This document shows positions 1 to 64,000 of a stretch of DNA of 64,000 bases, in pieces. The translations under genes and the position numbers were made by a program. The notes beneath the pieces were generated by a model that was given only the letters and a program-made list of their open reading frames with translations, searched no databases and was not told the origin of the DNA. Where the stretch lies: NCBI GenBank assembly GCA_019694875.1, contig JAIBBC010000001.1, forward strand, positions 1,557,501-1,621,500. The letters are read 5' to 3'. Source of the DNA: Cyclobacteriaceae bacterium. Its GTDB lineage: Bacteria; Bacteroidota; Bacteroidia; Cytophagales; Cyclobacteriaceae. Each line of letters begins with the position of its first letter. The stretch's first letter is position 1.

Positions 1-114
1 TTTATCATTGGTAATGTTACTGGTATGGCTGCCGCCATTGCCAAAGATGTATATGGTTATTATTTCGGAAGTAGCAAAGGAGAACATGATTCGCAAAAAT
101 CGATCAAGAAATGA
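1..114 (+). CDS. C terminus of a probable holin/membrane protein (5' end outside window)
   Basis: Frame 1 is open from the first base to TGA at 112-114, giving 37 residues. They contain a short hydrophobic stretch, then a YGYYFGSSKG-like segment and a charged tail. The layout resembles the end of phage holins of the 3-TM class, where a final membrane segment is followed by a small polar tail. The position fits too, since element B also has a holin just left of its integrase region. Only the tail is visible, so the family call is tentative. Confidence 0.4.
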   Translation, partial: FIIGNVTGMAAAIAKDVYGYYFGSSKGEHDSQKSIKK

Positions 115-127
115 ATTGAATCGCTAA

Positions 128-1855
128 TCATATTATCTGAATCAACTTTTCAGCTGCTTTCGAAGTTTCCAAAGCACGTTGGTATTTTTCTATTACTTGT
201 TTTGCATGACCTAGTTCTTCAATTGTGGAAAAATCGCCAGCATCAATTTTATCAAAGGTCTTTAAAACCTCGTCGGCATTAAAACGGGAGAAATTGTCTT
301 TATTCCGAACCACATACCAGGATGGCAGGTGAATAATATGTCCAGAGTATCCCGCTATTTTTAATACTAACTTGGCTGCCAGAGTGTGAAGATGGTGAGC
401 GATATTCAAAAGCTCCATTTCGGTTTCTGCACTTTTGGGTCGATCGCCATGGAGATATCGATTCCTTTCATCCAACATTTTCTTATCTTCATCTGATAAG
501 TTGATGGACAGTAATTCGAATGGCTTAGTAAGCTTATCCTTGTTGGTTGGGCTATTAATGTTTGCAATTTTTCTTTTAAGAGTTGTATAGTCATTCGAAG
601 CCAGTTTTGATTTAATCGTCTCCAATTGTGACTCCAGAGATTCAGTGAATTCCTTGGCTACTACCTTGTCTTTGACAGGCTTGAAGACTTCCTCGTTATT
701 TGCTTTATAATATTCTGTTAAAGTCTCTAACGCCACGGAATATAGCGCACCCTTTTGTACCGGATCTTCTATTGATCCCGCGTTGACAATCAACTCCACA
801 GCTCTAAAGAGTTCAGTTGAGTCAAAGAGCTTTTCACAGAGATTTGAAAAAACCGCCGCCGAGAAATTTCGGAGATGTGGACCCCATAGCTTTTTCACAT
901 CGTCAGATCGGGTATCGTAACCCTCACGGAAAAATCTGGGGTTTGTTATTTGATTTTCAGTAATAATACTCTGAGGTTCGCATTGTATTTCAAAATTTGA
1001 TATAGTCGTGAACTCAACTTCGGGAGCACTGAAGTACACAACCTGATCTCTGTAGAATTTACCAGACAGAAACGCAAATGATGTGCGAATAGCAAGGCAA
1101 GTCCTGAAGAATCTATCTTTCTCAATTTTAGCAGTTGAATCAATTACAAAAGAATTAATAGGCTCAAGTGCGTAAAAATGAAAATGGTCTTCTTTAATTG
1201 TTACGTTCACGAACATGCCTTTTGTTGACACAAATGGCAATCCTATTAACGACTTCTGCCAATCCCAATCACTGTCGTCAAATTTCATATAGTTTTTCCC
1301 AAATTCAAGAATACTTGTGGGATACATCATATCAGGATCATCCACTCTAATCAACGTCCTCCTGAATGTTTTCGCATCCTCAGCATTATCGGACTGAAAG
1401 TGGCTAAAGCTGCCTGTAACGATTGATGGAATACTTGGAAAGTTGTTAGAAAAATTGAATACTGAATTTTTATTGACGCTATAGTTTTTATCATCCTTGG
1501 TCAATCTTAGACTGAGATCGAGGCCATAGCTTTCTTTATATTTTACTCCTCCGACAGGAATTCCATCAAGCGCAGTGATCTTAAAATCAAGTCCTTTATT
1601 GATAGATGGTTGGATGAACACGTCATATGATTGGGTTTGCGGTAGGTCTGTGTCGCGATGTGTATAATTAAGGACTATCTCAAATGTGCCTCCATCAGCA
1701 AACTTATTAACGAGCTCAAGGCAGGGAAGGAAATTCTTTCGTGTTGCAGTTTCTAGTTTTTTCTTTTCAGCTTCCGATAACTCCCACTTAAACGTATCAG
1801 CCTTCCGGAAATATAGCGTCAATCTGCGCAGGACCTCTTTAAGATAGTAATACAT
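128..1855 (-). CDS. HEPN-type protein, candidate abortive-infection RNase
   Basis: This protein of 575 residues has no membrane segments. Its N-terminal 300 residues look beta-rich and I do not recognise them. The C-terminal part is helical and contains RNRYLHG at about residues 464-470, which fits the Rx4-6H motif of HEPN ribonucleases. ApeA-type and other single-gene defence proteins join an unknown N-terminal sensor to such a HEPN end, so an RNA-cutting antiphage role is plausible. The gene lies next to HigBA and an integrase, in the cargo slot between holin and integrase. The start ATG at 1855 gives the longest frame. The HEPN motif was seen directly; the ApeA comparison is only by architecture. 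Confidence 0.55.
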   Translation of the reverse strand: MYYYLKEVLRRLTLYFRKADTFKWELSEAEKKKLETATRKNFLPCLELVNKFADGGTFEIVLNYTHRDTDLPQTQSYDVFIQPSINKGLDFKITALDGIPVGGVKYKESYGLDLSLRLTKDDKNYSVNKNSVFNFSNNFPSIPSIVTGSFSHFQSDNAEDAKTFRRTLIRVDDPDMMYPTSILEFGKNYMKFDDSDWDWQKSLIGLPFVSTKGMFVNVTIKEDHFHFYALEPINSFVIDSTAKIEKDRFFRTCLAIRTSFAFLSGKFYRDQVVYFSAPEVEFTTISNFEIQCEPQSIITENQITNPRFFREGYDTRSDDVKKLWGPHLRNFSAAVFSNLCEKLFDSTELFRAVELIVNAGSIEDPVQKGALYSVALETLTEYYKANNEEVFKPVKDKVVAKEFTESLESQLETIKSKLASNDYTTLKRKIANINSPTNKDKLTKPFELLSINLSDEDKKMLDERNRYLHGDRPKSAETEMELLNIAHHLHTLAAKLVLKIAGYSGHIIHLPSWYVVRNKDNFSRFNADEVLKTFDKIDAGDFSTIEELGHAKQVIEKYQRALETSKAAEKLIQII

Positions 1856-1957
1856 ATATTTTGCTTTTCTCAGATCGAACGGATGCTTCCGTCAGTACAT
1901 AGGGGAATGAAGACTAAATTAGCATAAATTGGTCTTGTATTTTTTAGATCTCTGAGG

Positions 1958-2302
1958 CTATCGATCAAAGACATTTTTGGTAACCTTGAAATGCCTTACC
2001 AATTCACTGCACATGCCTTGCGGAAGAGTTCTTTTTTTATTCAGAACTTCCAAGACTAACCCACGACCCACGCCAACTATATCCGCTATGTCTACTTCCC
2101 TCAACCCATGCTCCTGCATTAAGAAACGAAGTATAGTTACATCGTCGACATTATCTATGGAATTATGATCGTGGTCCCAGGATTCAATCAAAAGTGTCAG
2201 TAACTCAATCTCATCTTCGTATCCAGTTGTAATAAGAAATTGCTCAAGGGTATCGCAATACTTACAGTATTGCACCTGGGACTTAATGACTTTGTACTTC
2301 AT
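1958..2302 (-). CDS. higA: HigA-type antitoxin with Xre-like helix-turn-helix
   Basis: The 114 residues have an acidic N-terminal half and a C-terminal helix-turn-helix (about residues 62-100). This includes LMQEHGLREVDIADIVG and a following RTLPQGMCSELVRHF segment, the usual pattern of HigA antitoxins that pair with HigB. The start overlaps the end of the upstream toxin gene by 20 nt, which suggests translational coupling. The toxin-first order is the hallmark of higBA loci. It probably binds HigB and represses its own promoter. Confidence 0.75.
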   Translation of the reverse strand: MKYKVIKSQVQYCKYCDTLEQFLITTGYEDEIELLTLLIESWDHDHNSIDNVDDVTILRFLMQEHGLREVDIADIVGVGRGLVLEVLNKKRTLPQGMCSELVRHFKVTKNVFDR

Positions 2303-2573
2303 TGGCTTGAATATGCCTGACTATAATATGAACGCGATGGGTACAGAAGTAGTACCTGCAGGTGATTGTGATATTAGCTGATGGAATTTCAAATTTTACC
2401 TCGCGTGACTCTTTCGAAATAAAAGGAAGAGCAAAGGTATGATCAATGTCGGATAGGCGATGCCAGTCAGCATGGTTCATGAGTTTCACCCAGATGGATA
2501 TATCTTTTCTGCATTTGGGATTATTGTCAAGAAATCCTGTGATCAGACCTTTGTTTATCAGGTGGACTTTCAT
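2283..2573 (-). CDS. higB: HigB-like mRNA interferase toxin
   Basis: The 96 residues read like the RelE-fold HigB family. A basic segment is followed by a WVKLMNHADWHRLSDI region, an isolated VKFEI strand and a CRYYF strand leading to HIIVRHIQANE. HigB enzymes cut mRNA at the ribosome and are held by HigA, encoded here directly after. The gene starts 18 nt after the integrase stop, so it may be cotranscribed with the integrase. It may stabilise element A after integration. Active-site residues were not assigned. Confidence 0.65.
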   Translation of the reverse strand: MKVHLINKGLITGFLDNNPKCRKDISIWVKLMNHADWHRLSDIDHTFALPFISKESREVKFEIPSANITITCRYYFCTHRVHIIVRHIQANEVQSH

Positions 2574-2591
2574 TGTTTGTTAATTCGATTC

Positions 2592-3935
2592 TCAAGTAAC
2601 AGATGTGTTGGTTTCACTCTTCTTATATTTTGATTTGAGAACCATCATGTCTTCACTCACTTTCTTGTCCAGGATCTTAGCGTAATGCTGTGTAGTCTTC
2701 AGATTCCTATGCCCAAGCATTTTGCTCACAGTCTCAATGGGCACTCCATTTGTTAATGTCACTGTAGTAGCGAACGTATGGCGGGCTGTGTGAAATGTCA
2801 TTTTCTTTGTGATGTCGCATGCGTCAGCGATTTCCTTAAGGTAGTTGTTCATCTTCTGATTAGAGAGCGCTGGCAAAAGTTTGCCCTTTGTGGCACATTC
2901 AGGGTGATCAGTGTATCGCTCGATTATCTCCAGTGCTTGAGGAAGCAAAGGGATTCTTGATCGCGTGTCAGTCTTCTGGCGGTTTGTCCAGATCCACTTC
3001 TCACCATCAATTCCGATTGTCACCTCTTCTCTCGTGAGTTTGGCCACGTCAGCATAAGCAAGTCCGGTAAAGCAACTGAATAAAAAGATGTCTCTAACTT
3101 GGTTGAGCCGAGGTGCCACAAATTCTTTCTGGCTGATCCTGGTCAGTTCTTCATCTACTAAGAAGGGACGCTCTATCTCTCGCTTCACCATTTTGTATCC
3201 AAAGAAAGGGTCCTTTGAAATCTTGCCCATTTTCACGCAGATGTTCACGATCTTTCTGAAGTTCGACAGGTACTTCACTGTTGTGTTGTGATCGCAGTTC
3301 CGCACAGACTTGAACCAAAATTCATATTCAGCTATAAACTCATAGTCTAACTTCTTGATATCAAAGTCGTCCTGCTGAAATTTATACCTGATGAATTCCT
3401 GCGTATGCTTTTTAGACGTCACATATCGCTCATACGTAAGTGGTGAGAACTCCTTTCCGATAAGTTGTTTCATCTTATCGTTGTGGTCTTCAAAGATGGG
3501 CATGAGCCAAATCGGCTTTTCGCTGGTATGTCCATACCATTTGCGTTTCATGGCATCGATAGTAATGTCTTCACCGGAAGTCATTAACTGCCGTTGCATA
3601 TCAAGTGCTTTGAACATGAATCCCTCTAATACTTTGTTGGTTTTTCTTGCATCATCATCAACGGTCTTTAATCTCCCCTGGCTTCCATCCCAGAGCTGGG
3701 CATGTGCGAATACTTTTGTTTGTACATCGAAATAGTCCGGGTCAAGTTTTATTCTCATGTAGATAGGAGATTTGCCGTTTGCCCTAGTGCGATTCTTTCG
3801 CATGTAAAATGAAGTTGATATTACTGCCATAGACTTCTTTGTTATCATACAAAGGTCTTCTTGTATGCAACTCAATTCAAGATGTCCATTTAATGGTATG
3901 GTCACCGTTGATTTAGTGACAATGTCGTTGACCAA
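2592..3935 (-). CDS. Tyrosine recombinase (integrase) of element A, full length
   Basis: This 447-residue integrase has three parts. The N-terminal arm-binding domain holds FYMRKNRTRANGKSPIYMRI, next comes a SAM-like core-binding domain (about 135-245), and last the catalytic domain. Visible catalytic features are HTARHTF, LGHRNLKTTQHY with the nucleophile Tyr near residue 420, and a Lys in the beta hairpin region. The first catalytic Arg motif reads FTGLAYADV, with Ala where TGLR is usual, as in IntDOT-type Bacteroidota recombinases. It lies beside inverted repeats and the 18-bp repeat, so it is well placed to move element A. The element B copy is very similar but interrupted. Confidence 0.92.
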   Translation of the reverse strand: MVNDIVTKSTVTIPLNGHLELSCIQEDLCMITKKSMAVISTSFYMRKNRTRANGKSPIYMRIKLDPDYFDVQTKVFAHAQLWDGSQGRLKTVDDDARKTNKVLEGFMFKALDMQRQLMTSGEDITIDAMKRKWYGHTSEKPIWLMPIFEDHNDKMKQLIGKEFSPLTYERYVTSKKHTQEFIRYKFQQDDFDIKKLDYEFIAEYEFWFKSVRNCDHNTTVKYLSNFRKIVNICVKMGKISKDPFFGYKMVKREIERPFLVDEELTRISQKEFVAPRLNQVRDIFLFSCFTGLAYADVAKLTREEVTIGIDGEKWIWTNRQKTDTRSRIPLLPQALEIIERYTDHPECATKGKLLPALSNQKMNNYLKEIADACDITKKMTFHTARHTFATTVTLTNGVPIETVSKMLGHRNLKTTQHYAKILDKKVSEDMMVLKSKYKKSETNTSVT

Positions 3936-3967
3936 TGTTTTGCAAGTCTTGTCACTGGAAATTGAGG

Positions 3968-4064
3968 GAGTGAGAGTTCGAGTCGCTGCAAATTTGAAAG
4001 GGAGTCGAACCTAAAATTGGTGACGTTGTGTGATCAGGAGTATATGCGAGTCGAACTCTCACTC
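3968..4064. repeat. 19-bp inverted repeat in the attachment region of element A
   Basis: GAGTGAGAGTTCGAGTCGC at 3968-3986 is repeated in inverted form at 4046-4064 with one mismatch. A third GAGTCGAAC half-site lies between them near 4002. The repeats sit just upstream of the integrase gene, where arm-type recombinase or excisionase sites are expected. Binding is inferred. Confidence 0.5.
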
Positions 4065-4093
4065 GCTTCGATTGATGAAATATGAAATCGCTC

Positions 4094-4141
4094 CAGTGAC
4101 ACTGTTTTCGCAGTTTGGCCTTGTCACTAATAGTGTCACTG
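4094..4141. repeat. 10-bp perfect inverted repeat with GTGACA-type sites
   Basis: CAGTGACACT at 4094-4103 and AGTGTCACTG at 4132-4141 are perfect inverted copies. Similar GTGACA or TGTCAC elements occur near 3914, 3950 and 4121. The cluster fits protein-binding sites of an integration region. No other 300-nt gene-free function is visible between 3936 and 4449 apart from the hairpins and the 18-bp repeat listed separately. Confidence 0.4.
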
Positions 4142-4185
4142 AGAATGTTCTAAAATGGGTGTTTTTGTGGGGTGGCTAAAAAGCA

Positions 4186-4218
4186 AAAACCCCGAAATCA
4201 GCGAGATTTCGGGGTTTT
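4186..4218. terminator. Strong hairpin at the right end of element A
   Basis: AAAACCCCGAAATC pairs with GATTTCGGGGTTTT across the loop AGCGA, a 14-bp perfect stem with A/T tracts on both flanks. It could end transcription in both directions. A hairpin of the same design, with changed but still paired bases, stands at 50734-50764 at the same distance from the 18-bp repeat. Confidence 0.7.
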
Positions 4219-4236
4219 GAATGCCTTTGGATGGCT

Positions 4237-4254
4237 CTTGGCAGAGGAGGAGGG
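4237..4254. repeat. 18-bp direct repeat, candidate attachment core (A/B junction)
   Basis: CTTGGCAGAGGAGGAGGG is found here and exactly again at 50784-50801, 46,547 bp away. Different sequences adjoin it on each side, but left and right flanks are each recognisably related between the two sites. That is the pattern expected of att cores between tandem elements. On the minus strand it reads CCCTCCTCCTCTGCCA and so resembles a tRNA 3' end, but no tRNA body is present. Confidence 0.6.
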
Positions 4255-4387
4255 TGTGATTTTCGTCTCACAACGACCTCGCTATTAGTCTCTTAGATGC
4301 TTTTCAAAATCGTGGTTACCGTTCGGTTACGGCCTCCAATTCAATACGGAATTTCTTCGAAATCCCCTGATATTTCAAACATACAAA

Positions 4388-4425
4388 AAGCGAACCGAAT
4401 TGTGAAATCACAATTCAATTCGCTT
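4388..4425 (-). terminator. Hairpin after the DNA-binding gene pair of element B
   Basis: The arms are AAGCGAA + CC + GAATTGTG and CACAATTC + AA + TTCGCTT around an AAAT loop. On the minus strand it is followed by TTTTTGTATG, so it can end the leftward operon. The element C copy at 50933-50971 keeps the outer stem and the CC/AA mismatch but changes the inner stem on both sides with pairing kept. Confidence 0.6.
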
Positions 4426-4449
4426 CCGAGTCTGAGGACAAGCTCCTGT

Positions 4450-4731
4450 TTAGAGTATCACAATTTGACTTCCTTTGGCGGGATGGTATGAAGGCCTGTA
4501 TTGCAGATATTTTAGCGCGATCAAGTCAGTAATTATTTTGTGATAGGTTGCTGTCGATTTGATTTTTGACGCAGTCATTAGCTGGCTCCGTGAAATATTG
4601 AATGGATTAATGAAACCACTGTCAATCCAGGCTACGGCCAATGCAGTACAGACACCAACGTGAGTTGTCGTGAGGGCTGCATCGGATGTAACGCGAGCGA
4701 GAAAACTACTTAATTTGCCAACGCTGTTCAT
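4450..4731 (-). CDS. Small helical protein paired with the helix-turn-helix gene
   Basis: I do not recognise the family of this 93-residue protein. The middle contains the segment NISRSQLMTASKIKSTATYHKIITDL, which looks like a winged or simple helix-turn-helix, followed by a short beta-like tail (YRPSYHPAKGSQIVIL). The pattern recurs in Bacteroidota mobile elements next to excisionase-like genes. It overlaps the upstream helix-turn-helix gene by 26 nt, so the two are probably made together. A role in excision or replication control is inferred from position. Element C has a close homologue at 50999-51295. Confidence 0.6.
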   Translation of the reverse strand: MNSVGKLSSFLARVTSDAALTTTHVGVCTALAVAWIDSGFINPFNISRSQLMTASKIKSTATYHKIITDLIALKYLQYRPSYHPAKGSQIVIL

Positions 4732-5014
4732 TGTTCTTCAGAAGCTTCGCGATTTCGTCATAGTCGTAGTAGGCGGTACCTCCAATTTTACTATAGGATA
4801 GCGTGCCGTTGATTCTCAAGTTCTGCAACGTCCCAGTTGAAATGCCCAGGAGTTTTTTGACTTCTGATGATTTAAGCCATTTATTGGTTGGAGTAGTGGT
4901 CGAACTAGCCAGCAGGGTCTTTATTTCCTGTATAAGATTTTCCTTAAATATTTCAAGATCACCCACAGTGAGTAGTTGATCTCGATTAATTCTTCCCTCG
5001 TTCCTTTCCCTCAT
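4706..5014 (-). CDS. MerR/excisionase-like helix-turn-helix protein
   Basis: The 102 residues have an N-terminal coiled-coil-like part beginning NRDQLLTVGDLEIFKE, followed by the helix-turn-helix WLKSSEVKKLLGISTGTLQN and the wing segment NGTLSYSKIGGTAYYDYDEI. This is the DNA-binding domain of the excisionase/MerR-like HTH_17 class found in Bacteroidota conjugative and prophage elements. It starts 2 nt after the spike gene stop, so it is at the 3' end of the structural operon in element B. It probably acts as an excision or regulatory factor. Element C has a homologue under its own upstream region. Confidence 0.8.
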   Translation of the reverse strand: MRERNEGRINRDQLLTVGDLEIFKENLIQEIKTLLASSTTTPTNKWLKSSEVKKLLGISTGTLQNLRINGTLSYSKIGGTAYYDYDEIAKLLKNNEQRWQIK

Positions 5015-5016
5015 AA

Positions 5017-5895
5017 TTATTGCACATTAAAATTTAAAATGTTCATTGCCTCATCGTCATACCCTGGCTTGTAAGAAGGGAGGCATTTAATCCAATACTT
5101 CGTTCCGGTTGTTTCATCACCGGTGATATTGGTGTTTATCCAAGTTTGAAGGCTTGTCAGAGTTGAATGAACTGACCAATTGCTTGATACGTCAAGCCGA
5201 CTCTTGTACGTCACCGAGGATAACTGGTGAGTAAAGTCGTGAGCTATGGAATTGATCTTTCCACGAAGCACGAACATATCCCTGTCATGGTAGTGATTGT
5301 AATGCTCATCATCATCCCAGTCACCAGAGAAGAAGAATTGTATGCTTCTTTTCTTAAGATTTAGTCCGATAAGCGCATCTGCCAAATCCTGAACTCTAAC
5401 CAAATCACCATCGGTTACAAGTGCATTGAGTTCTGAAATCGTATCGATGTCCTCCCGTTTCAAAAATGAAAACCCTTGAATAAGACTATGCAGCTTTTCT
5501 AGAGTATTGCCATTTACCGGAACATTTCCTTTGATACCCGTTATCGCACTTGTTAAGTCTTCTGTTCTAACCAAGTCTGCATCCTGGACAATCGTATTCA
5601 GTTCAGCCAGGTGATCAATGTCCTCGCGTCTTAGATAAGTAAGACCTTGGACAATGTTGTAGAGCTTCTCCAGGGAGTTGGCCACCACCGGCACGTTTCC
5701 TTTTAAAGCATTGATGGCAGACATGATATCGTCTGCCTCCATGAGCACCGCATCCTTTAGAAAGGAGTTGAGTTTCGCTAGCGTATCAATGTCATTTGGC
5801 GTTATCCCATTACCATTTCCGGTTGACACTTTCAGATAGATATTGTAGAGTAACTCTTCGCTAATAGAACTGAATGGAGGCTTAGGTGTGTTCAT
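5017..5895 (-). CDS. Spike/fibre-like protein of element B (short form)
   Basis: A start at 5895 (292 residues) is preferred to the upstream ATG at 5937, because the element C protein begins with the matching MxxPKPPF...SEELLYNIYLK. The N-terminal half has about three tandem repeats of 50 residues with the pattern DIDxLAxLNxxLxDADLx...INAIKGNVPVxxNTLEKLYNIxQG. The C-terminal 100 residues (YNHYHDRDMF, then a beta-rich end) share nothing visible with element C. A conserved base with a variable tip is usual for receptor-binding fibres. It overlaps the upstream gene by 14 nt. Confidence 0.55.
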   Translation of the reverse strand: MNTPKPPFSSISEELLYNIYLKVSTGNGNGITPNDIDTLAKLNSFLKDAVLMEADDIMSAINALKGNVPVVANSLEKLYNIVQGLTYLRREDIDHLAELNTIVQDADLVRTEDLTSAITGIKGNVPVNGNTLEKLHSLIQGFSFLKREDIDTISELNALVTDGDLVRVQDLADALIGLNLKKRSIQFFFSGDWDDDEHYNHYHDRDMFVLRGKINSIAHDFTHQLSSVTYKSRLDVSSNWSVHSTLTSLQTWINTNITGDETTGTKYWIKCLPSYKPGYDDEAMNILNFNVQ

Positions 5896-6556
5896 AAACC
5901 TTTGGCGTAAAAATCCATCCGAGTGCCAGTGCGGCAAATACAGTTGTTGCCGTGATCACGCGCTTGAGTGTGATCCGTCTAAGCGACCTAAAGTCAACCA
6001 ACGTATAGCTGAATGAATTTCCATGATGTTTCGCATGGAGCTTGCATAATTGCATGAATGCATAGAAGTCATCTGCATCTTTGAACACCTGGCACCCTGC
6101 GGAATATTGGTCAATGAATTGCGTTGAACCTGTGCTTTCAGCGCGGTGGATATTGATTCCAAAATTTCCAGTCTCTTTCGTCCCGTTGCTGAAATCCAGG
6201 ATTGCGTCCCTGTCGTAGTCACGGATGACTGTCACCGGCTTCACTTGAACCAGAGCTTCATACTTTCCACGATGCAGACCGATAGCATACGCATCCTGAT
6301 TTTGACCTTGCGCGAGGATCGCTGTTCCCTGTGGATAAGTCGGGTTGTTCAACCAAAATGTTCCTGGATCAGTGGTAGCCGGAAAGATGTGGTAGTTCCA
6401 CTTTCCATCAGGCTTAGTATAAAACACATGTATCTCATCATCGAAGCTATTTGAGTTTACATTCTTGCTTCGAAGCCCGACAATGTTTAGCTGATACGGT
6501 TTTGTATAGAGGGTGAAGCCGAATTCCTTCAATATTTCTTTGACGCGAGATAACAT
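5882..6556 (-). CDS. L,D-transpeptidase-like protein with C-terminal membrane anchor
   Basis: This 224-residue protein carries GINIHRA (His137) and YSAGCQVF (Cys155), spaced like the His and SxGC catalytic motif of YkuD-type L,D-transpeptidases. A membrane segment at about 199-216 follows a basic stretch, so the catalytic part would be fixed to a membrane. In a phage setting the likely substrate is peptidoglycan, either for cell entry or release. The protein is well conserved in element C, and both catalytic motifs are kept there. The exact family was not confirmed. Confidence 0.6.
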   Translation of the reverse strand: MLSRVKEILKEFGFTLYTKPYQLNIVGLRSKNVNSNSFDDEIHVFYTKPDGKWNYHIFPATTDPGTFWLNNPTYPQGTAILAQGQNQDAYAIGLHRGKYEALVQVKPVTVIRDYDRDAILDFSNGTKETGNFGINIHRAESTGSTQFIDQYSAGCQVFKDADDFYAFMQLCKLHAKHHGNSFSYTLVDFRSLRRITLKRVITATTVFAALALGWIFTPKVYEHT

Positions 6557-6581
6557 GTGTTCTACTGTTTAATTTGTTTGC

Positions 6582-7109
6582 TTAGGCTGCCTTGTAGTTG
6601 AATGAATTGACCCGATTCATCCAACCATCATAGAAAACAATCTGATCGGGTCTGCGCTTGATGATTGCATTCAGGAATACTTTGCGCTCAATCTTCAATG
6701 CGTTAAAGAGCAATTCCTGGTCAGCGCAGTTGATCGCGGTGACGGTCTGCGGACCTACAATACCATCAACTGTTGCCTTCACAACCCGCTGAACAATCTT
6801 CGCCACTGTCTTGCGACCAGAGTTATATCCCCAATCCACAATGAACTCAGCTAATGATTGATTCAGTATCAGGTCAGCCAGGAAATAATCCCAGAAGATT
6901 TTCTTCGCGATGTACTTGGCATCGCCTTCACTTAGTTTCTTGATATCTTCCGCATCAATGTCTCCATCGCCATCCTTGTCGTGACCGTGTTCCTGCCACA
7001 CTGAAAGAATGACTCCATACTTGGTCGGGCCACCTCTGTCCAATGGATGATTCACATACCCTCCCTCTAATCGCAGGAGCTTGCCTGCGAAACTTTCAAA
7101 CTTCGCCAT
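6582..7109 (-). CDS. GH108-type N-acetylmuramidase (endolysin)
   Basis: The 175 residues begin with a glycosyl hydrolase 108 core, LLRLEGGYVN...DRGGPTKYG, in which Glu15 is the expected acid catalyst. They end with a predicted peptidoglycan-binding domain 3 region (FIVDWGYNSGRKT... DGIVGPQTV... FYDGWMNRVN). Such enzymes cut the glycan strands of peptidoglycan. There is no signal peptide, so export would need the holin or virion assembly. It is followed by the L,D-transpeptidase-like gene and preceded by another wall-binding gene, so three wall-active genes lie together. Confidence 0.88.
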   Translation of the reverse strand: MAKFESFAGKLLRLEGGYVNHPLDRGGPTKYGVILSVWQEHGHDKDGDGDIDAEDIKKLSEGDAKYIAKKIFWDYFLADLILNQSLAEFIVDWGYNSGRKTVAKIVQRVVKATVDGIVGPQTVTAINCADQELLFNALKIERKVFLNAIIKRRPDQIVFYDGWMNRVNSFNYKAA

Positions 7110-7122
7110 TATAAATAATTGT

Positions 7123-8097
7123 TTAAGTGTATTTGACGTCCTGTGTCGGGACTTTGAGAATATTGTTGTCGATTGACTTGAACCAGGTCATTCCATTCGC
7201 TACTTCCAGTTCGTCTCCGAGTATCGTATTCCTGCGCACGGGTATCCGGTTGTTCTGTGCGTCGGTCACAACAGTTTCGCGGATAGTGATAAGGTCTTTG
7301 TAGAGCCTGATTCCCTGCAAGCTCCATGTGCCTGTGCTGCTCACTCTTAAACCCATGCGCAAGAATTCATTTCGTATTTGGGCCTTCGCTGCTTCATTCG
7401 ATTTGAAAGCGTACTCCAACAAGTCTGTTACTATCGTTTTGGCAATGAAGCTTTGTTTCTTATAATATTCATTGACTGACGAGTAGTCACCAACGCTTTT
7501 CAATTGCTTCAGCACGGAGAGCACTTGTTCAATGTTCTGCGACTGTGCCCCTGAGTATAGACTAACTGCCAATGCGGAAGGATTAAACACCACTGTCAAT
7601 GATCCAGAACCACCGGTGATCTTGTTGAACGTTGCTTCGTTCACAGTTTCCGGATAGCCTGCTGACTTTAACGCATTGGCAGTTTGTGGGCCGAATTGCC
7701 CATCAACGGAAATGCCTGGCGAAGTCTTTGCCAGTGCCTGTTGAAGCATTGAAACGCGAGAACCCTTGCTTCCTCTTTTCAATGGAAAGCTATCGCTACC
7801 ACTGGATACAGCTCGTGATGTAAAAGAAGCATAAGATGTTGGAAGCGTGTTGTTGATGATGATTGTATCTGAAGAAGCCTCCGATGGAATCTGATTTTGC
7901 TCCATCATCTTCTTTTTCTTCAGACGATCATACACCAAGTATCCACCGCCACCCAGAGCGGCTAACGCAAGCGCATAGATAAAGACCTTGGTTGGCTTAA
8001 CTCCTTTCTTTTTTGCCGGAGCTTTCTTCGCAGGACGCGCAAGTTTCTTTGGCTTCTTTGCCTGCACTTTCTTTCCCTTCGTTACCTTCTTAGCCAT
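7123..8097 (-). CDS. Membrane protein with peptidoglycan-binding domain
   Basis: The 324 residues start with a very basic Lys/Ala/Pro-rich tail (1-36), then one membrane segment (about 37-57). A peptidoglycan-binding type 1 domain follows at about 103-147: FPLKRGSKGSRVSMLQQAL and VDGQFGPQTANALK. The last 170 residues form an unknown helical and beta-rich domain ending in EVANGMTWFKSIDNNILKVP. The basic tail could bind nucleic acid or lipid head groups on the inner side. The architecture suits a virion membrane protein that contacts the host wall. Stop and next start are 13 nt apart. Confidence 0.7.
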   Translation of the reverse strand: MAKKVTKGKKVQAKKPKKLARPAKKAPAKKKGVKPTKVFIYALALAALGGGGYLVYDRLKKKKMMEQNQIPSEASSDTIIINNTLPTSYASFTSRAVSSGSDSFPLKRGSKGSRVSMLQQALAKTSPGISVDGQFGPQTANALKSAGYPETVNEATFNKITGGSGSLTVVFNPSALAVSLYSGAQSQNIEQVLSVLKQLKSVGDYSSVNEYYKKQSFIAKTIVTDLLEYAFKSNEAAKAQIRNEFLRMGLRVSSTGTWSLQGIRLYKDLITIRETVVTDAQNNRIPVRRNTILGDELEVANGMTWFKSIDNNILKVPTQDVKYT

Positions 8098-8496
8098 TTA
8101 CTTCTTTGCGTTTAAAAGCCTTATCAGCTCGTTGTACTCATCACTGCTCAGCTCTTCCTCCAGGTCAGCGTTAAGACTTCTACCATAGAGATTGGCATAC
8201 TCCTTCTGTACTTTCGTGTACATACTCTTTGATGGTATCTCATTGAATACTTGGATTACCATCGGTTCGTTGGTGCCCCATCCCATGTAGTTGTCGTTAT
8301 CAAACGCCATCTTCAATTGCTTCGCGAAGGTTGCCGGATCACCAACTTCAAGACTGTTTCTCTGAGAAATGTTCGCCCTGGTCTTTTTATAAAGGTGACG
8401 TCCGAGAAGAAACAGACCCGTTGCCGTGCCAAGACCGAGTGTCGAGTAGATCACCACGACCTTGAGATTTTGGAGTGTCTGTTCGTCTGCCTTCAT
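8098..8496 (-). CDS. Membrane-anchored protein with a single annexin-like repeat
   Basis: The 132 residues have one membrane segment (about 12-33) and then a domain that aligns by eye with one annexin repeat. The segment MGWGTNE at 71-77 matches the GxGT calcium loop. An acidic residue (Glu114) stands 39 positions after the Thr, where type II annexin sites have Asp/Glu. The rest reads V..EYANLYGRSLNADLEEELS...YNELIRLL, as in annexin helices C-E. Annexins normally have four repeats and bind acidic phospholipids with calcium. A lone repeat on a membrane anchor is odd. Element C has a close copy. Confidence 0.6.
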   Translation of the reverse strand: MKADEQTLQNLKVVVIYSTLGLGTATGLFLLGRHLYKKTRANISQRNSLEVGDPATFAKQLKMAFDNDNYMGWGTNEPMVIQVFNEIPSKSMYTKVQKEYANLYGRSLNADLEEELSSDEYNELIRLLNAKK

Positions 8497-8507
8497 TCAA
8501 TTCTTTT

Positions 8508-8690
8508 TTAGAGACCCAATGCCTTCTTCGCTAGGGTAGTCTTCATCGGATCGTTCTTCACCACATCGGCAAGCTTGGCGATTTCCCTTGCCTTTAACTT
8601 CTGCATCAAGGTTGATGCTGCTGACAGTTTTACTTCTGCCTCACCTTGCGTTTGCGCCTCAATACTCACCTCAAAACTGTACTTGTTCAT
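8508..8690 (-). CDS. Conserved 60-residue protein of the structural operon
   Basis: The protein has a beta-like start (YSFEVSIEAQTQGEAEVKL) and then basic helices with the segment LMQKLKAREIAKLADVV. I do not recognise it. It differs from the element C copy at only about three residues, so it is among the best conserved proteins of the module and is likely to be a structural or scaffold part. It lies between the coiled-coil gene (1 nt away) and the annexin-like gene. Confidence 0.7.
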   Translation of the reverse strand: MNKYSFEVSIEAQTQGEAEVKLSAASTLMQKLKAREIAKLADVVKNDPMKTTLAKKALGL

Positions 8691-8691
8691 A

Positions 8692-9507
8692 TTATGTTTG
8701 TTGTTTAATGTTTACATGATTTATGATCAGGTCGATCTTGCTCTTGTCATCGGCCAGGGTTTGAAGAATGTGAAGCACTCTTTCAAATTCGTCTTTGGTG
8801 AATTGTGACTTGAGTTGATTGACAAACTGGATTGCGGCCTGATCCTCTTCGTTGATTGCGGAAGAAGGACTCGATTTGGGTTTGAAGCTTACCTCGGATT
8901 CCGGCAACTGTTCTTCAGTTTGCTCTTCATTGCTGGATTGCAATAAACCCGCGAGAGCTTCACCACCAGGAAAGGCAGCCATGAGTTTTGGATTGCGTTT
9001 GACGAAGCTCTCGACAAGGCTTGACCCTATATCTCCCAAAAAACTATTCAAAGGAGATTGTTTCATTTCAAGTCTGGCGTTTTGCTTCTCCAGTTCTTCC
9101 ACCTCGCTCTCCAAATCGGCTATGTGTTGCTGAAGTTTTTTATTGTCGTCCTTCAGCGTCTCATATTCCTTCTCGCGGAGCTTACGCTGGACTTCTTCAT
9201 CAACGATGTTCTTCACGTCCAATCCGGAAAGGCCTTCTTTCGGTTGATCACCGAAATAGAAGATGCGCTTTTCGTTGTTGTTGCTACTACCCGTGAATAG
9301 CAACACTTCGATAGACCGCGTATCGGCAGTAACAAAGTTTTCGAACATGGTGAACATATCCGGATCGTTCGTTCTGCGAACAGCCTTGAATCCATCCACC
9401 AGGATTTCATAATCAATGGGCTGGCCTTTGTCATAGTAAAGGCGCAGGTATTGTATCAGGTTGTCGATCTTCTTCTGTTCGTATTTCTCTTTATTCGGTA
9501 GTGCCAT
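8692..9507 (-). CDS. Coiled-coil protein of the structural operon
   Basis: This 271-residue protein starts MALPNKEKYEQKKIDNL. It has a long charged coiled coil at about 105-150 (KLQQHIADLESEVEELEKQ), a Gly/Ala stretch (AAFPGGEALAGLLQ), an acidic Ser-rich linker and a final helical segment (IQFVNQLKSQFTKDEFERVL). No family is recognised. The coiled coil suggests an oligomeric scaffold, minor capsid or assembly protein. Neighbours on both sides are a few nt away, which supports one operon. Confidence 0.65.
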   Translation of the reverse strand: MALPNKEKYEQKKIDNLIQYLRLYYDKGQPIDYEILVDGFKAVRRTNDPDMFTMFENFVTADTRSIEVLLFTGSSNNNEKRIFYFGDQPKEGLSGLDVKNIVDEEVQRKLREKEYETLKDDNKKLQQHIADLESEVEELEKQNARLEMKQSPLNSFLGDIGSSLVESFVKRNPKLMAAFPGGEALAGLLQSSNEEQTEEQLPESEVSFKPKSSPSSAINEEDQAAIQFVNQLKSQFTKDEFERVLHILQTLADDKSKIDLIINHVNIKQQT

Positions 9508-9510
9508 AAT

Positions 9511-9822
9511 TCAATTGACAATGATTGCCTGTATAAATTTTATCCTTCTCTTTTCGTACCCTGGATTCGCGATCCTGATTTCGCCCCGGTGAACGTGAAT
9601 GCTCTCTGGTATTGGATTGTCGGTCGAGTCGTACATTCCATATTCAGAGTCAACCACAAGTCCCGGAGGCTCATCGATGATGAAGAACATTTCGTTATAA
9701 GCCGGAATAGTCATTGTTGTCCCGCCCTCGATAATGAAGTCCCTGTGACGGAAATGGTATTTCGAATACCCTTGCTGTTTTAGTCGCAAGGGCGCAAACT
9801 CCAAAATGAATTGTTCCGTCAT
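9511..9822 (-). CDS. Small beta-rich structural-operon protein (103 aa)
   Basis: The sequence is rich in predicted strands (FIIEGGTTMTIPAYNEMFFIIDEP, then HVHRGEIRIANPG), with no membrane segment and no catalytic pattern. I do not recognise it. The fold could be a small jelly-roll or beta sandwich, but that is a guess. It overlaps the upstream gene by 4 nt and has an element C homologue of the same length. Confidence 0.6.
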   Translation of the reverse strand: MTEQFILEFAPLRLKQQGYSKYHFRHRDFIIEGGTTMTIPAYNEMFFIIDEPPGLVVDSEYGMYDSTDNPIPESIHVHRGEIRIANPGYEKRRIKFIQAIIVN

Positions 9823-10187
9823 AAGTGTATCTCCATTGGCTCCAGCGGATCAATCTCGCCTCGCTGTTCTTCTTCTTTCTTCTCATCCGCCACCACAACT
9901 TCAAGCTCTTCAACCGTCTCGCATTCGACATAAATCGTGATGACAAAAGGCACATCGAACGTTTCTCCTTTAAACCATGCGTTGATGATCGATGTGTCTC
10001 CATCAACATTCACAGGTTTGATCTTCGGAATGTTCCCCGTGACCCATGCCTTATCGCTGTCGAATTGAGGATCGTCAACTTTGACCAAGGCCTCGTCAGA
10101 GGTTTCAATTCCTTCTTCTTCGACCCTGGCCACATAGAAGACATCCATCATATCGTTGGCCTGAAAGCTTACGGTCCCGGTTCCCAT
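9819..10187 (-). CDS. Small beta-rich structural-operon protein (122 aa)
   Basis: The 122 residues start MGTGTVSFQANDMMDVF and show alternating strand patterns in the middle (INAWFKGETFDVPFVITIYVE), ending in an acidic, variable tail. The family is unknown. The first 90 residues are conserved in element C and the last 30 are not. It overlaps the small upstream gene by 19 nt and the downstream gene by 4 nt, so the three are probably translated together. Confidence 0.6.
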   Translation of the reverse strand: MGTGTVSFQANDMMDVFYVARVEEEGIETSDEALVKVDDPQFDSDKAWVTGNIPKIKPVNVDGDTSIINAWFKGETFDVPFVITIYVECETVEELEVVVADEKKEEEQRGEIDPLEPMEIHL

Positions 10188-10327
10188 TTGCCTGAAGTTG
10201 TTACCGCTATTCCAGTTACTTTTTTCACGTTAGCCGGAAGTCGGATTTCAAATGGTTTGAACCGCTCAAACTGATTGATCTCCAACTTGGTCATGATGAT
10301 TCTCCGCTTTGTTTTCGTTACAATCAT
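10169..10327 (-). CDS. 52-residue basic protein, overlapping genes on both sides
   Basis: A short frame runs from ATG at 10327, which overlaps the TGA of the upstream gene (AAATGA), to TAA at 10169. The product begins MIVTKTKRR and contains FERFKPFEIRLPANVKKVTGIAV. The same frame exists in element C at 61225-61368 with the FKPFEIRLPANVKKVTGIAV block intact, so it is under selection at the protein level. No family is recognised. Overlaps with both neighbours suggest coupled translation. Confidence 0.65.
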   Translation of the reverse strand: MIVTKTKRRIIMTKLEINQFERFKPFEIRLPANVKKVTGIAVTTSGKWEPGP

Positions 10328-10704
10328 TTCATCTCACATAAGAGGTTGATGATAACTTTGTAATAAGCAAAGGGAGCGTTGGGATTGGCCGTGTCCTTGT
10401 ATTGGATTTTGAGTTCACCGTTTCCCGCGATGACTCCGCTGCCCAGTGACTTGTATTTGTCATCGGGAGCCACGGCCATTCCACTCATAAACATTTTGCT
10501 TTCGAAGTCCTCGGGAAAAAGCTCTTCTCCCGAAAGCTCGATGCGTTGAGAGCCTCGGTAGAACAAGAGGTTCGGCTTGTCAGAACTCATCATGATGCCA
10601 TGGACCACTTTCACGTTCTTGTCCAGGTCAAACTTCTTGTTCACCGGTTGTCCCTCCGCGTCTACTTGGAAGGTGTAGATCTTGTCCACCCAACGCTTCT
10701 CCAT
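10324..10704 (-). CDS. Highly conserved beta-rich protein, candidate minor or second capsid protein
   Basis: This 126-residue protein has many predicted strands (IYTFQVDAEG, VVHGIMMSSD, NLLFYRGSQRIELSGEEL, ELKIQYKD). About 92% of residues are the same in element C by my count, far more than for the spike or integrase. It lies directly after the 242-residue candidate capsid protein (6 nt). The size and strand pattern would suit a single jelly roll. Two adjacent small jelly-roll capsid proteins are known from P23-77-like tailless phages. That comparison is only a hypothesis. Confidence 0.4.
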   Translation of the reverse strand: MEKRWVDKIYTFQVDAEGQPVNKKFDLDKNVKVVHGIMMSSDKPNLLFYRGSQRIELSGEELFPEDFESKMFMSGMAVAPDDKYKSLGSGVIAGNGELKIQYKDTANPNAPFAYYKVIINLLCEMK

Positions 10705-10710
10705 GACCTA

Positions 10711-11439
10711 CTAAGGAATGGTTGCTGTTCCTTCAAGACCTACATAGAGGACAGAGTTGGCATCAAGCCCTTTGATAGTGCCGAGTTCAATCTCAAACTC
10801 GATGTCCACATCGTCATGGATCAGACGTGGGTTAGCGAGTTTATAGAAACTCTTCGGTACCATGTCAAACTGAGTCGTTACGAACTTCCGGTTTGAAGTA
10901 TCGCTCACGAGCTGCTTCTTGTTCGCCTTCAACTTGAACTCACCATTCGCCAACGCACCAATGTTTTCGATGGTATCGAACTTGGTTGTTTTGATGTCGT
11001 CAACATCCATCGATGCAGCCACTCCATGCAGGAGGTAAATTCCAGACACAAGCAAAGCCATGTTCTTCGGCAGTTTGGCATTGCTGATGTTGCGCAGGTT
11101 CACTTCTTTCACATCCTGACTTTCGAACATCTTGATCGTCTTTGCGCCTCTGATCGGTTTGATCGTATAGATCAGTTGATCGGCCAGGCGCAACTTGCCC
11201 TGGAGCAATTGCTCTTTGATGTGCTTGGGTAGTTCAACGAAAAACTTCTCAAACTCTGCGCGTGATCCCTGTGAAGGAATGTGTCGTTTCACGATCTTAC
11301 TCATCGCCTTAGCCCGTTGTACAGGGTTCAGTGCGTTCAGATACCCTAACAACTCGGTATCCATCTCTCCATTCAGACCCAACAACTCTGTCGGGTTTGT
11401 GTACTCACTCTCCATGAGTTGTCCTAATGCTCCCAGCAT
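10711..11439 (-). CDS. Candidate major virion protein (242 aa)
   Basis: The N-terminal 90 residues are helical and nearly identical in elements B and C (from MLGALGQLMESEYTN to HIPSQGSRAEFEKFF). The remaining part is strand-rich and ends DIEFEIELGTIKGLDANSV and a short tail. There is no membrane segment and no enzyme motif. Strong conservation, central position in the operon and the beta-rich end make it my best guess for a main capsid or coat protein. I cannot match it to a known capsid family by eye, and it is too short for usual double jelly rolls. Confidence 0.4.
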   Translation of the reverse strand: MLGALGQLMESEYTNPTELLGLNGEMDTELLGYLNALNPVQRAKAMSKIVKRHIPSQGSRAEFEKFFVELPKHIKEQLLQGKLRLADQLIYTIKPIRGAKTIKMFESQDVKEVNLRNISNAKLPKNMALLVSGIYLLHGVAASMDVDDIKTTKFDTIENIGALANGEFKLKANKKQLVSDTSNRKFVTTQFDMVPKSFYKLANPRLIHDDVDIEFEIELGTIKGLDANSVLYVGLEGTATIP

Positions 11440-11547
11440 AATCTTACTTTGTGTTTAATTGTTACTCTTGATTTTAAAACTTTAAAAAGGCGGGAACGCA
11501 GTTGGAGAAAAATGAGGACTAAAAAACTCCCCTGTATTCCCTTGCCT

Positions 11548-12105
11548 TTAGAATTCTCTTTCCACTTCGTTCAAGCTTCCGTTCATTGTGGCGATCTGCT
11601 CTTGAATCCTGTCAATGGCCGACATATCCAGTTCCTTCGTTTCGCTGTAAGGATTCACGAAGTAGGTCACCTGTTCCTCGGTTTGCTCCCCGGATAATCC
11701 CGCAGTTGCTGAAGGTTCCGCAGCCTTGCTGATGTAGAGCTTCTCCGAGAAATTCTTGAAGAATGTTCCCACACGATCTTTCGCTTCTTCAGCAATCTGC
11801 TTCATGTCGAATCCATCGACCCCTTGCACAGTTGGCTTGTTCTGATTCTGAAAACCGTTGCTCAGTATTAAGCCGAGACCTGCCGCTGTGATGTATGCGT
11901 TCTGCTTATGAAAGCCCAGTAGTGTCACCGGAATCCCCGCGAGCAAAGAATGTTTACCCAATGCTGCACCGGCACCTCCCGCTGCAATGGCAGCCAGAAT
12001 CACCAATCCTCCCTTCGTTACAGTCTGCGCTACCGGATGCTCCATCACCTGGGCAGTCCCGAAGAGCGCGTTTTGTTGTTTATTTTTCTTCTTCGCGTTT
12101 GCCAT
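11548..12105 (-). CDS. Gly/Ala-rich membrane protein
   Basis: This 185-residue protein has a basic start (MANAKKKNKQQ) and hydrophobic Gly/Ala-rich segments at about 28-50 (GGLVILAAIAAGGAGAALG) and 55-85. A polar C-terminal half follows, with VGTFFKNFSEKLYISKAAEP. It probably spans a membrane two or three times with both ends inside. It is very similar in element C. In the context of the operon it could be a protein of an internal virion membrane or of the host membrane during assembly. The stop of the upstream gene is 1 nt away. Confidence 0.6.
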   Translation of the reverse strand: MANAKKKNKQQNALFGTAQVMEHPVAQTVTKGGLVILAAIAAGGAGAALGKHSLLAGIPVTLLGFHKQNAYITAAGLGLILSNGFQNQNKPTVQGVDGFDMKQIAEEAKDRVGTFFKNFSEKLYISKAAEPSATAGLSGEQTEEQVTYFVNPYSETKELDMSAIDRIQEQIATMNGSLNEVEREF

Positions 12106-12106
12106 G

Positions 12107-14008
12107 TTATAGTAGATTTTGTGCTTTCACTTTTGTTTTCGTTTTCGTCTTTGCTGTCTTGCCCTTTTTAGCTTTGCCCTTCTTGGGTGGAGTTCCATTC
12201 AAACCATTCGTTGCCGATCCACCTCGCATAGCTCTCATCAGAAGAACTCCTCCTGCGATCACCCCACCGGCAACAAGCAGAGACTTGCCGGGATTATCTT
12301 TCACCCAGGTCGTAGTCTTCTGAATGAAGCCAGTTTTCGCTGCATTGTCCTGAGTCTGTACAGCACTGCCTGGCGATGCGCTTTCACTTGGTACAAGCAT
12401 AGCTCCACTGGAGGCAGATTCATTTGATAGTACAGGCTGAGTAGTTTCAGCAGTACTGGAATAATTTTGTGTCGTTTCATTTGTTTTCACTGTTGACGCT
12501 GGAAGACTTGGAGCCGAAACTTTCGGAGCCGTTTGAGTTGGCACCAGCGTTCTTGCGGCAGACACTAAAGGCTTTGCAGCGGACACAGCACTCGTGACTT
12601 TTGAAATCAGCGATGAGGAACTGGGTTGCGCTGTTGGCGCTGTCTCCGAGTAGTCATCTCTCATTTCATCTTCTGCTACAGAAGAGGGTAGTTCTGAAGC
12701 TGTTCCTGCGTTGTCTGTTTCACTTTGAAATGACTTCTCTTCAGCTCCACCCTTGTTGAACAGTCCCTTCACTTGCTTCAAAGCACCTGCGATGGCGGCT
12801 ACCGCGGACGTAGCAGCCGCGATAGCAGTACCACTGGCGATTTCACCTAACCCTTCGAATCCATCACTGTGGATGATGTTATACTCATCTTCGTCCGCAT
12901 ACACATTGTCCAACCCATCCACTCCTTCAAAACCGCTCAGTGGTACCTTTTTGTCTTTGTTACCTTTGCCACTCAGTATCGCCTTCTTGAGATTCTCTTT
13001 CTTACCTCCGGCTTGCCAGTAAACTGTTTCCGCTCTGTCTTTCACTGAGCGAACCTTCTTCAATTCGTTCAGGTTTATTCCTTTCGCCTGCGCTTGAGCA
13101 TCGGTGAGGTAAGCGTACCGTAGTCTTCCCGCTACGTTCATTAAGTTCACCTTCATAGCAAGGAGAAATCCGTTGCGCAGAAGGATGGTAGCTGGGTTTA
13201 CATAGCGGTTCAGAAACCGGATACCATCACCCACCTTGTCGCCAACTTTCTTGACAACCGTTCCTACTTTCTTCGCAGCAGTCTTTACCGCACCACCGAT
13301 CTTCTTGAAGATGTTCCCCATCTCCTCGTCATCATAAATTGACGCAAGGTCAGATAGGTCAACATTGTCGTAATCCGAAAACTGCAATTGTTCGTCTTGC
13401 TCGTCCTCCCCATCAAATCCGTCTAAATAATCCAGTCTCATATTGTAGTCTTTACATTCTAAAAAAGGTTGTTCATCATCAAACCTGTCCTTCACACAAT
13501 CCAGCACGATGTAGTTCTCGCGATTATCCGAGTAATCATTCATGTGACCAGGCTTCGGCACGATGGGATACACATGCTGCCATCGCGGAACTTCCGGATA
13601 CCGCTTCGGGTATTTCGTGATCCTCGCCACACTCGGAATATTGAGAGACCGCAGGATGGAGAGAATAAATACGCTGTAACAGTCACAGTCTACTCCCGAT
13701 TCACGATCACCCCACGCACGCCTGGGACTTCGTACTTGTTCTACTCCTTCCCTGTCTCTCTTGTACTGAATGTGCTGGTAGACAAAGTGCCAGATATTCG
13801 AGCACGTTTCTTCCAGCGTTCTTCCCTTCAATACTTTCGCGATCTTTTCTGTTTGCCATACCGTCTGTGGCAACGCCTTGCGAATGAGATTCATCGTATC
13901 TTCTACATCCGCGCTTTTTCTTATTGTTGTGTCATTACCACCTGGTGGAGGAAAGAGATGATCGAACTCCCTTCCATCCTTCAACCTCCTCTTTCTGTCC
14001 GCAACCAT
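12107..14008 (-). CDS. Transglutaminase-like protein with C-terminal membrane anchor
   Basis: The N-terminal domain of this 633-residue protein has the order expected for transglutaminase-like cysteine peptidases: GVDCDCYSVF (Cys108), WQHVYPIV (His145) and YIVLDCV (Asp170). Residues 215-290 are rich in Lys and Gly with an amphipathic look (VKTAAKKVGTVVKKVGDKVG). A long Ser/Thr/Ala-rich linker (about 400-560) leads to a membrane segment (about 576-595) and a basic end. It may cut or cross-link proteins or peptidoglycan peptides during virion maturation or entry. The element C copy runs off the window. Confidence 0.65.
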   Translation of the reverse strand: MVADRKRRLKDGREFDHLFPPPGGNDTTIRKSADVEDTMNLIRKALPQTVWQTEKIAKVLKGRTLEETCSNIWHFVYQHIQYKRDREGVEQVRSPRRAWGDRESGVDCDCYSVFILSILRSLNIPSVARITKYPKRYPEVPRWQHVYPIVPKPGHMNDYSDNRENYIVLDCVKDRFDDEQPFLECKDYNMRLDYLDGFDGEDEQDEQLQFSDYDNVDLSDLASIYDDEEMGNIFKKIGGAVKTAAKKVGTVVKKVGDKVGDGIRFLNRYVNPATILLRNGFLLAMKVNLMNVAGRLRYAYLTDAQAQAKGINLNELKKVRSVKDRAETVYWQAGGKKENLKKAILSGKGNKDKKVPLSGFEGVDGLDNVYADEDEYNIIHSDGFEGLGEIASGTAIAAATSAVAAIAGALKQVKGLFNKGGAEEKSFQSETDNAGTASELPSSVAEDEMRDDYSETAPTAQPSSSSLISKVTSAVSAAKPLVSAARTLVPTQTAPKVSAPSLPASTVKTNETTQNYSSTAETTQPVLSNESASSGAMLVPSESASPGSAVQTQDNAAKTGFIQKTTTWVKDNPGKSLLVAGGVIAGGVLLMRAMRGGSATNGLNGTPPKKGKAKKGKTAKTKTKTKVKAQNLL

Positions 14009-14037
14009 ACGCCTCCTTCTTTCTTCATCATCTCTGC

Positions 14038-14523
14038 CTATGCTGGCTTTCCTCCGCCTAAAGTGATATTGTCAGTCTTTGTGTAGGGCAAGCTGTCATT
14101 GATGGTTGTGATTGTGTGTACAACCAAATTCAGTTTGCCTGCCTCGCGATACTCCTTTACCAATGCCGGAACTGTTGTAGCAAGGCTCAGGAACCCAAGC
14201 TTGATTTTGATCGGATCAAGATTGACTTCGCTGAACTTCGGTATCTCGATGTTTGCATCTTTTACTTGTGATGACGCTATGGTTTTGTCTGCATAGATCA
14301 TCTTCACAAAGGGATGTTTCACTTTGATACTTCCACCGCTTGGATTCTTGAGTTTCACATTGATCGAAAGCTCAATTCCGCTGAGGCCCACGTTATGAAT
14401 AGATACCTTTGTATCAGATTCTAGTTCATTGGAAAGCCTGTTGAGTTTGAGCAGGTAGCTGCCACCAAAATAGATGGCTGCCACCGCTCCGGCTCCGATC
14501 AACATGTGCCTACTCTTGATCAT
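14038..14523 (-). CDS. LEA14-like protein with N-terminal membrane segment
   Basis: The 161 residues begin with a membrane or signal-anchor segment (about 7-24, LIGAGAVAAIYFGGSYLL). A beta-rich domain follows that reads like LEA type 2/WHy proteins: SIHNVGLSGIELSINVKLKN and a Pro-rich middle. WHy/LEA14 domains are found in stress proteins and in some virion membrane or secretion systems, where they sit outside the membrane. It overlaps the first gene of the operon by 14 nt. Confidence 0.55.
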   Translation of the reverse strand: MIKSRHMLIGAGAVAAIYFGGSYLLKLNRLSNELESDTKVSIHNVGLSGIELSINVKLKNPSGGSIKVKHPFVKMIYADKTIASSQVKDANIEIPKFSEVNLDPIKIKLGFLSLATTVPALVKEYREAGKLNLVVHTITTINDSLPYTKTDNITLGGGKPA

Positions 14524-14794
14524 GGCGTTTCTTCTTTCCGATCTTGATGCCTCTGATCTTTTTCATCTTGGCAAAGTCCTTCACCTTCTCTTTGTGTCGT
14601 TCCCAAAGTGGGCTCAATACATCGCCAAGAACTTTGAAGGCAAGACAGATGATACCACCCACTACTGCTTGAAGTGCATAGTCAATCAGGAACGCGAGAT
14701 TCACGTTACCTAAAAGATTAAACACTGCCCCGAACACGAAAGCAATCCAATTGCTTCCTGATCCATGATTTTGATTTACTTCTGCTCCGTTCAT
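14510..14794 (-). CDS. First gene of the structural operon, small membrane protein
   Basis: This 94-residue protein has two hydrophobic segments (about 16-32 and 37-58: WIAFVFGAVFNLLG and AVVGGIICLAFKVLGDVL) and a strongly basic C-terminal third. Function is unknown. Holin-like behaviour is possible from size and layout, but a virion membrane protein is equally possible. The ATG lies only 4 nt after a -7-like box (TACATCTTTG), so the mRNA may have no leader. Confidence 0.55.
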   Translation of the reverse strand: MNGAEVNQNHGSGSNWIAFVFGAVFNLLGNVNLAFLIDYALQAVVGGIICLAFKVLGDVLSPLWERHKEKVKDFAKMKKIRGIKIGKKKRHDQE

Positions 14795-14798
14795 GGGT

Positions 14799-14840
14799 CA
14801 AAGATGTAGCGACCCGAAAGCATGAGTTAAGGATTGTTAA
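14799..14840 (-). promoter_or_regulatory. Promoter/operator of the leftward structural operon
   Basis: On the minus strand the order is TTAACAATCCTTAACTC, 15 nt, TACATCTTTG, 4 nt, ATG. The 17-bp sequence is repeated exactly at 41792-41808 before the helicase operon, with a TACATTTG box at nearly the same distance. A shared activator or repressor site is the simplest reading. The -7 box resembles the Bacteroidota TAnnTTTG consensus, with two extra bases here. Confidence 0.6.
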
Positions 14841-14900
14841 TTACCATTAACGAGTGTGTGATTTTATGAAGGAATGTAAAAGCTTGTGAAGGATTGTAAA
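14824..14900. repeat. Three related AAGGA(A/T)TGT(A/T)AA sites between divergent genes
   Basis: TTAAGGATTGTTAA (14827-14840), TGAAGGAATGTAAA (14867-14880) and TGAAGGATTGTAAA (14887-14900) share a core. The last two are 20 bp apart, about two helical turns. They lie between the structural operon and the defence island and look like binding sites of one regulator. No gene lies between 14795 and 15014. Confidence 0.5.
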
Positions 14901-15014
14901 GGAATTTGAATGAATGTTCCTCGTGAAATGGACATCTGAATCAAGGAAAGACACTCGCTATTAAAAATCAAACCCTTATCTTTAATTTAATAAATAAGCC
15001 TACAACCTTGGAGG

Positions 15015-15509
15015 ATGATACTGCCTGATGTACTAAAGAAAGATTTAAGCGTTGTTTTTTGTGGTACTGCCGCAGGAAACAAATCTGCCGAACGCAAGGC
15101 ATATTATGCCGGTGCAGGTAATTTATTTTATACAACCTTGGCGAGCTGTGGCTTTACGCCTCGTATCCTAAAGCCCCACGAATTTCAAGAATTGCTTAAC
15201 TATCAAATTGGATTGACCGATTTGGCGAAATTTACCTTCGGCATGGATAAAGATTTGAAACACGAAGATTACGACGCAAAAGGTTTTGAAGAAAAGATAC
15301 GGATACATCAACCAAGGTTTGTTTGCTTCAATGGCAAAACGGCTGCATCAAAATATTTGGGTGTTACGGATACCAAATTATTACAGTACGGTTTAAATGC
15401 ATCTACAATAAATAAAACCAAAATATTTATAGCTCCTTCTACTTCGCCTAAAGCACTTGCTTATTGGGATGAAGCCATTTGGCAACAATTAAAAACTCTA
15501 ATTAACTAA
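15015..15509 (+). CDS. Mug/TDG-like DNA glycosylase
   Basis: The 164 residues follow the uracil-DNA glycosylase superfamily, Mug type. An N-terminal FCGTAAGNKSAERK and YYAGAGNLFYTTLASCG replaces the usual GINPG...SG..FA..GN.FW..L..SG. GLTDLAK and a C-terminal APSTSP strand-loop follow. Such enzymes flip out and remove uracil or damaged and modified pyrimidines. The gene ends 1 nt before mcrB, and mcrB overlaps mcrC, so the glycosylase appears to be part of a McrBC operon. Action on modified phage cytosines is an inference from this context. Confidence 0.75.
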   Translation: MILPDVLKKDLSVVFCGTAAGNKSAERKAYYAGAGNLFYTTLASCGFTPRILKPHEFQELLNYQIGLTDLAKFTFGMDKDLKHEDYDAKGFEEKIRIHQPRFVCFNGKTAASKYLGVTDTKLLQYGLNASTINKTKIFIAPSTSPKALAYWDEAIWQQLKTLIN

Positions 15510-15510
15510 A

Positions 15511-17262
15511 ATGAAACCAAGCTGGGCAAACCAAGATGTGTATAATCATTTTGATGCTTTTTTGAAGAAAAGTATCCTCAATACCGACAGTTATATAACC
15601 GACAGTCCAGGTATCTTCAGTATTGACAACCTCAATGCTTGTGTAACAGCCTTTGTTGACAATCCAGATACAGGCGACCGAAATTTTGACGCCAAATCAA
15701 AGGACCAGTTTTCAAAAACACCAAAAGCTGTCCAAGAAGTATTTGCACATTTCATTTGGCTTTGGGGTATGCCCGCCTCCGACATGATAAGTTCTGGAAA
15801 GAAAGGAGCAGTTCTAAGATTTTTGGGTGATGACTATCACGACAAACTCACTAATGCTTTTGTAGAGGGTGGTATAGGTTCAGCAGGTCAACGCCATAAG
15901 CTAAACAAGCCCTTTGAAATTTCCTACTTGCTTTTGCTTTTCAGAGATGTAAAAAGTAATCTACAAGCAAAGCAAATCAATGACACTGCTTCCTTGAAAA
16001 AATACATTGAAGCACTTTGTCGAGAATTATACTATAACAATGAAACGACGACAGCCACCGCAGACGAAAAACTGAAAAAGGCAGGAAAGGAATTTCTCGC
16101 TCTTCACCATATCCTCTTACACTTATGCGATCCTGAAAGATATGAGGCTATTGCAGCACAAAAACATAAGGATGCCATCATCAATACTTTTTTTAGTCTA
16201 TTGAACAAAGAGAACACAGAGGGACTTTGGGGTGATATTGACGAAAGCATTTTGGCTATCCGCAAAAAGCTTGATGAGGTTTTGGGTTATGAAGTTAGTT
16301 TCTATGATGAGGATATTCAGGATGCCTGGAACTTTGGTGAAAGTAAGGACGATGTTTCAGAAGTAACTTTGTTTGAGTACAAAAAGGCAATTGTGTTTTA
16401 TGGTCCTCCGGGTACATCTAAGACACATTCAGCTACCCGTTTGGCTGAGTTGCTAATCACAAAACAATATTTCCGCAACAAGCAAAACATCAAAAAATAT
16501 TTTGAAACTTCAGATAAGATCCTTGAAGAACACATACATCATTTGCAATTGCATAGCAATTACAATTATGAAGATTTTATTGCTGGTATGCACATTGAAG
16601 ATAAAAGCAGTGTAGTAAAACCCGGCTATCTTTTAAATCTCATAGATAAAATAAAGGCCGACCCACTTCCTCATATTCTAATACTCGATGAAATAAACCG
16701 TACAGATATTTCGAGGTTGTTTGGTGAACTTTTTTCAGCATTGGAATACCGAAACAAAAAGATAAGACTTTCAATTGGAGATTTGGAAATTGCTCTTCCC
16801 GCCAATCTGTATTTCATTGGCACAATGAATGAAATAGACTTTTCACTTGAACGTATTGACTTTGCTCTTCGCAGAAGATTCCTATGGCAATTTAAAGGTT
16901 TTGATAGGGGAATCCTTTGGGCTATGATACATCAGAAGAAAAAGGAACTGCAAATGAATATAAGCGATGCAGATATTGAAACCTTTATCAATCGCTGTGA
17001 AAGGTTAAACAAAGAAGTGTCTGCCATGCCTGAACTAGGTGAAAATTATCAGGTAGGTCATACATTTTTCGCGGAAGTGGTTGACGTTTTCAAGTCGTTA
17101 AAAGGTGTTCATTCAGGTCGCCTTCATTTTTTAAAACAACCTGTAAACATTCTATGGGAAATTAGCATTAAGCCAATACTACAAGCTTTTCTAGGGAATA
17201 TGGATGCAGATTCTAAACGCGATAAAATAGACGATTTGCAAAAAGTATTAACTAATGACTGA
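15511..17262 (+). CDS. mcrB: McrB-type AAA+ GTPase of a modification-dependent restriction system
   Basis: In this 583-residue protein the first 250 residues are a variable region, which in the family recognises DNA. The AAA+ core follows with Walker A GPPGTSKT (about 298-305) and Walker B LILDEINRTDISRLFGELFS. The McrB signature TMNEIDFSLERID takes the place of MNTADRS, and the arginine pair is in ALRRRF. It forms a ring that moves DNA after GTP hydrolysis and drives McrC cleavage. The stop overlaps the mcrC start by 8 nt. The unusual partner is the glycosylase gene just upstream. Confidence 0.9.
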   Translation: MKPSWANQDVYNHFDAFLKKSILNTDSYITDSPGIFSIDNLNACVTAFVDNPDTGDRNFDAKSKDQFSKTPKAVQEVFAHFIWLWGMPASDMISSGKKGAVLRFLGDDYHDKLTNAFVEGGIGSAGQRHKLNKPFEISYLLLLFRDVKSNLQAKQINDTASLKKYIEALCRELYYNNETTTATADEKLKKAGKEFLALHHILLHLCDPERYEAIAAQKHKDAIINTFFSLLNKENTEGLWGDIDESILAIRKKLDEVLGYEVSFYDEDIQDAWNFGESKDDVSEVTLFEYKKAIVFYGPPGTSKTHSATRLAELLITKQYFRNKQNIKKYFETSDKILEEHIHHLQLHSNYNYEDFIAGMHIEDKSSVVKPGYLLNLIDKIKADPLPHILILDEINRTDISRLFGELFSALEYRNKKIRLSIGDLEIALPANLYFIGTMNEIDFSLERIDFALRRRFLWQFKGFDRGILWAMIHQKKKELQMNISDADIETFINRCERLNKEVSAMPELGENYQVGHTFFAEVVDVFKSLKGVHSGRLHFLKQPVNILWEISIKPILQAFLGNMDADSKRDKIDDLQKVLTND

Positions 17263-18571
17263 AACGATTAAACATATAACAGCTTTTGATTGCTTGCCTT
17301 TTGACACTGAAGCGGCAACGGCCGATGTAATGCAGGAGTTCATACAATCGCAGAGCAAAAATGTGTTTTGGTTTTCTACTGACTATAACGCGGATGATGA
17401 TTCCAAGTTAGCCGAGTATGATTACAGAAATAATGCTTGGACAGCCGGAAGGTTTGTTGGAGAAGCTATTTTCAACCACAACCAAGTACATTATAAAATA
17501 ACCATCAAACCGAGATTTGGTGAAAAAATGTTATTCAGGATGTTGGAAGAGATTTTTAATATTCGGATAACCACTTCAGCAAGTCAGGCCAGTAAAAGCA
17601 TTGATTGGCAACATTACATTAAGCGGATAATTGCATTTATCTGGCTGCAAAAATTATCCAATGCCAATTTACATGGTGTTCCTAAAGTGCAGTTGAAAGG
17701 AGAATACAAAGGGCAAACCGTCAGGGGTCGTTTGGATGTAAGGAAGTCTATAAAGCCCTTGCACCGCAATAACGAAGTGATTTCAGCCTTCAGAGAAAAA
17801 CATATCGATGAAAGTATTGCTCAGATCATATTTCAAGCTTACCAAAGTTTGAAAACAGACTTTGAAATGGGAAGGATCAATATACCCGATTCCGCAAGGG
17901 AGGCCATCAATCAGGTTCATAGCGTAATTCAAAGAAAGAGACACATCAGTGAAATAGATTATAAAAACATTAAGTACAAAGATATTTACTTAAGTTGGAA
18001 ACCATTAGTTGATTTGTCTTGGGATATTATCAAACGAAAGCAATTCAGCTTAAAACAGGATAAGGAAGAAAAAGGTTTTGGTTTTTTTATTGACATGGCC
18101 GAAGTATGGGAGCAATATTTAAGATCAATTTTAAAGAAAAAACTTTCTCCATTGGGCTGGTATTATCGCGCCAGTGAGAAACAGATTGCTTACGAGGGTT
18201 TTTTTTATAAAAGGGAATTAAGACCAGATTTAGTTTTTCAAAAAGACAATGATATCGCTATCTGGGATGCTAAGTATAAAAGGATGATGGGAAGATATTA
18301 TGACGTTGATCGTTCAGACTTTTTTCAGATTCATACATACATCCAAAATTATTTGAATCACAGGTGTGTTAAGGCTGGCGGTTTGCTCTATCCAATTTCA
18401 AATATCAAAACAGATGTTGAAAAATTTAAAAGTCCATTTTTGATCAATGAACAAGGAGTGAGGCTCAATTTTATTATCGATGGAATTGAATTGGCAGAAA
18501 ATAGAGAAGAACTGAATTCAAAAGATAAGGAGGCGGAATTTTTGAGCAGGATAGCTAAGTCAATTAGTTAA
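17255..18571 (+). CDS. mcrC: McrC-type nuclease subunit
   Basis: The 438 residues have the usual McrC layout. An N-terminal part docks on McrB (FVGEAIFNHNQVHYKITIKPRFG) and the C-terminal domain is a PD-(D/E)XK nuclease with RPDLVF and IWDAKYKRM at about 322-342. Together with McrB it should cut DNA carrying modified bases. The start is inside the mcrB end, as in other McrBC loci. A gene for a DUF4365 protein follows after 59 nt. Confidence 0.88.
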   Translation: MTETIKHITAFDCLPFDTEAATADVMQEFIQSQSKNVFWFSTDYNADDDSKLAEYDYRNNAWTAGRFVGEAIFNHNQVHYKITIKPRFGEKMLFRMLEEIFNIRITTSASQASKSIDWQHYIKRIIAFIWLQKLSNANLHGVPKVQLKGEYKGQTVRGRLDVRKSIKPLHRNNEVISAFREKHIDESIAQIIFQAYQSLKTDFEMGRINIPDSAREAINQVHSVIQRKRHISEIDYKNIKYKDIYLSWKPLVDLSWDIIKRKQFSLKQDKEEKGFGFFIDMAEVWEQYLRSILKKKLSPLGWYYRASEKQIAYEGFFYKRELRPDLVFQKDNDIAIWDAKYKRMMGRYYDVDRSDFFQIHTYIQNYLNHRCVKAGGLLYPISNIKTDVEKFKSPFLINEQGVRLNFIIDGIELAENREELNSKDKEAEFLSRIAKSIS

Positions 18572-18630
18572 ACACTCGGAGTGAAATCTTAGTGAGCATC
18601 CAATAAGATTAAATTTTAAGAGAAAAGATT

Positions 18631-19524
18631 ATGTCAGGATTGAGAGTTTATAATTTTAGAGAAGGTGATCGCTCTGAATACCTTGCCAATTATATTTTGT
18701 CAGGGATTGGACTAGTAACTCCAGTGCCCAGGCAAGAGGATATTGGATTGGACTTCTATTGTCAAATAGCTGATCAGGAAAAAGGCAATTTAACATTTGG
18801 CAGCCCTTACGTGTTACAAGTTAAAAGTGAAAGTGAAAATTCAATAGTATTTGGTAATGATGATGCCAAGGAATGGAATGAAGATAATGTGGCTTGGCTT
18901 TTTAAATTACAGCAACCGTTATTTTTTGGATTTGTTAACAAAGAGAAGTTTGAAATATCTATTTATAACACTTCGCCGATTGCCTTTTGCTATTACAATG
19001 GTTCTACGCCATCCGTAGTTGAGTTTAGAAGGCGAGAGAAAGCTAACAATAGCGACATAGGCTCTCCACAGAAAATTCAATTAGCGAAATGGGAACAAGG
19101 TAAGGGAGATGGTTACAAGCACATAATTGATTTAGGGCAGCCACTAATAACAATTAACAACGATGATCTATATGACAAGGAAGTGCTGAAGAGAAAAAAA
19201 GAAATATTACGTTCAGCGGTGGAAGTAAAAAGGCAAAACATTACCTACTATGAGTTTGGACTGCCTTACATCAACTGGCTACTAAGGGTAGAATGTAACA
19301 AACCATTCGTGCAAGCTTGGTCTCATTTTAAAGCTAGTGACAAAAAAATATTGGAACATTATTACAATGCACTTGCTCAAAGTTTTATTTCGCTTGGAAT
19401 GAATCTCAAGAATTTTGGAGAAAAGGACCTCCTTAATAATCTGATCCCATTCTTAAAGAAAATTCCAATGACTCAAGTGCCAAATGAAATAAAAAGGGAT
19501 TATCCAGAATTTTTTGAAAGGTAA
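18631..19524 (+). CDS. DUF4365 domain protein, probable nuclease-fold defence protein
   Basis: The N-terminal domain of this 297-residue protein matches DUF4365: RSEYLANYILS, then QEDIGLDFYCQI and YVLQVKSES. Glu16, Asp41 and Gln63-x-Lys65 form a PD-(D/E)XK-like set with Gln in place of the second acid. The rest is helical and unrecognised. DUF4365 proteins are frequent in defence islands. It follows McrC in the same direction and may be part of that system or a separate unit. Confidence 0.7.
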   Translation: MSGLRVYNFREGDRSEYLANYILSGIGLVTPVPRQEDIGLDFYCQIADQEKGNLTFGSPYVLQVKSESENSIVFGNDDAKEWNEDNVAWLFKLQQPLFFGFVNKEKFEISIYNTSPIAFCYYNGSTPSVVEFRRREKANNSDIGSPQKIQLAKWEQGKGDGYKHIIDLGQPLITINNDDLYDKEVLKRKKEILRSAVEVKRQNITYYEFGLPYINWLLRVECNKPFVQAWSHFKASDKKILEHYYNALAQSFISLGMNLKNFGEKDLLNNLIPFLKKIPMTQVPNEIKRDYPEFFER

Positions 19525-19586
19525 CGGCGAATGTCCGTTCGAAACTGTGAAGTCTACCATTAAAACGTTGTTACCCTACTTGGAGA

Positions 19587-20444
19587 CTATGAGCGCCTTA
19601 TCGCAGTTAATTCAGATTCACGTTGTACTGTACCGCTTCTCCTAATACGTGTTTTTCGTACAGTGTCCGTTCCTCGATAACTGACTTCAAAGTCGACAAA
19701 GTTAATTTCTTCGTCTAACCCCTTAAAGCAGGTGTGGAGAGCTTGCAGGAACTCGACACTATTTATCGATTGAGCTGTTGGCGTTGGATTGGTTCTGGGA
19801 TGGGCAATTGTCGATGGAAGAACATAGATGCATGGCGGTGGAAGTAGAAAAGGTCCAACTTCAGTAGCCCGCGATTTGTCTATTGAAATCTTTGGACATG
19901 GTCTGCCTATTGTACCACACACCATATCCCAGATAATAACCCCATCTACTTGTTGGGCTCTTGATATTATTTCCGCACTCAGGCGAGTATGAATTCCTGA
20001 CCAAACGTTATGTCGAGGATCCGCTCCTGGGTTGGTACACACACTCCAGATTATAAATTCTTTAGCTTGAGCGGGACGCTCAAAAATATTGGTATTGTTG
20101 CCGTCAAGGCAACCTTTTAGTTCTATTGCCGCAATATTGCCGCTATTCAATTCTACTGCGTAATCATATCTATTTGCATCGCCAGCGATTTCCCAACTTT
20201 TTATGAATTTTCGATCCTCCATGAAATTGAGAACATGCTTAACAAAATCCCGTTTCGCTCCCATGGTTGCAGAGAATTGCCCTCGAATACGTTCAATAGC
20301 GCCTCGAAATAAACCACTATTGTAGAACTCTTGTTCATCTAATCCGTGCGAACCAAGTTTATGGGCCTCAACTTTTAGCGTTTCAGCGAACGCTTCGATT
20401 TTGCGAATGAGTGCTTCATTTTTTTCGCAGGGTATAATACTCAT
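19587..20444 (-). CDS. Probable type II restriction endonuclease
   Basis: In this 285-residue protein the region YDYAVELNSGNIAAIELKG holds Asp94, Glu108 and Lys110, a D-x13-ExK arrangement typical of PD-(D/E)XK nucleases. The start ATG overlaps the stop of the C5-methyltransferase by 4 nt, so the two form a restriction-modification pair. The family is not recognised by eye beyond this. A Cys/Pro-rich middle (GRPCPKI, LLPPPCIYVLP) is notable. The cleavage site cannot be predicted. Confidence 0.75.
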   Translation of the reverse strand: MSIIPCEKNEALIRKIEAFAETLKVEAHKLGSHGLDEQEFYNSGLFRGAIERIRGQFSATMGAKRDFVKHVLNFMEDRKFIKSWEIAGDANRYDYAVELNSGNIAAIELKGCLDGNNTNIFERPAQAKEFIIWSVCTNPGADPRHNVWSGIHTRLSAEIISRAQQVDGVIIWDMVCGTIGRPCPKISIDKSRATEVGPFLLPPPCIYVLPSTIAHPRTNPTPTAQSINSVEFLQALHTCFKGLDEEINFVDFEVSYRGTDTVRKTRIRRSGTVQRESELTAIRRS

Positions 20445-21583
20445 GCTACTTTTTTCACGAAATTGATATTGCTCAATAGGGGCCCAATAATATTAGCAGA
20501 CAAGTGTCGGACCACAGGCACTACTACTCCATCTCCTGTAAGGTGATACGCTTCATTATAGTTTTCCGGGAGTTTATATGATTCAGGAAGCCCCATCAAC
20601 CTCGCAGTTTCCCTGGTGGAGATAAGTCGTGACCGGACTTTGTTTCCATCAACGACTATAATTACTTGACGGCTAGAGCCACCGGCAGGTGTCCGTAGAC
20701 AACCTGCGATATTGTCAAATCGAACCTCAGCGCGTTGAACTTTCTCACCTTTTTCATTAGTGCGAGTACGTTTATATATAGTGCCAACCATTCGTTTACC
20801 AGACTTTTTAGCGGCTTTGATTTTTTCCAAGTTTACACTACTCATTTTCTCAAGCAGTGTCTTTGTTTCCTCCTGTGTGTGCCATGAGACACTAGTGGGT
20901 GTTTCCTCAATGATGTCTGAAAAATGTTTGTTCGCTTTTTTTGGAACTGGCAAGTTCCACCACACCCAGGATTTTTTCACTTTAGCGGGTAACTGTGAAT
21001 GAGATTTCTGAAGGGTGCGTGAATGCCACGGTAAGATTGGCTGATCGAGTTCAAGATCCGAACATATTGGAACTTGTTCATGAACACCTACTATGAAAAG
21101 TCGTGGTCTTGAATGCGGGACGAACAGAGCGGCATCAACTACAAGTGCACCAAACCGATATCCGGCAGAATGAAATGCGCTACAAATTGCAGCGAAGTCT
21201 TTTCCATCGTGCGAGTTTAACGTACCGCATACGTTCTCCAGAACAATTATTGATGGTGACCTACCGTCTCGCATTAGCGATCTCATCAATTTCCAAAATG
21301 GCCAAAACGTCCCTGAACGTTCACCTTCTAATCCAGCTCCACCCCCAGCGAGCGACAAATCTTGACAAGGAAAGGAAGCCCAAACTGCATCTGCAGACCC
21401 CGGCAAGTCTTTAGTACTTAAAGTCCGGATATCGCAGGTCTTTATTTCCTTGTCACCCCAATTTGCTCTATAGGTTGCACTCTTCTTATGGTCAAAATCA
21501 TTTGCAAAAAGACACGACCAGCTTTCTCCAAGACCGGCCCTAGCCATACCTCCACCAGCAAAGAACTCATAGAAATTGAACAT
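20441..21583 (-). CDS. DNA cytosine-5 methyltransferase
   Basis: Conserved motifs in this 380-residue protein are clear: I FYEFFAGGGMARAG, IV FPCQDLSLAGGG with catalytic Cys73, VI ENV at 116-118, VIII and the target region between about 180 and 290, IX near STRETARLMGLPESY, and X GDGVVVPVV. It transfers a methyl group from S-adenosylmethionine to cytosine C5 and protects host DNA from the adjacent endonuclease. It is convergent with the McrBC-DUF4365 genes and runs against them. McrBC-type systems attack methylcytosine, so the two must differ in site specificity to coexist. Confidence 0.93.
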   Translation of the reverse strand: MFNFYEFFAGGGMARAGLGESWSCLFANDFDHKKSATYRANWGDKEIKTCDIRTLSTKDLPGSADAVWASFPCQDLSLAGGGAGLEGERSGTFWPFWKLMRSLMRDGRSPSIIVLENVCGTLNSHDGKDFAAICSAFHSAGYRFGALVVDAALFVPHSRPRLFIVGVHEQVPICSDLELDQPILPWHSRTLQKSHSQLPAKVKKSWVWWNLPVPKKANKHFSDIIEETPTSVSWHTQEETKTLLEKMSSVNLEKIKAAKKSGKRMVGTIYKRTRTNEKGEKVQRAEVRFDNIAGCLRTPAGGSSRQVIIVVDGNKVRSRLISTRETARLMGLPESYKLPENYNEAYHLTGDGVVVPVVRHLSANIIGPLLSNINFVKKVA

Positions 21584-21764
21584 GCTTACTTATTTTAGGA
21601 ATGGGACTACGAGATTTAGCATTTCAGTCCACAAACTCGGAAAATGACTTAATTTAATCAAAAATAGCACTTTTTTAACTAAAATAAATAGTATTCGCCA
21701 AGCTCATCGGAAGAAAACTCGTCTAGATTAAAAAACAAGGGCAAGTAAGACTGAATTAGAAGCT

Positions 21765-22730
21765 TCAAAGACTTCGCCAAGCTGCGAAGGTATTTTTCGG
21801 GTCTGATGCAGCAGCTGTCCTAAAACTGTGATGAATACCATTAAAGTCCCTCTTGTCTACTTCTGAGAAGTCGTCAAATGCTTTTCGAGCATTTACGTCA
21901 ATTGTTGCAAGGTCAACGATTAGAAATATGGTTAGTACAGCCGCCATCCTTGGAAAATTGTTTATGTAGCTGTCGGAAAGCAGTTGACCTCTCATTTTCT
22001 CAAAGTGCTCGATCGACACATATCCGGAGTGAGTGTGCATTGATGCATATCTGTATAAGTTGAAAAACGCTCTCGTAGGGCACGTGTACTCAACTAGATC
22101 AATTATCTTAAGAATTCGGGCTCGACCATTTTTGTGAAGAAAACGCCAAACAGCTTTCTTTTCTTTAAGACCAAAAATCCTGGAAAATTCCGAGGAGGTT
22201 AACTCGCTTCGGAAAAGATGATTTTCAATGGTAGCTGCGATAGAAGCAATCTCAATATCATCTTCATTCAAAACACTGGCTGCATCTTGAAAATCCCCTT
22301 CAAGAATTCGAAATTTCTTTTTCTCAAAATGCCCTTCCAATTTCCAGAGCAAGAGTTTAAATTCTTTTTCATCAGGATTTTGGGGATGAACAAACAGATG
22401 GTGAAACGTAACGTATGTCTCCATTAGTACTCTAAGAAGAGAATTGATGGTGAAGACGTCTATGGCCATCTTCTTCGCGTTTTCACTAGAGCCTTTGGCT
22501 TCAATGAGTCCATTCAGAAGGTGAAATAAAGTGCCAGCATGGATTGCAAATTTGTCGATCAATAGGTCGGAATATTTATCCAGCCCTTCACGTTTCGAAG
22601 TCTTTCGCGCTTCATAGACTTTAATCAGATGAAGTAGCAGTAACTCTTCAAGTTTTCTTATCGGGTGTTCAACTAATGCATCCATTTGTTCCAATTTTGA
22701 TTGCCTAAAGGTCTGTTTTCTTTGAGTCAA
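21765..22730 (-). CDS. HEPN/DUF5677-like helical protein
   Basis: The 321 residues are all helical. The segment FNLYRYASMHTHSGYVS near 225-241 contains R-x4-H (RYASMH), as in HEPN or DUF5677 proteins, where YRxLSxxxH is common. I do not recognise a closer family. It stands alone between the restriction-modification pair and the divergent helicase gene, with 140 nt to the helicase ATG. A role in defence is inferred from the island. The start at 22730 matches the longest frame, with alternative ATG at 22697. Confidence 0.5.
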   Translation of the reverse strand: MTQRKQTFRQSKLEQMDALVEHPIRKLEELLLLHLIKVYEARKTSKREGLDKYSDLLIDKFAIHAGTLFHLLNGLIEAKGSSENAKKMAIDVFTINSLLRVLMETYVTFHHLFVHPQNPDEKEFKLLLWKLEGHFEKKKFRILEGDFQDAASVLNEDDIEIASIAATIENHLFRSELTSSEFSRIFGLKEKKAVWRFLHKNGRARILKIIDLVEYTCPTRAFFNLYRYASMHTHSGYVSIEHFEKMRGQLLSDSYINNFPRMAAVLTIFLIVDLATIDVNARKAFDDFSEVDKRDFNGIHHSFRTAAASDPKNTFAAWRSL

Positions 22731-22870
22731 ATAGTGTCACGGATTGACGGTCACATTGGCTATATCTATTGATTTTATTATAAAAAACGCTATTTTGACT
22801 TACTCAATACACTTTTTATTACTCCTATCTTTATGGAGTACTTTTTGCAACCCTAGCCGCCAAACGAACG

Positions 22871-25800
22871 ATGGAACTCCATTACAAAGACTATTACCTC
22901 CGAACAATTCAAGAACACAACGTTGGGCTAAAGCTCGTCTTGGGAGGAACCGGATTAGGAAAAACGTTCGGATACCGACAGGCCGTAACGGAGTACCTTA
23001 CGTCAGATATCGCTAATAAGAAGAAGTGCATCTACATCACAAACAGGCACAATCTAATCGCTCAACAAGTAAAACAGTTCAGAGCTGCATCAATCAATTG
23101 CTGCTATCTAAAGAATAACCGAGAAATAATAATAGGTCTTTTAGAGAGTAACGAATTCTCAGAGATAGTTTCGGAACTGGAAAAGAAAGACTTTTTTAAG
23201 TACGATGAACTACTGAAGAATAAGCATCAGCGAACGAATCACATTAAGAAACTCGTATCAAGCATAGGTGGGAAGCTTGAGTTAATTGAATCCCAGAAGG
23301 ACAAGAAATCTTCAATTATTAAGACCCTAGGTAATGAAATAGATTTTGACTGCAATGAGTTGTTCAAAATCTTCAAGTCCCAAATGATACTTATCTCAAG
23401 AAATGAGCCTGATCTCCATCAAAGATTATTGGCAAATAAGTTTGTTTGGAAGTTATTTCCCTATGTCGAGTTTGAGAATAATCCTGATGCAAATATTTTA
23501 CTTGTTACGATTCACAAGGTATTAATGGGATTCTTCGATGGAAAGAAGGATATCAAAATTGCATCCATTGAAAACAAAATAATTTTCCTCGATGAATTCG
23601 ATTTTCTTGAGCAAGAAATTCTAAAGATACTTTGTGATGAACCTACGGTAATCAATCCATTGGAATTTGTCAGAATTTTCTATGAAAAATTTAAGCACTG
23701 GTCAAAAGCTGATTTTTGGAATCACGATAAGAAAACTCAAGAAACAAGGGAGAAGTTTAACGAAGTAATAAACTTCATAGAAGATCAAGCTGCCAAAAAA
23801 GGAATAACATTTCCTCAAGTTGTGGATTTCCGTGTGTCAAACGACAAAGATGAAAAGGAAGCACCAGGCACGTATCTTTTGTTTCAAACTAATGAGATAA
23901 TAACTCCAAGACCATTTTTCCTTCATGAAAAAGACTTTTCATGGTTTATCCAACTTGAAAAAACTAAGGATACGGTTTCACCATATCAATTGTTTAACAT
24001 TTTAGCAATTGCCACAAATAAAATATTAGGGGTATTCCATTACTACCTGAAGGATGTGAATCACACTTCTGAATTGATCCAAACGATATGGAATCAAAAG
24101 AATGACAATACCGCAGGTCGTTACGAAAATTACATAAATGAGAATTGTTTATATCATCGAACAAAAAGCAAGAAAGGCAGAGACCACGAAGCGTACAAAG
24201 ACAAATCACCATATGAAATCGGTTTTCGGCTTGTCCGATTGGCAAAGCGCATAAATAGCTTTGACCCGGCAAGTGCGGAACTGAGTCAGATAGAACTCTT
24301 TACTTCCCCTGAAGCTGTAATTGCAAAGCTTGCAGACACAAATTTGGTATTTGGTCTTTCGGCAACGGCTGATATACATCGTACTTTGAAATGTTTTAAT
24401 GTGAAGTGGCTGGAGAGAAATGCCAACTTTATTCCAATTGATGACACTGACCGCAAAATCATCAAGACGAAGCGAGACGAAAAAGCCGGGAAAAGACAAG
24501 CGACAGTAAATCTTAAACTGGCAGAACAGCTTTCTGAAAATCATCCCCTCGGAATTATTTGCAAATCCCTTCATAAGAACGGAGCATTCGACAAAGCAAA
24601 TGATGTGGAGAATTCAAGTCAATTCCGCTATGAAAGAATACTGAAAATTTTTAATAGTCTCTACAGTGCAGCAGATGGTAACAAGTTCTCGCACTTGATG
24701 TTCGTGACTACATTTGATGATTTAAGTAAAATCCTCGACTATCAGTCAAATAGCAATAATCTTTTGTTTGCGAATTGTGATCTTAGGGTGTTTAGCTGTA
24801 AAAGATTCTATGAAAATAATGGGAGGTTTTTTCGAATTCGACTGAATGGGAAGGATTGTTCTTTGTTCCTTCTGGACGCAAAAGATGCCAGACGCCTTGA
24901 AGAAAGTAAAGAGTTTCTGGAGACATTTAAGAAATGCTTCAACATGGCTGAGAAGGCGATCGTTATCACACAATATAAATCAGCCAGCAACGGAATAAAT
25001 CTTCCATGCTTTCCGCCAATGGGCGATGAGGAATGCGATTTCCAGGCAATTCATTTGTTGGAAGAGAATCATTTTTGGTTTGACAGTGGCGATGATGCGA
25101 CAAAATTTAAAAACTTTGAAAAGCAGGCTCTCTGGTATTTATGGAAACTAAAGGATGATGGACAAATTTACAGCTCTGATTTTAAGTCTTGCTTAAACGC
25201 GCGTGATCCAAGGATGCACGGCCGAATTGATATAAACAAAATGAATAGATTATATAAAAATGAGGCCGATGAAAAAATTCTGAATTCAATTGCTCTATTT
25301 CATCAATCGATAGGGCGAATAGAAAGAAGAGATGAGAGAGTAGGTGAGGTTGAGGTCGTTTTGGATGCAGCTGTTTTCCGGAATTTTTACGATTTCGTTT
25401 CCTCTGAAAATTTTGCCGATATGCTTAAAGGCAGAGAGGAGATTACCTCGTCTCTGATTTTAAAAGTTCATGAGGCGGTTCTTGTTGAAGGAAAGAAAAT
25501 TACAGTAAGAGGCGAACTTGGTGCGAATCAATCTTTCTTGAAGGCCAACGATAGCTCCAAACAATTGATTCGCGATGTTTTGGACGAGATATCAAAAGTT
25601 AATAAACAAGAATATGATCCAGTTGTATGCGATGAAATTAAGGAATCATGGCTTGATATCCGTGATGGGCTCCTAAAACACGAGTTCCATAAAAGGATAG
25701 ATATCGAAACGCTTGGCAAAACCCTCAGCATAAAAAGAGACTTAACGTTTGAAACCAAACTGGTAAATGCTAATAATGAATTATTTGTAGATGTAGCAAA

Positions 25801-26479
25801 TCACAAGATCTATAAAGACAACCTTCCTACGAAGAAATTAGCCACGTGGAATATAGATCTGATCTATACAGCGGTCCGGAATAATCCCTTCTTGCTCAAA
25901 GCGTTCAACGATAGAGGCTATAAAACAAAATTTGAATCCAAGCCTGGAGTCGTGGGTAACATCCCAACCCCTTACACCTACCAAGCTATATTGGCGGGTG
26001 CGGTTGGAGAGGCGGCAATAAGTTTAATTCTCGAAAAAGAGGGTGTAAAACTGAATGATTGTAAATCCTTGCATAATCAGTTGTTTGAAGTATTTGACGC
26101 AAAAGTTAATGACCGAGCCATCTACTTTGATTTCAAAAACTTCGGAACAAGTACCCTTGATAAGTTTGCTATTTCGCTTGGCGATATGAAATCTGATCCA
26201 GACTTGAACTCTATGGAATTCTTAAATAAGTTGAAGGCTAAGTTTATGATTCTAAAAGAACACCATGACAATCCGATTATATATGTTCTTAACCTGTATT
26301 CTCAACACAAACGAAAACCTGATTTTTTTGATAGCAATTTTAAGCCCGTCGATTTTGAGTCGCAGGCGAGTATTAGAATTATCCCAAGTATTTTGAACTC
26401 GGCTGACCTTACTAAATACTCACCTGAATTCGAATCAACACTCAAAGCTCTAAGCATCCGTGAAACAGAAAATGTCTAA
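22871..26479 (+). CDS. SF2 helicase fused to a C-terminal PD-(D/E)XK nuclease
   Basis: The helicase motifs in this 1202-residue protein are I GGTGLGKT (25-32), Ia IYITNRHNLIAQQ, II FLDEFD (about 238-243), III FGLSATAD (about 492-499) and VI FHQSIGRIERR (about 813-823). A long insertion of over 200 residues separates motifs Ia and II. The C-terminal domain has GAVGEAA, FEVFDAKV and YFDFKNF (about 1042-1092), which fit Glu, Asp and D-x-K of a nuclease. The stop overlaps the next gene by 20 nt. I do not recognise this pair as a named defence system. Confidence 0.7.
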   Translation: MELHYKDYYLRTIQEHNVGLKLVLGGTGLGKTFGYRQAVTEYLTSDIANKKKCIYITNRHNLIAQQVKQFRAASINCCYLKNNREIIIGLLESNEFSEIVSELEKKDFFKYDELLKNKHQRTNHIKKLVSSIGGKLELIESQKDKKSSIIKTLGNEIDFDCNELFKIFKSQMILISRNEPDLHQRLLANKFVWKLFPYVEFENNPDANILLVTIHKVLMGFFDGKKDIKIASIENKIIFLDEFDFLEQEILKILCDEPTVINPLEFVRIFYEKFKHWSKADFWNHDKKTQETREKFNEVINFIEDQAAKKGITFPQVVDFRVSNDKDEKEAPGTYLLFQTNEIITPRPFFLHEKDFSWFIQLEKTKDTVSPYQLFNILAIATNKILGVFHYYLKDVNHTSELIQTIWNQKNDNTAGRYENYINENCLYHRTKSKKGRDHEAYKDKSPYEIGFRLVRLAKRINSFDPASAELSQIELFTSPEAVIAKLADTNLVFGLSATADIHRTLKCFNVKWLERNANFIPIDDTDRKIIKTKRDEKAGKRQATVNLKLAEQLSENHPLGIICKSLHKNGAFDKANDVENSSQFRYERILKIFNSLYSAADGNKFSHLMFVTTFDDLSKILDYQSNSNNLLFANCDLRVFSCKRFYENNGRFFRIRLNGKDCSLFLLDAKDARRLEESKEFLETFKKCFNMAEKAIVITQYKSASNGINLPCFPPMGDEECDFQAIHLLEENHFWFDSGDDATKFKNFEKQALWYLWKLKDDGQIYSSDFKSCLNARDPRMHGRIDINKMNRLYKNEADEKILNSIALFHQSIGRIERRDERVGEVEVVLDAAVFRNFYDFVSSENFADMLKGREEITSSLILKVHEAVLVEGKKITVRGELGANQSFLKANDSSKQLIRDVLDEISKVNKQEYDPVVCDEIKESWLDIRDGLLKHEFHKRIDIETLGKTLSIKRDLTFETKLVNANNELFVDVANHKIYKDNLPTKKLATWNIDLIYTAVRNNPFLLKAFNDRGYKTKFESKPGVVGNIPTPYTYQAILAGAVGEAAISLILEKEGVKLNDCKSLHNQLFEVFDAKVNDRAIYFDFKNFGTSTLDKFAISLGDMKSDPDLNSMEFLNKLKAKFMILKEHHDNPIIYVLNLYSQHKRKPDFFDSNFKPVDFESQASIRIIPSILNSADLTKYSPEFESTLKALSIRETENV

Positions 26480-28559
26480 AACCTCGTCCCTTATCATTGA
26501 TCTAAAAAATTCATCTTTCGAAAAGCTGCGAAATGAGTTTTCAGTTTGTCAATTTCATTTGCCGTCAAGTATTAAGGAAAAATCAAATGCCTTTCCATAT
26601 CTACACAATTGGGCAAAGGACAGTCTCGACCTTCCATACTATCTAAATTTGCCTGACAAAAGGCTTTATGTTTTAAAACCACTTTCCTCGACAATGCCGG
26701 ACTTAGAGTTTGAGAATGTGGGTTTGAGGAGTGAACCATTCAATGATTGGAGTAATCCGATGAAAACCCACGTCATCTTAAAATTGCTTACTGCGAGATA
26801 CTTTGAAATTCAAGGCACTTTTGTCAGCAATGACAAGTTCTATTTGTATGCTTCTACCAATAGGAGTAATTCCTGGGCGACTGTTTTAAAGGTTGAGATC
26901 TCACATAACTATAAGAACAGAGAAAGTTTCGAGTTCTTTGTAAAAGATGAAGCGACCAGATTAAAAGCAATTTCGCACGAAGAGTTCGAAAAATACCATT
27001 CGAGAGACATCATCTACGGACAATCGATTAATGAGGGACAATCGTATTTCAAACAATTGAAGCGAAAGGAGATCCGTGGGTTTACCGGTAAGTTGTTTAC
27101 CAAGCCTTCGTCAGCACTCATTAAAAACACAAAGGCAAAAATTCATTTTCATTCCATCCTTGACTCGGAGTCTCACGAATCTTCAAAAGGCTTTCTGCTT
27201 GAAAGATTTGTTTCCAACTTCCTAAACTTCATAAATGATTATGGAATCAAAGCCTACCAAAAAGAGCTAAAGCTTTCAAAGGTGTTACTTCACAAAGAGG
27301 TAGCTCAATTAGTGGTATCGAATATAGATATAACATTAGTCGATGGTAGGAAAAACAAGCAGAAGCCGTTGGTGGAGTACTTTGATTCCACGGGTAATAT
27401 AACGTTTAATCAAAAATCGTTCGACCTGATTCGACCAGATGATCGTTGCCTTTTTGTGATGGACTACAACAGTGATGATTTTCAAGAACGGTTCAAAGGT
27501 GAAGAAGACCCTTACAAATCATTCAAGTCCCAGCCTGAGTTGAGGGTAAACGCCAAACAAGGTATCTGCGTTAACGAAAAAAGTTTTGATTCGGATTTGG
27601 CTACTGAACCAGTTTCTTCATATCTGAATTATAGTGGATTGAATTCAGATGACCTTCGAAGGAATCAAGAAATTTGCATTTCTCAGCTCCTTTTAAAGGA
27701 GGCACTCATTAAAAAGGATGCATCTTACTTACCCAATACTGATAGCTTACGGAAATATGCGTTCGCATATAGAAACCATTTAATGTGGTTGTTGGGAAAT
27801 CAACTCGTCGTCAAGCAATTTGAGTCAACGCGTGACTTGTTAGATCAAGTTCAATCCATATACCCTGGTTTAGAATTAGAAACAATAGTTTCCAATGTTT
27901 ACGACTATCATAATCCTTTCGGATTGAAGGATGGCTTTGATTTGCTCAACAATAGGTTGATGATAAGTGAAGGGTCTGTTTTCGAAATTGTCGATATACC
28001 CGAAAGGTCCTTTTATGATGAAGAGGAGCTTAGTCTCCGTATTGCAGAAAGAAATAGAAGGCGGCTTGTTAAGGAGTTCTTTTCGTTAGGCGATGACAAG
28101 GAAAGCGAGGCTTATAATTCATTCTTAGTTGAAAATGTTAAGGAGATTGTACTGTCGTATGAAGAATTAAAAGCGATCTATGGCAAAGGCGAGTCAGGGT
28201 TCTTGAAGCAAGTATTCAATACCAAAGATGAACGAAAATATGTGCAATTTTTGAACCAGCATACGACCTTACCAATCAAAGGCATCAAGCAAGACAATGT
28301 ATTCAGTACTTATTCGGGCGTGTGGTTTGATTCTGATCAATCGCAGTATTACGTTGGAAAGTCACTCGGCTATAACCAAAAGCAAGACAAGGGATTTCAA
28401 ATGAAAAAAGTGGTGAGCCATTACGGAACATTCCCACAAGACGATTTTTTTAAACTTCTGAATGTAGACTTCATCCGGTATAAAGAAATAACAGTAAACC
28501 CTTATCCATTCAAGTTAATTGAGATGTACGAAACCCTTATTAACGAATCCACCCTTTAG
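26460..28559 (+). CDS. Unrecognised 699-residue partner of the helicase-nuclease
   Basis: The protein is soluble, mixed helix and strand, with no Walker, zinc or nuclease motif that I can defend. A central part (ITLVDGRKNKQKPLVEYFD, CLFVMDYNSDD, about 305-345) looks like a Rossmann-like or RNase H-like alternation but lacks an obvious catalytic set. The first ATG lies inside the helicase gene. A second ATG four codons later (26472) is also possible. The tight overlap says that it acts with the helicase. A target-recognition or effector role is a guess. Confidence 0.55.
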   Translation: MKQKMSKTSSLIIDLKNSSFEKLRNEFSVCQFHLPSSIKEKSNAFPYLHNWAKDSLDLPYYLNLPDKRLYVLKPLSSTMPDLEFENVGLRSEPFNDWSNPMKTHVILKLLTARYFEIQGTFVSNDKFYLYASTNRSNSWATVLKVEISHNYKNRESFEFFVKDEATRLKAISHEEFEKYHSRDIIYGQSINEGQSYFKQLKRKEIRGFTGKLFTKPSSALIKNTKAKIHFHSILDSESHESSKGFLLERFVSNFLNFINDYGIKAYQKELKLSKVLLHKEVAQLVVSNIDITLVDGRKNKQKPLVEYFDSTGNITFNQKSFDLIRPDDRCLFVMDYNSDDFQERFKGEEDPYKSFKSQPELRVNAKQGICVNEKSFDSDLATEPVSSYLNYSGLNSDDLRRNQEICISQLLLKEALIKKDASYLPNTDSLRKYAFAYRNHLMWLLGNQLVVKQFESTRDLLDQVQSIYPGLELETIVSNVYDYHNPFGLKDGFDLLNNRLMISEGSVFEIVDIPERSFYDEEELSLRIAERNRRRLVKEFFSLGDDKESEAYNSFLVENVKEIVLSYEELKAIYGKGESGFLKQVFNTKDERKYVQFLNQHTTLPIKGIKQDNVFSTYSGVWFDSDQSQYYVGKSLGYNQKQDKGFQMKKVVSHYGTFPQDDFFKLLNVDFIRYKEITVNPYPFKLIEMYETLINESTL

Positions 28560-28823
28560 TTCTAGTGGAGTTAAGCCGATTCGCTTTTTAGAAGCACTTG
28601 ACTATCTCAGGAGATACCATTGTGGCCGATATGAACACGGCTGATTCAAGCGATAGCCAAAGGCAGTAGGAATCAATCGATACTCAATCGAATTCCGATC
28701 ACCTCTAGCAAAAATGAATTCGCAAAAATGCGTATGTAGTCTTTTTCCTCTTTCATATTATGGGAAATTGAATGCGTAATTTACGAAATTTAGACCGATA
28801 AGGTGTTATCCTAAGAGACCACA

Positions 28824-29402
28824 ATGGATGCAAAGGACAGAGAAATCAGAAGACTAAAGAAATTGGTTGCAGAACTGTCAGAGGAGAATGAAAATTTAAA
28901 ATCTCCACTACACATGTATACAATCATTGAAGGAATTCTAGGCACCTATTCGCCGCTTTTAAATCCGCCTGCCCAAGAGCTTAAGACTGTTAATGAGAAA
29001 TCGAAGGGATGCGCTTTTCAAGTTGTGGTAAACGATATAATCTGCGTTAAGTCAGATCGTAACATTAAATGGATTTACTTTTCCAAGAAGCAATTAAGTT
29101 TTGCGGGAGAAAGACATGAGTCAGACAAACTGCAATTCACCGGAACCATCGAACATTTTTGCGAGACCTTCGATTCGACAAGAATTCATCTTTGTATTGT
29201 GTCAAAGTCAGTAGCCGTGAATCCTCATTATTATCGTCTCAACTCAAAGCATTTGGAGTTAGTTGGAGATGTAAATTCACATGAAGCTTGTAAAAACATA
29301 GCCGTAGGTCCTAAATATTTGGAGAAATTCATCGTTCAAAAAGATGCACTTAACAAAGTGAAAGATGTCTTCGATAAAATGAGGGATGCCCTGGTTAAAT
29401 GA
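28824..29402 (+). CDS. Unrecognised 192-residue protein with N-terminal coiled coil
   Basis: Residues 1-28 form a charged coiled coil (DREIRRLKKLVAELSEENEN). A beta-rich middle (VVVNDIICVKSDRNIKWIYF) and a helical end (KVKDVFDKMRDAL) follow. It resembles the LytTR-like or small sensor proteins in Bacteroidota only in layout: a beta-rich region around KSDRNIKWIYF may be a DNA-binding LytTR fold. It follows the 699-residue gene after 264 nt with no gene between. It may be the third gene of that system or separate. Confidence 0.45.
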   Translation: MDAKDREIRRLKKLVAELSEENENLKSPLHMYTIIEGILGTYSPLLNPPAQELKTVNEKSKGCAFQVVVNDIICVKSDRNIKWIYFSKKQLSFAGERHESDKLQFTGTIEHFCETFDSTRIHLCIVSKSVAVNPHYYRLNSKHLELVGDVNSHEACKNIAVGPKYLEKFIVQKDALNKVKDVFDKMRDALVK

Positions 29403-29504
29403 TTTCGTCCCAAATATTCGTATTTCGGCCTAAATTAATTTTACGCCTTTGATCAAAACCTACTTTTGATTCACAGTTAAATAAATGTTCAACAATTAAA
29501 CTTT

Positions 29505-29591
29505 ATGACCATGAGCAAAGGAAAAGGTGGTTGGCCTAGCACAACCGGAAATCCTTCTGGCGGTGGACGCAACAACGCGGCACCTAAGTAG
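29505..29591 (+). CDS. 28-residue Gly-rich microprotein
   Basis: The frame from ATG at 29505 (or ATG at 29511) encodes MTMSKGKGGWPSTTGNPSG followed by a short Gly/Arg/Asn tail and TAG. It is followed 6 nt later by a perfect 13-bp terminator stem, which supports a short transcript made for this region. No family is recognised. It might be a peptide or simply the start of an RNA gene. No start site evidence was seen except the position. Confidence 0.4.
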   Translation: MTMSKGKGGWPSTTGNPSGGGRNNAAPK

Positions 29592-29597
29592 CGGTTA

Positions 29598-29630
29598 GAC
29601 AACAAAGTCCAGCGGTCGGACTTTGTTGTC
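29598..29630 (+). terminator. Rho-independent terminator after the microprotein gene
   Basis: GACAACAAAGTCC pairs perfectly with GGACTTTGTTGTC around a 7-nt loop (AGCGGTC), followed by TTTAT. From 29592 to 29836 there is no other gene. A 7-bp inverted repeat TTCATTC/GAATGAA (29722-29741) and an AT-rich promoter-like stretch precede the next gene. Confidence 0.7.
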
Positions 29631-29836
29631 TTTATCAACTTTCTTAACTCCCTGGAACAATTTTCCAATGTTAATTCAAGGTCATTTCAACATTTTTCAA
29701 CTAGTGGCCGGAATGTCATTCTTCATTCATAATCGAATGAATTCATAAAAAATCATTTACAATAATTCATTTTTCTTAATAACCATTAAGTTGGCCTTTT
29801 GCCCTGTAATACTTTTATCTCTCAATAGAAGAAAAG

Positions 29837-30088
29837 ATGAAATCGCAGGGATTGGAGAAGCAAGAAACATTTGTGTTGAAAGCACTGACGCACAAACAAC
29901 TCGCACAGATGTATGGGGTGAGTTGGCTTACGTTTCAGAAGTGGATTAAAAAGGTGGAACAGGAAGTAGGAAGAAAGACCGGGCACTTCTATCACATTCA
30001 CCAGGTAAAGAAAATCATTCAACTCTTCGGTTTGCCGAAGCAACTTGTCATCTCAACTGACGATGTTGAAACGATATTTAAGAACTAA
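29837..30088 (+). CDS. Small helix-turn-helix protein, copy 1
   Basis: The 83 residues carry LTHKQLAQMYGVSWLTFQKW, a clear helix-turn-helix, then GHFYHIHQVKKIIQLFGLPK and the short C-terminal STDDVETIF. It is a paralogue of the gene at 30969-31241. It is convergent with the repressor gene and overlaps its end by 4 nt. A Cro-like or excision/regulatory role is inferred. A TACTTTTA box about 25 nt upstream could serve as -7 element. Confidence 0.6.
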   Translation: MKSQGLEKQETFVLKALTHKQLAQMYGVSWLTFQKWIKKVEQEVGRKTGHFYHIHQVKKIIQLFGLPKQLVISTDDVETIFKN

Positions 30089-30879
30089 TTCTGAAAAGAC
30101 TTCTTCAATTGTTCTTTAAGCAGAACCATGTCACCTTCGAGCGAATTGATTCTTTCGTACAGGCCTGAAGGCTCTGGTGCCTGTCGAGTAAGTTTCACTT
30201 TGAATTTCCAAACCTCTTTGATGTTCTCCACTGGAAGCGGAAAGGTTGGATACTGTGGATCTTTATTGTCGGATTTGCAAATAATGACACCACCCTTGTC
30301 CAGGTAGTTAAGGCAACGCTTAAGAACAATGTTGTCAACATCATGTGCATTGTTCACAAGAACATAAACGAAACCGTCCTTAATGTCCTCAAGCTTTTCA
30401 ACAAGCTCCGCAATGACTACATCACCAGGAAAGAATCCTTGGCGATCTGCAAGCATGCTATAACCGCTCACTTCGAAGGCACGGAAAGAACCTGGCCCGA
30501 GTCCGGGAAGCCAGAATGCCGGAAGGCTTTCAATGTATTCATGATCTTGCGCACCCATTAAGTATCCCGCTTGGGCTTTGATGGGCACCAGCACAATGTT
30601 GTCTTTTCCGGAATTGTCAACGGTTGTCACAACCGTGCGAACTTCACGTAATCCCTCGGTTTTAGACGGTTTAGCATTTCCAGTAAGAAGATCCCAGGTT
30701 GTTGAGTAATGCTTTACAATCTTGTCAATTGTCTCTAAAGAGGGGTATATCTGGCCGCTTTCTATCTGGGATATAGCAGACCGACTTAAATCCACCGAAA
30801 CGCCAAATTCCTCCTGAGAAAGGCCTTTTTCGAGCCTCAAGGCCTTAATTTGATTGCCTACGACATCTTTTGACAGCAT
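30085..30879 (-). CDS. CI/LexA-like repressor (Xre helix-turn-helix plus S24 peptidase)
   Basis: The N-terminal Xre domain of this 264-residue protein (IKALRLEKGLSQEEFGVSVD, SRSAISQIESG) is followed by a LexA/S24 peptidase domain. The self-cleavage pair is Ala104-Gly105 in KAQAGYL, and the Ser141 (SGYSM) and Lys187 (IVLKRC) dyad is present. A helical tail ends the protein. This is the usual prophage switch that is inactivated after DNA damage. It is divergent from the paralogous helix-turn-helix gene across an 89-bp gap that holds a palindrome. It is likely to keep element B silent. Confidence 0.88.
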   Translation of the reverse strand: MLSKDVVGNQIKALRLEKGLSQEEFGVSVDLSRSAISQIESGQIYPSLETIDKIVKHYSTTWDLLTGNAKPSKTEGLREVRTVVTTVDNSGKDNIVLVPIKAQAGYLMGAQDHEYIESLPAFWLPGLGPGSFRAFEVSGYSMLADRQGFFPGDVVIAELVEKLEDIKDGFVYVLVNNAHDVDNIVLKRCLNYLDKGGVIICKSDNKDPQYPTFPLPVENIKEVWKFKVKLTRQAPEPSGLYERINSLEGDMVLLKEQLKKSFQN

Positions 30880-30914
30880 AAATTTATTTGTTTAGTAAAA
30901 CTTGACAAGATTAG

Positions 30915-30927
30915 TAAGTATTACTTA
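30915..30927. promoter_or_regulatory. Palindromic operator between repressor and helix-turn-helix gene
   Basis: TAAGTA-T-TACTTA is a perfect 13-bp palindrome in the divergent intergenic region. A related half-site, AGTAAAACTT, lies about 20 bp to the left. This is a good candidate site for the CI-like repressor. Occupancy is inferred. Confidence 0.6.
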
Positions 30928-30968
30928 ACATTGCAAACCCTGATGAGAGAATTAAAACGATAAAGTAT

Positions 30969-31241
30969 ATGAAGCGCGAAATCACAAAAACCGAGGAAAC
31001 CGGAAACAAACCAGAAATCTTTGTATTGAAACCCTACAATCACAAGCAACTGGCGGACTTCTACGGTGTATGCTGGTTAACGTTTCAGCGTTGGGTGAAG
31101 AAGCACGATGAGGAAATCGGAAAGAAGAATGGCCACTTCTACAGTATTAAGCAGGTACTTGTTATCTTCAAGATATTCGGAATGCCTAAACGCTTTAAGG
31201 TATCGTTGTCTGAAGTGGAGGAGATGTTTAAGGCAGCCTGA
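30969..31241 (+). CDS. Small helix-turn-helix protein, copy 2
   Basis: The 90 residues contain NHKQLADFYGVCWLTFQRW, GHFYSIKQVLVIFKIFGMPK and LSEVEEMF, in register with the protein at 29837-30088. It is divergent from the repressor, which is the place of Cro in lambdoid switches. A broken copy of its 3' part lies at 32672-32796. The gene probably takes part in switch control or excision. Confidence 0.65.
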   Translation: MKREITKTEETGNKPEIFVLKPYNHKQLADFYGVCWLTFQRWVKKHDEEIGKKNGHFYSIKQVLVIFKIFGMPKRFKVSLSEVEEMFKAA

Positions 31242-31288
31242 CGCAAGTCTACACGGAAATATGAACAATGCTTATATTCGGATGCTGG
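31153..31288 (+). repeat. Left copy of an imperfect 1.5-kb-spaced direct repeat
   Basis: The 3' end of the helix-turn-helix gene and its downstream sequence are repeated with changes at 32672-32796. The interval carries the 101-residue gene and the MgtC gene. The most similar stretch is AAGGTATCGTTGTCTGA, present in both. This suggests insertion with duplication of the edge. Confidence 0.55.
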
Positions 31289-31392
31289 CAGTTTAAATAG
31301 ATTCTCCTCCGATTCTCCCACGCATTTGGCGCATGCCATAGAAGCGCGCTGCAGTAACAAGGCATTGGACAAATTACATTGACGAAAAAATT

Positions 31393-31698
31393 ATGAAAAA
31401 GCATTACACGAGCCTTTCCGAGGCTACAAACGATTTGAAAGCCCGTGGCTATTCAAATGACTTTAATATTAAACCTGATTGCCTTGAATGCCCCACTTTG
31501 CATTTACAAGTCAATCCCGAAAATTTCACGGTGGACGAATTTCATCGTTTTGAAGGGATGTCCAGTACAGACGACAATAGCATTGTATTTGCCATTACGT
31601 CAGATCAGGGCGTAAAGGGCGTGCTTGTGGATGCCTACGGAGTCTATTCAAGTAGCTTGAATGATGCCATGATTAAAAAATTATCAATCAGAAGATAG
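31393..31698 (+). CDS. Conserved small Bacteroidota protein (101 aa)
   Basis: The sequence begins MKKHYTSLSEATNDLKARGY and continues with a DCLECPTLHLQVNPENF segment and VFAITSDQGVKGVLVDAYG. This family is common in Bacteroidota, often next to transport or stress genes, and is sometimes labelled as a phosphoribosylpyrophosphate synthetase without support. I see no such domain. It is soluble, and the function is unknown. It lies between the two repeat copies at 31153-31288 and 32672-32796. Confidence 0.65.
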   Translation: MKKHYTSLSEATNDLKARGYSNDFNIKPDCLECPTLHLQVNPENFTVDEFHRFEGMSSTDDNSIVFAITSDQGVKGVLVDAYGVYSSSLNDAMIKKLSIRR

Positions 31699-31810
31699 AA
31701 TATTAGTTATCTATCTATTTGATGGTAAGGTGACACAGATAACTAACTGCTGCAACAAGAGTTATCAGGCAGGAAACATCGATAAGTACTTGATCTCCCT
31801 TAATTCGCTT

Positions 31811-32521
31811 TTATGCATCAGTTTGAGTTCCAACAACTGTCCAACTAACCCTTGACACTTTTCCTTCAATTGTTAATTGCCCCGTCAATCGTTCAATGAC
31901 ACTATCCTGCCTGATTTTAGACATTATCGCTGCAGTAATTACGGCAATTGTTGGATCGTTACTATGGTCACTCTCTAATGATTTGAGCAATAGGGTGTCC
32001 TTGTTATCCAGGTACTGCATTAGCACAGTTCGGATATGATTTTCAACATCTGCTTTGCACTTAACTATCAGGTTATACTCGGTCTGAACATGAGACGATT
32101 TTTGGAAGGACAGGCTGCCAATCTTCTGCCCAATGGGGCGAAGCACAAGATGAGAAAGTATAACCGCAAGCGCTACAATGACAGCTTGCAAATAAAGTCC
32201 AACACCCACTAATGACCCCACTGATGCCGAGCACCAAATGGTAGCTGCGGTATTAAGTCCTCGTACAGACAGGCCATCTTTCATAATTACACCTGCACCA
32301 AGGAATCCAATACCAGTGACAATTTGGGAGGCTATGCGACTAGGGTCGCCTGAACTCCCTGTAATCGAAACTGAAAGAAGGATAAAAGCAGCTGAGCCTG
32401 TTGAAACAAGAGTATTTGTGAGAAGTCCAGCGCTTTTCTGTCGCCATTCTCTTTCAATGCCAATAGCTGCCCCTAAACCCAGTGCAAGACCAATTCGGAG
32501 TATAAATTCAAAGATGCTCAT
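31811..32521 (-). CDS. MgtC/SapB family membrane protein
   Basis: This 236-residue protein has five predicted membrane segments and the family signatures GAAIGIEREWRQKSAGLLTN and TGIGFLGAGVIMKDG, then GLNTAATIW. A C-terminal soluble domain of about 90 residues follows. MgtC proteins modulate magnesium homeostasis and survival under low magnesium or in phagocytes, and the soluble domain is ACT-like in some members. It is transcribed alone on the minus strand and lies inside the repeat-bounded interval, so it may have been acquired as a unit. Confidence 0.88.
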   Translation of the reverse strand: MSIFEFILRIGLALGLGAAIGIEREWRQKSAGLLTNTLVSTGSAAFILLSVSITGSSGDPSRIASQIVTGIGFLGAGVIMKDGLSVRGLNTAATIWCSASVGSLVGVGLYLQAVIVALAVILSHLVLRPIGQKIGSLSFQKSSHVQTEYNLIVKCKADVENHIRTVLMQYLDNKDTLLLKSLESDHSNDPTIAVITAAIMSKIRQDSVIERLTGQLTIEGKVSRVSWTVVGTQTDA

Positions 32522-32671
32522 GATTTTGTCTGATTTGGAAAACAGTCGGGGAAGAGACTCAAAAGCCCCTCCCCCAATGCCCGACCGGGCTTCAGAGGAC
32601 GGATCCTAAGCGTAATGTAGTCCTTCTCCTTAGTTTATCCAATTGTAGTAAAATCCAGGGCTTTTAATTCA

Positions 32672-32796
32672 GGCACTTATTATCGTCAAGATATCGGAAT
32701 GCCCTAACGCTTCTAAGGTATCGTTGTCTGAGGTGGAGGAGTTGTTCAAAGCAGCGTGATGCAAGTCTATAAGGAATGCCTATATTGTATGCTGTA
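32672..32796 (+). pseudogene. Broken copy of the helix-turn-helix gene 3' end
   Basis: The sequence follows 31153-31288 closely (GGCACTT, CAAGATAT, CGGAATGCC, then AAGGTATCGTTGTCTGA) but has small insertions and deletions that break the frame. It ends in GCAGCGTGA where the intact gene has GCAGCCTGA. It has no start. It is a remnant at the right edge of the MgtC interval. Confidence 0.6.
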
Positions 32797-32799
32797 GGC

Positions 32800-33002
32800 A
32801 AGCAAGCATAAAAGCTAATTGGAGATGTCGCGTCAGTGAATCCAGTTTATCAAAAGATCCTGCTGAAATAATAGAACTACTTAACAACGGTCATTTGCTG
32901 ATCTATAAGACTGAAACCCTCAAGACAAAGGAAGAGTTTGTTGACAAATTCTTAAGGCATCAGTATGGATTCATAATTTTAGATATTGAGTTAGGGAATT
33001 GA
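32800..33002 (+). pseudogene. Fragment of an unknown gene
   Basis: An open frame without a start codon ends at TGA 33000-33002. It encodes a protein-like end with IELLNNGHLLIYKTETLKTK and EEFVDKFLRHQYGFIILD. Composition and pattern look coding, so it is probably a truncated gene. From 32522 to 33168 I see no intact gene. The remaining sequence is AT-rich with no other feature. Confidence 0.4.
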
Positions 33003-33168
33003 TTCGCTATATAGAAGAATGAACATCGACAACCTTGAGTTGAAATCCAGTATTGGGATCCGAATAAACTTCAATGAGATTATAAATAAGTTCATAAAGT
33101 AGGGCAATGCATCTTTGGAGGAGCAACAGCAACAACAGCAATTTGACAACAAGTGATGTTCCTATGAT

Positions 33169-34317
33169 TCACGAGATTCGTTTATTGAACCGGCCCGCCA
33201 CTTTTAAGATCATAAAACCTATTGCTCCAGCAATCATTGAGGCAAGCATAATTGCTATTTTTGACTGTTCAATGATTGAGGTATCCGAAAATGCCAGCAG
33301 TGTAATGAATATTGACATCGTAAATCCGATACCGCCAAGAAATCCGGCTCCCAGAATTTTTTTGAAATTCAATCCTTCTGGAACGGAACTTATCTTGAGT
33401 TTGACAGAGAGGTAGCTAAACAAGGTGATACCGATTGGCTTGCCAGCCAGAAGGCCTAAGATAATGCCGAGACTATTCGTCTCGAGTAGCACCTGATACC
33501 AATTAGGAGTAATCACAAGACAGGTGTTGGCCATGGCAAACAAGGGCAAAATGATAAACGCCACTGGCTTGTGCAGAAAATTTTGCAATATAAAAGAAGG
33601 CGACTTTTCACTTCCATTACCAAAAGGAATTACAAAAGCTAATAGCACACCTGTGATAGTGGCATGAATGCCGGAATGAAGCATAAAGTACCACATGATA
33701 ATTCCTCCAACCAGATACGGCACCAGGTTATATATTTTTAATCGGTTGAGCAAAAAAAGGAAAAGTAACACTCCAAATGCTCCGAGTAGATACAGCCATG
33801 TTAGCGACCCCGTGTAAAAAATCGCGATTACAAGAATTGCCCCAAGGTCATCAATAACCGCTAGAGCAGTCAGGAATATTTTCAGAGGTGGCGGCACATT
33901 TCTTCCAAACAATGAAAGGACTCCAAGCGCGAAAGCTATGTCAGTTGCCATCGGGATTCCCGCTCCCGGCTGAGTAGGTGTTCCGCTATTGATTGCGAAA
34001 TGAATGCCCGCAGGCACCAGCATTCCACCAATTGCCGCAAATATGGGGAGCAGTGAATTTGTCAGGCTCGATAGTTCTCCAATGTAAACTTCTCTCTCCA
34101 GCTCCAGCCCGATGAGCAGAAAGAAGATGGCCATCAATCCATCGTTTATCCAATGCGTTACGGAGTGATCAGCAATCTCAAAGTTCCAAATTGATAAATA
34201 TCCACTTTGAAAACCGGAGTTCGTTAGTACTATTGAAAGAACCGTACAAGCTATAAGCACTATCCCTCCTGACTTCTCGCTATGGAAAAAATCGTTGAAT
34301 AGCCGGGTCAATTTCAT
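33169..34317 (-). CDS. nhaA: NhaA-type Na+/H+ antiporter
   Basis: This 382-residue protein has about 11-12 membrane segments. NhaA hallmarks are visible: VTHWINDGLMAIFFLLIGLELEREV near the start, GAGIPMATDIAFALG, and TALAVIDDLGAILVIAIFYT with the paired Asp of the transport site. It exchanges sodium for protons across the inner membrane. Length fits the family (about 380-400). It is a separate minus-strand unit. In an integrative element it is probably cargo that helps under salt or alkaline stress. Confidence 0.95.
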   Translation of the reverse strand: MKLTRLFNDFFHSEKSGGIVLIACTVLSIVLTNSGFQSGYLSIWNFEIADHSVTHWINDGLMAIFFLLIGLELEREVYIGELSSLTNSLLPIFAAIGGMLVPAGIHFAINSGTPTQPGAGIPMATDIAFALGVLSLFGRNVPPPLKIFLTALAVIDDLGAILVIAIFYTGSLTWLYLLGAFGVLLFLFLLNRLKIYNLVPYLVGGIIMWYFMLHSGIHATITGVLLAFVIPFGNGSEKSPSFILQNFLHKPVAFIILPLFAMANTCLVITPNWYQVLLETNSLGIILGLLAGKPIGITLFSYLSVKLKISSVPEGLNFKKILGAGFLGGIGFTMSIFITLLAFSDTSIIEQSKIAIMLASMIAGAIGFMILKVAGRFNKRIS

Positions 34318-34854
34318 AGCCCCAATTTAATAAAACAATCCTTGCAAAATCTTTATGATTTGGCGGCTGTAGGGAACCTTCATAGCAAAGGAAAGGGTGA
34401 AAGGCCAAGGAAGCTAGGTGAGCCACATGGCTAGAATCATGACAATCCACAATACTATACAGATGGGAAGAAAATCTCGAAGTTTATATTCAGATCCTGA
34501 ATTCATAATTGTCGGGCTTAAAGTTTAATAATAATTACCGTCATGAGTAAACGTAGTTTCTTTAATGCGCACATCTCCAAATCAATAAGATATTGGCTAT
34601 GACTATGTACGCGAGTATCAGGTACGCCTTTAATTGTTTCTTCACAAAACTTAATTTTTAACGACAGAGAGAATCTACATATTTGTTGTAACAAATTGTC
34701 GGCCACCTTTGCAATTGTGATACTGCGGAGTGAATATTTTTTATAGCAATATTCACTGAGGCATTCCTCCTCAATAGTACTTTTCGCCCCAGCACGTTTC
34801 AATGATGAGTTACTGATCGACACCGTATTCAGAGTAACACCCGTAAAAACATGT
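34318..34854. other. Gene-poor stretch between NhaA and the sigma-54 promoter
   Basis: The only long frame is a 101-codon one on the minus strand (34518-34823), whose product looks like a chance translation, so I do not call it. The left part holds the probable nhaA promoter, but no clear boxes are seen. The right edge has a -24/-12 promoter, listed separately. Confidence 0.4.
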
Positions 34855-34869
34855 TGGCATGCTTAATGC
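34855..34869 (+). promoter_or_regulatory. Sigma-54 -24/-12 promoter
   Basis: TGGCATG-CTTA-ATGC has GG and GC separated by 10 nt, as in the -24/-12 consensus TGGCACG-N4-TTGC. The same form, TGGCATG-N4-ATGC, recurs at 38894-38908. It precedes the 60-residue gene by about 40 nt. The NtrC-type regulator at 36306-37646 is the likely activator. Confidence 0.6.
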
Positions 34870-34909
34870 GATCTCTTTATTGGCTCACAACCTAGCTGAA
34901 AGTTAAGTT

Positions 34910-35092
34910 ATGAAAGGAATAAAGTACAAGCAGAGTATGTTGGAGTATTCAAAGATTATTCTAACAAAAATGAGTTTTAGTAAGGCCCTATTCCGGAAGG
35001 AGTATAAAAAGGCAATAGATATTTTGACTGTTGATGAACGAGGTCAACTTGAGAACTGGGCGCGGTTGCAATGGAAAATGATGTTCAACTAA
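34910..35092 (+). CDS. Small helical protein under sigma-54 control
   Basis: The 60 residues MLEYSKIILTKMSFSKALFRKEYKKAIDILTVDE are typical of small conserved Bacteroidota proteins with a helix-rich, charged layout. No known function. It is followed by a membrane protein whose frame overlaps its end by 22 nt, so the pair is probably an operon. The upstream sigma-54 promoter puts it under the adjacent two-component system by inference. Confidence 0.55.
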   Translation: MKGIKYKQSMLEYSKIILTKMSFSKALFRKEYKKAIDILTVDERGQLENWARLQWKMMFN

Positions 35093-35379
35093 ATAGAAAA
35101 ATCATGGATGCAAGGAAAACACAAGATGAGAATGTGAATCGCGCTAGCGATATGATTCGCACGATGATTATGCTGTATCTGGGAATTTTTTTGACAGATC
35201 TGGTCACCAGCAGTATAAACCTGTACTGGACGATTGGTGCAGCAATTGTTGTTGGAATGCTGTACCTTTTCAATTGGGTAGGTGCTCGTCCAAGAGCGGA
35301 TAAAACTAAAGTCTTTAACTTTGATTCGGAAAAGTACAGGGAGAAAAACCCTTCTGATCTTTGCGCTAAGAATGTTTAA
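35071..35379 (+). CDS. Small membrane protein, 2TM-domain type
   Basis: The 102 residues start with a basic, polar part, followed by two membrane segments (about 29-48, MIMLYLGIFLTDLVTSSINL, and 51-69). A polar tail ends the protein. The layout of a helical start and two close membrane segments resembles the 2TM domain found in Bacteroidota membrane proteins. Function is unknown. An internal ATG at 35104 is a possible alternative start. It is probably cotranscribed with the preceding gene. Confidence 0.55.
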   Translation: MENDVQLNRKIMDARKTQDENVNRASDMIRTMIMLYLGIFLTDLVTSSINLYWTIGAAIVVGMLYLFNWVGARPRADKTKVFNFDSEKYREKNPSDLCAKNV

Positions 35380-35409
35380 AGGATTTTTCTGTTCCCTGGG
35401 TACCTAAAG

Positions 35410-35559
35410 TTATCTGAAGATCGCCATTAGTATTGGAGTTATCCAATATAGTAAAATAATTATAATTAGCGCGTAGTCAATCCCTGGTTTTTCTATTGGT
35501 GTGTACTTCAGAGCAGTTAATTTTCTCTCGTCACACATTTCCATGTGTCTATACGGCAT
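35410..35559 (-). CDS. Small protein with C-terminal membrane segment
   Basis: From ATG 35559 the frame encodes 49 residues: a polar start (MPYRHMEMCDERKLTALKYT) and one C-terminal membrane segment (YALIIIILLYWITPILM). It overlaps the end of the MORN gene by 11 nt, which suggests coupling. The longer frame from 35628 is unlikely because it runs deep into that gene. No family is known. Confidence 0.4.
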   Translation of the reverse strand: MPYRHMEMCDERKLTALKYTPIEKPGIDYALIIIILLYWITPILMAIFR

Positions 35560-35905
35560 CGATTGTGTCTTCGATTTGGATGTCGTTAACGAAGTATAAG
35601 TTGCTTGCATTGTTTCCATGTTCATCATATATTTTAAAATACCCGACTCTTTGACCCATTATGAAATTACCTTCACTAAGAACCTTGCCATTCGGATGAA
35701 ATGAGGCAAACCGCCCATGCGAGATTCCATTTTCATAGTTCTCCTCAATCATAATACTGCCAGTATGGTCATAAAATTCCCGCCACATCCCGTGCTTTTT
35801 GTTGTTGAGAAATAGGCCCTCAGCAATTAGGACACCTCGTTTATTATACTCTTTCCATTTTCCATTTTTGATCTTTTCTTTCTGATGGTTAGTCACTGTT
35901 AACAT
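35549..35905 (-). CDS. MORN/YwqK-like repeat protein
   Basis: Starting at ATG 35905 (118 residues), the protein contains four or five short repeats of the MORN type: GKWKEYNKRGVLIAEGLF, HGMWREFYDHTG, HGRFASFHPNGKVLSEG and VGYFKIYDEHG. The related YwqK family is often annotated as antitoxin without strong evidence. The upstream TTG start at 36052 would overlap the Cys-rich gene by 131 nt, so I prefer the internal ATG. Function is unknown. Confidence 0.65.
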   Translation of the reverse strand: MLTVTNHQKEKIKNGKWKEYNKRGVLIAEGLFLNNKKHGMWREFYDHTGSIMIEENYENGISHGRFASFHPNGKVLSEGNFIMGQRVGYFKIYDEHGNNASNLYFVNDIQIEDTIDAV

Positions 35906-35921
35906 AAGCTCTTTTGTTTTT

Positions 35922-36215
35922 TTAAGAAAATTCCTCACAACGCCAGACACCTTGTGCTCTCCCTGGTAATGCGCAGTCGTTGGCATGGTCGCACGATATG
36001 CACAAACCACGCGTGGGAAAATTATCGTCATGGTTGATGTGGTCAAGTTCAAATAGTTCGCACTGAATTACTGCCTTCAGCGATGCCCTTCGGTAAACAC
36101 AGTCTACTCTGTTAACACAGGTACCGCAAATAGACTTTAGTTCGCGGGCTATCAGGTCTTCGATGATCGTGTTCATATTCATTCTGTTTCGCTTTACAGC
36201 GAATCCAAAATGCAT
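35922..36215 (-). CDS. Small Cys-rich, probable metal-binding protein
   Basis: In this 97-residue protein eight cysteines form CGTCVNRVDCVYR, QCELFELDH and CISCDHANDCALPGRAQGVWRCEEF, a repeated C-x2-C-x5-C pattern likely to bind two zinc ions or iron-sulfur. Such proteins occur in Bacteroidota beside stress genes. ATG at 36182 (MNMNTIIED) is a possible better start because a weak -24/-12-like sequence overlaps the first codons. It is followed by the MORN gene. Confidence 0.6.
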   Translation of the reverse strand: MHFGFAVKRNRMNMNTIIEDLIARELKSICGTCVNRVDCVYRRASLKAVIQCELFELDHINHDDNFPTRGLCISCDHANDCALPGRAQGVWRCEEFS

Positions 36216-36305
36216 ACCACTTAAATTCCGATATTAGAGTTGTAATTCGCAGATTGCTTTACCAGTAACTGGTGCAGAAATCTTCGGTGGGTAAATTCTC
36301 CTCAA

Positions 36306-37646
36306 CTATTTACTAGGTATCTTTTTCAATTTTTCGCGCAGTGTTTTCCGATCGATTCCAAGTACCGATGCTGCTTGGGAGATATTGTTTTTGTTAACGG
36401 CCAATACATCAGCGATGTATTCTCTTTCGACTTCCGCTAATTTTCTATTAAGACCACGAGTGCGTGCTGCTGAAAACCGCAATTCCTCCGGTAGATCAGG
36501 TGTGTCAATTGTTTCATCATCAGCCATAATAATGAGACGGTGAACCAGGTTTTGTAACTCCCTCACATTTCCGGGCCATCCGTATTCCATTAAGGATTGC
36601 AATGCTTTTTTTGAAAAATGTATCGTGCTTTTACCAAGTTCGCGGGCATATTTTTTTAAAAAGAAATCAAGCAGGAGCAGCATATCATCCTCACGCGCAC
36701 GTAACGGTGGCAACTCGATGCTAATGATGTTCAAGCGATAGTAGAGGTCTTCCCGGAACAACCCTTTCTTAACAAGTTGCATGAGTTCAACGTTGGTGGC
36801 CGCAACGATGCGAATGTTTACCTTGATCGACTTCTTGGAACCCACCATGTAGAATTCTTTTTCCTGAAGAACTCTTAACAGTTTTGCCTGCATGGCCAGA
36901 CTTGTATTACTGATCTCGTCAAGAAAGATGGTGCCCCCGTCAGCAGTTTGAAAAAAACCTGCACGTGTTTCTGTTGCGCCAGTAAAGGCCCCCTTAACGT
37001 AACCAAATAATTCACTCTCAAGTAATGAATCCGGAATGCCACCGCAGTTGATAGGGACAAAAGGAGCGGCTGACGCATTGCTGCCATAGTGAAGGGCCCG
37101 GGCTACCAGTTCTTTCCCGGTTCCACTTTCTCCATTAATCAGTACAGTCGCATTTGTATTCTTTGCTTTGCTGATAGTTTTGAAAACTTTCTGCATCCCA
37201 TCTGAATTGCCGATGATGCCATAATTGGCGGGTGAATTCGTTACAATATCTCTTTTAAGTTTCGATGTTTTTTTCAGCGCTCGTTCCACGGAATTAAATA
37301 ACTCTTCATCCGTGAACGGTTTAACAAGATATTCTTCCGCGCCAATTTTTATTGACTCAACAGCTCCCTTGATTGTTGGAAATCCCGTAATGACTAACGT
37401 TCCTACTCCCTTGCAATTCTCTGTAACGTGACGCACCAATTCCATTCCGCTCTCACCAGGCATATTCAGATCGGTGATGACAAGATTGACGTTCAAAGTC
37501 GTCAATAATTTTAATGCTGACTGAACGTTTGAAGCGCTGTATATTTCATACCCGATACTTTCCAGGTTCCGTTTGATCAACTCGATTGTTTCAGGAGCGT
37601 CATCAACTACTAAGATACTTGCCTTATTTTGTTGTTTTGTCTTCAT
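36306..37646 (-). CDS. NtrC-family sigma-54-dependent response regulator
   Basis: The receiver domain of this 446-residue protein (ILVVDDAPET, phospho-acceptor Asp59) is joined to an AAA+ sigma-54 interaction domain. That domain has Walker A GESGTGKE, the GAFTGA loop and Walker B GGTIFLDEI. A Fis-type helix-turn-helix (NNISQAASVLGIDRKTLREK) is at the end. It would be phosphorylated by the adjacent kinase and activate sigma-54 promoters. Its start overlaps the kinase stop by 4 nt. Likely targets are the promoters at 34855 and 38894. Confidence 0.93.
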   Translation of the reverse strand: MKTKQQNKASILVVDDAPETIELIKRNLESIGYEIYSASNVQSALKLLTTLNVNLVITDLNMPGESGMELVRHVTENCKGVGTLVITGFPTIKGAVESIKIGAEEYLVKPFTDEELFNSVERALKKTSKLKRDIVTNSPANYGIIGNSDGMQKVFKTISKAKNTNATVLINGESGTGKELVARALHYGSNASAAPFVPINCGGIPDSLLESELFGYVKGAFTGATETRAGFFQTADGGTIFLDEISNTSLAMQAKLLRVLQEKEFYMVGSKKSIKVNIRIVAATNVELMQLVKKGLFREDLYYRLNIISIELPPLRAREDDMLLLLDFFLKKYARELGKSTIHFSKKALQSLMEYGWPGNVRELQNLVHRLIIMADDETIDTPDLPEELRFSAARTRGLNRKLAEVEREYIADVLAVNKNNISQAASVLGIDRKTLREKLKKIPSK

Positions 37647-38740
37647 TTTCTTTTAAGCTGTCTTGGTAATCTGATTTCAAAACTGGTTCCTTTACCGGGT
37701 GTTGTATTTACAAGAATCTGTCCCTTGTGCGAATCAACGATTCCGTGAACAACGGATAATCCAAGGCCGGTACCCTGACCAACAGGCTTTGTGGTGAAGA
37801 AAGGTTCGAATATCTTTTTTCTGATCTCTGGTGTCATCCCGCTTCCCGTATCCTTTACAATGAGGGCTACGGATTGCCCTTTGACTTTTGTTACTATTTT
37901 GATGATTCCTCCCCTTGGCATTGCAAACACAGCATTCGTTATAAGATTCACGAGCACTTGACTCATTTGAACTTCATCCGCAAGTATCACTGGAAGGGAG
38001 GGATCAAGGCTCTTTGTAATACGAATGTTACGACCCTGAAATCTCACATCAATAAAATACAAGATGTTTTCGACAACAGTATTCAGATTAACCCTTGCTA
38101 CTTGCTGCGGCATCTGTCTCGAAAAGATCATAAGTTTTTTAATGATCTCCCGCGAGTACAATGACGCTTTAATAATCCTTTCCAGGTCTTCAGCCTGTTG
38201 CTCGTTTAGACTTCCTGCCTTTTTGATTAGCTGGGCAAATCCGAGCACTCTGCCTAAAGGTTCATTCAACTCATGAGCAATGCCAGCGGAAAGTTCACCA
38301 ACGAACGCCAGCCTTTCAGCGTGTTGTAATTGAATCTGAAGCTTACGCTTGTCGTCTTCGATTGAAACGCGATGAACCAACAAAGACAGCTCTTGAGCAA
38401 CCGTTTTGACAAGGTTCCTTTCCTCAGCAAGAAAGCCTTTACCTGATGAAGAACGCCTGTAACCAACTTTGACAGCGCCAAACTTTTTTTTGTGAAGGGC
38501 CAGATCACCGGTAATCAGGACCGTTGCTTTTTTAAACCCTTTGGTACTATAATTGCGAGTTCCGATTGAAATGCATGCTTCAGCCAAGTCTGGGAGTTGC
38601 ATAGCATCTGGTAGAATATCAAGGGTCTTTTGGATGATTGCATCCACATCGTTATTTGCTTCCCATGCTATCCTCGACAGCTTATAAAGGCAATTGAGTT
38701 CCTTAACCCGCTCTCGAAGCTTTAACTCATTCTGATTCAT
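37643..38740 (-). CDS. Sensor histidine kinase partner of the NtrC-like regulator
   Basis: Residues 12-128 of this 365-residue protein form a GAF-like sensor domain without membrane segments, so the kinase is probably cytosolic. The dimerisation domain has FVGELSAGIAHELNEPLG with His156. The ATPase domain shows NLITNAVFA (N box), KDTGSGM (G1), FEPFFTTKPVGQGTGLGLS (F and G2). It has no receiver domain. It forms an operon with the regulator through an ATGA overlap. Confidence 0.92.
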   Translation of the reverse strand: MNQNELKLRERVKELNCLYKLSRIAWEANNDVDAIIQKTLDILPDAMQLPDLAEACISIGTRNYSTKGFKKATVLITGDLALHKKKFGAVKVGYRRSSSGKGFLAEERNLVKTVAQELSLLVHRVSIEDDKRKLQIQLQHAERLAFVGELSAGIAHELNEPLGRVLGFAQLIKKAGSLNEQQAEDLERIIKASLYSREIIKKLMIFSRQMPQQVARVNLNTVVENILYFIDVRFQGRNIRITKSLDPSLPVILADEVQMSQVLVNLITNAVFAMPRGGIIKIVTKVKGQSVALIVKDTGSGMTPEIRKKIFEPFFTTKPVGQGTGLGLSVVHGIVDSHKGQILVNTTPGKGTSFEIRLPRQLKRK

Positions 38741-38893
38741 TCGGGATAATTTTTATATAAAGTTAAAGCTATCCCAAGGATAACTCCCCTTTCCCGTTCA
38801 ATATTTTGTCAGGTAATGAGGAAAAATTACCCATCGGGGAATTACGCACATCTACAGGGAACCGAACAGTCGCATTTTGGGTCTGGAGCATTG

Positions 38894-38908
38894 TGGCATG
38901 GATCATGC
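38894..38908 (+). promoter_or_regulatory. Sigma-54 -24/-12 promoter
   Basis: TGGCATG-GATC-ATGC shares the layout of the promoter at 34855. GG and GC are 10 nt apart. A transcript would start near 38920, upstream of ATG 38935. This argues for the short form of the following gene. Confidence 0.65.
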
Positions 38909-38934
38909 AATGTCTGAAACTTATAAATGATGTA

Positions 38935-39348
38935 ATGATGGAAGACAGAATAATAGTTACAAAAAATGACTATGAACGCTTAATGGGTTTATTAGGGTTC
39001 TCATCAATAAAATCTGAGAGCAAACACGTGGCCGATAGATTATCCAGAAATCTGCAAGCTGCCCGAAAAATGAATCAGGAAAATATTGATAGAACCGTTG
39101 TGACCATGAATTCACGCGTAAAGCTAAAAGACACTGCCAGTAAAAGGGCAATGGAAATAACAATTACCTATCCTCAGGATGCAGAGCCCCAGGAAAGACG
39201 TGTCTCCATCATTTCGGAGATTGGCCTTGCCTTATTTGGAAGAAGAAAAAAAGATCTAGTATCATGGCGAGTCCCAAATGGGGTTGGGCATTTCGAAATT
39301 GCCGAGGTCACGTATCAACCAGAGGCATCCGGGCATTATTATTTATAG
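38935..39348 (+). CDS. Rnk/GreA-C-terminal-domain-like protein
   Basis: The start is set at 38935 (137 residues), because the upstream sigma-54 promoter and a promoter-like non-coding feel of the first 43 codons argue against the longer frame. The start IIVTKNDYERLMGLL matches the N-terminal coiled part of Rnk-like proteins. The later beta domain (ERRVSIISEIGLALFGRR, GVGHFEIAEVTYQPE) resembles the GreA/GreB C-terminal domain. Such proteins bind RNA polymerase near the secondary channel. It is probably a stress-responsive modulator switched by the two-component system. Confidence 0.7.
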   Translation: MMEDRIIVTKNDYERLMGLLGFSSIKSESKHVADRLSRNLQAARKMNQENIDRTVVTMNSRVKLKDTASKRAMEITITYPQDAEPQERRVSIISEIGLALFGRRKKDLVSWRVPNGVGHFEIAEVTYQPEASGHYYL

Positions 39349-39472
39349 TTCCCGACATCTGCAAATATCAAAGGATACTCATTAACTTTAGGATATTGGG
39401 TTTAGCGCCTTTAGAGGAGCTAGACTTAATATCCAATCCAGTTCGTGTCAATTTCATCTGAGAAAAAAGAAT

Positions 39473-40390
39473 ATGAGTGAATCATTCGTCCTTTGGGGTA
39501 GTTTTAGCTTGCTGGTGATAATTATGTTATCACTTGACATGGGCGTGTTCCACCGCAAGTCTCATGTGGTATCTGTACGTGAGGCCCTCATCTGGACAGC
39601 TGTATGGATTACTTTGGCAATGATTTTTAACCTTTTTGTCTATGCCTACTATGATAAGGCAAAGGCACTTGAATTTTTTACCGCCTATGTGATCGAAAAG
39701 TCATTGAGTATTGACAATATTTTTGTCATGATCATGATTTTCTCATACTTCAGTGTTCCTTCAGCGTATCAGCACAAGGTTTTATTCTGGGGTATTTTCG
39801 GTGCGCTGGTTATGCGTCTGATTTTCATTTTTGCTGGGATTGAACTCATTCATAAGTTCCATTGGCTCATATATGTCTTTGGTGGATTTTTAGTGGTAAC
39901 GGGGATTCGCATGGTGTTCGGAAACGATAAACCAATGGACCCTTCCAGGAATCCTTTGGTAAGGATGGTTAGGAGGCTATTTCCTGTCACTGATTCATTT
40001 GAGGGGGATAGATTCTTCATCAAACGTGACAACCGAATATGGGCTACTCCCTTATTTATTGTTGTGATTCTAATTGAGGGAACTGATCTGATCTTTGCTG
40101 TTGATTCAGTTCCCGCAATCATCGCTATTTCAGAAGATCCATTTATTGTGTACACGTCCAATGTTTTTGCAATTCTTGGGCTACGATCACTTTACTTCGC
40201 ATTGGCCGGTGTTGAAAAGTATTTTGAATACCTCAAGTACGGACTTGCGGTAATCCTGATATTCGTAGGCATAAAAATGTGTATTATGGATTTTTATAAA
40301 ATCCCTGTAGAGATCTCTCTTGTCGTAATTTCATTTCTACTGGTCATTTCCATGATTGCATCGGTTATTCTTAGAAAGAAATCGCACTAA
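39473..40390 (+). CDS. TerC family integral membrane protein
   Basis: This 305-residue protein has about seven to nine membrane segments. Family signatures SLDMGVFHRKSH, VIEKSLSIDNIFVMIMIFSYF and EGTDLIFAVDSVPAI are all present. TerC/Alx proteins take part in tellurite resistance and manganese export. It stands alone after the Rnk-like gene and has no visible riboswitch. It probably belongs with NhaA and MgtC to the ion-stress cargo. Confidence 0.94.
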   Translation: MSESFVLWGSFSLLVIIMLSLDMGVFHRKSHVVSVREALIWTAVWITLAMIFNLFVYAYYDKAKALEFFTAYVIEKSLSIDNIFVMIMIFSYFSVPSAYQHKVLFWGIFGALVMRLIFIFAGIELIHKFHWLIYVFGGFLVVTGIRMVFGNDKPMDPSRNPLVRMVRRLFPVTDSFEGDRFFIKRDNRIWATPLFIVVILIEGTDLIFAVDSVPAIIAISEDPFIVYTSNVFAILGLRSLYFALAGVEKYFEYLKYGLAVILIFVGIKMCIMDFYKIPVEISLVVISFLLVISMIASVILRKKSH

Positions 40391-40517
40391 TCTTTCAACA
40401 ATCAAATAAATTCAAAAAAGGCCATGCACTACTAGAGTGAAAGAGGCATACTATCAAAAATTGCTACGCTAAAGTTCAGCCTTCAGAAAAATTTGCCTTA
40501 AATTAACCAGGGGATAC

Positions 40518-40862
40518 TTGAACAAATTCAGTATAAAGGGACTCATGGAAAAACACCACCTAAACCTTAGTGAGATAACTAATATAAAGACATTGTGGCA
40601 TGCAGCTTGGCTATTTTCAGATAAACGGAACACTGAAATTATTCTCCGCATTGACTATCAAAACCCACTGACAAGAAACTCCGGAATATTAAAAGCGCAG
40701 TTCATGATCTTATGTGAGGGAATACTCAATTCCAGCATTGATGCATCCAAAGAGCGACATGAAATTGACTATAGTACGGTAGAGATTAAGGATGTTGAAA
40801 CCCTTGCAAGCGAACTCTCAAGGTGGACAGGGTTCAAATTTGTTGTCGCTAAAGATTATTAA
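40518..40862 (+). CDS. Partner of the RES-domain gene, unrecognised (114 aa)
   Basis: The protein is helical and strand mixed, without membrane segments. Internal ATG at 40545 (MEKHHLNLSEITNIK) is an alternative to the TTG start at 40518. It ends 5 nt before the RES-type gene, so it is probably in one operon with it. Antitoxins of RES toxins usually carry an Xre domain, and I do not see one here. A role as antitoxin or immunity protein is a guess. Confidence 0.45.
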   Translation: MNKFSIKGLMEKHHLNLSEITNIKTLWHAAWLFSDKRNTEIILRIDYQNPLTRNSGILKAQFMILCEGILNSSIDASKERHEIDYSTVEIKDVETLASELSRWTGFKFVVAKDY

Positions 40863-40867
40863 GAAGC

Positions 40868-41734
40868 ATGGCCGAGAAAAGTGTTGTCCTGACTATAGAA
40901 AACGTTGAGAAGGCCATTGCAGCGTTTGAATCAATTGATCCTAACGATGAATTTGCCTATGAGAAGGCAGTTCTCACTTACTTGACAATTAAGTTTCTGC
41001 CAATATTCATTGTAGATATACCCGCTGACACACCACTTTTTCGATCAAGAACACATGAGCGTGACACTCTATTTGAGCAAATCTCTGAAATCTCACTTGC
41101 TCCTAATAAGGTTGTATCAAACTTCGCTCGTTGTAACAGACCCTTTCAGTCAAAATTTTATTGTTCTGAAAACAGGCCAACCTCATACATGGAACTGGTT
41201 GAAAGTTGGGTTGACACAAAAAAGGTTGGGGACAAAGTTTGCGTGACTATTAGTGAGTGGCTTTTAAAATCTAGCTTACCCTTCATCATTGTCACTAGTC
41301 CCGATAAAGAAAAACGAGCTTCTAAATTTGATCAAATTCACGGGAAAATAATTGACACATTCATCGATCGGCACACGGGAGAAACAAGGGAGGCAAACAT
41401 TATCTTTTATCGCTACCTGTTTGAAAAATTCCGGAAGTCTGCTAAAAAGGATTTGAAAACATATATCATTACATCAGCCTATTGTAACGTATCCCTGCAC
41501 TTAGCGGGCGACAAAGCTTCCGGTGTATATTATCCAAGTATTCCTTTTAAAGAGCAAGGAGTGAATTTCTGCATCAATAGCAAATTTGTTACTAAGGAGC
41601 ATCTTGAATTAGTGTCCGTGGCGAGGAATGAATTTATGGTTGAAGAAAATGAAATAGGAAAATTCAATTTTCAGGAGACCGAATTTCGTCAATCAAAGGG
41701 GCTTGATTTGATAGGAGGGACAATAAAGTGGTGA
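40868..41734 (+). CDS. RES-domain-like protein
   Basis: The middle of this 288-residue protein shows the RES arrangement: TPLFRSRTHERDTLF (Arg-x-Arg), NRPFQSKFYCSENRPTSYMELV with Ser and Glu in the usual positions. RES domains act on NAD+ (degradation or ADP-ribosylation) and often work as toxins with an antitoxin gene just upstream. Here the upstream partner is short and not Xre-like. The C-terminal part (about 150-288) is unrecognised. It could be a toxin or an NAD+-dependent defence effector. Confidence 0.55.
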   Translation: MAEKSVVLTIENVEKAIAAFESIDPNDEFAYEKAVLTYLTIKFLPIFIVDIPADTPLFRSRTHERDTLFEQISEISLAPNKVVSNFARCNRPFQSKFYCSENRPTSYMELVESWVDTKKVGDKVCVTISEWLLKSSLPFIIVTSPDKEKRASKFDQIHGKIIDTFIDRHTGETREANIIFYRYLFEKFRKSAKKDLKTYIITSAYCNVSLHLAGDKASGVYYPSIPFKEQGVNFCINSKFVTKEHLELVSVARNEFMVEENEIGKFNFQETEFRQSKGLDLIGGTIKW

Positions 41735-41791
41735 AAGAGTCACAATAATCGAATATTATCTTTTAGAATCGTCTATTATCATTGATGTTCA

Positions 41792-41833
41792 TTAACAATC
41801 CTTAACTCTCTTTTTGTCCTCATTCTACATTTG
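41792..41833 (+). promoter_or_regulatory. Promoter/operator of the helicase-ATPase-holin operon
   Basis: TTAACAATCCTTAACTC at 41792-41808 is the exact inverted copy of 14824-14840. TACATTTG at 41826-41833 fits the -7 consensus TAnnTTTG. The GTG start comes 5 nt later. The same order precedes the structural operon, so both are probably under one regulator. Confidence 0.65.
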
Positions 41834-41838
41834 GTGGA

Positions 41839-44800
41839 GTGAAGGACAAGACAATCATAAAATCACAATTTCTTCAGCGCGTTCGAAACGAACTTGATGC
41901 AAAGAACAAGCACAATAGAAAAACTATTGAACGCATTGCTGCATCTTGTGGAATCACCGATAAGTCCGAAGTAAAAGAATACACCGAGCTTGCCATCGTT
42001 CTCAAAGCAAGAAGTATCGCTCTTTCACAGCTCCCACTTGAAGGGAAATACCAAAGCATCGTTGAACTGTATCAAAGCCAGGTAAACATTTCTCACCGCA
42101 CAAGTCAAAGCATTTTACTTCAGCAATACAGCACACCGGCACCCATTTCTTTCCTTGCTGGAATTTTTGTTAATGCAGACGAGAATATTTCAGTTTTCGA
42201 GCCATCCGCCGGAAACGGCCTTCTCACAATTGCCGCAAATCCTTCAATAGTGGTCGTGAATGAAGTTGACGCCCTAAGACGATCAAATCTCCTTGACCAA
42301 GGATTCAAGCAAATCCTATCACAAGATGCCACGCAACCGTTCAAAGGATTTGAAAAGAGGTTTGACGCAGTGCTTACAAATCCACCCTTCGGATTGCTGG
42401 AGCACGATGTTAAGTACGAAACGTTCGCTATTGAAGTCCTCGATCACTTGATGGTTTTAAGAGCATTGGACTGCATGAAGGACAATGGTAAAGCGGCAAT
42501 CATCATTGGAGGGCACACTCGGTACGATAAGAAAGGAAGGGTACAAAAAGGAAAGAATCGTTTCTTTTTCAACTATTTGTTCAGTCGATACAATGTGGTT
42601 GACATCATTCCCATTGATGGTCACAAGCTTTATTCCCGTCAGGGGACATCATTCGATACTCGCCTGATCCTTATTAATGGTCGAAAGTCTAAACCATACG
42701 GAGCTGCACCAACGAGAGATGACGAACGAGATAAGGTTGTCGATTCATTTGAAGAACTGTTTGAAAGAGTAACGCGGGTAACAACTCCGCGAAAAGAAAT
42801 TGCCATGACGAAGATTGAATTGGAGGCTCAGGCACTAGCCCTGGAGCTTGAACTAATGAGTTTTGATGAACTTGGAATGCCATACACTCCGGCATCAAGT
42901 AGCTGTGTTGTGTTAAACACTGTTGTGCCAGACTCAATGGGGTTTGAAACACATGCAGCACTCCAAAGAATCAAAGAAGCCGTAGGTGGAGACATTGATG
43001 AGTATGTGCGAATCAAACTCAACTACCGTAGCCATGTTGATCTGTGTAAGGCACTTTCAGCCGAACAGATCGATGCCGTTGCTATGTCGATCTACAACAT
43101 TGAAGAACGTGGTGTCGGAATGATCATAGGTGATCAGACCGGAATCGGTAAAGGACGAATTGCAGCATCCATAATCCGTTATGCTGTGGAGCAAGGAGTC
43201 CAGCCGGTATTCATCACCGAAAAGGCAAATCTGTTCTCTGATATTTACAGAGACCTGGTCGCAATTGGATCTGCCCATCTTGTACCGTTCATTGTAAACT
43301 CTCGCGAAAGCAAGACTGACATCAAGAACGAAGATGGAGAGATCGTTTACCAGGCACTGCCTGTCGCAGACCAGAACAGAATCTTCGAAAGTAAACGAGT
43401 TCCAAAGAATTTCCACTTTACGGTAGCTACTTATTCTCAGTTCAATTCACCCGATAAGAAGCCGACAAAGCCCGCCTTCCTGAATGCAATCGCGGAAGAC
43501 CACATTGTCATAATGGACGAGGCTCACAACTCGTCTGGTTCAGGCAACACGGGAAATTTCATGCAGTCTGCTCTATCGAAAGCAAAAGGAGTCGTATTCC
43601 TCTCTGCCACGTTTGCGAAACGTCCCGATAACATGCCCATTTATGCAATGAAGACTTCTATCCGTGATGCAAGCATGACGCGGGACGCACTTATTGAAGC
43701 AATCACAAAAGGTGGAGTCGCCTTGCAGGAGATTCTCGCGAGTCAGCTTGTGGCCGAAGGTCAGATGATCCGAAGAGAAAGATCCTTTGAAGGTGTTGAG
43801 GTAAACTATGTTACCCTGGAAGACAAAGAGCAGGAACATAAAGCCATTGCTGACAACATAACATCAATCATCCGCGACATCATCAAATTTCAAACAAAGT
43901 ATGTGGATGAAGTTGTTGATGAACTTGACAACATCGCAGTGGCCGAAGGCAAGCAGGTCGAGATAAGAGAGGGAACCTCGCAGGCCGGTGTAGATAATCT
44001 TCCATACTTCTCAAAGGTCTTCAACGTGATTAATCAAATGCTATTCAGCATCAAGGCAGAAGCCGTTGCTGAAAGAGCGATTGCGAGATTGAAGGAAGGG
44101 AAGAAACCCGTCATTGCCTTTGCCAGCACAATGGGGAGTTTCATTGAACAAATGGAAAGTGATGCAGGACTTGCTGTTACCGATGGCGACAATATTAACG
44201 CTGACTTTTCGGTTGTACTTCAAAAGGGACTTGATGGAATACTCCGCTACACTGAAACTGATACCGATGGTCAAAAGGTTTTCAAGACGTTCGACATCTC
44301 AGAATTTCCGCCTGAAGCGCAAGCAGAGTATCATCGGATAGGAGATCGAATCAGCGAAGCAACAACGGGGATCACTATTTCTCCTATTGACGTGATTATC
44401 CGCAAGATTAAAGAAGCCGGATACAAGGTGGCTGAAGTCACAGGGCGAAAGTATGAGCTTCAGATAAATCCGAAGACAAACAAAGCCCTGGTGATGACAC
44501 GGAAACGAGTCAATACCAATGATGCCTTTCGGCAGTTCAATAACAACGAAGTGGATGTTCTTCTGATCAACCAATCGGGAAGTACGGGTGCATCTGCGCA
44601 TGCAATAGTTACTCCCAAAGTTTCCAGGGAACAGGTAAAGCAAAGGGCGATGATTGTGTTGCAAGCAGAACTTGACATTAACACAGAGGTTCAAAAACGT
44701 GGTCGGATAAACCGCACCGGTCAAATTTTCAAACCAATCTACGATTATGTGAACTCCGCGATTCCGGCAGAGAAGCGTTTGATGATGATGCTCCAGAAGA

Positions 44801-46506
44801 AATTGAAATCCCTCGATGCAAACACAACGTCCAATCAAAAGTCATCAACGAAAATCCTAGACGTTCCTGACTTCCTGAATAAATATGGTGACCGGATCGT
44901 AGCGGAGTACTTAAAGGAAAACATGGAAGTAAACATACTCCTCGATGATCCACTTGGGTTGGCAACCCGCGAGGTTGACGGTGTAGAACTGGAAGATGCC
45001 GCACACAGAGTATCTGGTCGTGTCGCTGTCCTGTCAACACTCATGCAACAAGACTTCTACAATGAAATCTCCAACCGGTACAATGAGTATGTCGAGTACC
45101 TCAAACAGATCGGTGAGTATGACCTGGAAGTGGAGGCAATGGATCTTCAAACTGAAACCAAGTCGTTGAGGCCCGTGATTGTCGGCAAGGGTGGAACTAG
45201 TGAGTTCGGTGATGATAGTATTCTTGAAACAGTCATGGCCAATGTGCTGAAGAAACCATTCTCAACACAGGAGCTTAACAATCTATTGGCGGAAGCTCTT
45301 CAAGGCCGCGATGGCCGCGAGATGCAAAAGGAAGTCAAACTGGAATACGAGGGATACATCGAAGAACAGCTTAAGAAAGAGATTGCCGATAACGTGAAGT
45401 ACTATGAGGAATTGATGCAGAATGTTTCGCAAGAGAAGAAAATCCAGAAGCTGATCGATAAAGGAAATACCAGCGAAGCACAAGAGGCCATCAAAGCCAG
45501 AACGAGTGAACTTCACAAGGCGATGGCAGATGCGGAAGAGAAGATTAAGAAAGGGTACAACAATCGGAAACTGTATCTCGAATCGATCCTCAATTCATTC
45601 TATGTTGGTCGAAATCTTAACTATCCGGTGAACAGCTATGATGGAGGTCAGGAACTTGCTCCCGCTGTTTTCCTGGGGTTCATCATCGACAAGAAAAAAA
45701 AGAATCCCTACGCTCCCAGTGCGATACGACTCCGTTTCGCTTTGGCAAGTAGCAATAAATACATTGCTATCCCCGCGAGTTATGCGCAAGATGTGAGAGC
45801 GATTATTGGTGCAAGTGTCGGGTTGCCGCACCTTGAGAAAGAAGCATTACTTGCTAAATGGGAGGCATCAATAAAAGAGAGCACTGTGGATAGAAAGATA
45901 AGACACATGATCACAGGAAATGTGCTTCAGGCTTTCGGTGTTTATAAAGGAAAACTTGTGAGCTATACCACACTGGATGGATCGATCAAGAAGGGCATCC
46001 TCATGCCTGAGTTTTGGGAGCCAGGTAACGATGTGCAGCAGAAGACGATCGTGCCCATTTCAAGAGCAATGAAAGTTATCAGGTCACTGACAACTGGGGG
46101 CAGCATTACTACAAAGAATGGTGTTTCCCTATTCCGACAAGCTGGAAAATTCAAGATCGTGGTTTCGGCAGCGCGTTCACGTGGAGGTGATACCTATCTC
46201 GATCCTGACCTGTTGAAACTTGTGGATCGAAATAATTTCGAGAAAGTGTCAGATCGAATGACAGCCTCCCTGGATGAAGATTTGATCGATGAATTTGTGC
46301 AGCTGTTGCAGGAGAAATTTAACGACAGTGTTTCGCTGAACCCTGCTCAATACGAGTTGATCAGAAGCGAAATCCCAAAGAAAGAACCTAGAGTAAAACC
46401 CACGATGGTTGTATTGCCTAAGCAATCACAATCGCAAGTAGAGCAACTGGAACTTGAAGCCCTTGCTCTGGAACTGGAATTAGAACTATTAAACTTTGCA
46501 GCGTAA
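41839..46506 (+). CDS. DNA methyltransferase-Strawberry notch helicase fusion, DarB-like
   Basis: The N-terminal methyltransferase domain of this 1555-residue protein has motif I FEPSAGNGLL (120-129) and the N6-adenine motif NPPF (181-184). The SF2 helicase domain of the Strawberry notch type follows: Walker A GDQTGIGKG (about 431), DEAH (about 558), SAT (about 588) and QKRGRINR (about 951). The last 500 residues hold a coiled coil and a variable region. P1 DarB has the same combination and protects phage DNA from type I restriction. The start is GTG, with no in-frame ATG nearby. The next gene overlaps its stop by 1 nt. Confidence 0.88.
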   Translation: MKDKTIIKSQFLQRVRNELDAKNKHNRKTIERIAASCGITDKSEVKEYTELAIVLKARSIALSQLPLEGKYQSIVELYQSQVNISHRTSQSILLQQYSTPAPISFLAGIFVNADENISVFEPSAGNGLLTIAANPSIVVVNEVDALRRSNLLDQGFKQILSQDATQPFKGFEKRFDAVLTNPPFGLLEHDVKYETFAIEVLDHLMVLRALDCMKDNGKAAIIIGGHTRYDKKGRVQKGKNRFFFNYLFSRYNVVDIIPIDGHKLYSRQGTSFDTRLILINGRKSKPYGAAPTRDDERDKVVDSFEELFERVTRVTTPRKEIAMTKIELEAQALALELELMSFDELGMPYTPASSSCVVLNTVVPDSMGFETHAALQRIKEAVGGDIDEYVRIKLNYRSHVDLCKALSAEQIDAVAMSIYNIEERGVGMIIGDQTGIGKGRIAASIIRYAVEQGVQPVFITEKANLFSDIYRDLVAIGSAHLVPFIVNSRESKTDIKNEDGEIVYQALPVADQNRIFESKRVPKNFHFTVATYSQFNSPDKKPTKPAFLNAIAEDHIVIMDEAHNSSGSGNTGNFMQSALSKAKGVVFLSATFAKRPDNMPIYAMKTSIRDASMTRDALIEAITKGGVALQEILASQLVAEGQMIRRERSFEGVEVNYVTLEDKEQEHKAIADNITSIIRDIIKFQTKYVDEVVDELDNIAVAEGKQVEIREGTSQAGVDNLPYFSKVFNVINQMLFSIKAEAVAERAIARLKEGKKPVIAFASTMGSFIEQMESDAGLAVTDGDNINADFSVVLQKGLDGILRYTETDTDGQKVFKTFDISEFPPEAQAEYHRIGDRISEATTGITISPIDVIIRKIKEAGYKVAEVTGRKYELQINPKTNKALVMTRKRVNTNDAFRQFNNNEVDVLLINQSGSTGASAHAIVTPKVSREQVKQRAMIVLQAELDINTEVQKRGRINRTGQIFKPIYDYVNSAIPAEKRLMMMLQKKLKSLDANTTSNQKSSTKILDVPDFLNKYGDRIVAEYLKENMEVNILLDDPLGLATREVDGVELEDAAHRVSGRVAVLSTLMQQDFYNEISNRYNEYVEYLKQIGEYDLEVEAMDLQTETKSLRPVIVGKGGTSEFGDDSILETVMANVLKKPFSTQELNNLLAEALQGRDGREMQKEVKLEYEGYIEEQLKKEIADNVKYYEELMQNVSQEKKIQKLIDKGNTSEAQEAIKARTSELHKAMADAEEKIKKGYNNRKLYLESILNSFYVGRNLNYPVNSYDGGQELAPAVFLGFIIDKKKKNPYAPSAIRLRFALASSNKYIAIPASYAQDVRAIIGASVGLPHLEKEALLAKWEASIKESTVDRKIRHMITGNVLQAFGVYKGKLVSYTTLDGSIKKGILMPEFWEPGNDVQQKTIVPISRAMKVIRSLTTGGSITTKNGVSLFRQAGKFKIVVSAARSRGGDTYLDPDLLKLVDRNNFEKVSDRMTASLDEDLIDEFVQLLQEKFNDSVSLNPAQYELIRSEIPKKEPRVKPTMVVLPKQSQSQVEQLELEALALELELELLNFAA

Positions 46507-48116
46507 TGATAACGGCTAGTAATTATTTTGAAGAAGTGGAGCGTATCGGGGTAAGTACTCTGCCGGAGACGCTGAAGAAAGGACACGACCTGGTTGTGAA
46601 AAGTACATCCAACGGTACGAACTGGGGGAACTACCATAATAGTGAGGGGATCAAGAAAGTAGTTGACCTCTACTTTCAGAAGTTGAATGAATATGCAGGT
46701 CAGCACAGTCCCAAATCTGTAAGTACCGAGCCGTCAAAGCCAGTGACCTCAACGGCCAAGAAGAAGGAATCGAAGCCAAAGGAGAAAAAGGCAAAACAAC
46801 CAGAGAAGACCAAGAACGTAAAGCATGTTGAGCACATTCGTGAGGAAGTGAAGTTCATTAAACGGTACGTTGGACTTCACAATAAAATACGGGCACCGAA
46901 AACGATTCTCTCATTTATTAAAGCTTTACAAAGAGCAATCGTTCAAAAACTAATCCGCAAAAATTCACCTTTGGCGGACGAGATCGAAATGATTCAGAAC
47001 AAGCTCGTTCAGGCATACAACAAAATGAAGGGTGAGGAATCGTTCGCCATCAATGAAAAGGACTTGGCCCACTTGGTTGCAATCGCAGGTGGGGAAGCAG
47101 TGTATCCCACCATCGCGGTTATAAAGCGATACATCGGTTTGCAAGGACAGTCCGATGAGAAGAAGATTCACAGCTTTATGAAGTACCTGGAAAATCTTGT
47201 AGAGAAAAAGAAGATCACAAAAGACGATCCTTATGCCGACAAAGTGAATGCTATCTATAAGAGTGTCAAACAACGCACAAGTGCCAAGATTTCAATTTCC
47301 AAAGCAGAGCTAAATGGTCTAGAAGGAATCGTGAAAGCTTGTGGATGCAAGCATGAGGTAGGAAAAATCTATGATACTGGTGGCCGTAAGCTAAGACCGT
47401 GCAAGAGTAAAACTTATTCCGATGCAGGTCGTGGCGCATGTTCCCACAACCAAGGGTTGAATGGCGTGCTTACGGCAGAGGAGATGGCGACCAGAAAACT
47501 CGATCTGTTGACCTTTTCCTCGATCTGGCATTCTTTGTTTGGCAATCCTGCCCGGAATTTCACAATGATGTTTCATGGAGAACCGCACAACGGGAAGACC
47601 ATTTTCTTGCTTAAGCTTGCACAATACCTTGCTTCGAATTTTGGGAAGGTGCTCTACGTGTCGTCAGAAGAATTTGCGTCACCTACCATGACCAAAAAGG
47701 TCAATGAATTCCTTAGTCCGTTACCATCAACGTTGCACTTCGCTGAAAACTTGCAAGACCCAGACCTTTCAGATTATCAGTTCATTATTATGGACTCGGT
47801 AAATGACCTTGGTTTGAAGATTAATGAATACAAGGAACTTCGGAAGGAACATCCCGACACGGCGTTCATTTTCATCCTTCAGCACACCAAGGCAGGTGAC
47901 TTCAAAGGTGGAAAAGATTGGGAACACATTGCCGAGATTGCTGGAGAGGTACACAAAGGTGTTGTTAACATTACCAAGAACCGCTACGCACCTAAGAATA
48001 CGTTGGATTTCTTCCGTCAGTTCGGTATGCAATGGCAGGAACCAATGGAAAAGAAGAAATTAAAATCAATGCCTATCAACGGTGACATGATCACCAGTGA
48101 TAGCCAACACTACTAA
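46506..48116 (+). CDS. RecA/RadA-like ATPase with tandem repeats
   Basis: An N-terminal conserved segment (ITASNYFEEVERIGVSTLPE) opens this 536-residue protein. Two copies of a roughly 60-residue repeat follow: KRYVGLHNKI...SFIKALQRAI and KRYIGLQGQSDEKKIHSFMK. Next is a Cys/His-containing segment (KACGCKHEVG...RGACSH), then a RecA-fold ATPase with Walker A GEPHNGKT (about 358-365), YVSSEEF and Walker B FIIMDSVND. The C-terminal QHTKAGDFKGGKDWEH is as in RadA/DnaB proteins. It probably handles DNA in replication or packaging. It is not a HerA/FtsK-type packaging ATPase by sequence. Confidence 0.65.
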   Translation: MITASNYFEEVERIGVSTLPETLKKGHDLVVKSTSNGTNWGNYHNSEGIKKVVDLYFQKLNEYAGQHSPKSVSTEPSKPVTSTAKKKESKPKEKKAKQPEKTKNVKHVEHIREEVKFIKRYVGLHNKIRAPKTILSFIKALQRAIVQKLIRKNSPLADEIEMIQNKLVQAYNKMKGEESFAINEKDLAHLVAIAGGEAVYPTIAVIKRYIGLQGQSDEKKIHSFMKYLENLVEKKKITKDDPYADKVNAIYKSVKQRTSAKISISKAELNGLEGIVKACGCKHEVGKIYDTGGRKLRPCKSKTYSDAGRGACSHNQGLNGVLTAEEMATRKLDLLTFSSIWHSLFGNPARNFTMMFHGEPHNGKTIFLLKLAQYLASNFGKVLYVSSEEFASPTMTKKVNEFLSPLPSTLHFAENLQDPDLSDYQFIIMDSVNDLGLKINEYKELRKEHPDTAFIFILQHTKAGDFKGGKDWEHIAEIAGEVHKGVVNITKNRYAPKNTLDFFRQFGMQWQEPMEKKKLKSMPINGDMITSDSQHY

Positions 48117-48145
48117 CAGAAATTTACTTAACAATTTATATTACT

Positions 48146-48628
48146 ATGGAGGCAGGTGAAGTTGTAAAAAAACCTGGCATCGGAGGATTTTTGTCTAAAA
48201 TTCTTGGTGCCGGTGTAAAGGAAACGGTTGATTCAATCGGAAACGCGATTGATAAGATCGACAAGTCGGATGAGAAACTTGAGCTTCAGTTGAAGTACAA
48301 GGAACTTCTCATGAACATCGAAGGAGCGTGTATCGACTACGAAAGCAAGCTCCTTGATACAAAGTCAAAGATCATTGAATCAGAGGCCAAAGGCGAAAGC
48401 TGGTTGCAGCGGAACTGGAGACCGATACTTATGTGCATTTGCATGTTCATCGTCTTCAACAACTATGTACTGGTTCCGTACTTTCATCTTCCTGTGACTA
48501 CACTCGATGATCACATCTGGACATTGATGGATTTGGGTGTCGGGGGCTATGTGGCGGGAAGATCCCTGGAGAAGATCACGGAGAACCTGGGACCGGTACT
48601 TTACAATGTGAGAAAGAAAAAACGCTGA
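48146..48628 (+). CDS. Phage holin of the 3-TM/GTA type
   Basis: The 160 residues have a helical, charged first half (VKETVDSIGNAIDKIDKSDEK), then the WLQRNWRPILMCICMFIVFNN membrane segment and one or two further segments (VPYFHLPVT, LGVGGYVAGRSLEKI). This is the layout of GTA_holin_3TM proteins. It would permeabilise the inner membrane at lysis and allow the muramidase to reach the wall. The stop lies inside the following hairpin. It is the last gene of the rightward operon. Confidence 0.8.
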   Translation: MEAGEVVKKPGIGGFLSKILGAGVKETVDSIGNAIDKIDKSDEKLELQLKYKELLMNIEGACIDYESKLLDTKSKIIESEAKGESWLQRNWRPILMCICMFIVFNNYVLVPYFHLPVTTLDDHIWTLMDLGVGGYVAGRSLEKITENLGPVLYNVRKKKR

Positions 48629-48644
48629 GGAAATCCTCAGCGTT
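48621..48644. terminator. Bidirectional terminator between holin and zinc-finger gene
   Basis: AACGCTGAGG pairs with CCTCAGCGTT around AAAT. A T tract on the minus strand side and the convergent gene order suggest that it ends both transcripts. The holin stop codon is inside the left arm. Confidence 0.75.
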
Positions 48645-48703
48645 TCGCCAGATATGAATTGGGCTCACATTTATTCTCTTCATTGCTGCAAGCTAATAAT
48701 TTC

Positions 48704-49273
48704 TCACAAACTGATACTATTCAAATGTGAGCCCTTACCGTTTTCCGAAATCTTCTTATAGTACTTGTGTGCCTTCGAGATATGGCCCTCCATAGATCTT
48801 TTGTTTGGGAACGGACCAGCCTCACATTCGGGGCACCAGAATTCAACGACTTTTTCTCTGTCGGCTCTAACTCTTTTGAAGAACAACTCACTTAGTTGCC
48901 AAATGGAAACGGAGTGCATAAGACAAATTAAAAAACTAGCTCCCATCATCTTCAAATTTGAAATGCTAGGATCGGAAATGGCCATAAACCAATAATCGTA
49001 GTATAACGCATTAATAAAGAAGCTCAGTAGCGCGTAGGCTTTTCCGGTCTTTTGGTACCCATTGATAATAAAGATTAGGATAAGCAATTCAATTATCGCG
49101 GCCAATGCAATAGCGTACACCCAATTCAAAAAAGAAAATCCAAAGAAGGTCATATCCAGGTGCTCAAGCTCCTTGAATAAATGACCTGCATGTGGGACGT
49201 ATAAGGCAATCAGTAGTAGAGCACCGTGGAATACAACTTCTTTGCTTTCGAGATATGTTACAATTCGGTTCAT
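48704..49273 (-). CDS. Membrane protein with C-terminal C2H2-like zinc finger
   Basis: This 189-residue protein has four predicted membrane segments (residues about 12-35, 43-70, 77-97 and 108-132) and a cytosolic end. The end holds FWCPECEAGPFPN and SMEGHISKAHK, a C-x2-C...H-x4-H zinc-finger pattern, near residues 148-171. A C2H2 finger on a bacterial membrane protein is uncommon. It starts 2 nt after the integrase stop, so it is in one operon with it. Function is unknown. Confidence 0.6.
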   Translation of the reverse strand: MNRIVTYLESKEVVFHGALLLIALYVPHAGHLFKELEHLDMTFFGFSFLNWVYAIALAAIIELLILIFIINGYQKTGKAYALLSFFINALYYDYWFMAISDPSISNLKMMGASFLICLMHSVSIWQLSELFFKRVRADREKVVEFWCPECEAGPFPNKRSMEGHISKAHKYYKKISENGKGSHLNSISL

Positions 49274-49275
49274 GG

Positions 49276-50544
49276 TTAGTCGTTTTTAGAGGTGATAGAT
49301 TCGTTTTTAGATGCAGATGCCTTTTCTTTTGCTTCGAGTATTTTTCGGAGGTTATTCATGTCCTCACTGACTTTCAGATCAAGGATGCGTGCATAGTGCT
49401 GAGTAGTCTTTAGGTTTCTATGGCCGAGCATCTTGCTCACTGTCTCGATCGGTACACCGTTTGAAAGTGTAACAGTAGTGGCGAACGTGTGACGAGCCGT
49501 GTGAAAAGTCATTTTCTTGGTAATGCTGCAAGCATCCGCGATTTCGTTTAGATAGTTGTTCATCTTCTGGTTGCTGAGAACCGGGAGTAATCTTCCCTGA
49601 TTCACGCATTGCGGATCATCCTTGTATCGTTCAAGAATTTCCAATGCCCTTGCCATGAGCGGAACACGAGTTGTAGTTTCAGTCTTTTGGCGGCTTGTCC
49701 AAATCCATTTCTTGCCATCAATACCCGTGGTAATTTCTTCCCTTGTCAGTTTCTTCACATCGGCATAAGCGAGACCGGTATAGCAACAGAAAATAAAAAT
49801 GTCGCGTACTTGTCTTAGTCGAGGCATCTTGAAATTCTCATCGAAAATTCTGGTTAATTCTTCTTCAACCAGGAACGGGCGCTCCACTTCGCGCTTGGTC
49901 ATCTTAAACCCAACGAATGGATCTTTGTCAAGCCATCCGTGCTTCATGCAGATGTGGACGATCTTTTTAAAATTGGATAAGTACTTGACTGTGGTATTGT
50001 GATCGCATTTCCGAACGGACTTCAGCCAAAATTCATAATTGGAAATGAATTCGTAGTTCAGCTTTTTTATGTCGATGTCATCGATCTTGTATTTCCATCG
50101 CATGAACTCTTGCGTGTGACGGTAGGATGTCTCATAACGCTCAAATGTGAGCGGAGAGAATTCTTGTCCGATGAGGGCTTTCATTTGCTCGTTATGCTCC
50201 TTGAAAACATCCATGAGCCTTTGCACCTTTTCGAGCGTAAGGCCATACCATTTCGCTTTCATGTTTTCAAGCGATACATCTTTTCCTTCATTCATCAACT
50301 CGCGCTGATAATCAAAGGCCTTCATCTTGAAAGCCTCAAGCATCTTGTTCACTCTGCGAGCTTCTTCGGAATTCGTTTTGAGTTTTCCACCTTCATCTGA
50401 CCACTAATTTGATTTGACAAAGATTTTTGTCGCGAGTGTTAGTCGTTTGTTCATGAGTGAAATCCTCATGAAAACTGGCTTCAAACCATCATCTGTCGCT
50501 CGATCTTTTCGAGCGAAGAACGTAACTGAAATTGTTTGCGTCAT
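49276..50544 (-). pseudogene. Integrase of element B, interrupted by a TAG codon
   Basis: The frame from ATG 50544 has 46 codons of a normal arm-binding domain (RKDRATDDGLKPVFMRISL), then TAG at 50404-50406. Afterwards WSDEGGKLKTNSEEARR continues in the same frame into the full core and catalytic domain. The Trp-containing point corresponds to QLWDGSQGRLK in the intact integrase of element A. A GTG start at 50352 would give 358 residues without the arm-binding domain. Catalytic HTARHTF and TTQHY are intact. This may be a pseudogene, a suppressed stop or a shortened protein. Confidence 0.8.
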
Positions 50545-50641
50545 ATCCCTTTCTTAATTGGTTAAAGTATCCAATTCAGGGTGCCGTAATCAAGATGTTC
50601 ATTTAATGAGCATGTTGATTATCAACACCTTAACTCGATTT

Positions 50642-50675
50642 CGTAACCAGATTTTCAAAAGAAGTTCTGGTTACG
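50642..50675. repeat. Inverted repeat in the attachment region of element B
   Basis: CGTAACCAGA at 50642-50651 and TCTGGTTACG at 50666-50675 are perfect inverted copies. Another GGTTACC lies at about 50681, and TGTTGAT-T-ATCAACA at 50613-50627 is a perfect palindrome. Related GGTTAC sites occur at the left end of B near 4313-4331. The gene-free region 50545-50998 is taken up by these sites, two hairpins and the 18-bp repeat. Confidence 0.5.
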
Positions 50676-50733
50676 GATCGGTTACCAAGGGATTGCGAAT
50701 TATTAGTTGTTTTTGGTATGCCCTAAAGGCAAA

Positions 50734-50764
50734 AAACCTCGAAATCGTGATGATTTCGAGGTTT
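50734..50764. terminator. Hairpin at the right end of element B
   Basis: AAACCTCGAAATC pairs with GATTTCGAGGTTT around GTGAT. Compared with 4186-4218 the stem differs at a C/T position and at its partner, so pairing is kept. It lies 20 nt before the 18-bp repeat. Confidence 0.7.
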
Positions 50765-50783
50765 CCGTTTTGATTGATTTGTA

Positions 50784-50801
50784 CTTGGCAGAGGAGGAGG
50801 G
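50784..50801. repeat. 18-bp direct repeat, candidate attachment core (B/C junction)
   Basis: This is an exact copy of 4237-4254. The left flank is the hairpin of the right element end, and the right flank has TTCACAACCGCCTC, related to CTCACAACGACCTC in element B. It marks the proposed border between elements B and C. Confidence 0.6.
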
Positions 50802-50932
50802 AGTTTTTTTCACTTCACAACCGCCTCATTTATAATTTCTTGTGCGTTTTTCCAAAATCTGGTACCGCTATGGGTACTGTTTTCAGAATCAAAGGAAATT
50901 TCGAAATCCCTTTGATATACCAAACATACAAA

Positions 50933-50971
50933 AAGCGAACCGGATTTTAAAATTCAAAATCCAATTCGCTT
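50933..50971 (-). terminator. Hairpin after the DNA-binding gene pair of element C
   Basis: Arms AAGCGAA + CC + GGATTTT and AAAATCC + AA + TTCGCTT enclose a short loop. The outer stem and the CC/AA mismatch match the element B hairpin. The inner stem is different but paired. Confidence 0.6.
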
Positions 50972-50998
50972 TCGAACACGAGAACAAGAAATTATCTT

Positions 50999-51295
50999 TT
51001 ACTTAGTGACTATCAATACCTGGCTTCCTTTCCCCGGATGAAAGGATGGTACATATTCAAAGTACTTGAGCGCCTTCAAATCATTTAAGATTCTATGGTA
51101 AGTTGAAGTCGATTTGATTTTCGAGGAGGCCATAAGACGCCTCCGTGAAATGTTAAACGGATTATTCAATCCATTCTCAATCCACGCTGTGCAAACAGCC
51201 GTACAAAAGCTGACGTGACTTGCACCGAGCGATGCGTCCGAAGCTACTCTTTTGAGAAAACTACCTACCTGTTCAACCTTGTCCATTGCTCTCAA
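50999..51295 (-). CDS. Small helical partner of the helix-turn-helix gene, element C
   Basis: The 98 residues correspond to the 93-residue protein of element B (NISRRRLMASSKIKSTSTYHRILNDL, HPGKGSQVLIV). It overlaps the upstream gene by 23 nt. No recognised family. Comparison with B shows a conserved middle and variable ends, as for a DNA-binding protein. Confidence 0.6.
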   Translation of the reverse strand: MRAMDKVEQVGSFLKRVASDASLGASHVSFCTAVCTAWIENGLNNPFNISRRRLMASSKIKSTSTYHRILNDLKALKYFEYVPSFHPGKGSQVLIVTK

Positions 51296-51590
51296 TCAGT
51301 TTAACAATGTCCGCATAGTCGTAGAAAATTATTCCACCAACTTTGCTATAAGTAAGTGTGCCGTTCACCCGCAAGTTTTGAAGTGTGCCAGTGGAGATAC
51401 CCAGGAGTCTTTTTACTTCAGATGATTTTAACCATTTCTTTGCAGGTGTAGAACCAGCTTCCTTAAAAAGGCTTTTGATTTCATTCAAGAGCTGAATTCG
51501 AAATGTCTCTAAATCCCCCACTGTTAAGAGCTGATCTCTATTGAGCTTTGTAGATGGCTCTGTTGTATTCGGTTTATTCTTCCCCTCCAT
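51273..51590 (-). CDS. MerR/excisionase-like helix-turn-helix protein, element C
   Basis: This 105-residue protein contains LNRDQLLTVGDLETFR, KWLKSSEVKRLLGISTGTLQN and NGTLTYSKVGGIIFYDYADI, as in element B. Here it is separated from the structural operon by the deaminase gene, and 328 nt without a gene lie upstream of its start. That region probably holds its promoter. Confidence 0.78.
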   Translation of the reverse strand: MEGKNKPNTTEPSTKLNRDQLLTVGDLETFRIQLLNEIKSLFKEAGSTPAKKWLKSSEVKRLLGISTGTLQNLRVNGTLTYSKVGGIIFYDYADIVKLIESNGQG

Positions 51591-51918
51591 AATCTTTTAT
51601 CTTGACCTAAAGATGCAGGAAAGAGAAAGTGAAGGTTAAATCTTTTTAATGGATGTTAATTCCAATTAAATATTATTAACGATTTCCATTGATTTATGAT
51701 AGATTATGAAGTTTGGAAATTGGCTTCAAACCCGTTTAAGGGCTTAATTTTGAAGAAATTAGAATGATTTTGTGTTTTCAATAATTTGATTGAGTAAAGA
51801 ATTCCTCAATCGATCAGAAGGACGGTTAATCGAAACGATTTTAGCTGAGTCAGTTTGATTAGTAATTGATTTAACACTGAAGTTAATCGGCAACTGGCTT
51901 GTGCTATTTTGTTGATTT
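51591..51918. other. Upstream region of the element C helix-turn-helix gene
   Basis: No gene is seen. On the minus strand a TTAACATCC-type sequence and a TGCATCTTTAG box lie close to the start of the 51590 gene. They resemble the operator and -7 box at 14799-14840 and 41792-41833 but are not identical. AT-rich sequence of no clear type fills the rest. Confidence 0.4.
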
Positions 51919-53550
51919 TTAGGCGCTTGCTTCTTCATCTTGTTGTGTCATTAATCCCGATTCATTTAAGGAATGAATTGCTTGTTGCTCTAAAGTTGAG
52001 AGTGCTTGAAGCGTCATTTTAAATTTAGGCCCAATTTTAGGCAATTCATAATTAATTTTAACTCCTTTTTTATCTTTTCTATCTCTTTGCTTCGAAAAGA
52101 ACTCTAAATATCTCCTTGGAGCCACCCCATCATATACCAATACCTTAACTTTTTTATTTTCCAATTCATCTTCAGTAATAGCATCATTATGCAACTCAAG
52201 GCATAAGCTTTTAACGTATGGTTCAATATAATACACCTCGGTAATCCCGGCAACAATTATATGTCTGGCGCAATTATGACAGGGATAAGTTGTAGTAAAA
52301 AGCATACTTCCAACTATTCGATTTCCACACATTTGGCTACCAGTTATAATAGCATGCATCTCTGCATGAACTGAGCGTGAAAATTCAATTAAGTCTTTAA
52401 CACGAGAGGTTCTTACAATTTCTTCTATTTTAAGAATGGCTTCATCCCAAAGCTTTTTTGTCTCATTCTTTTTGTTCAATTCTTCAATAATTTTTTGAAC
52501 AGAGTTCTCCAGCCCTATTTCTTTAATAATCTTTGTTGTAAGCTCATCTTTCTTTCTATCATTGCTGCAATGACCATGATTAAAACATCTATGATCATTA
52601 GTATTTTGCTCATTGTAAAGATTCCCTCCAAATTGTGGAACATCATTCCAACCCTTAGAAAGTATAATGCCATTTTTATCCATTATAGATGCTCCTACTT
52701 GACGCGAAAGACAAGCTGAATTTCCTGCGGCTGATTTAGCAACATACATTGCATATTCATGTGGAAGGGGAGTAACAACTTTGCTTTCAAAAATGATATG
52801 GAAGAAGCGGGTGATTTTGTCTTGTAATGTGGAAAGGGTTCTATTTGAGACCCGAAGAAAAAAATCTGCTTCTGTAAATGTATTACGAACATCTTGTCCG
52901 AATTGATCAATTTCAAAATCATCCGTTAACATCAACTCCCTAATTTCATTTTCAGAAAGCCCCTTTGATGTAAGTAGTTCAATTCGTTCGCTTTTAGGAG
53001 AAAAAATACTGAAGCAGTAGAACAGTTCTTTATAAATTGAACGAAATAGAAGTAATTCCTCTTTGTTTATTAAAGAGTCAATAATGTAGCATTTTCTTCT
53101 TGAAGTTAAGTCAGTCGCATCAGGTAGTTTTCCATCAGTGGTAAAAAATTCACTACGATCTAGATTTATTTTTTTAATGGCTAGTTCAGCAAGAACAGAT
53201 CGATTTTCATATTTTTTCCTAAGAAAATTCCCGCCATCAATTTTATGTTTCAGTCTTGAATAAGCTTCTGTTTTTCCAAGAAGAAGTGTGTGGTCTTTTT
53301 TATAATGATCAATTATTAATGAACTTAATGAAATGACTTCAGTTTGATATCCGTATGACTTTAATGTATTCGACATTTCTTGAATAACTTTATCCTTTGG
53401 CGTTCCAATTGGCGTACAAATACCAATTAGAATCTCCTCAGTGTAAGTATTTTCAATTTTCTCGCGCGTAGTTTTGCCTCTTAATTTATTATCTCCAAAC
53501 TCTTTTTTTTCAAGTCTAAGTGATTCCATAATATTCGTTTGATAATTCAA
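51919..53550 (-). CDS. AvcD-like antiphage dCTP/dCMP deaminase
   Basis: The N-terminal P-loop-kinase-like domain of this 543-residue protein has a degenerate loop GICTPIGTPKDKV (43-55) and the family segment IIDSLINKEELLLFRSIY. The C-terminal cytidine deaminase domain has zinc motifs HAE (395-397) and PCHNC (423-427). This order is that of AvcD proteins, which deplete dCTP by deamination when phage infects. The inhibitory RNA AvcI is usually encoded just upstream, but only 46 nt separate this gene from its neighbour, so no room is seen for it. Element B has no copy. Confidence 0.8.
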   Translation of the reverse strand: MNYQTNIMESLRLEKKEFGDNKLRGKTTREKIENTYTEEILIGICTPIGTPKDKVIQEMSNTLKSYGYQTEVISLSSLIIDHYKKDHTLLLGKTEAYSRLKHKIDGGNFLRKKYENRSVLAELAIKKINLDRSEFFTTDGKLPDATDLTSRRKCYIIDSLINKEELLLFRSIYKELFYCFSIFSPKSERIELLTSKGLSENEIRELMLTDDFEIDQFGQDVRNTFTEADFFLRVSNRTLSTLQDKITRFFHIIFESKVVTPLPHEYAMYVAKSAAGNSACLSRQVGASIMDKNGIILSKGWNDVPQFGGNLYNEQNTNDHRCFNHGHCSNDRKKDELTTKIIKEIGLENSVQKIIEELNKKNETKKLWDEAILKIEEIVRTSRVKDLIEFSRSVHAEMHAIITGSQMCGNRIVGSMLFTTTYPCHNCARHIIVAGITEVYYIEPYVKSLCLELHNDAITEDELENKKVKVLVYDGVAPRRYLEFFSKQRDRKDKKGVKINYELPKIGPKFKMTLQALSTLEQQAIHSLNESGLMTQQDEEASA

Positions 53551-53596
53551 TTTATGAAAAACTTATAAAGACTCTATTTCGAAGAGTATGTTATTT

Positions 53597-53983
53597 CTAA
53601 ATCACCGTCATTAATCCACGAATAAATCCTACTTCAGTCAGATATTCGACTTGGGGATCGCTTAGACCCTTTTTATCGGTCGTGGACACGATTTCAAAAG
53701 GAACGATCAACTCGCTATCCATGAATTTTTTGAGCTCCTTAGAGAGTGCCCTTTGGTTGTCTTTGGTAAAAATATATTGGCCTCTCGGATCACGGATGAT
53801 GTTCCCTTTATCATCCGTACTACAATAATCAATGTTAAGGTCTTCCAGTTTGTCATTGTAAGCCTCGACAAAAGCAGAGGCGTTTTTCAATGTTTGATTT
53901 CTGGCGTGTTCCAGTTTGGTGCCAGCGGGTGCAGGTATTTCCAATATTGTTGTAATAAGTCTGTAAGCTTCTTTGTTTGTCAT
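53597..53983 (-). CDS. Unrecognised small protein of element C (128 aa)
   Basis: The 128 residues are mostly helical, with a start KEAYRLITTILEIPAPAGTK and an end PFEIVSTTDKKGLSDPQVEYL. There are no membrane or enzyme motifs. It has no counterpart in element B. It lies between the deaminase gene (46 nt) and the next small gene (12 nt), so it may belong to the spike module, for instance as a chaperone. This is inference. Confidence 0.5.
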   Translation of the reverse strand: MTNKEAYRLITTILEIPAPAGTKLEHARNQTLKNASAFVEAYNDKLEDLNIDYCSTDDKGNIIRDPRGQYIFTKDNQRALSKELKKFMDSELIVPFEIVSTTDKKGLSDPQVEYLTEVGFIRGLMTVI

Positions 53984-53995
53984 GATTCTCGATGT

Positions 53996-54439
53996 TTAAT
54001 ATTTCCCTTCTGCATGTCCTTTCAAGATTGATTGCTCAATAAGCCAGTAAACCAGATCTGAGATTTTCACTGACTTCAGCGTCTCCTTGATTTCAGCAGG
54101 TAATGAGGCAAGACCTGGATAAGCAGTTAAGTCAATGTTCTGCCAGTACTCCAGTTCGCTCACTGCGTTTGGTGAATCAGGCAGAGCTTCGATTCCGGTT
54201 AACAGGTTAGTGGATTTACCATCTGTTTCTTTGGTGATTTGCTTTGGAAGGAAGAGCTGTCGTTGCAGTTCATTCGTTGGAATGATTGCACTTCCGTCTC
54301 CTTCGGTAAACTCCAGGATGATACCATGCCTCATCTCCAGGTTGTTTTTGATGATGAGAAAGTCATGTATCACCTTCTTGCGTTTGTTTGTGGTAGAGTC
54401 TATTTGTGGAAGCTCCACTACGATTGAATTTTTAGTCAT
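53996..54439 (-). CDS. Unrecognised small protein of element C (147 aa)
   Basis: This protein begins with a beta-rich region (NSIVVELPQIDST, HGIILEFTEGDGSAII) and ends in a helical part (LKSVKISDLVYWLIEQSI). There is no known family. It is placed right after the large spike gene (12 nt) and is absent in element B, where the spike is short. A fibre-related role is plausible. Confidence 0.5.
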   Translation of the reverse strand: MTKNSIVVELPQIDSTTNKRKKVIHDFLIIKNNLEMRHGIILEFTEGDGSAIIPTNELQRQLFLPKQITKETDGKSTNLLTGIEALPDSPNAVSELEYWQNIDLTAYPGLASLPAEIKETLKSVKISDLVYWLIEQSILKGHAEGKY

Positions 54440-54451
54440 AAATATTCTATT

Positions 54452-56917
54452 TTAAAATTTTACTGTTCTAACTACTCCAGAGGGTGTAACAAATTTGAGA
54501 TCTTCACCCACGAAGTATAATCTTCCAACTCCAGCGATACTTGCTGGATCAATTGTTACTTGCCCAATTGAAACCACACCATCTTTATTAACTGAGAATT
54601 TTAATTTTAAGGAATTACTCACAGTGTCATACTTGAAAGCTTCCAAGAATGGCCCTGTTGAGCCAATGTTTTCTTCTAATCGGATGAATGCGCCTGTGTG
54701 GTCAAAGCCATTCAAAACAGCATTGTGCTTTCGAATGAAGAGCATGGGCTTGCTTGTACCCGCAAGCATGTTGTTACCAGTGGTGCTGTATTGCAGCCAC
54801 ATGAGATAGCCATCGTAATTAAAGGTGCCAAGTGCTTGTTGTGGACTAATGAACAATCCATTGGATTGAGCTTGTCCAGGCGAAATAATTAGTCCGGTTC
54901 GTTCTGAACCTTTTGGAATGATAAAGAGTGCGGCACTGGTAACAAAACTGCCATTGGATAGCAATGCTGTTGCTCCGGCATGAGCAGAGCCATCTGTTGT
55001 GATGGTTGTGACGGGCACAGTAAATGTCATTCCGGTGCCGTCAAAGTTTATGCGGCTTCCCAAAGAACGAAAAGCAAATACCTGAGCATTTACATCAGTG
55101 CCTCTCACATCCGCATAGAATCCATCGATGTAATGATTTGTTACGGTAGCTTGTGCAGTGAATATTTGGGCTCTGTTATAACTAGCAAAGTTGTCATCTA
55201 CAGAAAGATTTATCTGACCATGAAAAGCGGATATGAATCTGCTTTGTAGACCGGTATTGACTCCCTGAAGAATGTATCGAAAGCCATAACCAGTATGATA
55301 TAAATCATTTGGTCTTACCAGAATAGCTGTGTTCGCATATCCTGCCGGAGTCAACCGAAGCATCTCGGTCTTTGTGCCTCCAAATTGATAATCGGTTATT
55401 TCAAGAGTCGCATTTGCATTGTTTGAACTTAGTAAGAATTCATATGCGCCATATCCACTGATATAACTATTGATACGAAATGAATTCCTAGCAGTACTGC
55501 TTCCTTCCTCTCCCAGGTTAACGGAGAAACTTCCGTCACGAAAAAATGATGAGCCCGATACACCCAGCGCTGCACTTCCGGGTTTTACAATCTGAAATTT
55601 ATATCCATTGAAACCAAGATTGGCGGTCACTCCAGGCAATTGATAGTTGCAGCTCTCTGCACCAACAACAATCTGGTCGCTCAAGACACGTCCTATCACA
55701 ATGGTATTTGCCGTTCTTACAATTGCACCTGCACCAATCGCAGTCATATAGCTTTGACCACCACCATTACTAATCAAATCTCCTAAACTATTGTAAGCTC
55801 TAGTGCCGGAGCCTAACAGTGTATTGTATGAATTGGATCTCGCATTCTGTGCATCGTATCCCACTAGGGTATGGTCTGTTCCACCTTGTGATGCAGTTGC
55901 ACCTGCTGAGGCACCAATCATGGTATTTCTCTGTCCTGTGTTCAGATTGATTTGATACCCGGCACGATAACCTACATACACGCAGTCGGTGTAACTAGAA
56001 CCGTTGTTATCGGATGAGCCTGCTTCCGAACCGATAACGACATTGCGAGCAATGCTCCTTGCAGGACTAACGCCAGAGCTTGATGCTGCGTTATATCCAA
56101 CGATAGAATTGTCGTTGCCTGAATCAACGAGTCTTGCACCAAATGCTCCAGACGTGAAAATAAGATTTCGGATTCCGGTCATTCCAGGCCAACCGCCATT
56201 AACCAAAACATTCGCCCGATCTTTATTCAGAAATACCTTACCTGAATTTGTCAACCCAAACAAGATGTTAAAAGTGGGATCGTCAATGTATGCTGCGTAA
56301 TTCGTTTCTAACGTGTCGTTGGTGCGCAGATGAATCTTTCCATTGGCAATGCCATTAAAGCCAATAAGAAAGTTTCCACTCAAGTCAAACCTTCCTCGCT
56401 CTACGTTACCTGTAATAAAAGGCAACGGAAAATTATCCTTCGTTCCAATGGTCCTGGTGGAACCAACATTGTTGCCATCCTGAACCCAGGCATTTAAAAT
56501 TGGTTGCAACAAATTGTAAAGCTTCTCCAAGGTGTCGCCTGCGACAGGTGCATTTCCCTTTATCGCGTTTACAGAAGATTGTAAAACTTCCGTATTGATA
56601 ATGTCGGCATCAGTGAGAATGGCATTTAACTCTGCAAGCGTATCAATATCTTCTGCTTTGAGATAAGTGAAGCCTTGGATGATGTTGAATAATTTCTCCA
56701 AGGTATTCCCAGCATCCGGGACATTTCCCTTAATGGCATTGATTGCCTGAATAACATCATCCGCCTTCATCAAGTCTGCATCGGTGAGGATAGCATTCAA
56801 CTTTGCTAGTGTATTAATGTCGCTCTCCTGGAGGCTATTCATCACTTGTAACTTTAAGTAGATATTATAAAGCAGTTCTTCTGAGGCGGTATGAAAAGGC
56901 GGCTTTGGTATGCTCAT
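54452..56917 (-). CDS. Large spike/fibre-like protein of element C
   Basis: The N-terminal 140 residues of this 821-residue protein match the element B spike (SEELLYNIYLK, NAIKGNVPxAGNTLEKL, DADLMKADDV). Long beta-rich repeats follow. Part of them (about 270-420: NSIVGYNAAS, DCVYVGYRAGY, NTMIGASAGA, NTLLGSGTRAY) resembles the YadA/trimeric-fibre head pattern. The end reads GRLYFVGEDLKFVTPSG. It is probably a trimeric receptor-binding fibre with exchanged tip. It starts 4 nt before the end of the L,D-transpeptidase-like gene. Confidence 0.65.
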   Translation of the reverse strand: MSIPKPPFHTASEELLYNIYLKLQVMNSLQESDINTLAKLNAILTDADLMKADDVIQAINAIKGNVPDAGNTLEKLFNIIQGFTYLKAEDIDTLAELNAILTDADIINTEVLQSSVNAIKGNAPVAGDTLEKLYNLLQPILNAWVQDGNNVGSTRTIGTKDNFPLPFITGNVERGRFDLSGNFLIGFNGIANGKIHLRTNDTLETNYAAYIDDPTFNILFGLTNSGKVFLNKDRANVLVNGGWPGMTGIRNLIFTSGAFGARLVDSGNDNSIVGYNAASSSGVSPARSIARNVVIGSEAGSSDNNGSSYTDCVYVGYRAGYQINLNTGQRNTMIGASAGATASQGGTDHTLVGYDAQNARSNSYNTLLGSGTRAYNSLGDLISNGGGQSYMTAIGAGAIVRTANTIVIGRVLSDQIVVGAESCNYQLPGVTANLGFNGYKFQIVKPGSAALGVSGSSFFRDGSFSVNLGEEGSSTARNSFRINSYISGYGAYEFLLSSNNANATLEITDYQFGGTKTEMLRLTPAGYANTAILVRPNDLYHTGYGFRYILQGVNTGLQSRFISAFHGQINLSVDDNFASYNRAQIFTAQATVTNHYIDGFYADVRGTDVNAQVFAFRSLGSRINFDGTGMTFTVPVTTITTDGSAHAGATALLSNGSFVTSAALFIIPKGSERTGLIISPGQAQSNGLFISPQQALGTFNYDGYLMWLQYSTTGNNMLAGTSKPMLFIRKHNAVLNGFDHTGAFIRLEENIGSTGPFLEAFKYDTVSNSLKLKFSVNKDGVVSIGQVTIDPASIAGVGRLYFVGEDLKFVTPSGVVRTVKF

Positions 56918-57585
56918 AACTCTTTCGTCTTAGGTGTAAATACCCAACCCAGGGCAATGGCTGCGAAAATGGTAGTCGCTGTAATCACTCGTTTCAACGT
57001 GATTCTTCGTAAAGACCGGAAGTCGATCAGTGTGTAGCTGAATTTATTTCCGTAGAGCCTCGCATGTTGTTTACACAACTTCATGAACATCGCGAAGTCA
57101 TCTGCATTTTTGAAAACCTGGCATCCGGCTGAGTATTTGTCAATGCTCTTGGTTGTTCCTGCGCTGGAAGCACGATGAATGTTAATTCCAAATGTTCCTG
57201 TTTGTTTTGTACCGTTGTTGAAATCCAATACGGCATCACGGTCGTAGTCACGAATCACCGTCACCGGCTTTTGTTGTACCAATGCTTCATACAATCCGCG
57301 ATGTTTACCAATGGCATACGCATCTACATTTTGACCTTGTGCCAGGATTGCTGTGCCTTGCGGATAGGAGGGATTGTTCAACCAGAATGTTCCAGGGTCA
57401 GTGGTGGCCGGATAGATGTGATAGTTCCACTTTCCATCGGGCAATGTGTAAAACACATGGATCTCGTCATCAAATGAATTTGACTCCACGCTCTTGCTGC
57501 GAAGGCCTACAATATTTAATTCATAGGGTCGTGTATAAAGCACGAAGCCAAACTCTTTGAATATCTCTTTAATGCGTGATAACAT
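56914..57585 (-). CDS. L,D-transpeptidase-like membrane protein, element C
   Basis: The 223 residues correspond to the element B protein and keep NIHRAS (His near 136) and YSAGCQVF. The C-terminal membrane segment is ITATTIFAAIALGWVF. The differences are scattered, so the protein is functional under purifying selection. Confidence 0.6.
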   Translation of the reverse strand: MLSRIKEIFKEFGFVLYTRPYELNIVGLRSKSVESNSFDDEIHVFYTLPDGKWNYHIYPATTDPGTFWLNNPSYPQGTAILAQGQNVDAYAIGKHRGLYEALVQQKPVTVIRDYDRDAVLDFNNGTKQTGTFGINIHRASSAGTTKSIDKYSAGCQVFKNADDFAMFMKLCKQHARLYGNKFSYTLIDFRSLRRITLKRVITATTIFAAIALGWVFTPKTKEL

Positions 57586-57611
57586 GTGTCGTCTTTAAAA
57601 TTGATTTTTAC

Positions 57612-58142
57612 TTACGCAGCATTTTTGAATTGGAATGCATTCACCCTGTTCATCCAGCCATCGTAAAACACGATTTGATTTGGTGTTCTTCTGATGATGT
57701 TGTTAAGAAATACCTTCCGTTCAATCTTTAGCTGGTTGAAAAGCTCTTCCTGGTTCGCTTCATTGATGGCTCGGAGGGTTTGAATCCCTACGGTGCCATC
57801 GACCTCGACATTTAAAATGCGCTGTACAATTTTAGCAACCGTCTTGCGACCGGAGTGATAACCCCAATCCACAATGAACTGTGCTACTGATTCATTCCGG
57901 ATGGAGTCTGCCAGGAAGTAATCCCAGAAAATCTTTTTGGCGATATAGCGAGCATCTTCTTCACTAAGCTGCTTGATGTCTTCTGCATCAATGTCGCCAT
58001 CACCGTCCTTGTCATGACCATGTTCCTGCCACACAGAAAGGATGACTCCGTATTTTGTCGGGCCACCTTTATCGAGTGCATGGTTGACATAGCCTCCCTC
58101 TAATCGCAGGAGCTTGCCTGCGAAGTTTTCAAATCTTGCCAT
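57612..58142 (-). CDS. GH108-type N-acetylmuramidase, element C
   Basis: The 176 residues keep LLRLEGGYVN with catalytic Glu15 and the C-terminal peptidoglycan-binding region (DGTVGIQTL, FYDGWMNRVN). It differs from the B enzyme mainly in the C-terminal half. It probably serves as endolysin or virion muramidase. Confidence 0.88.
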   Translation of the reverse strand: MARFENFAGKLLRLEGGYVNHALDKGGPTKYGVILSVWQEHGHDKDGDGDIDAEDIKQLSEEDARYIAKKIFWDYFLADSIRNESVAQFIVDWGYHSGRKTVAKIVQRILNVEVDGTVGIQTLRAINEANQEELFNQLKIERKVFLNNIIRRTPNQIVFYDGWMNRVNAFQFKNAA

Positions 58143-58156
58143 TAAGTCTTTTAAGT

Positions 58157-59131
58157 TTAAGTGTACGTGACGTCCTGTGTAGGGACTTTCAAAATGCTGT
58201 TGTCAATGGATTTGAACCAGGTCATGCCATTGGCAACTTCTACTTCGTCTCCAAGAATTGTATTACTGCGCACGGGTATCCGGTTTCCTTTGTTATCCAT
58301 GACAACACTTTCCCGAATCGTGATTAGGTCTCTGTAGAGTCTGATTCCCTGGAGACTCCACGTGCCTGTACTGCTCACTTTTAAACCCATGCGCAGGAAT
58401 TCATTTTTTATCTGCGCTTTGGCAGTCTCATTTCCTTTGAAGGCATACTCCAAAAGGTCCGTAACAATGGTCTTTGAGATGAAGCTTTGCTTTTTGTAGT
58501 ATTCATTGACTGCGGAGTATTCTGAAACCGTTTTCATTTGTTTCAAGACACTCAACACCTGCTCAATACTTTTTGCTTGTGCTCCGGTATATAGACTCAA
58601 CGCCAAGGAAGCCGGATTGAACACTACGGTTAAAGCACCTTTCGCATTACCTGTAATTCTATTGAATAGCGTTTCATCTACTGTCTCAGAGAAACCGGAT
58701 GCTTTCAAGGCGCTCGCAGTTTGCGTTCCAAACTGACCATCAATCACCAGTCCAGGGCTTGTGCGAGCCAGCGCTTGTTGCAGTTGTGTCACTCTCGTCC
58801 CACGACTGCCTCGCTTCAAAGGAAAGGAATCGCTAGCAGAAGAAATCAGTCGTGCGGCTGTAGTGCTGGTTGATGCAGGGAGACTATTGTTGATAATGAT
58901 AGTATCTGAATTGCCCGATGAGGATGTTGCTTCACCTGATAACTTTTTTCTTTTAAACTTATCATACACCAGATAGCCACCGCCACCGAGAGCTGCTAAC
59001 GCAAGCGCATAGACAAACACTTTCGCAGGTTGAATTTTTTTCTTACCCGTATGCTTTGATTTACCTGACTGCTTTGCTTTGTGCTTCTGGCTTTTCGATT
59101 TCACCTTTCTATTCGCCTTCTTTGCCATCAC
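58157..59131 (-). CDS. Membrane protein with peptidoglycan-binding domain, element C
   Basis: This 324-residue protein has a basic Lys-rich start, membrane segment near 38-58 (VFVYALALAALGGGGYLVYD), then FPLKRGSRGTRVTQLQQAL and VIDGQFGTQTASALK of the binding domain. It has the same length as the B protein, with the start shifted by one Met. It overlaps the upstream gene by 4 nt. Confidence 0.7.
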   Translation of the reverse strand: MMAKKANRKVKSKSQKHKAKQSGKSKHTGKKKIQPAKVFVYALALAALGGGGYLVYDKFKRKKLSGEATSSSGNSDTIIINNSLPASTSTTAARLISSASDSFPLKRGSRGTRVTQLQQALARTSPGLVIDGQFGTQTASALKASGFSETVDETLFNRITGNAKGALTVVFNPASLALSLYTGAQAKSIEQVLSVLKQMKTVSEYSAVNEYYKKQSFISKTIVTDLLEYAFKGNETAKAQIKNEFLRMGLKVSSTGTWSLQGIRLYRDLITIRESVVMDNKGNRIPVRSNTILGDEVEVANGMTWFKSIDNSILKVPTQDVTYT

Positions 59132-59526
59132 TTCTTTGCGTTTAGTATTCTTATCAGCTCATTGTACTCCTCACTGCTCAACTCTTCCTCCAAATCTGCA
59201 TTCAGACTTCTTCCATACAGATTGGCATATTCCTTCTGAACTTTTGTGTACATCGTTTTTGAAGGAATCTCATTGAACACTTGCAACACCATTTGTTCAT
59301 TCGTGCCCCAGCCCATGTAGTTGTCATTATCAAATGCCATCTTCAGTTGCTTGGCAAAGGTGGCCGGGTCACCCACTTCCAGACTGCGCCTCTGTGAAAC
59401 GTTCGCTTTGGTCTTCTTATAGAAGTAACGCGCCAGAAAGAACAATCCGGTAGCTGTGCCAAGACCAAGGGTAGAGTAAATCACAATGGACTTGAGGTTT
59501 TGTATTTTCTGTGCGTCTGAGCTCAT
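59128..59526 (-). CDS. Membrane-anchored annexin-like protein, element C
   Basis: The 132 residues match the B protein. They include MGWGTNEQMVLQVF, the LYGRSLNADLEEELSSEEY segment and a membrane segment near 12-33 (LKSIVIYSTLGLGTATGLFF). The loop residues and acidic position of the putative calcium site are kept in both copies. Confidence 0.6.
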   Translation of the reverse strand: MSSDAQKIQNLKSIVIYSTLGLGTATGLFFLARYFYKKTKANVSQRRSLEVGDPATFAKQLKMAFDNDNYMGWGTNEQMVLQVFNEIPSKTMYTKVQKEYANLYGRSLNADLEEELSSEEYNELIRILNAKK

Positions 59527-59544
59527 GTATGTTTCTTCTCGTTG

Positions 59545-59727
59545 TTAAAGTCCCAATGCCTTTTTTGCGAGCGAAGTCTTTACCGGATCGTTCTTTACTA
59601 CATCAGCAAGCTTTGCAATTTCTCTTGCCTTTAACTTTTGCATCAACGTAGAGGCAGCCAACAGTTTTACTTCTGCTTCACCTTGCGTTTGCGCTTCAAT
59701 ACTCACTTCAAAACTGTACTTGTTCAT
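59545..59727 (-). CDS. Conserved 60-residue protein, element C
   Basis: About 95% of the residues equal the B copy. The changes are at three positions in the visible sequence. The family is unknown. Confidence 0.7.
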   Translation of the reverse strand: MNKYSFEVSIEAQTQGEAEVKLLAASTLMQKLKAREIAKLADVVKNDPVKTSLAKKALGL

Positions 59728-59736
59728 AACTTATGC

Positions 59737-60546
59737 TTATTTATTGTTTACATGATTCAGAATCAATTCAATTTTACTCTTGTCATCAGCAAGTGTTTGA
59801 AGAATGTTTAATACCTTCTCAAACTCATCCTTGCTGAACTGTGATTTCAGTTGATTGACAAATTGTATCGCAGCCTGTTCCTCGTCAGAGAGCGATGCCG
59901 AAGAAGAACTTGTCTTTGGCTTAAAGCTTACCTCAGATTCCTGAGTCTGTTCTTCCAAAGGTTCTTCGTTATTCGATTGCAATAATCCAGCAAGCGCTTC
60001 ACCGCCTGGAAATGCTGCCATCAATTTCGGATTGCGCTTGATGAAGCTTTCCACCAGTGAAGAGCCGATGTCACCAAGGAAATTGTTTAGTGGGGATTGC
60101 TTTAACTCCAATCGCGCATTTTGTCTCTCAAGTTCTTCTACTTCGCTTTCCAGGTCAGCAATGTGTTGCTGAAGCTTTTTGTTTTCATCCTTCAATGTCT
60201 CAAACTCTTTTTCGCGCAGCTTGCGTTGCACTTCCTCGTCCACGATGTTCTTTACATCCACACCTGACAGTCCTTCCTTTTGCGCTTCACCGAAATAGAA
60301 GATCCGTTTCTCATTGTTATTGCTGCTGCCCGTGAAAAGCAACACTTCAATGGAACGGGTATCCGCAGTCACGAAATTTTCAAACATGGTGAACATGTCC
60401 GGGTCACTGGTTCTGCGTACTGCTTTAAATCCATCTACCAGAATTTCATAGTCGATGGGTTGCCCTTTTTCATGATAGAGGCGCAGGTATTGTAAAAGGT
60501 TATCAATCTTCTTCTGTTCGTATTTCTCTTTATTCGGTAGTGCCAT
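59737..60546 (-). CDS. Coiled-coil protein, element C
   Basis: The start is set at ATG 60546 (MALPNKEKYEQ), as in element B. The upstream ATG at 60645 lies within the next gene and its extra 33 codons have no counterpart. The coiled coil at about 110-155 (DLESEVEELERQNARLE) is conserved. Confidence 0.65.
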   Translation of the reverse strand: MALPNKEKYEQKKIDNLLQYLRLYHEKGQPIDYEILVDGFKAVRRTSDPDMFTMFENFVTADTRSIEVLLFTGSSNNNEKRIFYFGEAQKEGLSGVDVKNIVDEEVQRKLREKEFETLKDENKKLQQHIADLESEVEELERQNARLELKQSPLNNFLGDIGSSLVESFIKRNPKLMAAFPGGEALAGLLQSNNEEPLEEQTQESEVSFKPKTSSSSASLSDEEQAAIQFVNQLKSQFSKDEFEKVLNILQTLADDKSKIELILNHVNNK

Positions 60547-60551
60547 ATTTC

Positions 60552-60863
60552 TCAGTTCACTATGATTGCTTGTATAAATTTTATTCTTCGTTTCGCATCG
60601 CCTGGGTTGGTGATTTTGATTTCGCCCCGGTGTATGTGTATGCATTCTGGTATGGGATCGTCTGTCGAGTCGTACATGCCATAGTCTGAATCAACCACTA
60701 AACCAGGAGGCTCATCTACAATGAAGAACATCTCGTTGTATGCCGGAATGGTGATACTTGCTCCAGCTTCTACAATGAAATCTCTGTGTCGCAGATGAAA
60801 GCGGGAATAACCCTGTTGCTTCAATCGCAGTGGTGCAAAGTCCAGAATGAATTGCTCGGTCAT
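60552..60863 (-). CDS. Small beta-rich protein (103 aa), element C
   Basis: It has the same length and pattern as the B protein (FIVEAGASITIPAYNEMFFIV, IHRGEIKITNPG). It overlaps the upstream gene by 4 nt. Confidence 0.6.
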   Translation of the reverse strand: MTEQFILDFAPLRLKQQGYSRFHLRHRDFIVEAGASITIPAYNEMFFIVDEPPGLVVDSDYGMYDSTDDPIPECIHIHRGEIKITNPGDAKRRIKFIQAIIVN

Positions 60864-61228
60864 AGATTAATTTCCATTGGTGCCAGGCAATCGTCTTCCG
60901 GATTTGCAATGTTCTTCAACTCGCTATCCGAAATCACTGCTTCGAGTTCTTCTGCGGTCTCACATTCCACATACACCGTAATCACAAATGCACTTTCAAA
61001 CACCTCACCTTTGAACCAGGCATTGATAATTGACGTATCACCTTCTACATGCACTGGTTTTATGGTGGGAACATTTCCTATGACCCACGCTTTGTCACTG
61101 TCAAACTGCGAATCTTCAATCATCATGAATGCTTCATCCGATTGCTCGATTCCCGATTCTTTTATTGTGGTCACATGAAAGACATCAGTCTTGTCATTGG
61201 CCTGAAAAGTGACAGTGCCCGTGTTCAT
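60860..61228 (-). CDS. Small beta-rich protein (122 aa), element C
   Basis: It starts MNTGTVTFQANDKTDVF and is conserved with B up to about residue 90, then diverges in an acidic end. It overlaps neighbours on both sides. Confidence 0.6.
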   Translation of the reverse strand: MNTGTVTFQANDKTDVFHVTTIKESGIEQSDEAFMMIEDSQFDSDKAWVIGNVPTIKPVHVEGDTSIINAWFKGEVFESAFVITVYVECETAEELEAVISDSELKNIANPEDDCLAPMEINL

Positions 61229-61368
61229 TTTGCAGCGATAGTTACAGCGATGCCAGTTACTTTCTTCACATTAGCCGGAAGCCGGATTTCAAAAGGCTTG
61301 AATCGTTCAAGCTTTGTGATTTCCAGTTTCGTGATGATGATTCTCCTTTTGGTCTTCGTGATTATCAT
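61225..61368 (-). CDS. 47-residue basic protein, element C
   Basis: The frame begins MIITKTKRR and keeps FKPFEIRLPANVKKVTGIAV, as in the 52-residue protein of B. The ATG shares a base with the TAA of the upstream gene. The last residues differ. Confidence 0.65.
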   Translation of the reverse strand: MIITKTKRRIIITKLEITKLERFKPFEIRLPANVKKVTGIAVTIAAK

Positions 61369-61748
61369 TATCTCATTTCACATTGTAGACAAATGATCAC
61401 TTTATAAGCTGTAAAAGGAGCGTTCGGATTGGCCGTGTCCTTGTATTGGATTTTCAATTCACCGTTTCCGGCAATCACTCCATTACCAAGTGACTTGTAT
61501 TTGTCATCCGGAGCTACGGCCATTCCACTCATAAACATTTTGCTTTCGAAATCTTCAGGGAACAACTCTTCACCCGAAAGCTCGATACGTTGAGAGCCCC
61601 GGTAGAACAAGAGGTTCGGTCTGTCAGAACTCATCATAATGCCTCGCACCACTTTCACGTTCTTGTCCAGGTCAAACTTCTTGTTCACCGGTTGCCCATC
61701 CGCATCCACCAGGAAGGTGTAGATTTTATCTACCCAACGCTTTTCCAT
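61368..61748 (-). CDS. Highly conserved beta-rich protein (126 aa), element C
   Basis: About 92% of residues equal the B copy. Changes are mostly conservative and cluster at the C-terminal end. It remains a candidate coat protein. Confidence 0.4.
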   Translation of the reverse strand: MEKRWVDKIYTFLVDADGQPVNKKFDLDKNVKVVRGIMMSSDRPNLLFYRGSQRIELSGEELFPEDFESKMFMSGMAVAPDDKYKSLGNGVIAGNGELKIQYKDTANPNAPFTAYKVIICLQCEMR

Positions 61749-61754
61749 TCTCTA

Positions 61755-62483
61755 CTAAGGAATAGTTGCTGTGCCCACTAAGCCCACCATGATGACTGCG
61801 TTCGGGTCAACACCGGTAATGGTGCCCAACTCAATCTCAAACTCAATGTCGATGTCATCATGAATCAATCGCGGATTGGCGAGTTTGTAAAATCCTTTCG
61901 GCACCTGGTCAAATCCCGTGGTGATGAAATTCCTGTTCGAGGTATCGCTCACCAATTGCTTCTTATTGGCCTTCAGCTTGAATTCTCCATTGGCAAATGC
62001 ACCAATGTTGTTGATGGTATCGAAGGTGGTGACTTTGATGGCATCAACGTCCTGCGAACCTGCGATGCCTTGTAACATGTAAATACCCGACACAAGCAAT
62101 GCCATGTTCTTCGGAAGCTTCGCATTACTAATGTTGCGCAAGCCTACCTCTTTCACATCCTGGCTTTCGAACATCTTAATGGTCTTAGCACCTTTCACCG
62201 GCTTGATGGAATAAATCAAGTGGTCGGCTAAGCGCAGCTTGCCTTGCAGCAACTGTTCTTTGATGTGCTTCGGCAGTTCTACAAAAAACTTTTCAAACTC
62301 AGCACGTGATCCTTGTGAAGGAATGTGTCGCTTCACCATTTTGCTCATCGCTTTCGCCCGTTGCACAGGGTTCAGCGCATTCAGATACCCCAACAATTCG
62401 GTATCCATTTCTCCATTTAAACCCAACAACTCAGTCGGGTTTGTGTACTCACTCTCCATGAGTTGTCCTAATGCTCCCAGCAT
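61755..62483 (-). CDS. Candidate major virion protein (242 aa), element C
   Basis: It has the same length as the B copy. The first 85 residues are almost identical, and the strand-rich C-terminal end varies more. Conservation with the same length suits a coat protein with exposed variable loops. Confidence 0.4.
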   Translation of the reverse strand: MLGALGQLMESEYTNPTELLGLNGEMDTELLGYLNALNPVQRAKAMSKMVKRHIPSQGSRAEFEKFFVELPKHIKEQLLQGKLRLADHLIYSIKPVKGAKTIKMFESQDVKEVGLRNISNAKLPKNMALLVSGIYMLQGIAGSQDVDAIKVTTFDTINNIGAFANGEFKLKANKKQLVSDTSNRNFITTGFDQVPKGFYKLANPRLIHDDIDIEFEIELGTITGVDPNAVIMVGLVGTATIP

Positions 62484-62515
62484 ATCTCTTTTTGTTTATT
62501 AGTTACTTGATTGAT

Positions 62516-63091
62516 TTAAAATTCACGCTCCATTTCATCCACGGCATTCATGCCGCCATTCATCGTTGCGATTTGTTCCTGCAATCGGTCAATCGCTGAC
62601 ATGTCAAGCTCTTTCGTGTTGCCGTATGGATTCACGAAGTAGGTGACTTGTTCACCGTCTTGGTCTCCTGCAAGTCCGTTGGTCGCTGATGGTTCCGCAG
62701 CCTTGTTGAGATAAAGTTTTTCAGAAAAATTCTTGAAGAAGGTTCCTACTCTGTCTTTCGCTTCTTCAGCCATCTGCTTCATATCAAATCCATTCACTCC
62801 CTGCGCGGTTGTTTTGTTTTGATTTTGAAAACCGTTGCTCATTGTTAAGCCTAATCCCGCAGCAATGATGTATGGATTCTTTTTATGAAACCCGAGCAAC
62901 GTCACTGGAATACCTGCGATTAACGAGTGCTTACCGAGCGCAGCGCCTGCACCACCTGCGGCAATTGCAGCGAGTATTACCAGGCCTCCTTTTGTTACGG
63001 TTTGTACCACCGGATGTGCCATTACTGGTGCGGTGCCAAACAAGGCTTGACCTTGTTTCTTTTTGTTCTTTGAGTTCCTTTTCTTTCCCAT
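62516..63091 (-). CDS. Gly/Ala-rich membrane protein, element C
   Basis: The 191 residues keep VTKGGLVILAAIAAGGAGAA and VGTFFKNFSEKLYLNKAAEP. It is six residues longer than the B protein, mostly by an acidic insertion at the end. Confidence 0.6.
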   Translation of the reverse strand: MGKKRNSKNKKKQGQALFGTAPVMAHPVVQTVTKGGLVILAAIAAGGAGAALGKHSLIAGIPVTLLGFHKKNPYIIAAGLGLTMSNGFQNQNKTTAQGVNGFDMKQMAEEAKDRVGTFFKNFSEKLYLNKAAEPSATNGLAGDQDGEQVTYFVNPYGNTKELDMSAIDRLQEQIATMNGGMNAVDEMEREF

Positions 63092-63092
63092 G

Positions 63093-64000
63093 TTATAATA
63101 GTATTTGTGCTTTCACTTTTTGTTTCTTGCTGCCTGAGTCCTTCTTGTACTTTCTCTTCTTCTTTTTCGGAGGAAGTCCTTCAAGACCATTGGTAGCCGA
63201 ACCACCACGCATCGCTCTCATGAGTAAGAAGCCTCCGGTAATAATTCCTCCGGCTACCAGCAATGACTTCCCAGGATTTGCTTTCACCCATGTAGTTGTC
63301 TTTTGAAGGAGGCCACTTTTCTCAGTCCCTGTCGAAGTCTGAGTCTCACTGCCAGGTGATGCACTTTGACTTGGTACAAGCATAGATCCGCTGGCGGCAG
63401 GTTCATTTGATAATACAGGCTGAATAGCCTTAGCAATAGTTGTGTTAGTAGTAATCTTTGTCGTGTCATTGGTTTTAGCAGTGACTGCGGTCGTAACGGG
63501 TGTTACCGTTTTGACATGTGCAGTAGTAGTTGTCGTGACTTTCGGTTGAGTCACAGTTTCAAAAGTCTTTGGCGGCAACGCTTGGGTAACATTAGCAACC
63601 ACTGGCTTCACGGTGCTTGTCACTTTTGCAATCAAGTCCGTAGCCTTTTGAATGATGGGTGCCTTTAAAGGTTCATTGTAACTGAAGGCGTCTTCATCTT
63701 CTGGAATAGTAGCCGGTGCGGTGGAAGCAGTACCTGCATTGTATGTGTCACTTTGAAAAGTATTTTCTTCATTGCCACCTCGGATGAATAATCCTTTCAC
63801 TTGTTTCAAGGCAGCGGCAATCACAGCAACCGCAGAAGAGGCAGCGGCAATGGCAGTGCCACTGGCAAGCTCACCTAACCCATTTACCCCGTTGCTATGA
63901 ATGATGTTGTATTCATCCAGGTCTGCATAGATATCATCAATGCCATTTAATCCATTCACGGCTACACTTCGGTCGTTATTACCTTTTCCCTGGAGGATGA
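63093..64000 (-). CDS. Transglutaminase-like protein, element C (5' end outside window)
   Basis: The frame is open to the window edge and upstream of GTG 63959 it reads QGKGNNDRSVAVNGLNGIDD, in line with the B protein. Only the linker and C-terminal part are visible: a Thr/Val-rich linker and the membrane segment SLLVAGGIITGGFLLMRAM. The catalytic domain must lie beyond 64000. Confidence 0.6.
   Translation of the reverse strand, partial: ILQGKGNNDRSVAVNGLNGIDDIYADLDEYNIIHSNGVNGLGELASGTAIAAASSAVAVIAAALKQVKGLFIRGGNEENTFQSDTYNAGTASTAPATIPEDEDAFSYNEPLKAPIIQKATDLIAKVTSTVKPVVANVTQALPPKTFETVTQPKVTTTTTAHVKTVTPVTTAVTAKTNDTTKITTNTTIAKAIQPVLSNEPAASGSMLVPSQSASPGSETQTSTGTEKSGLLQKTTTWVKANPGKSLLVAGGIITGGFLLMRAMRGGSATNGLEGLPPKKKKRKYKKDSGSKKQKVKAQILL

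Follow-up and report, generated by a model that had tools for sequence, protein, structure and literature searches.

The window, the whole stretch of 64,000 nucleotides analysed from a Cyclobacteriaceae bacterium, holds an integrated unit of 46.5 kb (unit 2) between att cores at 4241 and 50788, one of four units that span 46.5−54.5 kb each in a 202-kb tandem array (Table 1). The virion operon makes up the left part of this unit. All of its open reading frames were found on the minus strand where the first-pass annotation had placed them; the extent assigned there to the element, the operon at 5017..14794, proved too small, as the real unit includes its own integrase. A further integrase, at 2592-3935, falls outside the left att core (4241) and thus belongs to the preceding unit. 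The att core occurs in exactly five copies in the 231.5 kb searched on both strands, which mark the borders of the units and the 3' end of a tRNA-Ser(TGA) gene called by ARAGORN.

Table 1. Features of unit 2 and the start of unit 3. Counts out of 61 refer to source sequences, which include overlapping pieces of the genome itself and short loci.
Feature	Position	Strand	Basis or remark
att core GCAGAGGAGGAGGG, 14 bp	4241..4254	+	left end of unit 2
93-aa small protein	4450..4731	-	family F17, 3 members in region; DNA-binding guessed
102-aa HTH_17 excisionase-like regulator	4706..5014	-	Pfam HTH_17 1.5e-7
306-aa putative spike/receptor-binding protein	5017..5937	-	last operon gene; putative role
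224-aa membrane-anchored endolysin-related protein	5882..6556	-	phrog_33083 endolysin 4.8e-14; TM segment
175-aa GH108 lysozyme	6582..7109	-	Pfam GH108 6.2e-18, PG_binding_3 5.2e-13
324-aa membrane-anchored peptidoglycan-binding protein	7123..8097	-	PG_binding_3 4.1e-6; TM
132-aa membrane-anchored annexin-repeat protein	8098..8496	-	Annexin 1.8e-5, barely over cutoff; TM
60-aa conserved operon protein	8508..8690	-	match in 21/61
271-aa coiled-coil protein, possible scaffold	8692..9507	-	many coiled-coil matches
103-aa conserved protein, possibly minor capsid	9511..9822	-	39/61
122-aa protein akin to 126-aa family	9819..10187	-	hhalign 1e-28 after iterative recruitment, possibly inflated
52-aa ORF	10169..10327	-	upstream of 122-aa gene
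126-aa conserved protein, candidate second capsid protein	10324..10704	-	49/61
242-aa candidate major capsid protein, predicted single jelly roll	10711..11439	-	AF2 model
185-aa membrane protein	11548..12105	-	TM segment; 40/61
633-aa transglutaminase-like membrane-anchored protein	12107..14008	-	TM near C-terminus
161-aa membrane-anchored protein, weakly LEA_2-like	14038..14523	-	LEA_2 0.037, under cutoff; TM
94-aa protein, two hydrophobic segments	14510..14794	-	first operon gene
Cargo region	15015..29402		McrB-like gene, type II restriction-modification pair, helicase and weakly DdmE-like pair
Repressor module	29837..31241		HTH repressor 30085-30879 between two small proteins of one family
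Second cargo block	31393..41734		MgtC, NhaA, sigma-54 regulator, histidine kinase (by eye), TerC/Alx
1555-aa methylase/strawberry-notch helicase	41839..46506	+	AAA_34 6.2e-23, Helicase_C_4 1.1e-20
536-aa protein, C-terminal RadA/RecA-like ATPase	46506..48116	+	profile A3 to PDB RadA 3e-11
160-aa holin	48146..48628	+	GTA_holin_3TM 1.1e-11; PHROG holin 4e-34
189-aa protein, membrane protein by eye	48704..49273	-	family F22
Tyrosine integrase of unit 2	49276..50352	-	358-aa frame, shorter than relatives
att core	50788..50801	+	shared border of units 2 and 3
Second virion operon copy	54452..64000	-	unit 3; runs past window end

Unit 2 carries features of a temperate prophage, namely an integrase, att repeats at both ends and a repressor. 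Its integrase family (F11) is represented in the remaining three units by frames of 447, 414 and 453 aa, and the SSA6 homologue has 422 aa. The repressor module, scanned through its HTH repressor and left small protein, recurs in units 3 and 4, while the family comparison of the array units found no repressor family in unit 1; repressor and helicase are present in three of the four units. Unit lengths were averaged only where att cores or plasmid closure defined the ends, and G014, G218 and G031 were excluded because their ends were judged by genes alone.

The operon goes beyond chance, since its 242-aa gene is present in four copies in the genome and its gene order recurs in related genomes. 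The absence of tailed-phage hallmark genes, first read by eye, was upheld by Pfam on all 16 operon proteins and by PHROGs on 14 of them (all but the 60- and 52-aa ORFs). Pfam matches at or above the curated cutoff are GH108, PG_binding_3 (two proteins) and Annexin. PHROGs returned no terminase, portal or capsid for these 14 proteins; two 'tape measure' rows have E-values of 0.042 and 0.043, and the 'head and packaging' row (2e-5) carries an endolysin description. A portal or large terminase was likewise found neither in the operon nor in 10 further ORFs of unit 2 searched with PHROGs, a scan that covered part of the cargo ORFs.

The several membrane-anchored and three wall-active proteins reported in the first-pass annotation were also recovered. 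A 19-residue hydrophobic segment is present in seven of the 16 operon proteins (224, 324, 132, 185, 633, 161 and 94 aa), which is consistent, indirectly, with an internal virion membrane, and the wall-active set comprises the GH108 (175 aa), peptidoglycan-binding (324 aa) and endolysin-related (224 aa) proteins, the last with relatives in 24 phage records. Nine of the 15 scanned members of the 132-aa family match Annexin (best 8.7e-10). The 633-aa protein falls under the DUF553 cutoff (0.051) with relatives reaching 6e-9, and the 271-aa protein under that of Phage_scaffold (0.0042). Past the last operon gene, the 102-aa regulator matches PHROG excisionase and regulator families (1.4e-6), and the 93-aa protein has no significant Pfam family. 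The 306-aa protein shares its N-terminus with an 821-aa version at 54452-56917 in the second operon copy; its place and variability agree with the earlier claim of a spike, a role that stays putative.

Structure prediction for the 242-aa protein, the check proposed at the outset, gave a single jelly roll (AF2 model, pLDDT 83.9, pTM 0.75) and superseded a crude propensity-based secondary structure. The predicted fold is that of tailless, membrane-containing viruses, and the modeled candidate corresponds to the single jelly-roll major capsid protein of the sphaerolipovirus type. A structural search with the model showed no HK97-type title in the 50 rows shown, an absence that excludes nothing, and 23 of these rows were the enzyme PHM. 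The PHM rows could be taken to favor a non-viral integrative element, with the jelly roll coincidental and the operon encoding a cell-surface or secretion apparatus, as anchored and wall-active proteins are known in surface machines too; we consider this improbable. The capsid candidate went unrecognised by both Pfam and PHROGs. Searches of PDB sequences with the A1 and A2 profiles returned nothing meaningful (best E 0.57 and 1.3). Among the viral contigs of IMG/VR, the window's 242-aa protein as query found none, profile A1 found two, and a G110 relative found one of the same two. Searches of phage records gave no matches for element-specific proteins (two chance rows at E 5). Strong purifying selection is indicated by dN/dS values of 0.008−0.16, with the 242-aa gene at 0.008−0.059 in five of six pairs, the sixth being saturated.

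Profile comparison links the 126-aa protein weakly to the beta portion of the 242-aa family (E 0.007, probability 5%). One G218 ORF matches both the 122-aa and the 126-aa profiles, and the region of the 52-aa ORF is a single fused ORF in L022 (11106-11645). Because the 126-, 122- and 52-aa families recruited each other, their iterative profiles and hhalign values can be inflated.

Sphaerolipoviridae and their relatives (SH1, HHIV-2, HCIV-1, P23-77) possess a single-jelly-roll capsid and an internal membrane, with genomes of typically ~16−31 kb. The units described here differ from them in their size of ~50 kb, their cargo of 15−34 kb per unit, their Bacteroidota hosts, the lack of a recognised packaging ATPase and a capsid profile without a meaningful PDB chain match (best E 0.57). 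Portogloboviridae, represented by the archaeal virus SPV1, are also among the closest known systems. Phages of the Autolykiviridae/Vinavirales type combine a double jelly roll with a packaging ATPase. PMC11630473 and PMC9966536 report integrated tailless prophages in Vibrio, with genomes of <16 kb in the abstract of the former.

Finnlakeviridae (FLiP, phiCjT23) infect Bacteroidota and are lipid-containing and tailless, and FLiP is described as lacking a packaging ATPase (excerpts of PMC9719478 and PMC5894146). An ssDNA, FLiP-like provirus would match the hosts, the membrane proteins and the missing packaging ATPase, and Flavobacterium is known to harbor phiCjT23-like ssDNA prophages (excerpt of PMC9719478). 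However, these prophages measure 6.0−8.4 kb and bear dif motifs at their ends according to the same excerpt, whereas the units here span 46−54 kb with their own integrase. The family further differs in its double jelly roll and ssDNA genomes of 7.6−9.2 kb in the excerpted text, and the capsid candidate has one predicted jelly roll, not two. FLiP proteins match none of the family profiles, and the FLiP capsid protein reaches an hhalign probability of 0.4% against the 242-aa profile. We regard such a provirus as extremely improbable.

Within the rest of unit 2, the neighbor of the McrB-like gene was taken for McrC by place alone, ORF 17255-18571 had no match in either cargo scan, and the 189-aa protein had no Pfam match. 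The RadA-like Walker-A family is common to all four units. A Walker-A scan of the ORFs of at least 60 aa in the four units recognised no FtsK/HerA-type packaging ATPase, and a motor without that motif would escape such a scan; no rolling-circle replication protein was among the Pfam matches of the scanned proteins, which covered part of the cargo ORFs. The unrecognised motor and the tandem placement in the chromosome are features that a phage satellite with a borrowed capsid would share, the operon then merely modifying helper particles. Against this, the units have capsid-fold, spike-like, membrane and lysis genes of their own, and tailed-phage head genes were unmatched by profile among the scanned proteins, leaving a satellite very improbable.

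A second genome contains three matching virion operons with 91−93% identical DNA, against 44−89% identity for host proteins; no closely matching cargo was found in it. With near-identical virion modules joined to different cargo in the two genomes, cargo exchange, which may be phage-mediated, becomes directly testable. Within the array, the units also differ in cargo, each with its own defence genes, and belong to four distinct lineages of the element within one genome. A 53,207-bp circular Persicobacter plasmid (pPP10) bears a related, not the same, operon. Its host, Persicobacter psychrovividus NBRC 101262, is a culturable carrier, as is Ohtaekwangia koreensis DSM 25262 (locus L018). The tree comprises the 28 element copies having all four chosen genes and is drawn without support values. 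Among the matches listed from open-licence PMC literature, none describes such elements.

Charybdis elements, virus-like mobile elements of marine origin, have, as excerpted from PMC12324425, a small jelly-roll protein, an accessory gene module, some tRNA-adjacent integration, a double Greek-key main protein and small circular genomes; the excerpts describe them as lacking satellite-type packaging genes and report detection almost only in the vesicle fraction. Compared by description, the units here are alike in the jelly-roll protein, the accessory genes, the tRNA-adjacent integration and the lack of satellite-type packaging genes. They could be read as encoding a particle that resembles a membrane vesicle or has been domesticated, in the manner of a gene transfer agent or of Charybdis, with the units spreading chiefly as plasmids or integrative elements. 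This view is favored by the many anchored proteins, the annexin repeats, the unrecognised packaging ATPase, the GTA_holin_3TM-type holin, and the large cargo and plasmid form. The lysozyme, the endolysin-like proteins, the variable spike-like protein and the very low dN/dS instead accord with an infectious cycle, and four lineages per genome are unlike a single domesticated locus. We therefore consider a non-infectious particle unlikely.

In line with the temperate, tailless, membrane-containing phage of a possibly undescribed family that was proposed initially, each unit is probably the prophage of a tailless dsDNA phage that probably contains a membrane, from a lineage not described before and known here by its genes. 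They are best read as single-jelly-roll phages with ~50-kb genomes and exchangeable cargo. Their shell would be built from the 242-aa protein. The 126-, 122- and 103-aa proteins would take minor capsid or vertex positions, an internal membrane would hold several of the anchored proteins, and the spike would be the 306/821-aa protein. The tyrosine integrase would insert the circular genome into the tRNA-Ser 3' end via the att core, and since the core is re-formed at each insertion, more phages could stack in tandem. The HTH repressor would keep the prophage quiescent until induction. The methylase-helicase and the RadA-like protein may then serve replication, followed by virion assembly and by cell lysis through the GH108 lysozyme and the 3TM holin. 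Between the virion and replication modules lies the cargo, which would be exchangeable and a large share of which, in this genome, is defence genes.

More tentatively, and with somewhat less than even confidence, these units may represent a new, widespread Bacteroidota lineage of single-jelly-roll, membrane-containing dsDNA phages with genomes unusually large at ~50 kb, no known motor, DNA loading by a RadA-like ATPase or unknown means, exchangeable bacterial cargo of up to ~60% per unit and, in this genome, defences particular to each unit. As cargo with distinct defences is stacked at one tRNA gene, the array could then be a defence island built by serial lysogeny.

If real, these phages would form a broad tailless prophage group in Bacteroidota that is largely missed by current virus libraries. 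With them, the size range of single-jelly-roll membrane phages would reach ~50 kb, raising the question of how such a length is packaged without a known motor. Several phages of one family, integrated one behind another at a shared tRNA gene, would also provide a concrete route for the growth of defence islands, in which each phage may contribute restriction, phosphorothioation-type or possible anti-plasmid genes.

ORF calling in the interval that the first-pass annotation had read as a virion-like operon (5017..14794 of the window, bases 1,557,501-1,621,500 of contig 1 in the 4.68-Mb genome) yielded 16 co-directional ORFs, all on the minus strand. In order of transcription, they encode proteins of 94, 161, 633, 185, 242, 126, 52, 122, 103, 271, 60, 132, 324, 175, 224 and 306 aa. 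Searches with Pfam (16 of 16 proteins) and PHROGs (14 of 16) gave matches to lysis and wall proteins and an annexin, and to no tailed-phage hallmark, which bears out the absence noted earlier by eye. Several membrane-anchored proteins had also been described, and a hydrophobic anchor is indeed present in seven of the 16. Furthermore, the proposed fold test was run on the 242-aa protein, the candidate major capsid protein, and its predicted single jelly roll lends support to the tailless-phage interpretation. A transglutaminase-like domain was matched by six of ten scanned members of the 633-aa family at E ≤0.1 (three above the Pfam cutoff; one of the ten is a C-terminal fragment), and by the window's own copy at 0.051. 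Pfam Annexin was matched by 9 of 15 scanned members of the 132-aa family; the protein at window 8098-8496 and its relatives are predicted membrane-anchored virion-operon proteins with annexin repeats.

When 231.5 kb around the window were compared with themselves and the ORFs clustered, the operon emerged in four copies about 50 kb apart, each followed by variable genes. In units 2, 3 and 4 these are succeeded by a repressor module, a methylase-helicase, a RadA-like ATPase, a holin, a membrane protein and an integrase. In unit 1, the clustering found an integrase gene, a RadA-like gene and a single small ORF of a regulator family, and no helicase, holin-family or repressor-family member. The 231.5 kb contain exactly five copies of a 14-bp core, GCAGAGGAGGAGGG, at w-44755 (left of the window start), 4241, 50788, 105299 and 157356; at the last of these positions, a tRNA-Ser(TGA) gene has its 3' end. 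From these positions, units 1 to 4 measure 48,996, 46,547, 54,511 and 52,057 bp. The operon originally described is part of unit 2 (4241-50788); the observation itself was confirmed, but its interval was too small, the element being about five times larger and one of four. Ten more unit-2 ORFs, compared with PHROGs at E 0.001, matched only a holin and one unknown family.

Individual units also show peculiarities. The unit 2 integrase frame has 358 aa, compared with 414−453 aa for its relatives in the same genome, and in unit 4 an IS3-like transposase pair (by eye) separates the holin gene from the membrane-protein gene (L031:10163-11286). Near the unit 3 att core, a 543-aa protein carries a cytidine/dCMP deaminase domain (window 51919-53550; 1.2e-15). 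The putative spike of unit 3 (window 54452-56917) is 821 aa long versus about 306, with the N-terminal part in common, a difference that we can only guess to be host-range variation.

Across the four units, 12 operon proteins share 49−99% identity, with dN/dS of 0.008−0.158 where dS was computable, many pairs being saturated. Recent duplication as the origin of the units is contradicted by the 242-aa protein, which is 99% identical between units 2 and 4 at a dS of 0.80, indicating old, separately maintained lineages. The order 161 - transglutaminase-like - 185 - 242 - 126 - 122 - 103 - 271 - 60 - 132 is retained across the examined contexts, with losses and substitutions. The 242-aa family is encoded in 30 of 295 genomes and 21 of 155 genera of a class sample, and in only 7 of 395 genomes of a second, phylum-wide sample searched with the profile (own genome counted in both). 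All 18 loci in a scan of named genomes are titled Bacteroidota, mostly Cytophagales or Cyclobacteriaceae.

A comparable array was found in genome SSA6, whose record contains many split ORFs. Its five core copies (2958103, 2958288, 3012161, 3061738 and 3109260, the last adjoined by tRNA-Ser) delimit three units of 53.9, 49.6 and 47.5 kb. The two att cores at its left end (G295:C1:2958103 and 2958288) lie 185 bp apart and are perhaps the remnant of a deleted unit. The first SSA6 unit is without recognisable replication and integrase genes; an IS21-type pair was recognised there by eye. In a tree built from 28 copies, with four virion proteins concatenated and no support values, our units 2, 3 and 4 pair with the SSA6 operon copies L005, L021 and L007, and the paired operons are near-identical, at 90.8%, 92.6% and 92.0% DNA identity, respectively. 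Host proteins of the two genomes are 55.8−83.5% identical for six on the right flank and 44.4−89.4% for six on the left. The units run 1, L005-like, L021-like, L007-like, tRNA here and L021, L007, L005, tRNA in SSA6. Their cargo shares no stretch of ≥500 bp at ≥88% DNA identity, the level from which matches were listed, although a small number of its proteins are distantly related (23−42%).

Integrases and defence-related cargo of the four units
Unit	Feature	Location
1	Integrase	window 2592-3935
2	Integrase	window 49276-50352
1	Type I restriction-modification
2	McrB-like gene; type II restriction-modification
2	Helicase (1202 aa) + 699-aa protein, weak DdmE-like C-terminus (PADLOC DdmE 2.2e-4)	window 22871-28559
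3	Type IIG genes; McrB-like gene (clusters with that of unit 2)
4	SspA/DndA, PbeA, PbeC, SspB, SspC homologues	L029:12091-17875; L030:4763-8861

The stretch from virion operon to repressor module spans 14.9−33.9 kb in the six units measured, and unit 2 has a second cargo block of about 10 kb. Judged by homology, the Ssp/Pbe genes of unit 4 would form a phosphorothioation-type defence set carried as cargo, and the helicase pair of unit 2 is possibly a DdmDE-like anti-plasmid pair. PADLOC gave no match for five of ten unit-2 proteins and one of ten from other units. Between repressor and helicase, unit 2 also encodes MgtC, NhaA, TerC/Alx and a sigma-54 regulator; in SSA6 and a further genome (G014), part of the cargo looks, from the sequence only, like efflux systems.

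Related operons also occur in other forms. The two units of G014 lie apart from each other, measure about 50 and 43 kb as estimated from their genes, and have large serine recombinases (by eye). Plasmid pPP10 of Persicobacter psychrovividus (NZ_AP025302.1; circular, 53,207 bp) has a related operon (242-aa family, 6e-42) along with a strawberry-notch helicase, RadA-like, replication initiation and ParA/ParB genes. Typed as non-mobilizable, it is probably a phage-plasmid of this tailless-element family. The megaplasmid pPP1 of the same species contains a stretch close to pPP10 in four pieces (92.8−96.8% DNA identity). Unit length averages 50.8 kb (SD 3.0 kb; n=8: four own, three SSA6, pPP10), a rule limited to the own/SSA6 clade and pPP10, since elements in other families are smaller, with gene-based estimates of about 14 kb for G031 and 24 kb for G218.

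The P-loop family that all four units share in their called ORFs is RadA-like (nearest PDB relatives RecA and RadA), and no FtsK/HerA-type motor was recognised. In two units, a P-loop match within the 633-aa family was dismissed as chance in a lysine-rich sequence. PMC5894146 describes Odin-group and FLiP-group jelly-roll viruses as likewise without a packaging motor, but these have small genomes, unlike the ~50-kb units. The IMG/VR scans gave only two matching contigs (38,955 and 40,650 bp) and the INPHARED queries none, and thus no evidence for naturally occurring particles was obtained; no description of these elements was found in the open-licence literature searched. Computation supports the predicted capsid fold, the att structure, the tandem array, selection on the operon, the plasmid form of a relative and the close match of virion operons between two genomes. 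A virion with a membrane, its packaging and transfer by particles are inferred and would accompany the best reading of the units, namely that they are temperate tailless phages whose prophages stack at tRNA-Ser and bring cargo.
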